Below, piece by piece: positions 1 through 64,000 of a stretch of DNA of 64,000 nt. A program made the position numbers and the translations under genes. Position 1 is the stretch's first letter; the number at the start of each line of letters is the position of its first letter. The notes beneath the pieces are model-generated. The model ran no database searches, had not been told where the DNA came from, and worked only from the letters and a program-made list of their open reading frames with translations. Origin of the DNA: Azadirachta indica (Eukaryota > Streptophyta > Magnoliopsida > Sapindales > Meliaceae). The stretch covers positions 16,340,363 through 16,404,362 of the forward strand of contig CM040449.1 of assembly GCA_022749755.1 (NCBI GenBank), given 5' to 3'.

Positions 1-1435
1 CCTTCTGCGCTACACCTTTGATTGGTCTAGCGACCGAATTTACTGCCTTCATGGTGCCGCCTTTGTTGGTCACCTTGAGACCTAGTCGCTTGGCCTCGTC
101 AACCTGCACAAAATTATGTGAGGCACCCGTATCAACTAAGGCTTTTGTACGTACCTTATTGATTACCACATCAACATAGATAAGCCCCTTTGCTTGTGCC
201 TCCGGAACTGCTCGAATGGCATTGAGTAGTTGCAAGGAACCCATCGCCGCGTCACCCTCTCGTCTTGGTGGTTCCTCCGCACGAGCCACCATAGCGTTCA
301 ATGCCTTCCTCTTCGGACAATCCCGCATCCAATGAGGACCATCACAAAAGTAGCAATTTCGAGAAGGTTTGGAATCCCTCTCTTTGTCATTCCTCGGCTT
401 CTCTTTGCCGCTAGGTGGTTTGCGGAAACCGTCTCCTTGCGATTTGCTATGGTCTTCCCCACCTTTACCTTGGCCACCCTTCTTGTCCTTGGCCTTGGTA
501 TTTGATCGCTCACTTGAGTAATCAGTGAGAGTCTCTGCAACGGCTATGGCGGTTGCGAGATCTTGCACACTTCGTCTCCTAAGCTCCGTCTTCGCCCATC
601 CTTGGAGCCCATCCATGAAGAAAAAGAGCGAATCCTTGTCGCTCATATCCGGAATCTCCAACACCAAGCTAGTAAACTCCTTGATGTAGTCCCGCAAGCT
701 TCCGGATTGTTTAAGGCGTCGCAGCCGGCCTCGTGCTTCCTCTTCGGCATTTTCCGGATAGAATTGCCGCTTGAGTTCCCGCTTGAAGTCATCGAAGGTT
801 TCGATGGTGCATGTCCCTTTACCAATGTCACCGTACCTCCTTCTCCACCACAACATAGCCACATCGGTTAGATAATGGGTAGCGGTACGTACCTTGGTTT
901 GTTCATCGGTAATGCCCATCACCTCGACATATTGTTCGATCCCCCACAAGAAGTTGTCCACGTCCTTGGCACTCCTCGAGCCATTATAGGACTTGGGCTT
1001 GGGGACATCGACTCTTGGTGCTTCACGTGTGGTAGTCATCCCGCTTGCTGCCGCACGCTTGCACAAAGCCACATCCTCCTTAATTGTGGCGAGTTCCCTA
1101 TCAATGTAGGCTCGGATGTCCCTAAACATACGGTCGTGAACCGCTAGCAACTCTTGCTTGAAGGCATCCTCGAGCTTGGCGGTAGACACCTCCACTACCT
1201 CACGAAGAGCATTGTCCTCCGCTTCCAACCCGTCGAAGCGCTGCTCCATCTCGTCAAGGCGTGAGTCTACACTTGCCACAAAAGCTTCCACGCTAGCTAC
1301 TCGAGCGTCCAAGCCAGCCACCATGTCCTTGGACTGCGCCCTCTTGCTTCCACCCTTGGTAGGACGTTGCTCGTCACGTCCCCCCCGCACTTGGGCCTCC
1401 TCACCTGCAATGGTAACGTCGGAAACGTTGGCCAT
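1..1435 (-). CDS. Ty3/gypsy gag-protease polyprotein, partial (runs off window)
   Basis: An open frame reads from the ATG at 1435 to the window edge, 478 codons without a stop, so the element may be fairly young. In order it shows a charged N-terminus (MANVSDVTI start), a retrotransposon capsid region with a WWRRRYGD stretch, a basic linker rich in Lys and Gly, a zinc knuckle CX2CX3HX4C at residues 361-373, and the start of an aspartic protease with DTGA at 435-438 followed by SHNFV. Gag builds the virus-like particle and binds the element's RNA; the protease cleaves the polyprotein. A primer site and an LTR lie just upstream on the same strand, which fixes the orientation. Reverse transcriptase and integrase should lie beyond position 1. 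The domain order and DTGASHNF motif fit a chromovirus-type gypsy element; the exact clade is not determined. Confidence 0.9.
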   Translation of the reverse strand, partial: MANVSDVTIAGEEAQVRGGRDEQRPTKGGSKRAQSKDMVAGLDARVASVEAFVASVDSRLDEMEQRFDGLEAEDNALREVVEVSTAKLEDAFKQELLAVHDRMFRDIRAYIDRELATIKEDVALCKRAAASGMTTTREAPRVDVPKPKSYNGSRSAKDVDNFLWGIEQYVEVMGITDEQTKVRTATHYLTDVAMLWWRRRYGDIGKGTCTIETFDDFKRELKRQFYPENAEEEARGRLRRLKQSGSLRDYIKEFTSLVLEIPDMSDKDSLFFFMDGLQGWAKTELRRRSVQDLATAIAVAETLTDYSSERSNTKAKDKKGGQGKGGEDHSKSQGDGFRKPPSGKEKPRNDKERDSKPSRNCYFCDGPHWMRDCPKRKALNAMVARAEEPPRREGDAAMGSLQLLNAIRAVPEAQAKGLIYVDVVINKVRTKALVDTGASHNFVQVDEAKRLGLKVTNKGGTMKAVNSVARPIKGVAQK

Positions 1436-1525
1436 TCCTTTTGATAGAGTTTCCCTTCACGCAACTTTTGATTCGAAAGCTCCCTCTCAACAAGGTCTCC
1501 GCTCAACCTTGTGTTGCTCAACCTT

Positions 1526-1539
1526 GAGCTCTGATACCA
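1526..1539 (-). other. Primer-binding site of the minus-strand gypsy element
   Basis: On the minus strand this reads TGGTATCAGAGCTC. The first 12 bases match the initiator-Met tRNA type primer site common in plant LTR retrotransposons. It sits two bases inside the LTR end at 1542, the expected spacing. Confidence 0.85.
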
Positions 1540-1541
1540 AC

Positions 1542-2174
1542 TGTCACGGCCTCACTCTCTTCACTCGCTTCGACCGTGCGGCGCTTAGCAACTCCGCTCA
1601 CTAAGCAAGCCTTCAACACCCGCAATGCGCTAAATCGGAAGCTTATAAATAGAAGAGAGAAGAGAGAGCAATAAGAGTTTGAGTGAAGAGTGATTTACAC
1701 AACTCAAGTTTATTGCTTAATTGCTTAATCACTTGGTTGCTTGGTTTGGCCAAATGAGGCCTCACCTATTTATAGGAAAACTTACATAAAATGGACGGCA
1801 TAGATTGCACCTCACAATGCACTTTTGAGGGCTAGGATTGGCCTTCTAGAAATGTCCTAGAAAATATCTACACAATTGTCAAAATGGTAATGCTATCTAC
1901 ACAATTCTAGAACTTGGGCCAATTGGGCCATCATTCTAGAAGTTGGGCTAGTTGGGCTAACATTGGGCTACAAGTACAATAATGCCAATAAGGAAGAATA
2001 TATAGATCTTTGGCCCAAATGCCTCATTTCCCCACTTAACCCGTTCTATCGACGAGTCATATTACCAAAGCTCATGTGCCCGTTTGTCCCGGATTTTCCC
2101 TCGCGCGAATTCTATCCGCACAACGTCTTGGTCACGGTTACTGTTCATTGACACTATTCACGCGAGGCGTGACA
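1542..2174 (-). repeat. 5' LTR of the minus-strand gypsy element
   Basis: The 633-bp segment is bounded by TGTCACG and CGTGACA, a perfect 7-bp terminal inverted repeat with the usual TG...CA ends. The primer site follows directly on the minus strand. The partner LTR is outside the window, so target duplication and age cannot be read. The right flank (2175-2225) resembles the inside of a copia element, so this is a nested insertion. Confidence 0.85.
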
Positions 2175-2225
2175 TCTAGCTCTCTACTACTTAACTGTCC
2201 TCAACGATCTGGCTCTAATATTATT

Positions 2226-2695
2226 TGTTGGAACACGTGGAGGTCTTGATACCCAAATATAGAGAAAAATAAATTGGACGCTCTTTAATTAATAAATAAA
2301 TAGAACCACTTATACACTAAAATTGGTATAAATTTTATACACATAAAGAAGACAATTACTCACATAAAATAATAATACAAGTGTTTACACTCTAAGGAAT
2401 ACTTGCCCATTTTCTTAATACACATAAATACAAGCAAGCATCTCTCTTACTTCTTTAATCTCACGAAGCACTCTGCACTCTGCAGCACATTTCAACACAC
2501 TTTGAAACAAAACACAACCCTCTTTTTATGGTTTGTGAAGTTGGTGATTTTGCCGACTTCATCTTCTCTTGTTTCTTCAACATTTCAAAATTGTTGTCAT
2601 CTTCAATATTTAAAATTTGCTATCATCTTGAAATTTTTTTGAGGTTGGAGGAATAAACTATAAGTTTGAATTCAACATCTCTAAAGAATTCTACA
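2226..2695 (-). repeat. Copia-type LTR, minus orientation (left inverted arm)
   Basis: The segment runs from TGTTGGAACACGTGG to TTCTACA and is the reverse complement, with divergence, of 4143-4640. Left of it, the minus strand reads TATTAGAGCCAGATCG, a mutated Met-type primer site. It is therefore best read as the 5' LTR of a minus-strand copia element whose interior was cut by the gypsy insertion ending at 2174. Confidence 0.65.
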
Positions 2696-2749
2696 GGGCC
2701 AAGACTTGGGGGAGGTTATTGGCAACAGTGAGGCTACGCCACTGTAGGG

Positions 2750-3640
2750 GTGCTACCACCTTGAAGAAATGGAGAGTCAAAGCAGGAAAAGCAATGTTTG
2801 TAATAAAGACTATTGGGAAGAAGAAATGTTAGAGCGTATAAGAGATATCTATACGCTGAAGTAAGCATGGGACGCCTTTGCAGCACTTTTCTCGAAAAGA
2901 AATGATACAAGATTTAAATTTCTTGTAAATGAGCTCTTGTTCATCACTTGGGGAGAAGACAATAAATCAACATTTTAATAAGATGACATCTATTTGTCGA
3001 GAGATTTTAGAGCTAGAACCTTAAAGTAAAATTTCAGACTCTAGAATGAGAAGAATAATTATACACCAGTTAAAACCTGAGTATAGAAGCATTATTACTG
3101 TAATAGAAGGTTGGCCTGTTCAACCTTCTTTAGTTCTAGAAAATTTATTGGCCGATTAAGAAGCGTTGAGCAAGCAAATAGCAGAGCTTTGGTTGAAAAC
3201 TGAGGATTAGGTACTTTTTGTTGGTAAAAGAAAATGGCGAGCCCAAAAGCGAAATAACGTGATAAACTGAGAAAATAATACGACAGAGATTCTTAATTAG
3301 GGGGAGCATAACAAAATCGAAAAATAAAAGATCAAAAGAATAAAGTTCATTGTTTTGTTTGCAGTAAGTAAGGCCATTACGCGAGAGATTGCTGGTTCAA
3401 GAAACAACCCATAGAAAGGAACGTGATAACCTCTAACCATTTGAAGAAGAATGATAGTGAAAAAGAATGGGATCTCAAAGCATTGTGTGCACTGGTGGAA
3501 CAACAAAAGGAATTAGCATATGAAGTAATCATCTTTGGAGGAATTGATTACAAAAATGATTGGATGCTTAAATCATCTAACTGGCGAAAATGTGAAGTTG
3601 AAGAATACTATAGAGAATAAGGGAGGTAACATGGGGGTGC
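2750..3640 (+). pseudogene. Copia gag remnant (UBN2-type) with zinc knuckle
   Basis: Translated pieces in shifting frames match the copia gag pattern: a KKWRVKAGKAMFVIKT start near 2762, AWDAFAALFSKRNDTRFKFL near 2866, then RMRRIIIHQLKPEYRS and EGWPVQPSL between about 3040 and 3130, a LADxEALSKQ stretch, and a knuckle GHYARDCWFKK near 3372-3410 with a stop inside. The tail 3423-3620 stays open for 65 codons and resembles the linker before protease. Several frameshifts and stops make it non-functional. No reverse transcriptase or integrase is visible before the LTR at 4143, so this copy is gag-only. Confidence 0.7.
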
Positions 3641-4142
3641 CACCTATAATTGAAAAACAATTGAACTCGAGACATTTCAAGAAGATTTTCTAGCAAATTA
3701 TTGGAATTTCCCAGAAATAGAGGAAAAGGAAAGTTATAAGCAACAAATTATGACAAAATTTCAACTAATGCGGCAAGTTCCAGTGGCTAAGTCAAATCCA
3801 TCTCTAGTGTCTGAGTTGTCGATGAGAACACCTTCGCAAGTGAGAGTTACACTGCTGCTGTAACTACTGAAGCAGCTAAAACTGAAGAACAAAGATCCAA
3901 ATGAAAGAGAGGTGAGCATAGAAGGGAAGCAAGGATTGCAAAGTTTGTTCTAAGAAAAGATGCAGCAAGTAACTCATTTGTTGAAGGCGAAGAAAAAAGA
4001 AATTAGAGAGGAAAATGTAGACATCAGGGATGAGGCATCGATGAACAGTTTTTCTCGTGTGAAAACTAGAAAAAAAAAAAAATGTAGAACTTAATCAACG
4101 AGTTGGCGTTGAAGGGAGAATTGTAGAATGACTGCTAACAAC

Positions 4143-4640
4143 TTCAAGAATTTTCTAGAGATGTTGAATTCAAAATTTTAATTTATTCCTCTGACCTCAT
4201 GAAAATTGCAAGATGGCAACAAATTTTGAATATTGAAGATAACAATAATTTTCAAGGGTCGAAGAAGAAATGAGACAAGATGAAGTACGCACAATCACCG
4301 ACTTCATAAATTATAAAAGGAGGGTTGCGTTTTGTTTCAGGGTGTGCCGGGACGTGCTGCAAAAAGATACTGTCTATGCGTGAGATGTAGAGTACTATGT
4401 GAGATTAAAATAAAGAAGAAGCAGGAGAGATGCTTGTGTCAGTTTGTGTGTATTGAGAAAATGTGTGAGTGAGTATAAACACTTGTGTCATTATTTTGTG
4501 TAAGCGATTGTTTTCATTGTGTGTATAATACTTATGTTAATTGTTGTATATGAGTGGTTTTATTTTATTTATTAATTAAAGAGTGTCCAATTTATTTTTC
4601 TCTATAATTGGGTATCAGGATCTCCATGTGTCCTAACACA
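4143..4640 (+). repeat. Copia-type LTR, plus orientation (right inverted arm)
   Basis: This is the inverted partner of 2226-2695. It ends CCATGTGTCCTAACACA at 4640 and starts around 4143-4162 (TGTTGAATTC at 4162). No primer-site sequence follows 4640, so it behaves as the 3' LTR of the plus-strand gag fragment. Between the arms, 3640-4140 holds only gag-tail and untranslated debris. Confidence 0.6.
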
Positions 4641-5123
4641 ATTGAAAGACATAACTTTATGTTATCAAATTCATACCCACCTTTACCTATTATAAGATCA
4701 ACCCAATCTCAAAAAAATGCATAAGAAAAATGGAAATAGTCCGATGAAATGGCAAGCTGTTATTTGTTGGCCTGGCTAAGGTCTTGGTCAAGCTAACATA
4801 AAATTGTAGCCATTGCATCTGATACAATGTTTTTAGTTTATCATAGATGTTTGTTGGTAAAAACAGAATTCTGAGACAAGCTTGTATGCAGAGTATTATG
4901 ATTAAAATGATAGGTATACTCCAAGAAGTGCCAGATTTAGGGGGGCATTATTCTGGAGAAGCCCAGAAAAAAATAGTTCAAGAAACCCTAGCTCCTTTTC
5001 AATAATTCAAACCTAATTATTTAATGAATAAATTGGATTATTAATAATGGGCTCCAGTACATAGAAATAATTTTCTTAAGTCTACTATAACTATTCACCT
5101 TACTCACGGCCTATATCCTTCTT

Positions 5124-5640
5124 TTGTTCCTAGTCCTAAAAGATAAGGTGGTGAAAAGATTAATCCCAAGGAACATCAAACTCAGGAGTTGTGCAGGTTC
5201 AAAGGAAAAAGGACAATCCTCAAGGAAAGTAGAAAAGTGTTTCCATTGTGACGTTAAGGGATATTGGAAGAGAAATTGTTCAGTATACTTAGCTAAAGCA
5301 TCTGCAGCTAAGAGTGTACTTTGAGCTTCAGGTAAATCTATTTTTTATTGAGACTTGTATAGTGGTTGATGCTACAGATTCCCTCTGGAGCCAATAATCA
5401 TATCTGCATTTCTTTGTAGGGCTTCGAGGAAACCAGGTCACTCAATGATGGAGAGATCAGCCTAAGGTTAGGGAATGACACAACTGTTACAGCTAGTGCA
5501 GTGGGAGTTATTCATCTTCATTTTGATGCTTTTAGGATTTTGGTAAGAAGATTGTTTATTTGTACCTAAACTTAATCGTGTTTAGAGGAAAATGTAACTT
5601 CAACGGCTATCTCACAAAATTTCTGTTTCTACTCTGGTTT
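5124..5640 (+). pseudogene. Second copia remnant: gag zinc knuckle and protease/pre-integrase piece
   Basis: A knuckle KCFHCDVKGYWKRNC lies near 5236-5280; the expected His is Tyr, so metal binding would be lost. After a short gap, about 5419-5600 translates to a GFEETRSLNDGEISLRLGND pattern followed by AVGVIHLHF, which matches the region after the protease of Tnt1/SIRE-like copia elements. Stops interrupt the reading. It belongs to a different copia family from the gag at 2750. The stretch 4641-5123 shows no coding signal I recognise. Confidence 0.55.
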
Positions 5641-5649
5641 CGAGCTCCA

Positions 5650-6730
5650 GTAGTGATCACAACTTTCATCAAAGACGTGGTGAATGAAAAGTTAATTGAT
5701 TACATGGATGAAGTTACATCTGAGTATCTGTCACAATAATCCGAAATCTTGCTTCAAGAAACTTGAGACCATGCTTACCAAAGGTCTAAAGTCTGAGCTG
5801 TAAGGAAAATTACAGCTAACTTTCAGGTTGTATCCCGTGCAAAATCTTATTCTGAGTGCATGTACGAAACCGGCGTCTGCATATAAAATCCCTTAGCTCT
5901 CTATTCCAACGTCGGCGGACATCATTCACAAGTTTTAACATGAACAGAGACAAATGCTGCATACCGATGGTTGCTTGCAGGTGCAACTGACCATGAATCT
6001 TCTATGATTGCATCTGCTGCTAAATTCTGGGCAAGTGAATTCAAGTGAATTCATTTCTTAGTCTATCTCGAAATGCAGATTTTCAGAACATATCTACTGA
6101 GCTGCTTGATTGCATAAAAAATCTTGCAAAATAGTTTGTAGTTTACTAATACACGGATGCCAGTACTTGCAAATATTCAAAGATCCCATTGTTTTCAGCT
6201 GGCTTGGCAAGTCTTCCAATGCACGGATTGCATTGCAGAAGTGTTGTGCAACTGTATAACAATGAAGTATGAATATCTTCATTCTTTATTATATACTATG
6301 GTCAGAATTCCCATTTAACTAGTCATATTAAAACTGGTATACACAACGAAAAGAAATCTGTTCAATAAACTGGATATTTTGGGGTTCCATTGACAAGAGA
6401 TGAAGACAATTAGGGTTTCATTTCTGGACAAATTTGGCCCAGAGAATGAAAAGCAGCAGATTTTAGTGAAAGAAGTGATGGTTTCAACACCAAATGGTGA
6501 TGTAAATGTTGTTACAATAAAGCTCCTGGGACGAAACGACATCTACACGTCTCCTCAAGGCCCGTTGGATTGGCACTGAAATATGTCATCAATATTTCAA
6601 TGATTTAGCACTTGGCAGCACAGCAATTCAGGGGGCTCCCTCGTTACTGACAGAATTACTTCTGCAGGACCCCCCATCTATGCGTGTTTGGAAGAGTGCT
6701 GATGATGGACACGTGTCGTAAGGATATCCA
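5650..6730 (+). other. Unresolved region; possible fragments of a host gene
   Basis: GC content rises a little and short open stretches appear. The longest tidy one starts with ATG at 6400 and ends with TGA at 6579, 59 codons, beginning MKTIRVSFLDKFGPENEK. A later piece (about 6590-6715) reads FNDLALGSTAIQGAPSLLTELL in one frame. I do not recognise a family and see no complete splice-consistent gene. It could be captured gene pieces or transposon filler. Confidence 0.2.
6708..6717. promoter_or_regulatory. G-box/ABRE palindrome GACACGTGTC
   Basis: This perfect 10-bp palindrome contains the CACGTG G-box core bound by bZIP and bHLH factors. The same palindrome recurs at 7412. No convincing gene lies next to either, so function is only a possibility. 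Confidence 0.35.
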
Positions 6731-7598
6731 TCGACAAAATTTAACTAATTTCAATTATGCATTCCATTTCAACTTTATTAAATTCATTTCTATTTAGATT
6801 TTGTTTGATATTAATCCTTTTCACTACATAAGAGACATGTTAAACTTGATTTAGATCATAATCTTCAATCCTTTTCAATCAATTTTAGACAAAAATTATC
6901 AATATAAATGCAAATTTTCTAGTTGCGCTAAGTGTTAATAGAGGTAGCAATGTGTTATGTATTAATTAGAGACAATAAACAGGTCAGGTCAGTGTAACAT
7001 GATTAGACATAAAAATATTAGACATGATATGATACGAGTTTAGAATAAAATAGTAAACCGACATAACACGTGTGAGTTAGGTTTACATTTTAATATTTGA
7101 ATATTAAATTTTAATAGTACAATGCTATGTTAAATATTTTCTTAAAAACAAAAAAAAAAGAAATGAAAAATGAAAACAATGACATAGGCAATCAAGCAAA
7201 AATCAAATATTTGAATAGCTGGGGTACGCAATGGTTACATCAGAAGCAAATCAACCACAAAACACAAACAGGTCTTTCAATGAGATCGTTGTCCTAGACA
7301 CCAACGTGGCCACATGATCTTGATTTTCAATGGGACCCATTATTAAAACCTAATCCAAACTTCGGATTCTTTAATTGCTTCACCCACCTGTCACCTGTAC
7401 ACACGTATATGGACACGTGTCAGATTGGCAAGGCCTTTAGCCTTTATGTGAATCCATCATTCGTCAAAGACAAATATCTGTAAGCTCCCAACTTTTTGGG
7501 TTTCCTCGTGACTTATTTGGATGGTTCCATCACTCAGCTATTGGTAGGAATGAAGAAAAAAAATTAAAACTTAATAAATAAATTTTGTTTATTTATAT
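6731..7598. other. Intergenic stretch, partly promoter-like
   Basis: No coding signal is seen. The part 7240-7490 is less AT-rich than its surroundings and contains the second GACACGTGTC palindrome, so it may once have been a promoter. Confidence 0.4.
7412..7421. promoter_or_regulatory. Second G-box/ABRE palindrome GACACGTGTC
   Basis: The palindrome and the preceding G are identical to those at 6708. The surrounding 250 bp is less AT-rich than its flanks, as in an upstream regulatory region, but no downstream gene is recognisable before the foldback element at 7608. Confidence 0.35.
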
Positions 7599-7607
7599 TA
7601 AATAAAC

Positions 7608-8283
7608 GGAAAAATACCAATTTCCCTCCTATTTACAACTTTTTATCAATTATATCTCTGTTATTTTGAAATTACCATTTACTTATTTACTCTTTGACAT
7701 TTATATTTTTTTCAGTTTTAAATAAAAATTTAAAGTATGAATTGAACTGAACCAGTGTTTAAACAAGAACTATTTTTTTAAAATTGTAAAAATATAAGTG
7801 TTTAGTGAGAATAATAATAAAATTATTTATAATTACTAAAATATTTATTATTTTATTTTTATTTGATTTTTAAATTATTACATCTTTTATATTAATTAAA
7901 AATTTTCTTACATTTTAAAAAAAATATTATTTAAAAATATTTTTATTCTTAATTATTATTATATATATGTTTGAAAATGTTCATATAGTAACGATTATAT
8001 AAATTACTAATAAAATTGAAGCAATGTAATGGTTAAGCATAGGTAATTTTTACATAATTCTTAGATTTGATTCTCACTAAAAACTTATATTTTTATAATT
8101 TTTAAAAAAAATCAGTTCATGTTTAAATTATTGGTTCAATTCGGTTCATACTTAAATTTTTTATTTAAATTAAAGGACAAAACCAAAAAAATATAAATGT
8201 TAGGGGAACAAATGATACTTTTGAAATAATAGAGACATAACTGATAAAAACCTAATAGATCAAGAAGAACTTGGTATTTTTCC
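7608..8283. mobile_element. Mutator-type foldback MITE with 9-bp target duplication
   Basis: The 676-bp element begins GGAAAAATACCAA and ends with its exact reverse complement. The terminal inverted repeats extend roughly 200-230 bp into each side, with scattered mismatches. It is flanked by a perfect direct repeat TAAATAAAC at 7599-7607 and 8284-8292. A 9-bp target duplication with long inverted termini is the signature of Mutator-like elements. There is no coding capacity, so it is non-autonomous. Confidence 0.85.
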
Positions 8284-8292
8284 TAAATAAAC

Positions 8293-10814
8293 TAAATAAT
8301 TAAGATGGAAAATGGGATTGATAGCCTACCATTCCTCGACACCCACGTGTTTTCATAATGTAACTACCACAAAAGTTGAAAATATCACAAGATCGAATAT
8401 GCAATGACATGGGCTAACACTAAAATGAGCTATACTACTAGATTCATGATGAATCGTTTGATTCTTTCCTCATTTTAATTTAATTTAAATTGAGAAAAAC
8501 TTGAAAAAATGGAGAATAATATTTTTTAATTAAAAAGTATAAAATAAATAATAACGAAAAATTTCAACTACTAAACATCAAATTAAACTTTAAATAATTT
8601 AATAGTATTAAGTATATTTTAAACCGAATTATATTTACGGGACATAAAATTTAAATTAAGTCAACGTTGAGTTAAGTTGATATTTATATTATTAATTTTT
8701 TTTATATAGATGTAAATATTTTTTAACATATAACTAAACTACAAAATAGTATTCTATGCTTTTACGCATGTTATAATAGAAGATGATCGTAAAAGTAATA
8801 ATATAATGATATCAATAACGATAATATTGTATAACTTTTTAAATGTTCTTGTGCATGGATTATTACCAATTACTTCTGGCATAAGAAATAAATTATCATA
8901 TACACTTGTATTTAATAAATCTCCTACATTTTAGTACCTTTTTCTTAGTTCCTTTCAAGAAAATTTGTTAAAATTTCTAACTCCATTTGTGAAGCACTCA
9001 ACTGTGCTATTTTAATTAGTTTCACTCTTAATATTACATAATTTGATAAACACCCGTAAAATAAATACACAAATATATGTATAAATATTTTTTAAACTTG
9101 TGCAAATATTAATATTAGTAAACCAATTCTTAGTATTATTAAAGAATGAAGTAAAAAAATCAATAAAAATTGTATTTTTTTAATATTACATAATTACATG
9201 TATAATCTATTGATGCTTAGATCAAAATTCTGTTGGCAGTCGAGATTACTACATGTTTAACACAAATCACAAAAATTTATACCTAATTTGAGTAAAATCT
9301 GTTCTTAATTCAAAAAAAAATATTTTTCTTCGTGAGGAAAAAAAAAAAAAAAGAAGCACTTTCTCACTAGACTACTAATAGGTGGCTTAAAAATACTTAA
9401 TTCTCATAAAAGTTTGGGTAATATGTGCTAAAATTAAAACTTGGTAGTTAAGTTGTTATTTTGTCAAGGTTTAGAGATAAAATGGTTATTATCTGAATTA
9501 CCTTTTGGTAATATGTGATAAATATCTGGGGTTGAAAGTAATGTTGAGTCTTGCCGACAGACGCCTAAAGTCTAACTGCCATTCGCTTGGGACCCAATTA
9601 ACTTGGGACCCAATTAACTACCGACCACAAACTCAACAATTAAATGGACAAAATATCAGCCTTAACTTTATCAACCTCCTTTTTTTTTTTTTGTTTTTTC
9701 TTTGGAAAAAAAAAAAGGAAAATTGATTTGAAAGGTTATCATGTTAACTTGTGACTTACAATAAATAATTGGAAGAAAAAGTCACAAACCAAATAAATGT
9801 TTACACGTCTAACATTTATAATACTAGGGTCCATTATCCTTACAAAAACTGTTTTAAGATAAGGGTGTATTTAATTTTTATAAAAAAAAAAAGTAGTGAT
9901 ATAACATATTAAGAGATAAAATATATATTAAAAATAAATATAATATATAAAAAAAAATCTTTAAAATTACAATAGGGTGAATTTATTTAGATTTCAAATT
10001 TGAGCATTAAAATCAAAATTTTTAACTACATAATTATCAAATTTTCAATATTAAATTCTGAAACTTAATTATATTCAAATTTCATATGTGAAACAAAACC
10101 ATGGGGTTGAATGGTATAAATATAATTTTATCAATTTTAAATTAGGTCTAATTGATTAATAGTAAAGATTATTATATACATACTACGTAATTATTAAAAA
10201 AAAATTATTTATAGAGTGATATAGTATTTGCCAAATTAGAGAACATGAAAGTATAAATTATTTTAAAGTTTATAACATTTTATCATTAAATTATAAAATT
10301 TGTAAAATAATTTTTACCTCCATTTAATATATTATTTTTATGTGGGTATCCTCTTTATATTTCTAACTCCTCATTAAAATGTTGAAAATTTTTAGAATAA
10401 TATAATTTGACAATAAATAGTAAACACTCTATTTTTTTCATTTTTTTTCTCTAATTTGCGATGACTTACTAATGTAATTTTTAAGAGAGATTAGTTGTTC
10501 TGAGATATAAATTATAAAATAAAAAATGATACAGTTCACATGATTTATTCTTATTAATACAACAATTTTATATTTTCATTGATTAATATTATTATATCAC
10601 ATTAATTCCGATGACCAATTTGTATTCCTAATATTTTTCATTCGGAGACAAATAACAAATTAAATATGTAATTAAAACTGATTTAATCAACAATTAATGT
10701 ATCAAGTAATGATCAACTTTAAAACACCAATCACATTATTATTAGTACTATTATTAATTGATGACATATATAGGTTTATTGTTCTATTTTCCTGTCAATT
10801 AAGCTTTTGCTTGT
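8293..10814. other. AT-rich intergenic DNA
   Basis: No gene is seen. There are poly-A and poly-T runs (about 9340 and 9680) and a 16-bp tandem duplication of CTTGGGACCCAATTAA near 9589-9620. The short frame at 9505-9726 ends in a homopolymer run and lacks family features. Confidence 0.5.
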
Positions 10815-11565
10815 GATAACCCCTATTAGGAAACTAATAACCCCTGTTGTTTGCTTTAATATCGTAATATCCCATTATTGTTTATCAAATAGCTCAATGT
10901 TCGTAACATTAATTTTTTTACTAAAAGTTATTATTTTTTAGTATAATTATCAATTTGCCCTCCTACTTATATTAAAAATCTATACACATGTTATCTTTTT
11001 ATTGAATAATTTACAGTTGAGTTAATTGTTACCGTTGACCATCACCAATTACTGTTAATTGCCATCAAACGTTCTTTTCTTAAGTTATCATAAATATTAT
11101 TAAAATTTTTATTAAACGCTTTACGCAATAATACCGTCATTATTATTATTTAAAAAATTATTTTTTTGAATGTTGAATTTTTGGGTGTCAAAATTTTAAT
11201 TTCATATTTACGGCGAACATTGTTCATACGATGGTGATGATAACATTATTGTATAGAGCATTCAATAAGAATTCTAATGATATTTACGATAATTTAAATG
11301 AATTATATTCGACGGCAGTCAATGGCTATTGGTTGTAGTTGGTTGTGGTCAATGCAACTTTAAGTTGCCCAATAGAAAGATGACATTTGTCCTTTTCTCG
11401 TAACTGTTAACTATGATTGGGAGGCAAATTAGTAATTAGCCTATAAAAGTAATGGTTTTTATTAACAAAACTAATGTCAATGAATTATTGGGATATTAGC
11501 CAAGCAATAGGTGGTAACGGGGTATTAGGCCAAATAATAAAAAGGTATTGGATATTCTTCTTGTC
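10815..11565. mobile_element. Fold-back repeat, probable MITE
   Basis: The left end (TAATAACCCC, then TAATATCCCATTATT) is a diverged inverted match of the right end (TAATACCCC and TAATATCCCAATAATTC on the minus strand). The pairing continues inward for roughly 250 bp, through TTTGCC(T)CC and AAATATTATTAAAAT-type blocks. The exact ends and a target duplication are not clear. A related AATATCCC / TTTGCCTTAAT phrase occurs near 34180 and 54240. Confidence 0.5.
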
Positions 11566-12594
11566 CTATTATCACCACTAAAATTTTAAAAATGAAGTTT
11601 ATAAAAATCATAAATTTAATTTATTTAAGAATAGAAAATGTGTTTGATGTTATTTGTTAAAAATTTAAAATAAAAAAATTTATAAGAATGAATCTAGTAT
11701 TTTTTTAAAAATAAGTAATGTAATTATTTTGAAAAAATTATAATTAATTTTTAACACATCTTTAAGAGCAATTTAAAAACTTTTTTGAATTGTTTACTTA
11801 AAATTTTAAATATATATATATTAAAAATGAAAAACAAGTTTTTGAAAATGCATCCAAGCACTTTCTAATATATTTATTTTAAATAATTTTACAATTTTTC
11901 TTATTCATAAATAAAAGTGAAGTAGCCATCAAAAGAATTCATGTATGAGTCATACTTGTAATTAGAAAAACAAAAGAAAATATGTTAAACATTTTTGGCT
12001 TTCTATTTTGAAAATAAAAATTAATAATAAAAATATAAACATAAATGATGAAATTCAATTTTTTGAAACTTTTATTTTTTTTTTGTAAGAAACTTTATTA
12101 GTTGTATTCAATACCATAACGAGTTTTATCTAAAACTTTTATCAAAAGACTAATTTTTTCTCTAAATAAACCAATATAATCTTATCTATATAAAATAACT
12201 ATATATATATATATATATGGGACAGGCAAACATCCTCATATTTTTATATATACTTTTATATTCATTTGTAAATCATTGAACTTAGATATTTTTAATGGTT
12301 AATAATAAATATAGTATGTATATTAATTATATGTGTCAAATTTAATATCAACTATTAGAAATATTTACATCTAACGAATAACAAATGATGTAAGAATATG
12401 TGTAAAAATTTAAGATTACGAATCCATCTGTGTGTATATATATATATCTATAATAATTTAATTGTATAATATTGCTGTCAAATAATGATATACACAAATT
12501 TATCCATGGAAACTAATAAACTAATTAACGCGATATTATTATATTGTTGTCATATATTATATATATTTTTGAAAATAAAAAATCATGTAAAACT
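11566..12594. other. AT-rich intergenic DNA upstream of ASR gene 1
   Basis: No coding signal is seen. Short TA repeats occur near 12205-12225 and 12433-12448. Confidence 0.5.
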
Positions 12595-12661
<67 letters not shown>

Positions 12662-12662
12662 T
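12595..12662. repeat. AAT trinucleotide microsatellite
   Basis: About 22 uninterrupted AAT units lie roughly 260 bp upstream of the ASR 1 start codon. It is likely length-polymorphic. Translated, it gives a poly-Asn run that is not a gene. Confidence 0.95.
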
Positions 12663-12737
12663 AACATTAACAAATTATACCGTTTCTACAAAAATTTGTA
12701 TTGCTAATTATGAGACCCACAAAATTAATCAATCCAA

Positions 12738-12743
12738 ACCGAC
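12738..12743 (+). promoter_or_regulatory. DRE/CRT core ACCGAC upstream of ASR gene 1
   Basis: The core (A/G)CCGAC is the binding site of DREB/CBF drought and cold factors. It lies about 90 bp upstream of the TATA box. The aligned position in ASR 2 and 3 reads ACCAAC, which lacks the core. Confidence 0.5.
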
Positions 12744-12766
12744 CATCACACACATTTATTGTCCCT

Positions 12767-12773
12767 ACGTGTC
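12767..12773 (+). promoter_or_regulatory. ABRE ACGTGTC upstream of ASR gene 1
   Basis: ACGTG with flanking TC is an ABA-response element bound by AREB/ABF bZIP factors. It is spaced 24 bp from the DRE and about 55 bp from the TATA box, and this pairing is known to act together in ABA and stress promoters. The aligned stretch in ASR 2 and 3 is shortened to ACCCTCGATATC and has no ACGT. Confidence 0.55.
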
Positions 12774-12827
12774 ACAATATCTTGGTAGCAATGCAAAGAA
12801 ACTCTTTGGCATATGGCTACCAACAGT

Positions 12828-12835
12828 TATAAATA
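12828..12835 (+). promoter_or_regulatory. TATA box of ASR gene 1
   Basis: TATAAATA is followed by a C-rich run and the CT/CA-rich leader typical of a plant 5' UTR; the ATG is 88 bp further on. The same box is present in all three ASR copies. Confidence 0.8.
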
Positions 12836-12922
12836 CACCCCCCCATCTCTTACATTATCAACACCAACAGCTATCACTAAATACAACTAAAATCTCAACC
12901 GTTTCTTCTTGAATTTTCAGTT

Positions 12923-13855
12923 ATGTCTGAGGAGAAGCACCACCACCGCGGCCTCTTCCACCACCACAAGGACGAAGAGAAGCCGGTTGATGGTTCCGTC
13001 TACTCCGACACGCCCTCCGCTTACTCTGAGTCAGCCAACGCTTACTCTGACTCGGCCAACGCTTACTCTGAGAGGCCCAGCGCTTACTCTGAGTCCGCCG
13101 ACGCTTACTCCGATAAGCCCAGCGCTTACTCTGAGTCCGCCAACGCTTACTCCGATAAGCCCATCTCTTACTCTGAGAAGCCCAGCGCTTACTCTGAGCC
13201 CGCCAACGCTTACTCCGATAAGCCCAGCTCTTACTCTGAGAAGCCTAGCGCTTACTCTGAGACTGCAGCTTACTCTAGTGAAGTCGGTGATTATGAGAAG
13301 AAAGGTGATGAGATTGATTACAAGAAGGAGGAGAAACACCACAAGCATCTTGAACACCTAGGAGAGCTTGGAACTGCTGCTGCTGGTGCTTTTGCTTTGG
13401 TAAACTTTTAGCTTTTATTATAATTGCCCAATAGTTTCATTTCTGATGCATATATGGAAATGTTTTTTTGTTTGGGCAACATATATATGTTTTCAGCTTA
13501 TGAAACCCTGCAACTGCAACGCAGATATAAAATACTACCAACTGTTGCATGAAACTAGGGTTTTTTTGCAAATAAAGCATCCCCATATTTTCTTTAGCAA
13601 TTCTCTATTAACCCTTAATTATTATATCTTATATTTTCTCTTAGTAAAAAGAATATTTGATCATGATATCAGCATGAGAAGCACAAGGGAGAGAAAGACC
13701 CAGAGCACGCCCACAGGCACAAGATAGAGGAGGAGATCGCGGCAGCAGCTGCCGTCGGGTCTGGCGGATTTGCATTCCATGAGCACCATGAGAAGAAAGA
13801 AACCAAGAAAGAAGAAGAGGAAGCTCATGGAAAGAAGCACCACCATCTCTTCTAA
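12923..13855 (+). CDS. ASR: ASR (ABA/stress/ripening) protein, expanded repeat form, 2 exons
   Basis: Exon 1 is 12923-13399 and exon 2 is 13673-13855. The intron of 273 bp has GT...AG ends and falls between codons (phase 0). The product is 219 residues. The His-rich N-terminus ([17 protein letters not shown]) is the zinc-binding part of ASR proteins. Residues 26-109 are 12 heptad repeats of the type AYSE(S/K)(A/P)(N/S), with partial copies to about 120. The conserved ABA/WDS domain then starts at [22 protein letters not shown] and ends [13 protein letters not shown] proteins are small, hydrophilic, largely disordered and act in nucleus and cytosol as chaperones and zinc-dependent DNA binders during drought, salt and ripening. 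The start is supported by alignment with the two paralogues. DRE, ABRE and TATA elements suggest ABA and drought induction. The usual ASR length is 100-150 residues; the excess here is the repeat. Confidence 0.95.
12998..13249 (+). repeat. 21-bp coding tandem repeat in ASR gene 1 exon 1
   Basis: There are 12 units of 21 bp (252 bp in total), each encoding a Tyr-Ser-acidic heptapeptide. The unit length is a multiple of three, so copy-number change keeps the frame; it also leaves other frames open on both strands, which are not genes. The repeat is absent from ASR 2 and 3, where EEKP is joined directly to ADEIDY. Confidence 0.9.
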
Positions 13856-14010
13856 TTATTCTATAATTTATGTAATTTAATTTGTGTTTCTTAATGCTTA
13901 ATTACCCGCCCTAAATAATACCGACCGTGCACGGCGTTAGCTTTTCAGTTGTGGGTTACTTTGTAAGACCGGTGTGATCTGGTTCCTTTGTTATCTATCC
14001 ATATTATGTT

Positions 14011-14016
14011 AATAAA
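14011..14016 (+). terminator. Polyadenylation signal of ASR gene 1
   Basis: AATAAA lies 156 bp after the stop codon. The preceding 3' UTR (ACTTTGTAAGACCGGTG and on) is conserved with ASR 2 and 3, including this hexamer. Confidence 0.55.
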
Positions 14017-14019
14017 TTA

Positions 14020-14179
14020 CTTGATTATAATATATATATTTTATATGTTTTTATTATTAAATATTTGACCTTTTAATATACTATTCATTCTCTTTTAAAA
14101 AATAACTAACTATACATGCATACGATCTATGAAAGAATACACTATATACTTCACGCAAAGTCATCATGTATAGATAATT

Positions 14180-14215
<36 letters not shown>

Positions 14216-16054
14216 GGTTAACAATCAATGATATATAGTGTCACCTGGCCTTTGACGCGATGTTAAGACAAGTTCTCACCATCAGGGCGCTTTCGATTCT
14301 TACTTCACTAGACTTTTATGTTGGATTGCAAAGCTGGCATTTCTTGTGCTCAAATGTTTCAATTTGAATGCAAAATTCACATAGATATCTATAATAGTGA
14401 TTATGGACCAATTTCTTTGATACGAGCGTAAAGATCGTATTACTTATGCCTAAATGTGTGAGATGCGTTATAATAGTGTAGGTGGATTGGACAGATACCC
14501 CTCCAGTGCAGAGTTCCCATTACTTGTGATCAAATGTTTCAATTTGAGCACAAATTGCATACATGTCTATAATAGAGATTGTTGGCCTCCAATTTAAGAG
14601 TATAATTCGCACTAATTATGCTTGATGCCCATATAATCAGTGGTGGAATAAAAAATGAATAACTGGAGACTAAAAATGTTGAAAAAGGTAAAGTTAATTG
14701 ACTGACATTTTAAAAATAATTAATAAATTGAGAATAAATAAATAATTTTATAATAAAAATTTACAAAAAAAATTGTGGGACTTGGGGACCAAGGCCCTTT
14801 CAGGTCCCAATGGTATTCAGTTCTTTCATATTTGTGCCTTTAATTTGAAACTACAATTTTAGTTCTTATGTATAAATGTCAGTTGTGCACTGTAATAGTA
14901 ATTATGCAAACTCTCAACAGAATTCTAACTTGTGATATTAGTAATTAAAAAATAATAATATAATTAAATAGAAATTAACAAAAAATTTATTTAATTATAA
15001 AAATATAATATGTTAAATCACATATTTTAGATCTATTTAATTTTTAAATTAAAAAATAAAATTACCAAACTTGGTATATGACAAATAACATGAAATGTTT
15101 TCATATTATTTTCAATTTTCGTGACATTAATTATATTTATAATTGTCACAAGAAGCAAAGTTATATCCCTAATGAGAGTCACAAGGTGTATTCTTCCTGT
15201 AGTCACTTTCTTGATGTACACCACTTTCTTGATGTACACTTTGTTACTCATAATGGTTTATTATACTAACTTTGAATACTGAACTATCATGGTAAACGTC
15301 AAAATAAACAATGAAACTAATTTTTTTTAGTCAATTTCACTGTAATGCCAACACAAAAATTTTCCTTCTCTTTTTATATAAGAAACTTCCAAATACATAT
15401 TTTATATTGATATTAGATATCGTTACCTGATATTAATTAGTAAAATTGCTTATGTGTAGGAAAAATAACCCCTTTCTTCTTTTTTTTTTCCGTTATAGAC
15501 TCATTTAAAAAAATAGTTCGATTAGGATTATAATTGCAAATAATCTAAGATTTAGTAGAATTTTAATTGAAAATAATTCAACATTTTGGCGCGCCTATAA
15601 TTCGGATAAAATAGAACTTCTCTAAAAAGACTTTTCATTGGATATGACCTTAACAAAAAATATGGATTAGAATTTTATAAATTCGGACTTTATCTTTTTA
15701 ACTTTTGGGCATTTCTCCTTTAATATGCGTCTAAGTATCTATCTTACCAAGTTGACATACAAGTGAAAATCAACCAAATTTAGATGTTGGAAAAATGATC
15801 CACCAAAAAACCCCAATTTCGAAAATAACATAGTTCCTATTCGAAACTAATGAAACGCTTGGGAACCTGGTATTTTTATCAAATTTTCTAAGATTCATTA
15901 TTCTTTTTTATATGAGAATTTCAAATGAAGTAGCTGATATTTTATTATTCGAGGAATGACAAAGGGGTAAGTCTTAATTAATGAGGCTCTGATTAGTATG
16001 ATGTCGTGAGTAAATTTTGAATTTCCATACATTTTGCCCATGATTCTTAACATT
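14020..16054. other. AT-rich intergenic DNA between ASR 1 and the retrotransposon
   Basis: A TA microsatellite lies at about 14183-14211. A degenerate direct repeat of about 180-bp period occurs: 14338-14420 and 14518-14600 share TCAAATGTTTCAATTTGA, with a weaker third copy near 14830. No coding signal is seen. Confidence 0.5.
15425..15645 (+). repeat. Dispersed repeat, copy A
   Basis: It is similar along its length to 29487-29735. Shared blocks include GATATnAATTAGTAAA, CATTTTGGCGnGC and AAAAAGACTTTTCA. It is probably a remnant of a non-coding transposon family. A weaker relative lies near 42890-43030. Confidence 0.5.
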
Positions 16055-16059
16055 CTTAG

Positions 16060-17456
16060 TGATGAATGTTTAAAAGTGTAGGTTTATCAAGAGAAATATT
16101 ATGATTTACACTTAATAATGTTCTTCTATTCCCCAATAATGAAGTATATTCCTTTATATTGAATTGTAAAACATGAATTGGACTAAATAGTTGGTTTTGC
16201 GCAGGTTTCGTATAATGAACGTATCTTTCAATTCAAATTATCAATTGATACGATTCTTGGGCGAGACAAACATAAACTCATCATTTCACAACTTTATAAG
16301 CCAAAGGTTGGACCAGTTCGAGCAATTAGTGGGACGAAATTGGGCTTCAACAGAACTCAAGCGCATCTTTGAATCAGCCCAATATGCTTCCGTATTTGGG
16401 CCGTATCTCCCTAAATATGTAACGAAAAATTACATGGTTGGATGATCTAGAAAGCTGAGAAAGGGATCTAAATTGTTTATGTTTTATACTTTCTCAAATT
16501 TCAATTACTCGATTACCAAAAAGAGCTATCATTCTAGAAGGGCGGTGGAGAAATGCGACTTGAACATCTCTGCCTATTTTCAACACAACTCATGGTCTAA
16601 AATAGAAATAAGAGCGAAATATGGACCATTAGAAAGATGAGTCATCCACCTACAACTTTGAAGAAGGATTCTTTACGAAATTCGGTGGTTTTCATAGTCA
16701 AAGATATGTTGGAAGTTGGTAAAACGTGATTAATTGGAAATTGACCAAATTATGTTCACACATGTGGAATGTCTTTTGTTTTACCTATATAAAGGAAGAC
16801 GTGGAAGTGAGAAGGGAGATCAGTTTTGTTTTCCATTTCTATTTTATTGTTGTAATTTGAATTTCAATGATGTATTTCTAATTTCGTAATTAGGGCTAAG
16901 GGTGAACTTTTGATGATTTTATAGTTTTGTTCTTTGATTCTTTGTTTTGTTCTTCATTGTTAATCTTTTTATTGATTGAGTACTATATTTTGCAAGTGAT
17001 TTTGAATTGTTAGAAACCTTGATTCATTGTTAACAAATGGTACATTGAATACTTGGATATTTTCTACATATCAAGAGTAAGGCAACTTATAGTTTTTCAC
17101 TATCAACTAAAAGGTAAGTCTTTTGATTTCTTTGTGCTTAAATGTTTTGTTTTCATCATCCAATTAAGATCACTTCTTTTGATTCTTAATTGTATTTTTC
17201 TTTAAAAAAAAGGATCAAGAATAAGTTCTATACAAATTATTAAAATGGATCCCTAATGCCCTAATATATAATAATATAGAATTTAAATTTGACAATAAGC
17301 AAATTCACTCCATTGGAATATTCGGATTTGTAATATTTAGACATTTGGACTTGTAGACTTAATATAACATATTCCCTGTGGACCGACACTCGGATTTCCA
17401 AACTTTATTACTTGAGAGAACCTATACTTGGGAGTTACAACCTTTAAGTTGTAGCA
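16060..17456 (+). repeat. 5' LTR of the Athila-like element
   Basis: It begins TGATGAATG and ends GTTGTAGCA, with TG...CA ends. A promoter-like TATATAAA lies at 16786-16793, followed about 60 bp later by the likely start of the transcribed R region. A frame of 84 codons (16191-16445) occurs inside and is unchanged in the other LTR; it resembles no family I know. Confidence 0.92.
16786..16793 (+). promoter_or_regulatory. TATA box in the 5' LTR
   Basis: TATATAAA is followed by GGAAGACGTGG. It is the probable core promoter that drives the genomic RNA of the element and would transcribe the LOG cargo as part of it. The same box lies at 25523-25530 in the 3' LTR. Confidence 0.6.
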
Positions 17457-17462
17457 AGTTTT

Positions 17463-17480
17463 TGGCGCCGTTGCCGGGGA
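17463..17480 (+). other. Primer-binding site, tRNA-Asp type
   Basis: TGGCGCCGTTGCCGGGGA lies 6 bases after the LTR end. This is the primer site known from Athila and Tat lineage elements, complementary to the 3' end of tRNA-Asp. Confidence 0.9.
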
Positions 17481-17834
17481 ATACGGTTTGTATAAAGTTT
17501 ACTAGTTCTTGTTTAATTTTCTTTTACTAACTTTAACCTCTAACTCTAACTTTAATATATATTTTTTTTATTCACTTGTTGTTATTTATTTTTATTGGGA
17601 GGCTCAGCCGCCCATTTATATTTACGTTATGGTTGGTTCTACACATACCACCTAATTTTTGTTCATGGTAGGTTTTGCCACCTTTCTTAATTTTTTCTAT
17701 TACGTATTGTGTTGTTATTTTTATTTACAATAATTGTATTAAGAGGAAGGTTATACCACCTCTTTTCTTTTTTATTTGTTTTATTGTGCTAACATTTTAT
17801 TGTATTGTGTTTTATTATTATTATTATTATTGTT

Positions 17835-19492
17835 ATTTTTATGCTTGGATGGTATCGTGATCCTCATTCTCATCGATTGGTGAAAGGTGATTCTGAAACC
17901 TCCTTTGGAAATTTGTTTGATTTATCTTCAAACTCACACACAACTAACACTATGGCTGAAAATGAAAGTATACATGGAGAAAATGAAAATCATCATGTTC
18001 GAACTATGCGTGAATATTTGCAACCTCCTCGAAATTCATCTCCTTCATGCTTTATTTTTCCGCTCAATGCAAATAACTTCATATTTAAGCCCGGTATGAT
18101 TCCTTTACTTCCTAATTTCCATGGCTTAGAGTCTGAGAGTCCTTATTTACATTTGAAAGAATTTGAGGAAGTATGTGCCACATTTATGGATCAAACGTGT
18201 AGTGAAGAAATAATTAAGCTAAAATTGTTTCCTTTTTCTTTAAAAGATAAAGCAAAAATATGGCTTAATTCATTAAGATCTAGATCTATAGGCACATGGC
18301 AAGAAATGCAAACCAAGTTTTTCAAGCAATTTTTCCCAATACATAAAACGAATGCTTTCAAGAGACAAATTCAAAATTTTTGTCAAAAAGGAAATGAAAC
18401 TATTTTCAATGTTTGGAAAGATTTAAAGACTTGTTGAATTCATGCCCACACCATGGTTTTGAAAAATGGCGTACGATAAGTTCCTTCTTTTACGAAGGGT
18501 TAACACCAGAGACAAAACAATTTGTTCAAATAATGTGTAATGGTGAATTTTTAGACAAAGACCCAGAAGAAGCTTTAGAGTATTTAGATCATTTAGCTGA
18601 GAACTCTCAATCCTGGCAAACCACTAGTTCCTCTGAAAATTCAATTAGATCTAATATGGCTAGTTCTAGTGGGGGTAAATATAATTTGAGTCAAGAAAAT
18701 GATTTAAGTGCTAGAATTACAAATTTAACGTGAAAGATTGAAGCCATGGAATTAAGGAAAATTAAAAAGGTCAAATCTGTGCATAATGATAAAATTTGTG
18801 AAATTTGTGAAGCCATGGGACATTCCACTCAAGATTGTCCAAATATTCCTATTTTTAAAGAAGTGTCGCATGACCAAGCAAATTCTATGAATTCCTTCAA
18901 AAAGCCTTTTTCCTCTAATTCTCCATATTCTGAAACATACAATCTTGGATGGAGAAATCACCCAAATTTTAGTTGGAGAAATGATAATCATGCCCATCCA
19001 CCACCTCAAAGACCTTCAAATTTTCCATCATACCATTCACCACATTTGAAAACTCTTGAGGAAACATTGCAAACATTCATGCAAGGGCAAACAAGCATAA
19101 ACAATCAAACATCACAAGCCATTGATGATATCAATAATACACTTTCAACATTGACCTTAGCTTTGCGCAGTCAAGAGAAAGGTAAATTTCCTGTTCAACC
19201 ACAGCCAAATCCAGTGGGTTAATTTCATGTAAGTGATTCTAACTCAAATGGCACACAGCATGAGAATGCCAACTCCATCACTACTCTCCGAAGTGGTAAG
19301 GTCATTGATAAAACCATTTTTTTGAAAGAGATTGAATCTAAAGAACCATCAAAATTAGTGAGTGAGGAAAATAATGTTGAACCTAAGATGTGTGATGTTA
19401 AAAAATGCCCTATCCCTGCTCCTTTTCCTCAAAGATTGCAACCAATTCAAAAGTTGAACCAAAATTCTGAAATTTTTGAACTTTTTAAGTAA
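17835..19492 (+). pseudogene. Athila/Tat-type gag, broken
   Basis: The capsid region starts around 17835 (MLGWYRDPHSHRL) and includes YLHLKEFEEVC, a LKLFPFSLKDKAKIWL stretch and FFPIHKTNAFKRQI. A frameshift lies at about 18413-18437: the frame ends WKDLKTC while the next frame continues ERFKDLLNSCPHHGF. In-frame stops follow at 18731 (TGA), 19220 (TAA) and 19490 (TAA). A zinc knuckle CEICEAMGHSTQDC is near 18799-18840. The order is typical gag, but at least four lesions abolish the full product. Confidence 0.85.
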
Positions 19493-19510
19493 GTCAAAAT
19501 TAACATTCCT

Positions 19511-20377
19511 TTGTTAGATGCAATTAAGCAAGTTCCTTCTTATGCCAAATTTTTGAAAGATTTATGCACTGTTAAAAGGAAGCTTAATATTCAAAAGAAA
19601 GCATTTTTAACTGAGAATGTTAGTTCGATTATTCAACATAACACTCCACCAAAATATAAAGATCCTGGTTGTCCCACCATTTCTTGTGTAATTGGAAACT
19701 TTAGGATAAACCATGCTTTACTTGATCTTGGTGCAAGTGTTAATTTGTTGCCATATTCAGTGTATGAGCAATTAGGTTTAGGTGAGCTTAAACCTACTTC
19801 TACAACACTTCAACTTGCTGATCGTTCTGTGAAAATACCACGAGGAATACTTGAGGATGTGTTAGTCCAAGTAGATAAATTTTACTTTCCTGTAGATTTT
19901 ATTGTCTTAGACACACAACCTGTTTCTAACTCAAGCACCCAAATTCCTGTCATATTAGGATGTCCATTTCTTGTTACATCTAATGCAATAATCAATTGTA
20001 GAAATGGAATTCTAAAATTATCCTTTGGAAACATGACATTGGAAATGAATGTGTTTAATATTTGCAAGCAACCTAGTGAAAATAATGACATGCATGAAGT
20101 TAGTTATATCGAGGAACTCGTTCATGACTACTTTAATGTTTCATCTTTTTCTGATCCCTTGGATGCTTGTTTAAATGGTTGCAATGATTTCAATTTTGAT
20201 GAAAATTTTGAAGTATCTCATATTTATTCTCTTTTAAAATCTTCTCAGGTCTTGGAAATTAATGGATGGAGACCAAAATTTGAAGACTTACCTCAACGAG
20301 CTGATAAACCGATGCCATCAAGTGTTCAACCACCAAAACTTGAATTGAAACCTCAAGTATGCTTTCTTGGGTGCTAA
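19511..20377 (+). pseudogene. Athila/Tat-type aspartic protease region
   Basis: An open stretch of 288 codons begins DAIKQVPSYAKFLKDLCT, a hallmark of Athila/Tat pol just before the protease. LLDLGASVNLLP (about 19721-19755) is the protease active-site motif in its lineage form, DLGA in place of DTGA. A second motif, VILGCPFL, lies near 19952. A frameshift near 20355 moves the reading into the frame of the reverse transcriptase. Confidence 0.85.
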
Positions 20378-22046
20378 TGAAACTTTTCTGGTGATAATTT
20401 CTTCTAAACTCAGTGCTCTTCAAGAATGTAAGTTGCTCGAAATCCTAAAATTGCATAAATATGCCTTAGGATGGACAATAGCTGACATAAAAGGAATTAG
20501 TCCTTTGATTTGCACACATAAGATATATTTGGAAGATAATGCCAAATCATCTAGACAAATGCAACGTAGGCTGAATCCTAATATGAAAGAGGTAGTGAGA
20601 AATAAAGTTCTCAAGCTTTTAGATGTAGGGATCATTTATCCTATTTCTGATAGCACATGGGTAAGTCCTACACAAGTTGTACCTAAGAAATCTGGAGTTA
20701 CTGTAGTCAAAAATGAAAATAATGAATTAATTCCAATTAGAACAATTACTAGCTGGAGAATGTGCATTGACTATAGGAAACTTAATTCAATGACTAGGAA
20801 AGACCATTTCCCATTACCATTCATGGATCAAATGTTAGAAAGGGTAGTTGGACATGCATTTTATTGTTTCCTAGATGGGTATTCTGGGTATAACCAAATT
20901 GAAATTGCACCTGAAGATCAAGAAAAGACCACTTTCACTTGTCCATTTGGAACTTTTGCATATAGAAGAATGCCATTTGGTTTGTGTAATGCACCAGCTA
21001 CATTTCAAAGATGCATGCTTAGTATTTTTAGTGATATGGTTGAACGATTTCTTGAAATTTTCATGGATGATTTTTCTGTGTTTGGTGATTCATTTGATGA
21101 TTGTTTATCTAACTTGGAAAAATTTTTGATTAGATGTGAAAAAAAAAATCTTGTGCTTAATTGGGAAAAATGTCATTTCATGGTCACAAATGGTATTGTG
21201 CTTGGTCACATTGTCTCATCAAAAGGAATTGAAGTAGATAAATCTAAAATTGAATTAATTGCCAATTTACCTGTTCCTAAGTCTGTTAAAGATGTTAGAT
21301 CATTTTTAGGACATGCTGGTTTTTATAGAAGATTTATCAAAAACTTTAATGTCATATCAAGACCATTGTGCAATCTCTTATTAAAAAATGCTTTCTTTGA
21401 GTGGACTGAGTCATGTCAAGAAGTTTTTGTCAAACTTAAAACCATGCTAACATCTGCTCCTATCATGTAGCCTCTAAACTGGACTTTACCTTTTGACATC
21501 GTGTGCGATGCTAGCGATTATGCTGTTGGAGCTGTTTTAGGACAACGAAAGGACAAGAAACACTATGTGATTTACTATGCTAGTAAAACTTTAAATAGTG
21601 CTCAAATGAATTATTCTACCACTGAAAAGGAATTACTTGCAGTAGTATTTGCATTGGATAAATTTCGATCTTATCTTGTTGGCTCACCTATTGTGATTTT
21701 TAGTGATCATGCAGCATTAAAATATCTTCTTTCAAAAAAAGATACTAAACCTAGATTGATTAGGTGGATTCTACTACTTCAAGAATTTGATTTCACAATT
21801 CAAGATAAAAAGGGAGTACAAAATGTGATTGCTGATCATTTGTCAAGACTTATGTTTGAAGAATCGACTAAGACAACACCGATTAATGACAATTTCCCTG
21901 ATAAGCAACTTTTCAATGTTTCTATTTTACCTTGGTTTGCTGATATTGTCAATTTTCTTGTTATAGGTCAAATGCCAAATCATTGGAATGCTCAAGATAA
22001 AAAGAAATTTTTAAGGGAGTTACTTTCCCGGTCAAGTGGCAGATAA
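20367..22046 (+). pseudogene. Reverse transcriptase and RNase H, one nonsense codon
   Basis: The frame 20367-21470 has the full palm: WRMCIDYRKLN, then LDGYSGYNQI, MPFGLCNAPATFQ and the catalytic FMDDF at residues 232-236 (MDD at 21063-21071). A TAG at 21468 interrupts SAPIM-PLNWTLPFD, an expected Gln position. The same frame resumes at 21471 with RNase H: FDIVCDASDYAVGAVL, STTEKELLAVVFAL, FSDHAALKYLL, and ADHLSRL near 21830. The reading ends at 22046 shortly after KKKFLREL, where related elements continue into the integrase zinc finger. No HHCC or DDE integrase sequence is visible afterwards. Confidence 0.9.
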
Positions 22047-22146
22047 CGGTACTCCGTGACTCTTCAAGTCGGTTCTTTCAGTTGCCCAAAATTACTGATA
22101 CTCTTTTTTTTTTCTCTCACTTCTTTTCCTATTCTTTTTTTTCATT

Positions 22147-22695
22147 ATGGATGTCATTCTTTCTAGATTGCAAATATATTTTCCTTCTTTTCCTAAAGAT
22201 GTTCTACGAAAAATGTACCAAGTTGGGTGTGCAAAATTAAGAATGCTTATGCAAAAAGGTATTTCTGAAGATGTGCGATGGATAATTGAAGCAAAGGTAC
22301 GTTTAGCAGGTGAGTTTTCTGATTCATTTGTTTCACGCATGCCTGGTTTAGGTAAGAGCTCTTTTGCAAAGAAATGAAGAGCGAAAAGGTTACAAGTGTG
22401 TCACAATTATGCACGTTCAACCTGTAACAAGCGATGTCGTTCTCTAGGCATGGTGTCTACTAATAGAGAAGATAAAATTAAATTCATCAAAGATGGACTG
22501 AGTAAGGAGTTTTTAGATAATATTTTATTGACTCTTGAGACGCATCCTAGTGGATATGTGCAACGTGAAATTCTCAATTTGTATACATTATTTCAAAAAG
22601 AACGTGATCGTTATAATCTTGGGAATCTGACTTTAAAAGACCCTGTTTGCCAATTTGTAAGAAAATTGGATGGGAAGCCAATCCTCGACCCATAG
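22147..22695 (+). pseudogene. Unknown frame between RNase H and LOG, one in-frame stop
   Basis: It has 183 codons in one frame from ATG (MDVILSRLQIYFPSFPKDVL) to TAG, broken once by TGA at 22375-22377. The first part is basic and amphipathic; the second part (FIKDGLSKEFLDNILLTLE, FQKERDRYNLGNLTLKD) looks like a helical soluble domain. I do not recognise it. It could be an extra element-encoded frame, the end of another captured transcript, or part of the unit that brought in LOG. The codon use is AT-rich like the rest of the element. Confidence 0.4.
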
Positions 22696-22917
22696 AGGGC
22701 GTTTAAGCCGTTACTGGACGTAAAACCAGAGGAAGATGTGAGCCACAATCACAACTATCTATAAATATTTACTTTTAGCTGTCATTGTTGAAATTTTTAT
22801 GTTTTAAATTCCTATATTAGCTGTTATCTTTGACATTTTTACATTTTTAAATTTTAACTTTCATGACAACAGCTGGCTTACCTCTATTGGTTTCATTAAT
22901 GCATTCTCTTTAAGTTG

Positions 22918-22924
22918 TATAAAT
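22918..22924 (+). promoter_or_regulatory. TATA-like box upstream of the LOG frame
   Basis: TATAAAT lies 71 bp before the LOG ATG. It might be a private promoter or part of a captured leader. AT-rich chance occurrence is possible. Confidence 0.25.
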
Positions 22925-22994
22925 GCAGGACCTCACTTCTTTATTTTCATAAGAAATTTGAATCACTGACGAGGGTAAAAGACTGCAAAAAAAA

Positions 22995-23645
22995 ATGAAA
23001 GGAGTTTCTGCTCATCAAATTAAAACTATTTGTGTTTTTTGTGGGTCAAGTTCTGGGAAGGGTGAAGAGTTTGTAAAAGCAGCAAACAACCTGGGTCGAG
23101 TTTTAGCTGAGCGAAAATTTAACCTAATGTATGGAGGAGGCAGCCTTGGGTTAATGGGGTGTGTATCAACTGCCGCACATATAGAAGGAAGTGAAGTCAT
23201 AGGTATCATACCAAAGGCTTTATCTGCAGGTAACATAACTGGCAAAACAATTGGAGAAGAACTAATGGTCTCAACAATGCATGAAAGAATTGCTAAAATG
23301 CTTGATTCTGCAGATGCTTTTATTGCGTTACCAGGTGGTTTTGGGACCTTAGAAGAAATTTTTCAAATTGCATTTTGGGCACAACTCACCGTTCATCAAA
23401 AACCCATAGGATTGTTAAATGTTAATGATTTCTTTAACAAATTGTTGTCTTTTCTTGATCATGCTGTAGAACAGAATTTTATTTCACAGATGGCTCGCAA
23501 ACTCCTCATTTCTGCTCCGACTGCTAATGACTTGATCAATCAGTTGCAGAACTTTGTCTATGAACCAGATCCAACAATGGCACGATTAGAATGGTCAAGT
23601 GAAAGCAGTAAAAAGCGAAAACTGGATTTGTCGCTTCATTTGTAA
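22995..23645 (+). CDS. LOG-like: LOG-family cytokinin riboside 5'-monophosphate phosphoribohydrolase, captured, intronless
   Basis: This is an intact frame of 216 residues. LOG enzymes release free, active cytokinin base and ribose 5-phosphate from cytokinin nucleotides in cytosol and nucleus. The Rossmann-like start ICVFCGSSSGKGEEF (12-26), the glycine-rich YGGGSLGLMG (46-55), the MHERIAKM segment (95-102) and the family signature PGGFGTLEE (113-121) are all present and in order, and QKPIGLLNV follows. Where plant LOGs usually read MHQRKAEM, the Arg is kept but the next Lys is Ile (residue 99). A basic KKRK lies near the C-terminus (206-209). Plant LOG genes normally have several introns; none is present, so capture through an RNA intermediate is likely. 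It lies in sense orientation inside the retrotransposon, where integrase is expected. Length matches the family. Confidence 0.92.
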   Translation: MKGVSAHQIKTICVFCGSSSGKGEEFVKAANNLGRVLAERKFNLMYGGGSLGLMGCVSTAAHIEGSEVIGIIPKALSAGNITGKTIGEELMVSTMHERIAKMLDSADAFIALPGGFGTLEEIFQIAFWAQLTVHQKPIGLLNVNDFFNKLLSFLDHAVEQNFISQMARKLLISAPTANDLINQLQNFVYEPDPTMARLEWSSESSKKRKLDLSLHL

Positions 23646-24796
23646 CGTTTCTTATCTTTTTTTTTCTACTCATTGCATTTTGTTATTTTTTTCATTATTT
23701 TTGCTTAAATTTGTTTCAGGTTTTACTTGTGTTTCAATAACTACTATCTCAGGTAATATTCTCTATACTGTACCTCTTTACTTTTAAACATTGGGGACAA
23801 TGTTGCAATCTGGTTGGGGGGAGTGTAGTCGACATAAGTAACCATTTTTTTTTTATATACAACTAAAAAAAAAATTATTAGATTCATAATTTGTAAGGAT
23901 GGTAGAGTAAGGAGTAATCTTACTCTTGAAACACATCTTAGTAGGTATGCATTATCATTTGTTTTGATTTTTGAATTTTATAACAAAGAATTTATCATTC
24001 ACTTTCTTTTGAATTGATCAAATATACAAATTCTCACATCATCATCACATAATAAATTATGCTCAAATACTCAATCAGTAAAATATTTATAAACCATCTT
24101 TCATACACACACTTTGATACATGATTGTGAATGACATATTGAAATTTTACAATATTTGAGCTCTTTAATTTTGTAAAAGGTAGCAACTAAGGGTTCAAAA
24201 AAAAAATCTCCAAAAAAAAATATATAAAAAATAATAAAAAAAAGTTAAAAACAAAATAAATAAATAAAAATTTTAATCAAAACTTTTACTTAGTAACCTG
24301 GCTTCTTGCCTAATCAGCAGTGAATGTTCGCGTAAAACGGTAAAGTTTTGATATGAATAAGTTCATAGCCTTAACTCGAGTAATTAAGCCCGTAGGGGTG
24401 TTTTAATACCTAATATCCTAAGACCAATTGGTCTGAGAGTTATTGGCTCAAAGCTCGCTACATAGGTTAGGTTATGTACAAAAAAAAAAAAATGGAGATA
24501 GAAATAATCTTTGCCCAAAGAAGTTTTCCTTGACAAAATTTAGAACCAATGTTGTTTGATTCTAATTAAATCCCATAACATGTATTAGTTATAAAAGCAC
24601 AAAAAAAAAGGTTTATTAATAATTCGACTGATGAGTATTTGGCACATATATAGTAAATTTTTAAGTGAGAGTTTGTTTATTTTGAGAAGATGAAAAGAAA
24701 AAGAATGATTTTTACTTTGAATGTAAATTCTATAAATCAACTCTAAATGCTATTGCTTATATTACTAGGGACTAGTAATAAGCTGGTTGGGGGGTG
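23646..24796 (+). other. 3' untranslated part of the Athila-like element with two polypurine tracts
   Basis: A first GGTTGGGGGG-type tract lies at 23812-23822, preceded by CATTGGGGACAATGTT, a motif seen near the end of related gypsy elements. A second, GGTTGGGGGGTG, lies at 24785-24796, directly before the 3' LTR, and is the true priming site for plus-strand synthesis. Between them is A-rich non-coding sequence (around 24190-24300). Confidence 0.7.
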
Positions 24797-26193
24797 TGAT
24801 GAATGTTTAAAAGTGTAGGTTTATCAAGAGAAATATTATGATTTACATTTAATAATGTCCTTCTATTCCCCAATAATGAAGTATATTCCTTTATATTGAA
24901 TTGTAAAACATGAATTGGACTAAATAGTTGGTTTTGCGCAGGTTTCGTATAATGAACGTATCTTTCAATTCAAATTATCAATTGATACGATTCTTGGGCG
25001 AGACAAACATAAACTCATCATTTCACAACTTTATAAGCCAAAGGTTGGACCAGTTCGAGCAATTAGTGGGACGAAATTGGGCTTCAACAGAACTCAAGCG
25101 CATCTTTGAATCAGCCCAATATGCTTCCGTATTTGGGCCGTATCTCCCTAAATATGTAACGAAAAATTACATGGTTGGATGATCTAGAAAGCTGAGAAAG
25201 GGATCTAAATTGTTTATGTTTTATACTTTCTCAAATTTCAATTACTCGATTACCAAAAAGAGCTATCATTCTAGAAGGGCGGTGGAGAAATGCGACTTGA
25301 ACATCTCTGCCTATTTTCAACACAACTCATGGTCTAAAATAGAAATAAGAGCGAAATATGGACCATTAGAAAGATGAGTCATCCACCTACAACTTTGAAG
25401 AAGGATTCTTTACGAAATTCGGTGGTTTTCATAGTCAAAGATATGTTGGAAGTTGGTAAAGCGTGATTAATTGGAAATTGACCAAATTATGTTCACACAT
25501 GTGGAATGTCTTTTGTTTTACCTATATAAAGGAAGACGTGGAAGTGAGAAGGGAGATCAGTTTTGTTTTCCATTTCTATTTTATTGTTGTAATTTGAATT
25601 TCAATGATATATTTCTAATTTCGTAATTAGGGCTAAGGGTGAACTTTTGATGATTTTATAGTTTTGTTCTTTGATTCTTTGTTTTGTTGTTCATTGTTAA
25701 TCTTTTTATTGATTGAGTACTATATTTTGCAAGTGATTTTGAATTGTTAGAAACCTTGATTCATTGTTAACAAATGGTACATTGAATACTTGGATATTTT
25801 CTACATATCAAAAGTAAGGCAACTTATAGTTTTTCACTATCAACTAAAAGGTAAGTCTTTTGATTTCTTTGTGCTTAAATGTTTTGTTTTCATCATCCAA
25901 TTAAGATCACTTCTTTTGATTCTTAATTGTATTTTTCTTTAAAAAAAAGGATCAAGAATAAGTTCTATACAAATTATTAAAATGGATCCCTAATGCCCTA
26001 ATATGTAATAATATAGAATTTAAATTTGACAATAAGCAAATTCACTCCATTGGAATATTCAGATTTATAATATTTAGACCTTTGAACTTGTAAACTTAAT
26101 ATAACATATTCCCTGTGGACCGACACTCGGACTTTCGAACTTTATTACTTGAGACAACCTATACTTGGGAGTTACAACCTTTAAGTTGTAGCA
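24797..26193 (+). repeat. 3' LTR of the Athila-like element
   Basis: It is 1397 bp, the same length and ends as the 5' LTR and about 99% identical. Differences are mostly transitions clustered in the last 200 bp. It repeats the 84-codon frame (24928-25182) and the TATA box. Confidence 0.92.
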
Positions 26194-26198
26194 TTTAG

Positions 26199-26619
26199 TT
26201 TTACTATTTTCTTTTTTTTCTTTGCTTAGAGCACAAAAGAAAAACTTCTTCTGATTGAAAAGTTTTGATTTCTACTCTTCCTTCTTTTATTTGCAATGAT
26301 TCAGCTACTAAACCCTTTTGTCTTTCGATTTTCATTTCTCTACCTTTTTCTTTCAATTGGAATTACTTGTTCCAATGTTTGTGTTAGTTATGTTTTTGTT
26401 TGTGCATTTTAGTAAGAATTGATTTTCCTTTTGGTTTGGTTTTGCTTTTAGTAGTAGAGTTGATTTTGTTACTTATAAGCATGTACTTCATTTGTTTTTA
26501 CTTCTAATTTGGCATCTCTTTATGTTTTCATTTTTGTTGTCTATTTTTTTTTTTTTTGGTTATGCATTTCTTTTGCTCAGATGCTTAGTATTTCATTGTA
26601 GTCTTTTCTTTTAACCAAC
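26199..26619. other. T-rich intergenic DNA
   Basis: No coding signal or repeat structure is seen apart from T-rich, CT-containing sequence after the element. Confidence 0.4.
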
Positions 26620-27645
26620 ATGTCAGTGTTATGTGGATATAGCTTTTGTTCCTTACAGTTTTTTAAGTTAGTATAGTAGAGGTATAATCTTTAGCCCTCA
26701 TTAATATTATAGTTGGTACAGCAGAGAGACTTTATTTGATCTTTCATGGATATTGAAATTAGAGATGTATTGTTGGCCCTTTTTAGGTATTAAAGTTAGT
26801 ACCATAAAGGCACGATATTTGGCCCTTTATGATGATTGTAGTTATTACCATGGAGGTATAATGTTTAGTCTTCTGAGCTTTGATGTTAGTACCATGGAGG
26901 TATATATTTTTGTTCTTAATGTCAGTACTACAGAGGTACACTTATTTTTGTCTTTTTAGATTTTATATTTTAACACCGTAAAGAAGCATGGTTTAGGCTC
27001 ATTTGAGCATTAGAGGTTCATACTAGGAGGTAAAAGTTTTTCTTTTACACTTTATAGTTTTAGTAGCATGGAACTACAATGTTTGGTCCTTAGGCATTGA
27101 AGTTGGCACCATATAGGTGTATTGTCTTGGCCCTTATAAGGCATTGTAGCTGGTACTATGTAAGTGCATTTTTTGGCCCTCGCGGGGCATTAAAGTTGGC
27201 ACTGCATTGGTGCCTTGTCTTGGCTTTCATAGGGCATTTAAGTTGGCACCATATAGGTGCATTGTCTTAGCCCCATGGGGCATTGTAGATAGCACCATGT
27301 AGGTATAATGTCTTGATCCTCATAGGGAATTAAAACTGGCCCCGCATAGGTGCACTATCTTAATCCTTATGGAGCATTGAAGTTGGCATCGGTAGGTGCA
27401 TTGTCTTGACTCTCGTGGGGCATTATAGCTGGCATTGCGTAGGTGCATTGTCTTAGCCCTTATGGATCATTGAAGCTAGTGCTGTGTAGGTGTATTGTCT
27501 TGGCCTTCATGGGATATTGAAACTGATACTACGTAGGTGCAATGTTTTAGTCTTTGTGGGGCATTGTAATTAGCACCGTGTAGGTGCATTGTTTTGGCCC
27601 TTGTAAGGCATTGTAGCTTGCACTGCATAGGTGCATTGTTAAATT
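26620..27645. repeat. Minisatellite of about 47 bp, degenerate
   Basis: Roughly 20 units follow the theme GGTGCATTGTCTTGGCCCTT, then A-GGGGCATT-GAAGTTGGCACCATGTA. Units are best preserved after 27080 and more diverged before. The frame at 27476-27694 on the minus strand is only the repeat read through. The GC content is higher than the flanks. Confidence 0.85.
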
Positions 27646-30479
27646 TTTTAGTTTTCTTCTCTCGGTAATGGTGAATAGATAAAAGTTTATACAATTACAT
27701 TATAATTTGATTAAACATAAAAAATAAATGATCTCATATATAATCAAAATATCTATATTATATACATAAATTAAATCATGTCTCCAATTCATGATATATA
27801 GAAAAAGATTAAAGGAGAGTATACATTAAATGATAATTCAAACTTATTTGATTTTTTTTAATAAAAGGAGATCGATTTCAATTTAACATACACAATTATT
27901 TTAAATAATATTTATTCTTCTAATAGTTTAACTAGAAATAATTAACCATGATCTCTCTTTTTTTTTTTTAATTATTTCTTTATTCATAGTAATAATTGGT
28001 GAAGTATAGTATGCTTGAAATAAATATATAAATAAAATTATAAATGTTTAGGCTATAGGTAATTAAAAATTACTAATTATATAAGAATTATTTCAATAAG
28101 TTATTGGGGTTAAATAGTAAAGTTTTGGACAATTTTTCATAAAAAATAAATATTTAAAGCCAAAAAGCATGAATAATCAATAGGTAAAGAAAATGTAAAA
28201 CATAAATAAATGATTCAAATGATATTATTTATTATTAATTGGGTGATATTGTAATGTAGATTCAACAGCTATTTAATTTTGGACTTTAATTTTATTTTAT
28301 ATTAAATCTGAAAGATATCTTCTATACATTATATATTTAATTTTTTTCATTCAATGATTTTTTTTTATTTTTTTTAATTTTTGAACATTATTTTTTTAAT
28401 TTAAACTGACCAACCTACCAAACTACTATTACAATTAAATTGCATATCTCACAAAACATTTTCCCACCAAGAATATCCTATAAGGGTACTTCTATAGAAT
28501 CTAAGGCAATGAGAATAATTAAATCTTAACAAAGAAGTTAAAATGTTTAACATGAAGCTTTAAACAATATCCTGTAAGCATCTTTGTGGCAGTGCATGCT
28601 TGCAAGTTGCAATAGGTTCCAAATTTCACATCTTGTAACTCACATTGATCGCGATTACAATCAAGCCATCAAAATTCACTATTAATCAGCGAACTAAACA
28701 AATGGCATTCACTTGTTAAAAAATTCCACCAAGCAATATACGAATTGGAACCAAGCTTATTAGATAACTACTTGAGTTCTTAATTAAAATTGTAAACTTT
28801 AAAAACCCTAAAATTTTCATTAAAGTTTCTTTGCATTTATCAAGAAAAAAACATATTAACCATCTAAAACAACTATTAAAAAGGAAAAAAAATGAAAATA
28901 ATAACTTATAGCAAATTGGTAGTGGTGGCGCCAATTAGACTAAAGAGAAAAATTCCCCAAAGTTCAACGTCTTCTTTCTCTTGATAGGGTCTATTTAACG
29001 ACGGCCATGAGTTATTTCTTTTTGGTTTCCATCATCCTCTCCCATTTTCTCAAGAATTCAAGTTCCCTTTGATCCACCTATTTCTTTTAACAAACAGTAA
29101 ATAAAATCGAAAATGTAACTACAAACACAAATAGCATGGTTAGGGCTTTTTCTTTGACATATTAGTTCTCTTTTCTTTCCTTTTTACATTATAACCTAAC
29201 TATATACAATTGAGCGGGAGTTTAGATACGACAGTTATGCTACATCCCAAACATAGCCATCAACATTAGATATTGAACCATGGATGCAATTAATATAAAT
29301 AAAAATGAATCCATACATATAATTAATACAAATAAATAAAATCCTTATATGCAATTAGTACAACTAAAAAAATCTATATCTTATACTTTACCATGAAATT
29401 TTGTTGACGTGATAACCTTTTCCTAAATAATAAGAAATTAGCTTCTTATCATTTTTTCACAGACGATGCCAATGTTGATATTAAATTTCTTCACTTGATA
29501 TCAATTAGTAAATTTGTTTATATATAGAGAAAAAGAATCTCTTTCTTCTCTTCTTTCTTTTCATTATATACTTGTTAATTCCTTAAGTGATTTAAAAAGT
29601 TATCTCTAATGGGATTTTCATTGGAGATAATTCAAGATTTAATAAGATTCTAATTAGAGATAATTCAGCATTTTGGCGTGCTTATAATTTGGATAAAATA
29701 AGACTTCTCCAAAAAGACTTTTCACTAGGTACTATGCATTAAATTGACAAGTCAAGCAACTTTAAATAGGAATCAATGCAATAAGGAGAAGTTCTAGTTT
29801 TTCATGTGAAATTGCCATAGAACAACCAAAAAGTTTTAATTGAAAATGACGGAGATATTTTTAAGGTTTTGTTAGGAGCATAACAAGTTTGATTTGTTTG
29901 AAATCAATATTGATGTAACCTTATTGGCTCTTAAGAGTTTACCACACTTTGAAGATCCTTACTTCTAAGAGATTTAATGAATGGAAACCAAATTTCCAAC
30001 AACCAACAGCCCCACAACTAACCAAACCACCCAATAAAGGGTGAAAACCAAGAAGAATTTGTGTTTATATTTTTCCAAACACCCTATTCACTAGTAAACA
30101 TCTATACACAACATACTACAAATATAGATACTGATACAGATACAAATGCTGAACCTAAACTAGAAACTCCTTTACTCTAATATGCTACTATACCTAGAAG
30201 CCCTTTTACATCAAGCTGGACTAAACCTGAACTTAATCTTGAAAGTCTCTCACCTTTATAGCTGATATAAACATGAAAATCCCCCATACCAACTTGATCT
30301 TAAACCTCAACATCACACTGAAAAACAAAAAGGAGAACCTAATCCCATTTTAAATTTTACCCAGAATGATCCCAATACACAAGCTAGTTAAACTACAACC
30401 TATCTAAGAATCTTTTCAATGTTGGCAATTTGAATTTAGGTAGTCTTCACAGGCATCTACTATTTGTAACCTGCAACAA
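27646..30479. other. AT-rich intergenic DNA
   Basis: No gene is recognised. A dispersed repeat lies at 29487-29735. The minus-strand frame 28716-28934 is hydrophobic but has no family features. The stretch 29930-30480 could be the far upstream part of the transposase relic that follows. Confidence 0.45.
29487..29735 (+). repeat. Dispersed repeat, copy B
   Basis: It is the partner of 15425-15645 in the same orientation. Both share a pyrimidine-rich block followed by CATTTTGGCGnGC and GGATAAAATA. Confidence 0.5.
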
Positions 30480-32090
30480 GAAATAGGAATTAGAAAGACA
30501 TGTAATACATGAAGATGATGACTATGTAAGGATGGAGGATGAATTTGATGATGAACAGACAAGTGCTGATGGTGAGAATATTAGAAGTAAGGAACATGCT
30601 AGAGATGATGATTTTTTTTATGGTGATGAGATATTAGGAAGTTAACAAAATAATTTTAGAAAAGGAATTGACAAATTCTAATAGTGAGTAAGGGCCATTG
30701 GGAAGACTACCTTTACAACTCAAAGTTTAAGGTTTGAGAAAGATAAACTTGCAAAGTTTGTTGTTTGGGTTGTCTTTCATAACATGAAAAAGCTTGCATT
30801 AGAACTAAGTAATTTGTCATAAGAAAGGGGTTCACGATGAGAAGAGATGATTTGGGACACAAAAGAATGGCATAGAGGTGTATGGGTGCTTCGAATTATC
30901 CTTCAAGATCCATGTAGGTCATATGCTTAAAGGTTCATGGTTTTAGATAAAGGTATTCAAGAATGAATATTCTGTGATAGAATCATCAAGAATCATGAAG
31001 CAACAAGTACATGGATTGTATTTCACATTTTGAAAACTATTTATTTTTATCCTTAAATTAGTGTAGAGGACATATTAGAATACGTTAAAGGGAAATTTTA
31101 GATGCAAGTCATTAAATAAAAACTTTATAGGGCCAAAAGGAAAGCATTTGCTCAAAATAATATAAATTATAATGCATCTTATAAAAGCTATATGATGATG
31201 CCCACATATTGTAGTAAAAGAATCATGGATGCTTGGCACAAATTATGGCATTAAAGCTTACAAATAATCCAAAACTAACATTTAAGAAATTCATTGTGAC
31301 ATTTCCTAGTTTAAGAAAAGGGTTCATCATAGGTTGTAGGCCTTTTTTTGTATTGATTGCTATCAGTTAAAAGAGGCAAACAATGGTGTATTACTTTCAA
31401 CAATATCACTTAATGTTGACTGTGGGATTTTCCATATATCCATGTGCAAATGTAAGAGTACACATGAAATTACATATAGTTGATTTCTTGGAATCTTCTA
31501 AGATTATTTAAAAGATGGTAGACAATTGACTATAACTAATGATTGACAAAAGGGGATAATGGCTATTAGGGCACAAATAGGGTTGACTTTAATACTACAT
31601 TGGAGAAAATAGGGTAAACCAATTTTATACTTATGAATGGCTAAAGAAGAATCCAAAACATTGGTCACTTCATGCAGTTGATCATAGTGCCAAATGTGAT
31701 CATGTTGCAAATTATATGACTTTAGCATGCTTGGGTTAGTTAGAAAAGGAAAGGTACCAATTGTTAATTTGGTAAAGTATGTTAAGAAAAAGATGATCAA
31801 ATCATTGCATAATAAACAAACCAAGATTACCAAGTAGGAACTTTTATGCCCTCTTTCATTCTCAATAAATTTACTGGAAACTTGAATGCTAGCAAAAAGT
31901 GTTTGATATGTCTGTCTATTAAAAATTTTTTTAAAGTTTATGATGATAAAAGACACTTGTTAGAAGAAAGGCTAGTGGGCCTAAGTTATTGCGAAGAAGA
32001 AAAGCTAATGAGATGCCTATAGAAAAAAGAAGATATAACCTGACTTTTAGTTTCTACGTAAGAGTGAGACACAACAAATGTTTTTGTGCT
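30480..32090 (+). pseudogene. Mutator-like (MULE) transposase pseudogene
   Basis: Pieces in changing frames follow MuDR-family order. An acidic N-terminal linker (VRMEDEFDDEQTSADGEN) begins near 30523. LYRAKRKAFAQ lies near 31124. FKKFIVTFPSLRKGFIIGCRP (about 31282-31344) matches the stretch before the first catalytic Asp. YEWLKKNPKHWSLHAVDHSAKCDHVANYMT (31632-31719, quoted in parts: YEWLKKNPKHW and KCDHVANYMT) matches the region before the last catalytic residue. LVRKGKVPIVNLVKYVKKKM follows. A basic RRRKANEMPIEKRR tail is near 32005. Many stops are present and the SWIM domain is not found here. It is a dead copy. Confidence 0.65.
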
Positions 32091-32904
32091 TACAACCTAA
32101 CTAGTGTAAACAAAAGGACACAAAGATATTAGGTTTATTTGTAGTAATTGTTATAATTATTTATATTTGTAAATATTCACTATAGATATTGACTAATTAA
32201 TTATGCTTATTGATAATTGTAGGCTTAGGTTAAAGATTGTGAGAGCGGTGCGGCAACTATGAATGCAATAGTTAATTTTAATTAATATCAAGGATAATAC
32301 AATATAGACTAAATGTTGAAAAGAACACCTTAATAATTCTATTATTGCATGCAACTTAAATAGAGTAGTGTATCACTGCATTATATCAATAATGCTCTCA
32401 GGTCTTTCTCTCTTCTCGACGCTAATCAGATTCAACAGTACTCTATTAAAGGCTTACATTCTTAGAACAAACTTTGTAAAGACTAAAGGAGTTGCTTCCA
32501 CATCAAAACATGAAAAGATAAGTAATATACTAACTTATAATAGTTAGTTCATAACTAGAAAAACATACTCAAATTTTTTATTGTCAGCATAGAGAACACA
32601 AAAGGAAAGCATTGTAAGTTTTCTAGTCAATAACAATCATAAACACAAACTTAAGCCTCCAAGAATTGAATGACATAATCAGCAAACCAGCTTGGTAGAA
32701 ATGGGTAGCAATTTGGTAGTAACGGAGGTGCTGCTTTTTTTGGATAGTAGACTAAGTATGTTACCCGAGGCATTTGAATTATTAATATAATATTTTAACA
32801 AAAGGAATTAATAATGTTTGTAGGATAATTGATCCTATTATCAAAAGAAAATTTAGTAGGGTAACTATTACTTTTTGACTTAACAAACACATGATGCAGT
32901 TGAT
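32091..32904. other. AT-rich intergenic DNA
   Basis: No gene or clear repeat is seen. The large duplicated block starts at 32905. Confidence 0.4.
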
Positions 32905-35900
32905 GGTTCAACCTTTTGTATTTACACGTAATGTTATTACTATAGTCGTTGACACTTCGAACTTGAATATGTACTCTAGGCTATAATAATTAACTTCTTG
33001 GTTATATATTTTTTATTTTGTTGGTGGTATATATACTTTGAGCATAGGTGGATTTGAGCTTTATTATGGTCGGTTGTAATATTTTTTTGAATAAACTTAT
33101 CAGTATATATTACTTCTTCTTGTTTTTTTTAAAAGAAATAGGTTAATAATTTTGTATCATTACATTATATGCATTTTGTTTGAATTTTTAATAATTGATA
33201 GCATCATGTTATGTGCAACATCTTTATGTATTTTTCTCATTGTGATGTTGTGAGGCTTCCTATTGCATATTTGTGGCTAGTTCTTGCATGGATAAATCAT
33301 GTATATAGAGCCTAAGTTTTGAGGATTGAACTCATCATGAGCAATTTCCATGTAGGTAATAGTAGAACAACTTTCTTAGATTTTTTGAGATTTTAATACC
33401 TTTAGAATAGCCTTAGATCTACAATCACATGTCTTGTTCTTGAACTTGATCAACCATCTATCCACAACATCTTCAAAATCACCAATATTAGTTGAACTAC
33501 ATGTTAAATATGGCATTTTTTAAAAGATATTTTTGAAAGATTTTTGCCAAATTTATTTTACTATTTTAGGCCGTTGCAATGGTAAAAAATTTGCCACTTG
33601 AATTTTTGTATGATAAATATGAAATTTTTTAGCATTTTTCCGGGCATTTTTGTAGTAGCACCAACATGCTTTTCATGCAAGTAAATGAATAATTTTTTTA
33701 TTTACCTTAAAACCAGGCAAAACAGGGACAAAATTATAGCTTCATAATATCTTTGATGTTTTAGGAGCAAAATAATACTTAGTTAACTTTAGTCAGTTAA
33801 AACTGAATAATAAAACTAATGATGTGGGGGTCACGTTGAATATATTTACAAACATCGGATGTAAATCGAATGTTGTTAAAACATTCTAAAGGTAATATAA
33901 ATGTACCAATTTTTAAAATATGAAGCACATTATTATTACATGCTAGCGTTTATTAGAATAGAAAACAAAATGAAATATATGATGTTAAAGTATTATTATA
34001 CATACAAACTTGTTTGTACAACATGATGTGGTTATGTTAAATTGTTTTTTACATATTCTACATAATAAATTATTTGGGATTGTATCAACAATATAACATT
34101 GCTAGAATACATCAATTTATATAAATAAAATTAACACAAATTCCCTATATATAATTCATACTATAAAAAATAAGGAGAATGCTTAATATCCCTTATTATT
34201 TGCCTTAATCCCCAATTATCCTCTGTTGCTTGTGTAATATTATACATATATACTATGTTTTCTAGTATATTTTAGCGATTGCATGTAGAATGATGAAAAG
34301 ATGGGCTAATATGCATTATTTAAGGTTGATTTAAATGAGGAGTTTTTTCTTTTTTCTGTTTAAATTGGGAGTATTTATGTCTAATTGTGTAATGTATTCG
34401 GTATGTTAACAATTTTGGAGATTATATATTTCACTTAAATAAAAAGAGTTAATAGGTTAGTTGCTTAGTTACGGGGGTTTTGTGTATTTATGATATACAT
34501 ATGTATGATTTAGCTTGCATGGGTATGAACTATTATTGATGGTTGTGTGTTGTTAATAAGATGGATATTACATAGATGAAGATGATAGTTATCTTTTGTA
34601 GAAGGAAAGTTAAATTGGGGAAGGTTAATGTCAATCATTATAGTTTGGTATCAACTATTAATAATGTGTTGGAGATTGTTGAGAATTGACACAAATTTAA
34701 TAATGAAAATTTCATTATTAATGCTGTTGTATCTTGGTCAAATGAGAAATTACTATTAGAGAACGATAAAAGACTTCATTAATTTCATATCCATGTATAA
34801 AGGCTTTGACAGAGTGCTATTGGAGATAAATGTCTTGTCTTTAAAGCAAATGCCAATAAAATAGCCAAAAGAACATGGATAATCATTGACCCAAACACTT
34901 CTATTAAACACCACTCCTAAACCAAAACCAAAATCATTTCTTTAATAGTCAACCCTTAGCATAAAAAGACCCATAAGTAGAAAACTACCATAATAGAAGG
35001 CCTAAACCAAAAATCATCCTTCTTCTAAGATTCACTCGTCAACTAGCCTTTGTTATAATAGATTACACTGATGATGAATATCTTATTTCTCAAGTGACTC
35101 AAACACAAAAACAAATAGAAACACAGGAGTAAGTAGAATAGAGAGAACTAAGGGAAAGAATTCCATCATATGTAGATCAATAAGAGGATGTTGATTTGTT
35201 GGATGTATGGTTATATGTTTGAGGAAGATGTTTGATTTAGGTTTAACTCCATTATTCTTATGATAAATTAAATACACAGTTTTAATATCAAAAAATTGAA
35301 ATTTTAAATCAATTTTTTTTTTTTGTGAAAACCATATGAGATCCAAGATTTTCCTTTTAAATTCATTTGCTATTTTTGCTGTCTTATTCAATCTATGTTA
35401 TTTATGTATAAATTTGTAAGGTAGAATTCTATTTTATTAGATTTTATAGCTCGACAATCCCATTATGAGAATTTTTGTTTGCCTATGATCTTCTAGTATT
35501 AGATAGAGTTTTTGCTAAAGTAACATTGCTAGAATTGATTTATGTGATTATTGTTATTACTAATTTTACCAATTTATATTTAATTAGTCCTTACATGTAC
35601 CCTAATTTCAAGAGTTATCGAAATTTTTATACATAAAATGATGTTCAAAGCTCTGCATTATTGCATATGGTATATTATGATTATATTCTTTTGCAAATGA
35701 CAAATACTTAGTTGAAAGTATCACATGTAGCCACAAAATTTGAAAGGAATATGCTATTTTTTACCTTTTTTAGTAGGTGGGTTGTGAGTAGAAGTTACTT
35801 AGCTGGCTTTTGAAAAATCTATTGTAACAAATATGATAGATTATATTATGTTAACAAAAATGGATTGTGTGAATAAGATTGCCAGCTTTGAATGGTCAAA

Positions 35901-37078
35901 TTCTTAGATAAGTTGATGAATCTATAAATCTTGTCATAAATCAACAATTTTAGATGCTTGTTTTTTTTGTACATGTTTGGAAGTTATCTAGATTGATTGT
36001 GCTTTTGGAGAGTTTATACATTGCATTAAATTTTTTGAATTATTCTTAATTTTTTTTCAATTCAGTTGTTTGTCATTTGAGCAATTTGAAACTTTATTTC
36101 TATTTAATGTTCTTGAGTTATTGGAATATATACTATTCGTATGAATCATTACCTATTCTTATTGATTGACTTAATTTATGAACATTCATCGAGTTAATGA
36201 ATAGAGAGATAAGAGGAGAACTTGGCTTCTACATTTAATTAAGATTGGTTCTTATTTCTTTATCACTTTTTTTCTTCCCTTCAAATCAACCATTCTATTA
36301 GCTAATTGTATTCTTCTAATTTTACTAGTTGTTTCACGAGGCAATTCAAAACTATAATGTACCATAAATATGCTAAAAAACAAAGTGAGTTTTGAAATAT
36401 GTTTTAAGTTAATTGAACTTGTATTTGTACAATAATCATACTTAAAGGCTATGCACTTGTTATGTTGATATTGTCAAAGGAGAAGTTGAATGGCAATGGT
36501 TGCAAAGGGAAGAGCTAGAATTTGAGCTTCATTTTGTAAAACACCAGACGTAATAATTATTTAAAGTGTATCTTATTGTAAACTTGAATTGTTCAAAGTG
36601 TATTGCAAAGATTTGAATCATAAAGGATATATTAGTTATTTTATTTATTTTATATATTTAAATTACTTAATATGCATAACAGAACAAAAAATAGATTGCA
36701 AACGATTTTGAATCATAAAGTGTATATAGGTCATTTATCTACTTTGTTAACACACACAACATACTTAAAAATAGGTTATTACATCAATTTTCATCAAAAA
36801 TTGGTGTCAAAATCATATATTTGTGAAAAGTAAGTATTTAAGTGCATTTAAGTAATTGCATTATTTGGATTAGTTGACTAACAGTCAAGAGGAGGTAAAT
36901 GATACGTTCTCTAAACTTTCTCTCTAAGTGATATAATTCTAAACCTCAGAGGAGGTATTTGATAATATCCTCTAAAATTAAGAATTATGCTAGTCATATA
37001 TATGCCAATTTAAGAAAGTTGTTTACTTTTGAAGTCATGAGCCTCTAGGCCACAAACAATCTTCAGGTTGACCACAAT
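32905..37078. other. Intergenic DNA in block copy 1
   Basis: It is mostly AT-rich with no intact gene. A stretch at 34576-34790 reads MKMIVIFCRRKVKLGKV on the plus strand and could be a decayed MULE N-terminus; this is weak. The minus-strand frame 35083-35391 (102 codons, Lys-rich then hydrophobic) is repeated in the other block copy only because the block is duplicated. Confidence 0.4.
36780..36990 (+). repeat. Dispersed repeat pair, first member
   Basis: It is similar to 43740-43944. Both contain TTnGGnTTAGTTGACTAACA and the ending CTnAACCTCAGnGGAGG followed by TGATAATATCC. It is probably the end of a non-coding retroelement. The pair recurs in block copy 2. Confidence 0.5.
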
Positions 37079-37610
37079 TAGAGATGGGAATAGGGCAAGA
37101 TATGGGTGGGAGATCTTTCCCGTTCCCCAACCCGTTTTAATTTTGATCCCCATTTTCTAATAAAATATAATAGGATAGGGGTGGGGAATCCCCATATGGG
37201 GAATGGATTTACCATTCCCACTTATTTTCCCCATTTTTGTATTTATTTATACTAAATGCTAACTAAAAATTTTATTAATATGTTATGGTGTTATTTGTAC
37301 ATGATAATTATATTGAAAATATAAATTTCATTGTTGAAAGGATAAAAAATTATGATTTATAAATTTTTTTAATTAAATATTTTCCACATATATATATTTA
37401 TTTTAAAAATAGCATATTATAATATTTTATTATATATATATATATGGGGAATGGGGTGGGGAGTACTAAACCATTTCCTACCCCATTAATAATATGGGGA
37501 TTAATGTCCCCTATTCCTTACTCCATTCCGTATTATATCATCTCAGTTTTATCACAATTAGGGCGGATTTCCATGAGATCCCAAACCCATAGGGGATTTT
37601 GCCATCCCTA
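37079..37610. mobile_element. Non-autonomous hAT-type element, block copy 1
   Basis: The 532-bp element starts TAGAGATGG and ends CCATCCCTA. Flanks are ACCACAAT (37071-37078) and ACTACAAT (37611-37618), an 8-bp target duplication with one change, as for hAT transposons. The interior is rich in GGGG/CCCC blocks that can pair. No coding capacity is seen. Confidence 0.75.
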
Positions 37611-37734
37611 ACTACAATAGATAAAATCAATGAATTAAGTCACTTGCATAAAAATGGCTTGTGAAAAATGAACCAATAAATTAGTCGTGTTGCTTGTTTG
37701 ACCCTTTTTTTTTTCAAAATAGACAATGTTACAA

Positions 37735-38590
37735 ATAATATGACTAAGTTGTGGAACAGTTGTTTAATAAGCATAGAAGGAAGCCTTTTATTGAGCTGCT
37801 AAAGTTTATCATAATGAAATTAATGAAAAGGATGATTACGAGGAGGAAAAATTCTGCACAGTAGGCTACTTTGCCTTCGAGAGTTAATAAAAAGATTCAC
37901 ATTCTATCAAAGGCTGTAAGGAAGCTTCTAGTTGTGAAATCCAATAAATATGAGTTTAAAGTGATTGATTTAAGTTTAAAGATGAACGATATTTTATGTT
38001 GGACTTTAGTCATTCAATTTGTGATTGTTTGGGTTGGCAGTTGAATGGGTTCCCATGCAAGCATGCAATGACATCTTAACCAAGTTGATTATGTTGATAG
38101 AAGCAAGTCTAAAGATGCATATTTTGCTACTTATTCATCCATAATCCATCAATTGCCTGACAAGTTATTATGACCAAAAATTGACTTGCTAGATTTAAAG
38201 CCTCAAGAAATAATTGCTAAGGCTGGTGGGCCAAAATATAATAGAAGGAAAGATTCATAATAAGGCCTTTTATGAAAGGAAAAGATACAGTACTAGGTGT
38301 AATAAATGTCGTCATAGCAAAAGAAGTTGTCCACTTACCAAGTTATGTCACTTTCTTCTCATGTTATAGGTACAATCAAAGAAATCTTTTAATTTCCTTT
38401 TAAAGTTACTATTTTCTTTTTTTATTTTAACAAGTTCAAAAAAGCAAATAAAGAGGAGTGAAGCTGTTATAAAAGACATAACTAAAGTTGGTACAAGTCA
38501 ACATAATCCCTAGAAGGCAAGACTAACACTTAGAAAAGAATAATGCATACCCATCCATCATCCTCTCAAGGTGAGAATACTAGTTTTAGT
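37735..38590 (+). pseudogene. MULE transposase C-terminal relic, block copy 1
   Basis: NNMTKLWNS (near 37735) matches the end of the catalytic domain. KFIIMKLMKRMITRR follows near 37805. A SWIM zinc finger reads CDCLGWQLNGFPCKHAM at 38020-38070 (CXCX9CXH). A knuckle RCNKCRHSKRSC lies near 38295-38330. Stops and frameshifts separate the pieces. The relic is from a different MULE copy than 30480-32090, because both contain the stretch around the NNM motif. Confidence 0.65.
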
Positions 38591-39779
38591 TCTGGTTTTG
38601 GTGGAAGCACTAAGGCGTAGAGCAACTTAAAAGATATCAAAGATGAAAGACATTTTGTTACAACTTGTTATTTGTTTGTTAAAGTAATTACACAATATTG
38701 TTTTTCATTTTTTGCTATGAATGCAGTAATTATGCATGATATAGTTGCTTCTAAAGGTAGTTTTAGTTGGACAAAGAATACATGTGTTAAGGTACAGATG
38801 AAACACATTTAGGGCATTTTCATTATTCATCTTATATTTTGATTGTTTATAGTTGGACTTGAATTTTAAGCTTACCATTGAAATTTTATCAAATAGTATG
38901 TATCATTGGTTTGATTTGAATACAATTACTTTTTTTGTTTTTCTTAATCTTCAAAGTGTACAGGCTGGATTTGAAATGTTTTACAATTGCATTATACAAA
39001 ATGCAAAACAACACTATGATCACCATTAGCATCTTCTTAACATGTCCATTGGACATAGGTCTTTCTCTAGATTTATTGTTCACTTCATTTTATTGACTTA
39101 TGCACGATATACTTGGGCTTATATTACTTGAAATGATGCTTAATGTTGCCATATATCTCTTATATTAGCATGTGTCTCGTACTTAGTTGGGCTTTTAGAA
39201 ACTAACATACCCGCAAACCTAATGTCACTTGTAGTAAAATATAGCTTATTTGGATTTTTTGAACTCTCTAATATCTAACTCCAGCCTTGACACCATATTG
39301 ACAAAACCTACTGTTAAACTTCATGATTCCACCATTAAGTTCACTTATGTTGGCACTATTTTTGTTCAACGCATTGTCTAGTAACCTATGTTATTTGAAA
39401 TCATCATTAGTTGGCTTCTAAAAGCAAAAAAAATTCACAACTTGGGTACTTTATACAAGAAAAAAAGAAAGCTTAGTAAGGTTTTTTTTGGACTCTTAAA
39501 TATCTATTGTAGCCTTCCTTTCACATCTACACAAGTTATTTCTAAATTTTATTATTTCTCCATTCCTTTACATTGTTGAAAGATTAAATGAAACTTATTA
39601 TAGTATTTTCCTTGTATTTTTATATTTGAAGTATGGAAGAACTTGTGTTTTTTGGATTTGGAGAATGGACAAAATAATAACTTAAAAGTTTGTGAACAGA
39701 ACGAAGAAAATGAAAACTTTGTTTTTGTTTTAATTTCTATGATTTTTAAAGGCTTCAAATTCATGTTGCTGTTTATGAC
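38591..39779. other. Intergenic DNA in block copy 1
   Basis: No gene is recognised. Short frames on both strands (38889-39083 and 39552-39764) are AT-rich and lack domain features. Confidence 0.4.
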
Positions 39780-40284
39780 TAGGCTTGGGCAAAAAGGAAT
39801 AACTAGACCGAATTAAACCGAACTATTCGGTTTGATTATCATTCAACTTCTATCTTAATTAGTTTTTGTTTTTTAAAACCAATCATGTCTGTTATAATCG
39901 AACCAAATTGTGAACTAACTATAACAGAACTTAAAATTAAAAAAAGAAGAAGGAATATTGTCTCTCCCGAAATTTGTGAAAATTAGGAGTAAAGAGAGAG
40001 TTATGAAAATTTATAGAGAAAAGGGGAAATTTTTGTAAATTTCTACAAATATTCTCTCTATCTCTAATTTTAATAAATTTCAAAGAGGTATATAATAATA
40101 TCCCTAAAAAAATTGGAATAAAAAGTTTGGATTTGGATAAGTCTCGGATAATGTCGGAACCAAATTAAACTAATTCCGCTCGGGTTTTATAGTTCAGTTG
40201 ATTTCGGTTTGAGTCTGAGTAACCGAATTTTAGTTCAATTCGGTTCATTTTGTATGAAAACTAAACCGAAGCTGATCAAGCCTA
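39780..40284. mobile_element. Second small hAT-type element, block copy 1
   Basis: The 505-bp element starts TAGGCTTG and ends CAAGCCTA. It is flanked by TTTATGAC (39772-39779) and TTTATTAC (40285-40292), an 8-bp duplication with one change. CCGAAT/ATTCGG motifs are clustered in both ends. Non-coding. Confidence 0.75.
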
Positions 40285-40804
40285 TTTATTACATTAAAAA
40301 CTATTTCCAACTTCCTTGTATTTTGCCCCAAAGACAAAAAGCAAGTTACCATTTTTATATTTACCTAAGGGTCTTTTAGTAATTCACTTACAATACTATT
40401 GTGCAATGTCTATATTTCAACAATTAAGCGAACAAAATTAAAATTGAAGTAATATAAATTATTTTTCTATATTTCAAATTAAATAATATAAATTATTATT
40501 CTATTAATTTGTTTGACTTTTAACAAGGAGATTTGTGTAACTTTGTTTTGTTTTTTTGGATCTCAAAACAAATAACAACTGAAAATTGATAGTTGACAGA
40601 TAACAGATGAAACTATAAAAGTACAAATTTAATTACCTAAAATATTAAGTTTTGAAGATAACAATAGATAGGTAGCGGTCATTCTCTCTTAAAAAATTAC
40701 ATACCCACAAAATGGATTAGTCAAAAACCAACAATCGCACACATCCAGAATCACCCTCGATATCTTGGTAGCAAAGAAACTTTTTGGCATTGGCTATCAA
40801 CACT

Positions 40805-40812
40805 TATAAATA
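40805..40812 (+). promoter_or_regulatory. TATA box of ASR gene 2
   Basis: TATAAATA occupies the same position as in ASR 1. The upstream DRE and ABRE of ASR 1 are not present: the aligned positions read ACCAAC (40727-40732) and ACCCTCGATATC (40753 on). Confidence 0.75.
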
Positions 40813-40899
40813 CACCCCCCATCTCTCACACCACATCAACACCAACATCTATTACAAATACAATTAATATTTCTATCGTTTCTTGTTCTATTTTCAGTT

Positions 40900-41554
40900 A
40901 TGTCTGAGGAGAAGCATCACCACCACCACGGCCTCTTCCATCATCAAAAGGACGAAGAGAAGCCGGCCGATGAGATTGATTACAAGAAGGAGGAGAAGCA
41001 CCACAAGCACCTTGAACACCTAGGAGAGCTTGGAACTGCTGCTGCTGGTGCTTTTGCTTTGGTAAATTTTAACTTTCTTTTAAGTGCTTTTCTAATTCTT
41101 ATTCTGGGTTAATTATAGTTTCATTTCTGAGGCATTCATGGAAGTGTTTTTTGACAGCATATACATGTTTTCAGTCTATGAAACCCTGCAACTGCTACGC
41201 ACAAATATAACATCACCAGCTGTTGCATGAAACTAGGGCTTTTGACTGCTTTCTGAAAACTGCTTTCGGAAATCAAGCATCCCCATATTTTCTTTATCAA
41301 TTCTCTATTACCCTTAATTATTATATATTATATTTTCTCTTAATAAATAGAATATTTGATGATGATATCAGCATGAGAAGCACAAAGCAAAGAAAGACCC
41401 AGAGCATGCCCATAGGCACAAGGTACAGGAGGAGATAGCGGCGGCTGCTGCCGTAGGGGCTGGTGGATTTGCATTCCATGAGCGCCATGAGAAGAAAGAA
41501 GCCAAGAAAGAAGAAAAGGAAGCTCATGGAAAGAAGCACCACCAGCTCTTCTAA
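40900..41554 (+). CDS. ASR: ASR protein, short form, 2 exons (copy in block 1)
   Basis: Exon 1 is 40900-41061 and exon 2 is 41372-41554; the 310-bp intron has GT...AG ends in phase 0, at the same position as ASR 1. The product is 114 residues: a His-rich N-terminus with five consecutive His ([15 protein letters not shown]), then [20 protein letters not shown] and the full ABA/WDS domain ending GKKHHQLF. It lacks the heptad expansion of ASR 1 and has the typical ASR length, so it probably shows the ancestral form. Promoter, intron position and 3' UTR align with ASR 1, so the two arose by local duplication. Reading through the intron would give a false 70-codon frame. Confidence 0.95.
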
Positions 41555-41757
41555 GTTAATCCTTAATTAATTAATTATATAATTTCTGTAATATTTTAAT
41601 TGTGTTACGTTTGTTAATTGCTATAATTATCAGTGGCAACTGCTTAACTGCCCTAAATAATACTGAGTGACGTGTCAGCATTTCAGGTGTGATGTGGGTG
41701 ACTTTGTAAAACCGGTGTCATCTGGTTCTCTTGTTATCTATGTATATCATATATGTT

Positions 41758-41763
41758 AATAAA
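41758..41763 (+). terminator. Polyadenylation signal of ASR gene 2
   Basis: AATAAA is at the position matching ASR 1, about 204 bp after the stop. Confidence 0.5.
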
Positions 41764-41769
41764 TTAATT

Positions 41770-44689
41770 AATTATAATATAATTTGTATTTATTTATTAC
41801 TAAATATTTGATCTTTTTCTAAAATTTCACATTGTATCTTGGAGAAAAAAAAAACAATTGCATATGTAAGAAAAAGTAATCTAGACTTCATCGAAAGTCA
41901 ACAGATGCATAGAAAAATATATATTTTATGTTTAATAATTGATGATATAACTAGTTATAATAGATATTAACAGAGTTTATTTAATTTTTAAATTATAACA
42001 GGTTAAATTACAAATTTTATTCAAATTTCAAATTAAAAAAAAATTACATGATATATTACATATATTTTTTTTAATTTTTATGTAATTAGTTATAACATAT
42101 CATTCTCGGAATAAGCAAAAGTATATATCATTAAGGGCCTATTTGGTTTTTTTTTAACTAATATATGAATAAAATTATTCAAATATTTAAAAGGTGTATG
42201 TTTTCAACTTCTTTCTAAAACCTTGCTAAATATATTGGAATATAATTAAATTAAAAATTTTAACTTAAATCTAAGTGATAAAGTATATAAATGAATTAAA
42301 TATTTTATTTCTTGATAATAATTTTAGTTTATTCTTTTTTTTAGCACTTTGATTTTAAATTCTATGAAACACTTTTGTTTTTTTACCATCTTTCTCTATT
42401 TTTACGTATTTAAAACAATATTACGATATAATTTATTTTTTTTATTCAATTATTAGTAATTCTTATATCATTTAAATTCTTAATTCATAATTTTTCTTTA
42501 TATATCATATGAAAAACTTCATATATCATATGAAAAATAATGTATATACGAATATAATTTATTAAAAATTATTTTATTTATGAACTATTATGTCAACATA
42601 ATAAAATTTTTTATAAAATATAAGTATAAATATATGTAATACTTAAAAAGGGCATATATGTCGAAGTATTAGTTTCAAATTTTTTATTTTCATAAAAACA
42701 AATAACTTAATATTTATATTTAGATTTCAAATGAAAACAAACATAAAATTAAGATTCATATTTCAAAAATTCAAATTTCAGTCATATTCAAACTTCAGAT
42801 TAAAAAAAAAAGGACAAATACAAACTAAGAGTCACAAATTATTTTCTTGCTACCACCTTTTTGATCTAAATAGAAAACTAAGTTGTTGATACTAATTTTT
42901 GTCACATGATATGAGCAAGAAATTTTTAGGTTATGAAAAAGAATCCCTTTTTTCTTCTTAGCTTTCTTATATATTAGTTAATTTCTTAGATTATTTAGAA
43001 TATTAATCTTAGTAAAATTCCTATTAAAGATGATTAAGGATTTGGACCTTTCTTACCCTTAATTGGGCCAGGAAAATTTGGTTTGCGTTGCGTGACTCCT
43101 TTTAAGCCTCAAAACCTTAATTATTGAGGGTTTAGAAAAAATCTGCCTAGCAAGTTAGGTCTTTGTCATCCTCCTCAAGCCAATGAAATAGTGTTCGAGT
43201 TGACTTCTTGTTAGGAAAATCGTATCCAACATAAGTATTAATTAATATTTTTTTATTACAAATATTATGATATTCCTCCCCCAAGGTTTCGGATTATGTC
43301 AATTAGATAGAAAGTATGAAAAATATATTATTTAACTCCCTTACCTTTATGTTTGACCGTTGGTTGAACCTTCATGTGTAAGGATAAATGTGTAAAATTT
43401 CAGCCTTTGATATTTACTTTTTTTCTTCTTGAATAAGAAAACATCACTTTTCCAAATCCTAACATAGCTATCGATAATGAAAGTTAGAAAAAATTTATTG
43501 TTATTTGATTTTAATTTTATAAATAAATTTTGATGAAACAAAACCCTGAATAAAAACAAAACATATTTTATATTTTTTTGTCAATTTTATTAATCAATAT
43601 CTCTGAGTGCTTTCATTTGAAAAATGTGTTGAAAAAATATTTTATACTTCAAACCAACTTTTTAATTTTCTACATTTTTTTATAATCATTTTATTTATTG
43701 TATATACTTGAATTAACTAACACATACAATAAAACAAAAATAGGTATTTCAAAAATTAAAAAAAGGAATAAAGAAAAGAAAAGAATCATGTTTTAATAAA
43801 AGGTAAGTAATTGAGAGCATTTGAATAAATTTATTATTTGGGTTAGTTGACTAACAATTCCTGAGAAATAAGTGATACAGTTTCAATACCTTTTATTGAA
43901 GTAATATAATCTTAAACCTCAGGGGAGGAATATGATAATATCCATTTTTAGTATTATTATTTGACTCTTAATCTTAAGCCAATGTTCATGTTCACGTACC
44001 ATTTTATATAATTATGGAGGGAAGCAATTAATCACTCTTATGCTCACATTAGGTATTTATTTGGAAGTGTTACATTCTAATTATAATGCTATTCTAATAA
44101 TGGATTTTTGATAATATTTAACATCATATTAATAAAATGCTAGAAAATACTTTTGGTATTTTCTGTTATTTACCTTCCATCTCATCACCCTCTATTTTTT
44201 TTTTGGCCGAATTTATGTGCTCTTTCCAACACAAAAATTTTCCTTCTTCTTTCAAATAGAAAAACTCAGAAATTGGTACTTCATTTTATAATTTTTAAGC
44301 TAACTACAACATGAGAAATCTTCATAATATGTTATGTGTTTATTGAGAAAATAAAGAAAAATGAATGTAAAATTACCACTTTGATAGGTGGGATTTGTGG
44401 ATTTTTTGCAATTATGATTTAGGTTGTTCGGATTTGTGAATTTTTTTTTTAATTGTAATTTAGTTTTGCTTCCATTTGTGGTTTTTAGAGGTTGTGATAT
44501 GGGGTTTGTTTGATATGCTTATTTAGCTTAGAATTTGATTGATGATGGTAGTGGCTTTTGGGAAGATGAACTTGTTTTGGAAAACTTGGAGTTTTGAAGC
44601 TATTGTTGTCAAAATAATTCCTTCGCAAAATTTTTCTTCAAATAATCATTTTAAGTTTGATTGTGAAGATATAATAATGAGATAAAGAT
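41770..44689. other. AT-rich intergenic DNA after ASR gene 2
   Basis: No gene is seen. The second member of the dispersed repeat pair is at 43740-43944. The minus-strand frame 43347-43559 is a low-complexity reading. Confidence 0.45.
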
Positions 44690-45682
44690 AAAGAATTAGA
44701 GATATTAAAAAGGTGGTAGGACCCTACTTATGGCAACAATGGAAGCTTCCTAGTAATACTAATTGGTTATTATTTTCTATTTTAGCTTTGTGAATGTTTT
44801 GCTTAATGAAAATTTGTGGAATTTAATAGAACAAAATTATCACTACTTAAAAATAAAAACTATTATTGATTGCTTATTAGTATAGTGATATGCTTTATTG
44901 ACATTAGTTTAAAGCAAGAAAGTAGCTCCAGTCGATGACATTAAATAAAATAGCACGACAAAAGTATCAGTATTTACTGTACTCAAGATATCAACAGCTT
45001 ATTACGACTATTATATCTAAAATCATTGATGCTTTTATAATGACAAAGTTGTTTGAATTTTTATAATTGTATATATTACTTATTCGCAGACACAAGATTA
45101 GTATCAATAAATATTTTTTGAATAAAAAAATTAAAAATAATATTTATTATCAATAATATTATTTTAAGTTATCATCTAATAATTCAAATTAATTTTTAAC
45201 AGCAATATAATAATTAAAATGAGCCTAGCTGTACTGTAATTATTCTAAATCAAATTTTAAAAATTAAACTTGCAAATCGAAACATAATTGAATGCACATT
45301 ATCTTAAAATACAAATATATAAAATTCAAGAGTTAAATCTCAAACATAACAAGTTTCACATTTCCAGCTTGGATCATATAAAATGACCAACACAAAGTCA
45401 TTTATCTATGGACATACAATTCTATATATATGCCCAGAAAGTAAAACACATTATGCCAAGTTAAAGTACATTACAAAATCTGATCTGGTAATGTACTCTA
45501 AATTTTCTTAATTGCCTAGGTTGGACTATGCGTTAGCATCTTCTTCCAGCGTGTAAATACTAATTAATTGAAACAAAAAATAAAATATGAATATTTATGA
45601 GCTTTTCTTTTAAACCGAATTTTTGCAATGTAGAAATTACAATGAAGAAGAAGAAAGATAAGCACACATTAGCAAATTCTAA

Positions 45683-45928
45683 TTAATTCCAAGGCCTTAA
45701 CTTCGAAATGTAATATGAAATCATAGAGTTATGGGGAACAAACGTTACTGCTAGCTCAGCTAAATACTTAAATCTCTCAGGATAGCCAAATGAATTGAAC
45801 AAGCTTTTCATTGGATCCCACCAAAATAATGAATTCAATTGGCCTTGGAGGGTAGGTAATCTAAAATATGGTCCAAACAGATGGTTTAGTTTATTTGGAA
45901 GATGAAGATAGTGATGAAATTCATGCTG
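45683..45928 (-). pseudogene. Possible last exon of an unidentified gene
   Basis: On the minus strand an intron-like AATAATTTGCAG precedes CATGAATTTCATC, then about 80 codons run to TAA (HEFHHYLHLPNKLNHLF to ISKLRPWN). Its base composition and codon use look more coding than the flanks. I do not recognise the family, and no matching upstream exon is seen. It may be a gene fragment moved by a transposon. Confidence 0.35.
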
Positions 45929-46799
45929 CAAATTATTTCAAGGAAAAATAATTTCTCATCCAACTTGGTAGAGAAAGCTAATTTGATTGTGATAAGATAA
46001 AAGAAAGAGATAAAGATAAGAATTAGAGATAAGGAAAAAGGGTGGTAGGACCATAATTATGGCAATAATTGAGGCTTACCAGTAAATATAAATTGATTGT
46101 TGTTTTCTATTTTAGTTCTTTTTAATATTTTGCTTAATGAGAAATTTTAGAATTTGATAAAAAAAATTATATACTACTAAGAAAATGACCATTATTGACT
46201 GCTCGTTGGTGTCAATAATATTTTTTTAACTGACACTAGTTCCAAATCATGTAATAACTTCAGCCAATAAATGCTGACACTAAATAAAGTATCACGACAA
46301 AAATATTAACATTCACTGTACTCAAGGTATCAATAGCTTATTGAAACTATTGTATTTAAAATCATTGATATTTTTACAATATTAGAGTTGTTTGAATTTC
46401 TATAATGATATTGATTATTCACTCACACAAGATTAGTTTCAATAAATTTTTTCATAATAAAAAAAATTAAAATAATATTTATTATTGATAATATTATACT
46501 AATTTATTATTCAATAATGCTAATTAAAATAACTTGTAATGTAATTATTCTAAATCAAATTTTAAAAATTAAACTTGCAAATCAAAGCATAATTGGATAC
46601 AAACTTTCAATGCAAATATATGCAATTAAAAAGAGTTAAATCTCAAACATATCAAGTTTTATATTTCCAGTTTGGATCAGACAAAATAACCAACACAAAG
46701 TCATTTACATACGAACATACAATTCTATATATATACTACCCAAAAACTCAAACAAAATATATTAAGTTAAAGCACATTACAGAATCTGATCAGATCATT

Positions 46800-46885
46800 T
46801 AATGTACTATAAATTCCACTTCATTGACTAGCAATTAGTCTCTTGGTTGGACTGTGCATCAGTATCTTCTTCCTGCCTGTAAATA
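46800..46885 (-). pseudogene. Possible terminal exon tail, duplicated
   Basis: On the minus strand TATTTACAG is followed by CAGGAAGAAGATACTGATGC and a TAG, reading QEEDTDAQSNQETNC. The parallel place in the other duplication copy (about 45505-45560) reads EEDANA and stops early. An acidic C-terminal tail of a host gene is possible; the assignment is weak. Confidence 0.25.
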
Positions 46886-47018
46886 CTAATTAATTAAGCA
46901 AATAATAAAATATGAATATTTATGAGATTTTCTTTTAAACATAATTTTTGTATCTACAAATTACAATTGAAGAAGAAGGAACATAAGCTTTGTCTCTCAA
47001 AAAATTAAATTTTTTTTT

Positions 47019-47107
47019 AAAATGTATGCAATGTAATTCTAGCAAGAATGAAGCCTTGTCTCTCTTTTGGTTAGTATGAGGAATGAGCTCTCTCAATACA
47101 TCTGAAA
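47019..47107 (-). pseudogene. Fragment of a BIM-type bHLH transcription factor exon
   Basis: The minus strand reads FQM, a 2-base disruption, then LRELIPHTNQKRDKASFLLE, followed by a damaged stretch ending IHF. This matches the second half of the bHLH domain of BES1-interacting Myc-like (BIM) proteins, where VIEYIQFLQ would follow. The basic region is not present nearby. It is an isolated, frameshifted exon piece. Confidence 0.6.
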
Positions 47108-47306
47108 TGTGCAATAGAAATTATAATATTTAGTTCCTAAATGTGTTCACAACTACTTCTAGAGCGATTGATCAATTAATTGCAACTAATAGGAAGAAGG
47201 GTAGTGATACTAAGTACATGCAAAATAATTTTTATCATACTATATAGAATCCTTTTTATCTTGCATAATCAAATATAAAAACTATACTAGCTAGCTATAT
47301 TAAATT

Positions 47307-48030
47307 ATTACTAAAAAAAATAAATTTTAGCGACAACACATGTCGCCAAAAAGTGACAAAATTCATCGTTAAAAGCTTTAGCAACAACATATATGTCATC
47401 GCCAATGTTGTCGCTAAAAGCTAGTCGCTAAAGGTTTTGGCGACAACAAACATCCGTCGCCACTAAAGCATTCAGTGACCACAGTCATGTTGTCCCCAAA
47501 AGTATTAACAGTGACAACATACTTTGTCGCCAACAATTATCATCCAAGACAATGTCATCGCCAAAGGTGGCCATCGAAACCTTTTAGCAACAACAATGCG
47601 ATCGTTGCCAAAGACTTTAATAGCGACGAAAGCAGTCATCACCAAACATTCTAATAGCATCAATCCTATTCGCCGCTAAAAACCTTATCAGCGGAAGCAC
47701 TGTCGTCACCAAAAAGCTAATTCCTCAACAAAACAACTGTCATCACCAAAATATTCTTTAGCAGTGACGACATGTTGTTCTAATAGATGTATTGGCAACA
47801 TGTTATTGTCACCAAAGGCAACAAACAGAACTTTAAGTGATGATCTCTTTTTGTTGCTAAAACACACTTCGGTGACGACATTGTCATTGTTGATACCAAT
47901 TTCAGCGATGATATCTATCATTGCCAAATCCCCTCAATGACAACTTGTTAACGCCTAGAACTTCGTAGGTAGTTTTGGCAATCACATTTTTGTCGTTGCT
48001 AAAACCTATTTTGCTATAATAATTTTGTTG
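47307..48030 (-). mobile_element. CACTA (En/Spm) element terminus with subterminal repeat array
   Basis: The left edge TTATTACTAAAAAAAATAAA resembles a decayed CACTACTAAAA terminus. It is followed by more than a dozen degenerate copies of TTTAGCGACAACA and its inverse TGTCGCCAAA. Such arrays bind the element's own regulatory protein. The matching other end is not found in the window. Confidence 0.65.
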
Positions 48031-48299
48031 CCCATATTTTATTAGTCTTCATTGTATATTGTAATATCTAATATTTGTTGCCGTAAATTGGTATCTTAAA
48101 TTTCATTTATATAAATTTAATTTATCAATTATAATATAAACTAAATAGATAATGATAAACATAAAGAGTAATTTAAATAATAAAAAAGACTAAAATGAAA
48201 AAGACTAAATTCATTAGACATAAATATGAATATCATCATAAATATTGTTTGAAAAAAAGAAAGTATTAATACAACTAAGAATATGAAAGAGAAAATCGA

Positions 48300-49010
48300 T
48301 CTGTTGGCAACTCTGACAAGAAGGATTTAACATCCTTCAATTCATTTTCATAAGTCTATAGCTTATTTTCAATAATCGTAGCTTATCTTCAGTAAATTGT
48401 AAGTGAGGTTTTGTTGATTCTAGCTCAAGTCGAGTAAATTCTAGCTCACCATGTAAACCTGCATTGTTGTAAAAAGAAACTCGAAACATCATGTGCTCAT
48501 TTGCGTTTGGGAAGCACCCTATAATAGTGCAATTAATTGCCAAATACTTGACGATAAATTTTCACATGTCTGTAATTGGTTGAGATCCCTCCTCAAGTGA
48601 CAGTTGTTGTATGTCCATCATTTTTTCCTATTTGAAAATAGATGCTATTAAAAACGTAAAAATTTCAAATTTAAAAATAAATTAATTTAATTTAAATAAA
48701 TAAACAAATGATGAAGAACTTACATGCGGCTTTTGTGCATCCAAATTAATCCGCCCATTTCTTTCATTATAATACATCGCATGAAAATGATACAGAAAAT
48801 TTTGATAATAACTGGAATTATCACTCTATTACAATAAAATGTTTAAAAAAATTACATATTTAGCATAATAGTTCAATCAATTTTTATACAATTTTATACT
48901 AAAAGATTTAAAACTATAGTAAGAACCTGAAAACTTTGTACACAATGAGCGTAAAAAGGTTTTGATCCAGCTCAATGATTGAATGGAAGTTTACTCCTAT
49001 TTTTATCATT
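48300..49010 (-). pseudogene. CACTA-associated TNPA/Ptta-like gene remnant
   Basis: Minus-strand pieces read NERNGRINLDAQKPH (about 48725-48772, ending at a GTAAG donor) and MMDIQQLSLEEGSQPITDM (about 48565-48625), then a stop. A further 68 codons (48337-48543) end in a coiled-coil-like RLELESTKPHLQFTEDKL. The order basic segment, EEGSQPITD and coiled coil is that of the plant transposase (Ptta/En/Spm) family. It is decayed and lies beside the subterminal array, pointing towards the element end. Confidence 0.5.
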
Positions 49011-50950
49011 TTTTTTTTTTTTTTTTTTTTTGCATCTTTTCTAAAGCACAAGATAAAATGTTTAAAAAAGAAAAAATATAAGACATATTAGACGTAACAC
49101 AACATTAAAGGCAAACAACCAAGCAAATTCTTAACTAAGAAAAGTAGGAAATTACTTACATGTGAACTAAACAACATACTTTAAAGGATATTAAAAATAA
49201 GAAATGAAAAGGTATGCATGCATGCTAATGTTCATGCCCCATCTGCCTCAAAACAACCAATTAACTTTAATTCTAAAGATATATATAAATATTAGAAATC
49301 CCTCAACATTTTAAATTGGCAATATGTTCAGTTTTCAAAAAATGCATATATGTTCAGTTTTAGAAATCCCTCTGTATCCTTTCAATTTTAGGGAAATGCA
49401 TATATGTTCAAAATAAATAATTAATTGAATTCAAATAAGAACTTTTAATAAATTCAAATAAGAAACAAACATAAAAAGTACATATATTTATGCATTTATT
49501 TGTTCTGATAACATGCAAAAAGAAAAAAAGTTAAAACAAGGGGAAAGCGTAATCCCACTCAGAAATTGTTATTAATTGGAAGCATAAATAAGTTCACAAT
49601 TATAACTCAATAAATAAACCAAACCATAAATCAATAATAATCAATGCATCAATTTTTTATTATTAACCAATTAATGTAATATAACTCATCATCATGGCAT
49701 TATGTAATCTGTAAACGCAGCAGAAGCAACATAAACACACAATATTTAATAGCCTAAAATCAAAAAGTAACTTCCAAAAAAATGTTGCCAAAAATCATAA
49801 GAGCCGCAAAATCAATATCAAAACTTATAAGATTTATCAATCAATATGAAATCCCTATTTCAAAAAAGAGTGACAAAATCAAACCATAATCAATTTGAAA
49901 TCAATATTTACTGTTTTAGGAAAGAAAAAATTAAACTATGATTTGAAATTCTTGCTTAACAAATGTGAGAAAGAAAGAGGAAGCTTTTGGTGATAGTTTG
50001 AAAAGAAACTCACAAGCTCCAATTAGTAGATCTCTTGAAAAAGAAATTGAATTACAATTGAATGGATGGACGTCGACACCGAGAATAATGAAGTTGGACA
50101 AATACTGGGGTTTGGTAGTCACATTACATCACCAAAAGCACAACTTCAAATTATCATTTGGTTGCCAAACACAAACAACTACAACAGATAATCTCACTCT
50201 CCACCAGTCTCCCCAGTTACTAAAGAAAGATCATTATTCCTAACATAAATAAATTTTTAGCTTCTTTAATGGATTCTTTTTAATGGGAAGGACATTTTAC
50301 AAACACAAGGAATCCATTTTATAAACAAAATAGCTTACCTAGTTTTGGTTTGATACTTCCTAGCAACCAAAATATAAATTGGCTGAACTACAAAGACAAT
50401 GCAAGCCGTCCCTCAAGGATGTGATTTACACATAACTTTCAGAACACTGTAACATTAGGGTAAGAATGAGCTAAAGAATTTGTACTTGAAATAATTTCAC
50501 CCTCACTAAGCTTTAAAAATTTTATAGAATATGTATGTCTTGAATCTATTAGAACTCAAATATGATTTAAATATGTTTTAATAATCGTAAATAACATATA
50601 GATCAAATGTATAATTAAACTTTGAACAAACATACCTCCAGTCATTGACGTCTTTCGCAATCTGATGACGAAGCATTATGGTTTAAGGTTTTTCTAAACC
50701 TTACACAATTCTATATGATGGTGTATATTAACTGAAGAGAAATTGTTAGCTTGGGGACATAACTAAGGGAATGCTTGCATTTATAGGCTCTATCCATCAT
50801 AGAAGCCACGAAAAAAAAACTATTACAAACTATTAGATTATGTAACCAATTGTTAGAATATGTAACCAAATGCCAAAAACTGCCAAAAATTGTATAATAT
50901 ACGTTCCTACCTAAAATAATAAAAAATCATGGTACACCTATAATTAAAAA
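49011..50950. other. AT-rich intergenic or transposon interior
   Basis: A long poly-T lies at 49011-49031. A plus-strand frame of 92 codons (49965-50243, MRKKEEAFGDSLKRN) has somewhat better codon use than its surroundings but no recognisable domain. No other feature is seen. Confidence 0.4.
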
Positions 50951-50960
50951 ATTCTAAAAT

Positions 50961-50970
50961 TCTCTCACTT
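50961..50970 (-). other. Copia polypurine tract
   Basis: On the minus strand GTGGACCAAGTGAGAGAATTTT is a decayed form of the common GTGGACCAAGTGGGAGAATG before copia 3' LTRs. The LTR would extend leftwards from about 50960, but its end is not clear. Confidence 0.4.
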
Positions 50971-51244
50971 GGTCCACATATTTCACCATTTACTATCTAA
51001 GAAACAAAATACATGAATCATGGTAATAGGTTCTCTAAAAACATGTATTACCTTTCATGTATCACTATGCATTACGTCTCTTAAACAGTTACTCATATAA
51101 ATTTAATGAATAAACCTCATGTTTATTTTAGGCCTAAACATTAATGATATTTCTCAAATTAATAAATGTATGCGCAATTGATAATCAAATATAAGAAAAT
51201 ATCATAACATAAATAGAATTTCATTACAATCAACTTTCGTCCAT

Positions 51245-52006
51245 ATAACAAAAATCATGAAAAGGAACCAAGTCCTATTCGATCTAAAAGATCCTTAAAT
51301 ATCTACAGTGGCATGCCTTTCGTTAAAGGACTAGCAAACATCAACATAGAAAAGAACCACTATTTTGTCTTTAACATATTCTCTTATGGCTAAATACTTG
51401 ATGTCAATGTGTTTGTTTCAATTACCACTTTTATTATTTTTAGCCATAAAAATTGTAACTGAATTATCATAATATATCCTTAATGGCCTAAAAATTGAAT
51501 CCATAATTCTAAGCCTAGATATGAAATTCTTCATCCATACACCGTGCGAGATAGCCTCAGAATAAGATACGAACCTAGCCTCTATAGTAAAAGAAGCAAT
51601 CAAAGTTTGCTTTGCACTCTTCCAAGACACCATACAAGCTACACTAGGTGAATAATATTTTATTTGAAATCTCTCTAAAATTTTGTTGATATAGGTCTCT
51701 TGAGACAAACGCAAAATACCTCGAAATTTATTTTTATGTATCTTAATACCAATGACACAATATGCACCACCTATATCCTTCATGTCAAAATTTTCAGAAA
51801 GAAACTATTTCACCTCATATAACAACACCTTATCATTGGCCTTCTTATATATACATTGATCCTTGATGTTCACTGCGAAACCAAATGAAGAAATAATATC
51901 ATTAAATTTCAAATACCACCGACAGGAGGCTTGTTGCAAGCCATATATGAATTTCTTGAGCTTGCAAACCAAATGCTCACTATTGTTAGAGGAAAATCCT
52001 TCTGGT
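51245..52006 (-). pseudogene. Copia pol remnant: reverse transcriptase and RNase H
   Basis: From the right, the minus strand reads RPEGFSSNNSEHLVCKLKK, IYGLQQASCRWYLKF and DQCIYKK. It then jumps to LLYEVK with the YVDD catalytic segment deleted and a stop at 51805. NFDMKDIGGAYCVIGIKIH and LSQETYINKILERF follow, then a second deletion after YYSPSVA. RNase H resumes at SWKSAKQTLIASFTIEA and YYDNSVTIFMAKN, and a frameshifted tail (PLTKGMP, DLLDRIGLGS) ends near 51250. Loss of the active site and internal deletions make it dead. Confidence 0.8.
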
Positions 52007-52009
52007 CGT

Positions 52010-52858
52010 TTCTTATTGTTGTGTGATTTGACAAACGCAAGTGCATGTTGTTGCAAACAAGTAATATAAGGTGAGTAGAGTATCGTTCCCATGAGGAGTA
52101 ATCGCCGATTAATTACTGAAAATAATATTTCTTAAATTTTTGAAGAAACAAAAAATGATTGTGATAAGGAAAATTAAAAGAAACTCAAATGACTACAATT
52201 TAATACATACAATCAGAAAAGGAAATTTCAATGAGAATAATATTAGAGCTAATAATTTAACTCAATTTACTCATACCTAGTTCCTCAAATTGTATTATCA
52301 TAATTAATCCCTATGTTGCTAGTTGATTATTCTAACCTATTCGACTATCTCTCTCGAGATCAGTCAAATCTATTGCTCGTTTACATGCTTACCATATCTC
52401 TATATAAAATACAAAATAAATGGAAATGCATTATGAGCAATAATAATCATTGAACCTCCTACACAAACCACATTGATACATCTCTGTTCAATACGCAATT
52501 TGTGATGTTTATCAACTGATTTAAACAAAATAAATATTTCTTAATATTCATTGGTCCATAAATCAATTAATTAATGGCCAGTTAATTAATCGCATTAAGT
52601 TCCTGATAAACACGCAACATAGATTATTAATAAAAATAACACAATAATCAGAACATGGTGTTTTCAAAAGATTAAACCATTGCCCTAAATATTAAATTTA
52701 GCAACTCATAAAAAATGGGTTTACAACTAATATTCATCAATTCAATCATCCTCAACATATTCAAATTGTAATAATGCTAAATTTAATACAATAAATAAGA
52801 TAAGAGTATAAAGATAAACTAAGTTGGAGAGCTTTTTCTTCAAAATATTCTCTTGCTT
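52010..52858. other. Non-coding repeat-like DNA up to the gap
   Basis: The sequence beginning AACAAGTAATATAAGGTGAG and GTATCGTTCCCATGAGGAGT resembles a widely scattered plant non-coding retroelement end. It interrupts the copia pol at about 52007. No gene is seen. Confidence 0.4.
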
Positions 52859-52958
52859 NNNNNNNNNNNNNNNNNNNNNNNNNNNNNNNNNNNNNNNNNN
52901 NNNNNNNNNNNNNNNNNNNNNNNNNNNNNNNNNNNNNNNNNNNNNNNNNNNNNNNNNN
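52859..52958. other. Assembly gap, exactly 100 N
   Basis: The run of N is exactly 100, the placeholder used for a gap of unknown length. The second copy of the 11-kb block starts at the very next base. Confidence 0.99.
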
Positions 52959-55900
52959 GGTTCAACCTTTTGTATTTACACGTAATGTTATTACTATAGT
53001 CGTTGACACTTCGAACTTGAATATGTACTCTAGGCTATAATAATTAACTTCTTGGTTATATATTTTTTATTTTGTTGGTGGTATATATACTTTGAGCATA
53101 GGTGGATTTGAGCTTTATTATGGTCGGTTGTAATATTTTTTTGAATAAACTTATCAGTATATATTACTTCTTCTTGTTTTTTTTTAAAGAAATAGGTTAA
53201 TAATTTTGTATCATTACATTATATGCATTTTGTTTGAATTTTTAATAATTGATAGCATCATGTTATGTGCAACATCTTTATGTATTTTTCTCATTGTGAT
53301 GTTGTGAGGCTTCCTATTGCATATTTGTGGCTAGTTCTTGCATGGATAAATCATGTATATAGAGCCTAAGTTTTGAGGATTGAACTCATCATGAGCAATT
53401 TCCATGTAGGTAATAGTAGAACAACTTTCTTAGATTTTTTGAGATTTTAATACCTTTAGAATAGCCTTAGATCTACAATCACATGTCTTGTTCTTGAACT
53501 TGATCAACCATCTATCCACAACATCTTCAAAATCACCAATATTAGTTGAACTACATGTTAAATATGGCATTTTTTAAAAGATATTTTTTGAAAGATTTTT
53601 GCCAAATTTATTTTACTATTTTAGGCCGTTGCAATGGTAAAAAATTTGCCACTTGAATTTTTGTATGATAAATATGAAATTTTTTAGCATTTTTCCGGGC
53701 ATTTTTGTAGTAGCACCAACATGCTTTTCATGCAAGTAAATGAATAATTTTTTTATTTACCTTAAAACCAGGCAAAACAGGGACAAAATTATAGCTTCAT
53801 AATATCTTTGATGTTTTAGGAGCAAAATAATACTTAGTTAACTTTAGTCAGTTAAAACTGAATAATAAAACTAATGATGTGGGGGTCACGTTGAATATAT
53901 TTACAAACATCGGATGTAAATCGAATGTTGTTAAAACATTCTAAAGGTAATATAAATGTACCAATTTTTAAAATATGAAGCACATTATTATTACATGCTA
54001 GCGTTTATTAGAATAGAAAACAAAATGAAATATATGATGTTAAAGTATTATTATACATACAAACTTGTTTGTACAACATGATGTGGTTATGTTAAATTGT
54101 TTTTTACATATTCTACATAATAAATTATTTGGGATTGTATCAACAATATAACATTGCTAGAATACATCAATTTATATAAATAAAATTAACACAAATTCCC
54201 TATATATAATTCATACTATAAAAAATAAGGAGAATGCTTAATATCCCTTATTATTTGCCTTAATCCCCAATTATCCTCTGTTGCTTGTGTAATATTATAC
54301 ATATATACTATGTTTTCTAGTATATTTTAGCGATTGCATGTAGAATGATGAAAAGATGGGCTAATATGCATTATTTAAGGTTGATTTAAATGAGGTTTTT
54401 CTTTTTTCTGTTTAAATTGGGAGTATTTATGTCTAATTGTGTAATGTATTCGGTATGTTAACAATTTTGGAGATTATATATTTCACTTAAATAAAAAGAG
54501 TTAATAGGTTAGTTGCTTAGTTACGGGGGTTTTGTGTATTTATGATATACATATGTATGATTTAGCTTGCATGGGTATGAACTATTATTGATGGTTGTGT
54601 GTTGTTAATAAGATGGATATTACATAGATGAAGATGATAGTTATCTTTTGTAGAAGGAAAGTTAAATTGGGGAAGGTTAATGTCAATCATTATAGTTTGG
54701 TATCAACTATTAATAATGTGTTGGAGATTGTTGAGAATTGACACAAATTTAATAATGAAAATTTCATTATTAATGCTGTTGTATCTTGGTCAAATGAGAA
54801 ATTACTATTAGAGAACGAACATAAAAGACTTCATTAATTTCATATCCATGTATAAAGGCTTTGACAGAGTGCTATTGGAGATAAATGTCTTGTCTTTAAA
54901 GCAAATGCCAATAAAATAGCCAAAAGAACATGGATAATCATTGACCCAAACACTTCTATTAAACACCACTCCTAAACCAAAACCAAAATCATTTCTTTAA
55001 TAGTCAACCCTTAGCATAAAAAGACCCATAAGTAGAAAACTACCATAATAGAAGGCCTAAACCAAAAATCATCCTTCTTCTAAGATTCACTCGTCAACTA
55101 GCCTTTGTTATAATAGATTACACTGATGATGAATATCTTATTTCTCAAGTGACTCAAACACAAAAACAAATAGAAACACAGGAGTAAGTAGAATAGAGAG
55201 AACTAAGGGAAAGAATTCCGTCATATGTAGATCAATAAGAGGATGTTGATTTGTTGGATGTATGGTTATATGTTTGAGGAAGATGTTTGATTTAGGTTTA
55301 ACTCCATTATTCTTATGATAAATTAAATACACAGTTTTAATATCAAAAAATTGAAATTTTAAATCAATTTTTTTTTTTTGTGAAAACCATATGAGATCCA
55401 AGATTTTCCTTTTAAATTCATTTGCTATTTTTGCTGTCTTATTCAATCTATGTTATTTATGTATAAATTTGTAAGGTAGAATTCTATTTTATTAGATTTT
55501 ATAGCTCGACAATCCCATTATGAGAATTTTTGTTTGCCTATGATCTTCTAGTATTAGATAGAGTTTTTGCTAAAGTAACATTGCTAGAATTGATTTATGT
55601 GATTATTGTTATTACTAATTTTACCAATTTATATTTAATTAGTCCTTACATGTACCCTAATTTCAAGAGTTATCGAAATTTTTATACATAAAATGATGTT
55701 CAAAGCTCTGCATTATTGCATATGGTATATTATGATTATATTCTTTTGCAAATGACAAATACTTAGTTGAAAGTATCACATGTAGCCACAAAATTTGAAA
55801 GGAATATGCTATTTTTTACCTTTTTTAGTAGGTGGGTTGTGAGTAGAAGTTACTTAGCTGGCTTTTGAAAAATCTATTGTAACAAATATGATAGATTATA

Positions 55901-57130
55901 TTATGTTAACAAAAATGGATTGTGTGAATAAGATTGCCAGCTTTGAATGGTCAAATTCTTAGATAAGTTGATGAATCTATAAATCTTGTCATAAATCAAC
56001 AATTTTAGATGCTTGTTTTTTTGTACATGTTTGGAAGTTATCTAGATTGATTGTGCTTTTGGAGAGTTTATACATTGCATTAAATTTTTTGAATTATTCT
56101 TAATTTTTTTTCAATTCAGTTGTTTGTCATTTGAGCAATTTGAAACTTTATTTCTATTTAATGTTCTTGAGTTATTGGAATATATACTATTCGTATGAAT
56201 CATTACCTATTCTTATTGATTGACTTAATTTATGAACATTCATCGAGTTAATGAATAGAGAGATAAGAGGAGAACTTGGCTTCTACATTTAATTAAGATT
56301 GGTTCTTATTTCTTTATCACTTTTTTTCTTCCCTTCAAATCAACCATTCTATTAGCTAATTGTATTCTTCTAATTTTACTAGTTGTTTCACGAGGCAATT
56401 CAAAACTATAATGTACCATAAATATGCTAAAAAACAAAGTGAGTTTTGAAATATGTTTTAAGTTAATTGAACTTGTATTTGTACAATAATCATACTTAAA
56501 GGCTATGCACTTGTTATGTTGATATTGTCAAAGGAGAAGTTGAATGGCAATGGTTGCAAAGGGAAGAGCTAGAATTTGAGCTTCATTTTGTAAAACACCA
56601 GACGTAATAATTATTTAAAGTGTATCTTATTGTAAACTTGAATTGTTCAAAGTGTATTGCAAAGATTTGAATCATAAAGGATATATTAGTTATTTTATTT
56701 ATTTTATATATTTAAATTACTTAATATGCATAACAGAACAAAAAATAGATTGCAAACGATTTTGAATCATAAAGTGTATATAGGTCATTTATCTACTTTG
56801 TTAACACACACAACATACTTAAAAATAGGTTATTACATCAATTTTCATCAAAAATTGGTGTCAAAATCATATATTTGTGAAAAGTAAGTATTTAAGTATT
56901 TAAGTAATTGCATTATTTGGATTAGTTGACTAACAGTCAAGAGGAGGTAAATGATACGTTCTCTAAACTTTCTCTCTAAGTGATATAATTCTAAACCTCA
57001 GAGGAGGTATTTGATAATATCCTCTAAAATTAAGAATTATGCTAGGCATATATATGCCAATTTAAGAAAGTTGTTTACTTTTGAAGTCATGAGCCTCTAG
57101 GCCACAAACAATCTTCAGGTTGACCACAAT

Positions 57131-57662
57131 TAGAGATGGGAATAGGGCAAGATATGGGTGGGAGATCTTTCCCGTTCCCCAACCCGTTTTAATTTTGATC
57201 CCCATTTTCTAATAAAATATAATAGGATAGGGGTGGGGAATCCCCATATGGGGAATGGATTTACCATTCCCACTTATTTTCCCCATTTTTGTATTTATTT
57301 ATACTAAATGCTAACTAAAAATTTTATTAATATATTATGGTGTTATTTGTACATGATAATTATATTGAAAATATAAATTTCATTGTTGAAAGGATAAAAA
57401 ATTATGATTTATAAATTTTTTTAATTAAATATTTTCCACATATATATATTTATTTTAAAAATAGCATATTATAATATTTTATTATATATATATATATGGG
57501 GAATGGGGTGGGGAGTACTAAACCATTTCCTACCCCATTAATAATATGGGGATTAATGTCCCCTATTCCTTACTCCATTCCGTATTATATCATCTCAGTT
57601 TTATCACAATTAGGGCGGATTTCCATGAGATCCCAAACCCATAGGGGATTTTGCCATCCCTA
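57131..57662. mobile_element. Non-autonomous hAT-type element, block copy 2
   Basis: It is the counterpart of 37079-37610, with the same length, the same ends and the same imperfect flanking pair ACCACAAT and ACTACAAT. The insertion therefore predates the block duplication or allele split. Confidence 0.75.
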
Positions 57663-57786
57663 ACTACAATAGATAAAATCAATGAATTAAGTCACTTGCA
57701 TAAAAATGGCTTGTGAAAAATGAACCAATAAATTAGTCGTGTTGCTTGTTTGACCCTTTTTTTTTTCAAAATAGACAATGTTACAA

Positions 57787-58640
57787 ATAATATGACTAAG
57801 TTGTGGAACAGTTGTTTAATAAGCATAGAAGGAAGCCTTTTATTGAGCTGCTAAAGTTTATCATAATGAAATTAATGAAAAGGATGATTACGAGGAGGAA
57901 AAATTCTGCACAGTAGGCTACTTTGCCTTTGAGAGTTAATAAAAAGATTCACATTCTATCAAAGGCTGTAAGGAAGCTTCTAGTTGTGAAATCCAATAAA
58001 TATGAGTTTAAAGTGATTGATTTAAGTTTAAAGATGAACGATATTTTATGTTGGACTTTAGTCATTCAATTTGTGATTGTTTGGGTTGGCAGTTGAATGG
58101 GTTCCCATGCAAGCATGCAATGACATCTTAACCAAGTTGATTATGTTGATAGAAGCAAGTCTAAAGATGCATATTTTGCTACTTATTCATCCATAATCCA
58201 TCAATTGCCTGACAAGTTATTATGACCAAAAATTGACTTGCTAGATTTAAAGCCTCAAGAAATAATTGCTAAGGCTGGTGGGCCAAAATATAATAGAAGG
58301 AAAGATTCATAATAAGGCCTTTTATGAAAGGAAAAGATACAGTACTAGGTGTAATAAATGTCGTCATAGCAAAAGAAGTTGTCCACTTACCAAGTTATGT
58401 CACTTTCTTCTCATGTTATAGGTACAATCAAATAAATCTTTTAATTTCCTTTTAAAGTTACTATTTTCTTTTTTTATTTTAACAAGTTCAAAAAAGCAAA
58501 TAAAGAGGAGTGAAGCTGTTATAAAAGACATAACTAAAGTTGGTACAAGTCAACATAATCCCTAGAAGGCAAGACTAACACTTAGAAAAGAATAATGCAT
58601 ACCCATCCATCATCCTCTCAAGGTGAGAATACTAGTTTTA
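57787..58640 (+). pseudogene. MULE transposase C-terminal relic, block copy 2
   Basis: It is the counterpart of 37735-38590. The SWIM motif is at 58072-58122 and the knuckle near 58347-58382. It shares the same disabling lesions, so both were already dead when the copies separated. Confidence 0.65.
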
Positions 58641-59830
58641 GTTCTGGTTTTGGTGGAAGCACTAAGGCGTAGAGCAACTTAAAAGATATCAAAGATGAAA
58701 GACATTTTGTTACAACTTGTTATTTGTTTGTTAAAGTAATTACACGATATTGTTTTTCATTTTTTGCTATGAATGCAGTAATGATGCATGATATAGTTGC
58801 TTCTAAAGGTAGTTTTAGTTGGACAAAGAATACATGTGTTAAGGTACAGATGAAACACATTTAGGGCATTTTCATTATTCATCTTATATTTTGATTGTTT
58901 ATAGTTGGACTTGAATTTTAAGCTTACCATTGAAATTTTATCAAATAGTATGTATCATTGGTTTGATTTGAATACAATTACTTTTTTTGTTTTTCTTAAT
59001 CTTCAAAGTGTACAGGCTGGATTTGAAATGTTTTACAATTGCATTATACAAAATGCAAAACAACACTATGATCACCATTAGCATCTTCTTAACATGTCCA
59101 TTGGACATAGGTCTTTCTCTAGATTTATTGTTCACTTCATTTTATTGACTTATGCACGATATACTTGGGCTTATATTACTTGAAATGATGCTTAATGTTG
59201 CCATATATCTCTTATATTAGCATGTGTCTCGTACTTAGTTGGGCTTTTAGAAACTAACATACCCGCAAACCTAATGTCACTTGTAGTAAAATATAGCTTA
59301 TTTGGATTTTTTGAACTCTCTAATATCTAACTCCAGCCTTGACACCATATTGACAAAACCTACTGTTAAACTTCATGATTCCACCATTAAGTTCACTTAT
59401 GTTGGCACTATTTTTGTTCAACGCATTGTCTAGTAACCTATGTTATTTGAAATCATCATTAGTTGGCTTCTAAAAGCAAAAAAATTCACAACTTGGGTAC
59501 TTTATACAAGAAAAAAAGAAAGCTTAGTAAGGTTTTTTTTAGACTCTTAAATATCTATTGTAGCCTTCCTTTCACATCTACACAAGTTATTTCTAAATTT
59601 TATTATTTCTCCATTCCTTTACATTGTTGAAAGATTAAATGAAACTTATTATAGTATTTTCCTTGTATTTTTATATTTGAAGTATGGAAGAACTTGTGTT
59701 TTTTGGATTTGGAGAATGGACAAAATAATAACTTAAAAGTTTGTGAACAGAATGAAGAAAATGAAAACTTTGTTTTTGTTTTAATTTCTATGATTTTTAA
59801 AGGCTTCAAATTCATGTTGCTGTTTATGAC

Positions 59831-60337
59831 TAGGCTTGGGCAAAAAGGAATAACTAGACCGAATTAAACCGAACTATTCGGTTTGATTATCATTCAACTT
59901 CTATCTTAATTAGTTTTTGTTTTTTAAAACCAATCATGTCTGTTATAATCGAACCAAATTGTGAACTAACTATAACAGAACTTAAAATTAAAAAAAAAAA
60001 AGAAGGAATATTGTCTCTCCCGAAATTTGTGAAAATTAGGAGTAAAGAGAGAGTTATGAAAATTTATAGAGAAAAGGAGAAATTTTTGTAAATTTCTACA
60101 AATATTCTCTCTATCTCTAATTTTAATAAATTTCAAAGAGGTATATAATAATATCCCTAAAAAAATTGGAATAAAAAGTTTGGATTTGGATAAGTCTCGG
60201 ATAATGTCGGAACCAAATTAAACTAATTCCGCTCGGGTTTTATAGTTCAGTTGATTTCGGTTTGAGTCTGAGTAACCGAATTTTAGTTCAATTCGGTTCA
60301 TTTTGTATGAAAACTAAACCGAAGCTAATCAAGCATA
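59831..60337. mobile_element. Second small hAT-type element, block copy 2
   Basis: It is the counterpart of 39780-40284. The right terminus has changed from CAAGCCTA to CAAGCATA, and a poly-A run is 2-3 bases longer. Confidence 0.7.
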
Positions 60338-60857
60338 TTTATTACATTAAAAACTATTTCCAACTTCCTTGTATTTTGCCCCAAAGACAAAAAGCAAGTT
60401 ACCATTTTTATATTTACCTAAGGGTCTTTTAGTAATTCACTTACAATACTATTGTGCAATGTCTATATTTCAACAATTAAGCGAACAAAATTAAAATTGA
60501 AGTAATATAAATTATTTTTCTATATTTCAAATTAAATAATATAAATTATTATTCTATTAATTTGTTTGACTTTTAACAAGGAGATTTGTGTAACTTTGTT
60601 TTGTTTTTTTGGATCTCAAAACAAATAACAACTGAAAATTGATAGTTGACAGATAACAGATGAAACTATAAAAGTACAAACGTAATTACCTAAAATATTA
60701 AGTTTTGAAGATAACAATAGATAGGTAGCGGTCATTCTCTCTTAAAAAATTACATACCCACAAAATGGATTAGTCAAAAACCAACAATCGCACACATCCA
60801 GAATCACCCTCGATATCTTGGTAGCAAAGAAACTTTTTGGCATTGGCTATCAACACT

Positions 60858-60865
60858 TATAAATA
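60858..60865 (+). promoter_or_regulatory. TATA box of ASR gene 3
   Basis: TATAAATA is identical in position and context to ASR gene 2, and the DRE and ABRE of ASR 1 are again missing. Confidence 0.75.
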
Positions 60866-60952
60866 CACCCCCCATCTCTCACACCACATCAACACCAACA
60901 TCTATTACAAATACAATTAATATTTCTATCGTTTCTTGTTCTATTTTCAGTT

Positions 60953-61607
60953 ATGTCTGAGGAGAAGCATCACCACCACCACGGCCTCTTCCATCATCAA
61001 AAGGACGAAGAGAAGCCGGCCGATGAGATTGATTACAAGAAGGAGGAGAAGCACCACAAGCACCTTGAACACCTAGGAGAGCTTGGAACTGCTGCTGCTG
61101 GTGCTTTTGCTTTGGTAAATTTTAGCTTTCTTTTAAGTGCTTTTCTAATTCTTATTCTGGGTTAATTATAGTTTCATTTCTGAGGCATTCATGGAAGTGT
61201 TTTTTGACAGCATATATATGTTTTCAGTCTATGAAACCCTGCAACTGCTACGCATAAATATAACATCACCAGCTGTTGCATGAAACTAGGGCTTTTGACT
61301 GCTTTCTGAAAACTGCTTTCGGAAATCAAGCATCCCCATATTTTCTTTATCAATTCTCTATTACCCTTAATTATTATATATTATATTTTCTCTTAATAAA
61401 TAGAATATTTGATGATGATATCAGCATGAGAAGCACAAAGCAAAGAAAGACCCAGAGCATGCCCATAGGCACAAGGTACAGGAGGAGATAGCGGCGGCTG
61501 CTGCCGTAGGGGCTGGTGGATTTGCATTCCATGAGCGCCATGAGAAGAAAGAAGCCAAGAAAGAAGAAAAGGAAGCTCATGGAAAGAAGCACCACCAGCT
61601 CTTCTAA
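60953..61607 (+). CDS. ASR: ASR protein, short form, 2 exons (copy in block 2)
   Basis: Exon 1 is 60953-61114 and exon 2 is 61425-61607; the intron is 310 bp, GT...AG, phase 0. The predicted 114-residue protein is identical to that at 40900-41554; the intron differs by a few bases (for example TTTAAC versus TTTAGC just after the donor). It could be an allele of ASR gene 2 placed separately by the assembly, or a true recent paralogue. Function is as for other ASR proteins: stress-induced, zinc-binding, chaperone-like. Confidence 0.93.
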
Positions 61608-61810
61608 GTTAATCCTTAATTAATTAATTATATAATTTCTGTAATATTTTAATTGTGTTACGTTTGTTAATTGCTATAATTATCAGTGGCAACTGCTTAA
61701 CTGCCCTAAATAATACTGAGTGACGTGTCAGCATTTCAGGTGTGATGTGGGTGACTTTGTAAAACCGGTGTCATCTGGTTCTCTTGTTATCTATGTATAT
61801 CATATATGTT

Positions 61811-61816
61811 AATAAA
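61811..61816 (+). terminator. Polyadenylation signal of ASR gene 3
   Basis: AATAAA is at the same distance from the stop as in ASR gene 2. Confidence 0.5.
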
Positions 61817-64000
61817 TTAATTAATTATAATATAATTTGTATTTATTTATTACTAAATATTTGATCTTTTTCTAAAATTTCACATTGTATCTTGGAGAAA
61901 AAAAAAACAATTGCATATGTAAGAAAAAGTAATCTAGACTTCATCGAAAGTCAACAGATGCATAGAAAAATATATATTTTATGTTTAATAATTGATGATA
62001 TAACTAGTTATAATAGATATTAACAGAGTTTATTTAATTTTTAAATTATAACAGGTTAAATTACAAATTTTATTCAAATTTCAAATTAAAAAAAAATTAC
62101 ATGATATATTACATATATTTTTTTTAATTTTTATGTAATTAGTTATAACATATCATTCTCGGAATAAGCAAAAGTATATATCATTAAGGGCCTATTTGGT
62201 TTTTTTTTTAACTAATATATGAATAAAATTATTCAAATATTTAAAAGGTGTATGTTTTCAACTTCTTTCTAAAACCTTGCTAAATATATTGGAATATAAT
62301 TAAATTAAAAATTTTAACTTAAATCTAAGTGATAAAGTATATAAATGAATTAAATATTTTATTTCTTGATAATAATTTTAGTTTATTCTTTTTTTTAGCA
62401 CTTTGATTTTAAATTCTATGAAACACTTTTGTTTTTTTTTACCATCTTTCTCTATTTTTACGTATTTAAAACAATATTACGATATAATTTATTTTTTTTA
62501 TTCAATTATTAGTAATTCTTATATCATTTAAATTCTTAATTCATAATTTTTCTTTATATATCATATGAAAAACTTCATATATCATATGAAAAATAATGTA
62601 TATACGAATATAATTTATTAAAAATTATTTTATTTATGAACTATTATGTCAACATAATAAAATTTTTTATAAAATATAAGTATAAATATATGTAATACTT
62701 AAAAAGGGCATATATGTCGAAGTATTAGTTTCAAATTTTTTATTTTCATAAAAACAAATAACTTAATATTTATATTTAGATTTCAAATGAAAACAAACAT
62801 AAAATTAAGACTCATATTTCAAAAATTCAAATTTCAGTCATATTCAAACTTCAGATTAAAAAAAAAAGGACAAATACAAACTAAGAGTCACAAATTATTT
62901 TCTTGCTACCACCTTTTTGATCTAAATAGAAAACTAAGTTGTTGATACTAATTGTTGTCACATGATATGAGCAAGAAATTTTTAGGTTATGAAAAAGAAT
63001 CCCTTTTTTCTTCTTAGCTTTCTTATATATTAGTTAATTTCTTAGATTATTTAGAATATTAATCTTAGTAAAATTCCTATTAAAGATGATTAAGGATTTG
63101 GACCTTTCTTACCCTTAATTGGGCCAGGAAAATTTGGTTTGCGTTGCGTGACTCCTTTTAAGCCTCAAAACCTTAATTATTGAGGGTTTAGAAAAAATCT
63201 GCCTAGCAAGTTAGGTCTTTGTCATCCTCCTCAAGCCAATGAAATAGTGTTCGAGTTGACTTCTTGTTAGGAAAATCGTATCCAACATAAGTATTAATTA
63301 ATATTTTTTTATTACAAATATTATGATATTCCTCCCCCAAGGTTTCGGATTATGTCAATTAGATAGAAAGTATGAAAAATATATTATTTAACTCCCTTAC
63401 CTTTATGTTTGACCGTTGGTTGAACCTTCATGTGTAAGGATAAATGTGTAAAATTTCAGCCTTTGATATTTACTTTTTTTCTTCTTGAATAAGAAAACAT
63501 CACTTTTCCAAATCCTAACATAGCTATCGATAATGAAAGTTAGAAAAAATTTATTGTTATTTGATTTTAATTTTATAAATAAATTTTGATGAAACAAAAC
63601 CCTGAATAAAAACAAAACATATTTTATATTTTTTTGTCAATTTTATTAATCAATATCTCTGAGTGCTTTCATTTGAAAAATGTGTTGAAAAAATATTTTA
63701 TACTTCAAACCAACTTTTTAATTTTCTACATTTTTTTATAATCATTTTATTTATTGTATATACTTGAATTAACTAACACATACAATAAAACAAAAATAGG
63801 TATTTCAAAAATTAAAAAAAGGAATAAAGAAAAGAAAAGAATCATGTTTTAATAAAAGGTAAGTAATTGAGAGCATTTGAATAAATTTATTATTTGGGTT
63901 AGTTGACTAACAATTCCTGAGAAATAAGTGATACAGTTTCAATACCTTTTATTGAAGTAATATAATCTTAAACCTCAGGGGAGGAATATGATAATATCCA

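Follow-up and report, generated by a model that had tools for sequence, protein, structure and literature searches.

The locus considered here raises the question of what a LOG-family gene is doing inside an LTR retrotransposon, and whether its product still acts as a cytokinin-activating enzyme. Within the window (the whole 64,000-nucleotide stretch of Azadirachta indica DNA that was analysed), positions 16060–26193 are occupied by an Athila-like Ty3/gypsy LTR element of ~10.1 kb, which carries a sense-oriented LOG frame between RNase H and the 3′ LTR. The preliminary description had placed a 216-codon LOG frame in this position and orientation and had held that an LTR element carries the LOG-derived gene. 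Both statements were borne out, the first by the frame together with the LTRs, primer binding site and polypurine tract, the second by gag-pol, the LTRs and a match to PF03641. The features of the element, in window coordinates, are as follows.

16055–16059, unstranded: 5′ target-site repeat CTTAG, matching its partner TTTAG (26194–26198) at 4/5 positions
16060–17456, + strand: 5′ LTR (TGATGAATG...GTAGCA), 1397 bases, with 16 substitutions and no indel relative to the 3′ LTR
17463–17480, + strand: primer binding site TGGCGCCGTTGCCGGGGA, Athila-type, six bases 3′ of the 5′ LTR
17793–18434, + strand: first open piece of gag (Retrotrans_gag, PF03732, 3.8e-13, over 17841–18437)
18398–19489, + strand: remainder of gag in another frame, with stops at 18731 and 19220 and ended at 19490; contains zinc-knuckle-like CEICEAMGHSTQDCP
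19493–20374, + strand: aspartic protease region (PF13650, 8.5e-06)
20349–21467, + strand: reverse transcriptase (PF00078, 8.9e-29), frame shifted relative to the protease, stop at 21468
21471–22043, + strand: RNase H (PF17917, 2e-38), the frame closing after the domain
22099–22692, + strand: open stretch of 92 + 105 codons with one intervening stop, submitted to the Pfam scan
22995–23645, + strand: retro-LOG gene, 216 aa, type-I LOG fold (PF03641)
23286–23291, + strand: codons for R98 (catalytic Arg, retained) and I99 (Lys in sampled LOGs)
23364–23366, + strand: codon for Q124 (prenyl-pocket Glu in sampled LOGs)
23610–23642, + strand: conserved C-terminal tail KKRKLDLSLHL, a basic stretch followed by an extended EAR-like LxLxLxL
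23810–23821, + strand: internal polypurine-tract-like CTGGTTGGGGGG, just 3′ of the LOG frame
24782–24794, + strand: polypurine tract GCTGGTTGGGGGG, adjoining the 3′ LTR
24797–26193, + strand: 3′ LTR, 1397 bases
26194–26198, unstranded: 3′ target-site repeat TTTAG

The near-identity of the LTRs and the matching target-site repeats indicate a single insertion; derivation of the LTRs from two unrelated insertions was ruled out by their 98.9% identity, the absence of indels and the 4/5 match of the target repeats. Gag, aspartic protease, reverse transcriptase and RNase H all lie 5′ of LOG, in the sense orientation and in Ty3/gypsy order, and only 948 bases separate the end of the RNase H frame from the LOG frame. 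From the ATG at 17841 gag begins with MLGWYRDPHSHRLVKG, and its zinc-knuckle matches (CEICEAMGHSTQDCP) score below the Pfam cut-offs. Pfam scans of 15 stop-to-stop pieces, 12 in the sense orientation and 3 antisense, matched protease, reverse transcriptase and RNase H but no integrase. Pieces of less than ~40 codons were mostly skipped, such that a heavily degraded integrase could have gone unnoticed. The lineage is called Athila-like only, based on the gag-pol style and the primer site, both of which we take to be Athila-type; the primer site TGGCGCCGTTGCCGGGGA is presumably that for tRNA-Asp. The Pfam scan gave no match for the open stretch at 22099–22692, in the interval between RNase H and LOG, which could be the remnant of another extra ORF. 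Separately, CTGGTTGGGGGG at 23810–23821 is almost identical to the polypurine tract at the 3′ LTR.

The LOG frame at 22995–23645 runs uninterrupted from ATG to TAA and matches PF03641 (1e-40) and PF18306 (2.2e-15). Its best solved relatives are the Arabidopsis proteins At2g37210/LOG3 (2a33, 5.1e-64) and At5g11950/LOG8 (1ydh, 6.6e-56), and an AlphaFold model of the window protein (pLDDT 85.7) superposes on the nearest solved chain, 2a33 (AtLOG3), with an rmsd of 1.0 Å. As modeled, the LOG fold is intact, and the PGGxGTxxE motif and the catalytic residues Arg (R98) and Glu (E121) are retained. The lack of introns is consistent with the capture of a spliced RNA.

The substrate pocket presents a different picture. 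The adenine/prenyl pocket of CgLOG includes Met96, His97, Lys100, Glu121, Glu125 and Trp129, and the catalytic residues are proposed to be Arg99 and Glu122 (PMC4979012). The window LOG keeps the counterparts M95, H96, R98, E120, E121 and W128, while I99 replaces Lys and Q124 replaces Glu (motifs MHERI and EEIFQ), and thus it lacks both the Lys that follows the catalytic Arg and the Glu located three residues after the catalytic Glu. Both of these residues were present in all 114 of the plant LOGs sampled (a set that falls into just two clusters when grouped at 80% identity, one LOG1/3/4-like and one LOG8-like) and in 80/80 bacterial LOGs, the top 80 among at least 577 loci. Among the 169 retro-side proteins, the window copy included, both were replaced in 156, as against 0/114 plant and 0/80 bacterial sequences. 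The replacements were chiefly Lys to Leu (57), Met (51) or Ile (46) and Glu to Gln (77) or His (74); Lys was kept in 13 of the 169, in 12 cases with Glu and in one, P0033, with Gln in place of Glu and with the C-terminal tail present. The catalytic Arg was retained in 159, the catalytic Glu in 163, the pocket Trp in 167 and the pocket His in 77 of these proteins; a Melia copy has Gln at the catalytic Arg position.

Because so many retro-side proteins retain the catalytic Arg and Glu, some hydrolase activity is possible, although we infer from the pocket residues that enzyme activity was probably lost or changed. A phosphoribohydrolase of altered specificity, acting on another nucleotide and with a tail that merely localises the protein, would agree with the retention of the catalytic pair in most members and with pocket changes that are consistent instead of random. 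Nevertheless, the Corynebacterium LOGs that have been assayed require the pocket Lys even to hydrolyse AMP (PMC4979012, PMC5379747), and no candidate substrate suggests itself, which makes this explanation rather unlikely. We consider it unlikely, too, that the gene encodes a working cytokinin-activating enzyme, thereby favoring dividing cells, where the element would be able to spread. The fold, the PGGxGT loop, the catalytic Arg and Glu, and the pocket Trp, Met and His of the window copy are what such an enzyme would require. Alanine substitutions at the AMP-binding and catalytic residues of CgLOG, except Ser19, almost abolished activity (PMC4979012), however, and the Lys156Ala substitution in CgLOGII eliminated it completely (PMC5379747); for the position of I99 in particular, exchange of Lys for Ala abolished or nearly abolished the activity of these two enzymes (PMC4979012, PMC5379747). 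Replacement of both Lys and Glu in 156/169 proteins and retention of the pocket His in only 77/169 also argue against this function. The proposal in the preliminary description of a "mobile cytokinin-activation gene" is therefore doubtful, the key Lys being Ile and the prenyl-pocket Glu being Gln in the window protein.

A second departure from host LOGs lies at the C terminus. The window protein ends in KKRKLDLSLHL, in which KKRK is a basic stretch and LDLSLHL fits the EAR-type pattern LxLxL. A terminal LxLxL is present in 139/169 retro-side proteins, in the extended form in 137/169, and in the last 30 residues of 0/114 host LOGs; the motif is short, and it occurs somewhere inside 5/114 of the latter. 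Among 33 retro representatives sharing <80% identity, 26 have the terminal motif, whereas 2000 shuffles of the last 11 residues of these representatives gave 0.67 on average and never more than 5. In 30 of these 33 (three basal Lys-keeping representatives were left out and P0111 was kept in), mean entropy falls from 1.87 bits in the linker (188–205) to 0.92 in the tail (206–216), and within the tail it drops to 0.22 for each of the leucines L212, L214 and L216, versus 1.49 at position 213 and 1.86 at 215. Judged by its sequence, this pattern of conservation is that of a motif. The low pLDDT (~45–51) of the tail in the AlphaFold model of the window LOG is what a short linear motif would be expected to show.

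Thirty of the 169 proteins lack a terminal LxLxL. Eleven of these are basal members with Lys and Glu, one of which has a different end; several others are cut-off models, and several are off by one Ile, Phe or Ser. P0031 and P0053 end in KKRKLD plus one residue, and P0085 ends in IDLNLTP, which fits DLNxxP, the other EAR consensus. EAR motifs are of the form LxLxL or DLNx(x)P, LxLxLxL forms being known and mostly C-terminal, and the C-terminal EAR motif of ZCT1 and ZCT2 is LDLNLTP (PMC9956375). A switch in P0085 between two accepted EAR types is expected of a tail with an EAR role.

How old and how widespread the gene is was examined using database relatives, which represent the best 120 per search and are biased toward intact frames. 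The protein search scored 7997 candidates, 7176 of them at 1e-30 and some not element-borne, and the best 120 were listed. By a count made by eye, the best 120 of 7176 included at least 40 clusters of Reevesia pubescens with 18 chromosome labels; they also included a 327-member cluster with Pterospermum kingtungense as its representative; several Diplodiscus trichospermus and Populus clusters, along with relatives from Melia and Parasponia, were also among the matches listed, and a second search with P0111 as the query gave further Xanthoceras and other contigs. Melia and Xanthoceras belong to the Sapindales, Reevesia, Pterospermum and Diplodiscus to the Malvales, Parasponia to the Rosales and Populus to the Malpighiales. 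Protein identity to these relatives is ~59–69% across several plant orders and 83–87% for the nearest two among the matches listed, P0001 (ENA; 83%) and P0004 (Melia azedarach; 87% over 90%), and the frames are of almost equal length across several plant orders. A search of viral contigs for LOG relatives gave only one distant locus (26%), and a search of genome contigs listed only bacterial LOGs, which were reused as outgroup and control. The suggestion of an amplified LOG-bearing family in the preliminary description is supported, in that some plants contain many copies of such genes.

Element sequence was found in two of 292 fetched proteins: the Melia azedarach model P0004 opens with the N-terminus of the window gag (26 aa, 85%), and the Xanthoceras sorbifolium model P0002 contains Athila-like gag-pol (29 aa, 59%). 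Both are annotated as host genes and are probably element-derived gag-pol/LOG fusions. P0002, P0003 and P0076 each contain two tandem LOG copies, the first of which is partial in some. The Melia gag-to-LOG model was not accepted as proving that a spliced subgenomic RNA exists, because the LOG N-terminus is removed in it and the model is probably automated.

The 169 retro-side sequences formed one clade with a support of 1.0 in FastTree, apart from the host LOGs sampled, and IQ-TREE with the bacterial LOG outgroup gave support of 99 for the retro clade and 100 for the host clade. Within the retro clade, a basal branch (Xanthoceras and other relatives) separates first, then P0111, then all others; support for P0111 plus the rest is 100, while P0111 as sister to the rest received 52 in IQ-TREE and 0.977 in FastTree. 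In the basal members Lys and Glu are still present and the C terminus reads SKRRRLD or SKKRRLA. P0111 retains both residues together with an EAR tail, and nearly all of the remaining retro-LOGs have lost both residues, most of them having the tail. We read this as suggestive of an ordered change from basic tail to EAR tail to loss of the cytokinin pocket, the soft spot being the weak placement of P0111. The "recent capture" suggested at the outset did not hold up: the gene belongs to a clade of its own, represented in Sapindales, Malvales and Populus and lying outside the sampled host LOGs, with relatives that are ~59–69% identical. The best reading is that retro-LOG is an old element-borne LOG paralogue that is multicopy in rosids. 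Most of the clade presumably rides in elements, and the gene is likely to be under purifying selection.

It might instead be proposed that a host LOG paralogue has expanded by other means and that one copy was picked up by the element. Several database names are those of ordinary LOG genes, and element sequence in 2/292 proteins only is what this explanation would predict. The presence of at least 40 Reevesia clusters on 18 chromosome labels, element pieces in the models of two other species and a YgdH domain in Gypsy consensuses all argue against it, and we regard it as improbable.

Does the intact frame itself reveal that the gene has been selected? The LTR pair differs by 13 transitions and 3 transversions, with no indel (K2P divergence 0.0116), which under assumed rates of 1.3e-8 and 7e-9 dates the insertion to ~0.44–0.83 million years. 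Over that time the LOG frame should have gathered ~3.7 substitutions and 0.13 stops, and the probability that it would remain open by chance is 0.88, 0.70 or 0.50 at indel-to-substitution ratios of 0, 0.06 or 0.15, so that an open frame in a single copy neither needs selection nor proves it. For gag-pol, ~25 substitutions and 0.93 stops are expected, versus four in-frame stops observed (18731, 19220, 19490 and 21468; P 0.015), in addition to two frame changes, near 18400–18434 and 20349–20374, the second of which could be natural. The six lesions together have a P of 0.0004 to 0.33 at indel ratios of 0 to 0.15. Based on the excess of stops, some of the damage was probably present before the last jump, and the element would accordingly have received help in trans. 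The contrast drawn in the preliminary description between an intact cargo and a damaged gag-pol therefore survives on one side only: the open LOG frame is unremarkable (P 0.50–0.88), but gag-pol has more stops than expected for its age (P 0.015). It is very improbable that the gene is a mere passenger, intact here just because the insertion is young. The low LTR divergence, the intact-frame chance of 0.50–0.88 (indel ratios 0.15 to 0) and the known capture of genes by plant LTR elements (PMC7264820) would allow this, but similar frame lengths and alternating Leu conservation in several orders would then be unexpected.

The reading that we prefer, and to which we assign an even chance, is that retro-LOG is an old LOG-derived accessory gene that was turned from cytokinin release to a nuclear, TOPLESS-binding, nucleotide-binding protein. 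We propose that the protein would dimerise, as a type-I LOG, and bind nucleotide, that the basic stretch of its tail may support nuclear entry and that its EAR motif may bind TOPLESS-type co-repressors, both of the latter being conjectured from short motifs. The protein might then bias host repression or silencing to the benefit of the element instead of releasing cytokinin, either by bringing repression to some target or by taking the co-repressor away from others, and the gene would have shifted from enzyme to adaptor. A fuller version of this proposal, which we advance tentatively and consider possible, is that the element lineage made a nuclear accessory protein that recruits or titrates TOPLESS, by gaining the EAR tail and then losing the pocket, and that selection has kept it across several rosid orders.

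Other features of the window lie outside the element. Positions 32905–43944 and 52959–64000 are 11-kb direct copies that are 99.7% identical, the second reaching the window end, and reflect either a segmental duplication of very recent date or an artefact of the assembly. A frame at 12881–13411, which looks to us like an ASR (abscisic acid, stress, ripening) protein, has a 21-base coding repeat, and similar DNA is found at 40703–42047 and 60756–62100, inside the duplicated block. Just past the element, at 27093–27640, there are diverged direct repeats offset by ~90–190 bases and multiples thereof, with 70–81% identity.

Among known elements, Athila presumably provides one of the closest likenesses, in the order gag, protease, reverse transcriptase and RNase H, the extra forward ORF between pol and the 3′ LTR, the primer binding site and the gag-pol style. 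Unlike Athila, the present element has no recognised integrase, and its extra ORF is LOG; the ATHILA ORF-1 family had no match among the pieces scanned. One RNase H domain was found in the element by the Pfam scan, with no separate search for an additional RNase H, which is a mark of Tat (PMC6317226). A YgdH (LOG) domain has been reported in Gypsy consensuses from Citrus sinensis and C. clementina and, without the n5 filter, from Populus trichocarpa (PMC9289625), a study that cites Steinbauerova et al. 2011 for YgdH in Gypsy elements. These elements likewise have an extra LOG-family domain in a Gypsy-type LTR element, but the excerpted account (PMC9289625) gives the domain only and describes no residue loss, tail or clade. 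Nor did the open-access literature that was searched yield an account of active-site loss or a tail in element-borne LOGs. The LOG-in-Gypsy arrangement is thus known in kind; what is new here, as judged from that literature, is an old multicopy family that combines pocket loss with a conserved tail of EAR type.

With AtLOG3 and CgLOG, retro-LOG shares the type-I fold, the PGGxGTxxE motif and the catalytic Arg and Glu; it differs from them in the replaced pocket Lys and Glu and in its basic and EAR-like tail. Annotation of retro-LOGs, which number many per genome in some plants, as cytokinin-activating LOG enzymes is inadvisable. Orchid Ty3/gypsy elements acquired an m6A demethylase (2-oxoglutarate dioxygenase) domain, which the title of that study calls functional (PMC9289625). 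There too an enzyme domain has become a fixture of a Gypsy family, although in retro-LOG the enzyme residues are partly lost.

To our knowledge, many extra ORFs in plant LTR retrotransposons have no established role. Because retro-LOG has a clear ancestor, a consistent active-site change and a recognisable short motif, its job is directly testable. If our proposal is correct, transposable elements encode proteins that tap a general co-repressor of the host. The pathogen effectors Jsi1 and HaRxL21 reportedly use EAR-type motifs. Both of these effectors, from U. maydis (PMC8126959) and downy mildew (PMC7446885), respectively, interact with TOPLESS and offer an analogy of a foreign entity tapping the same co-repressor, though in the present case a retrotransposon would be the carrier and the binding is a proposal. 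Retro-LOG would then be an element-encoded counterpart of co-repressor-hijacking effectors.
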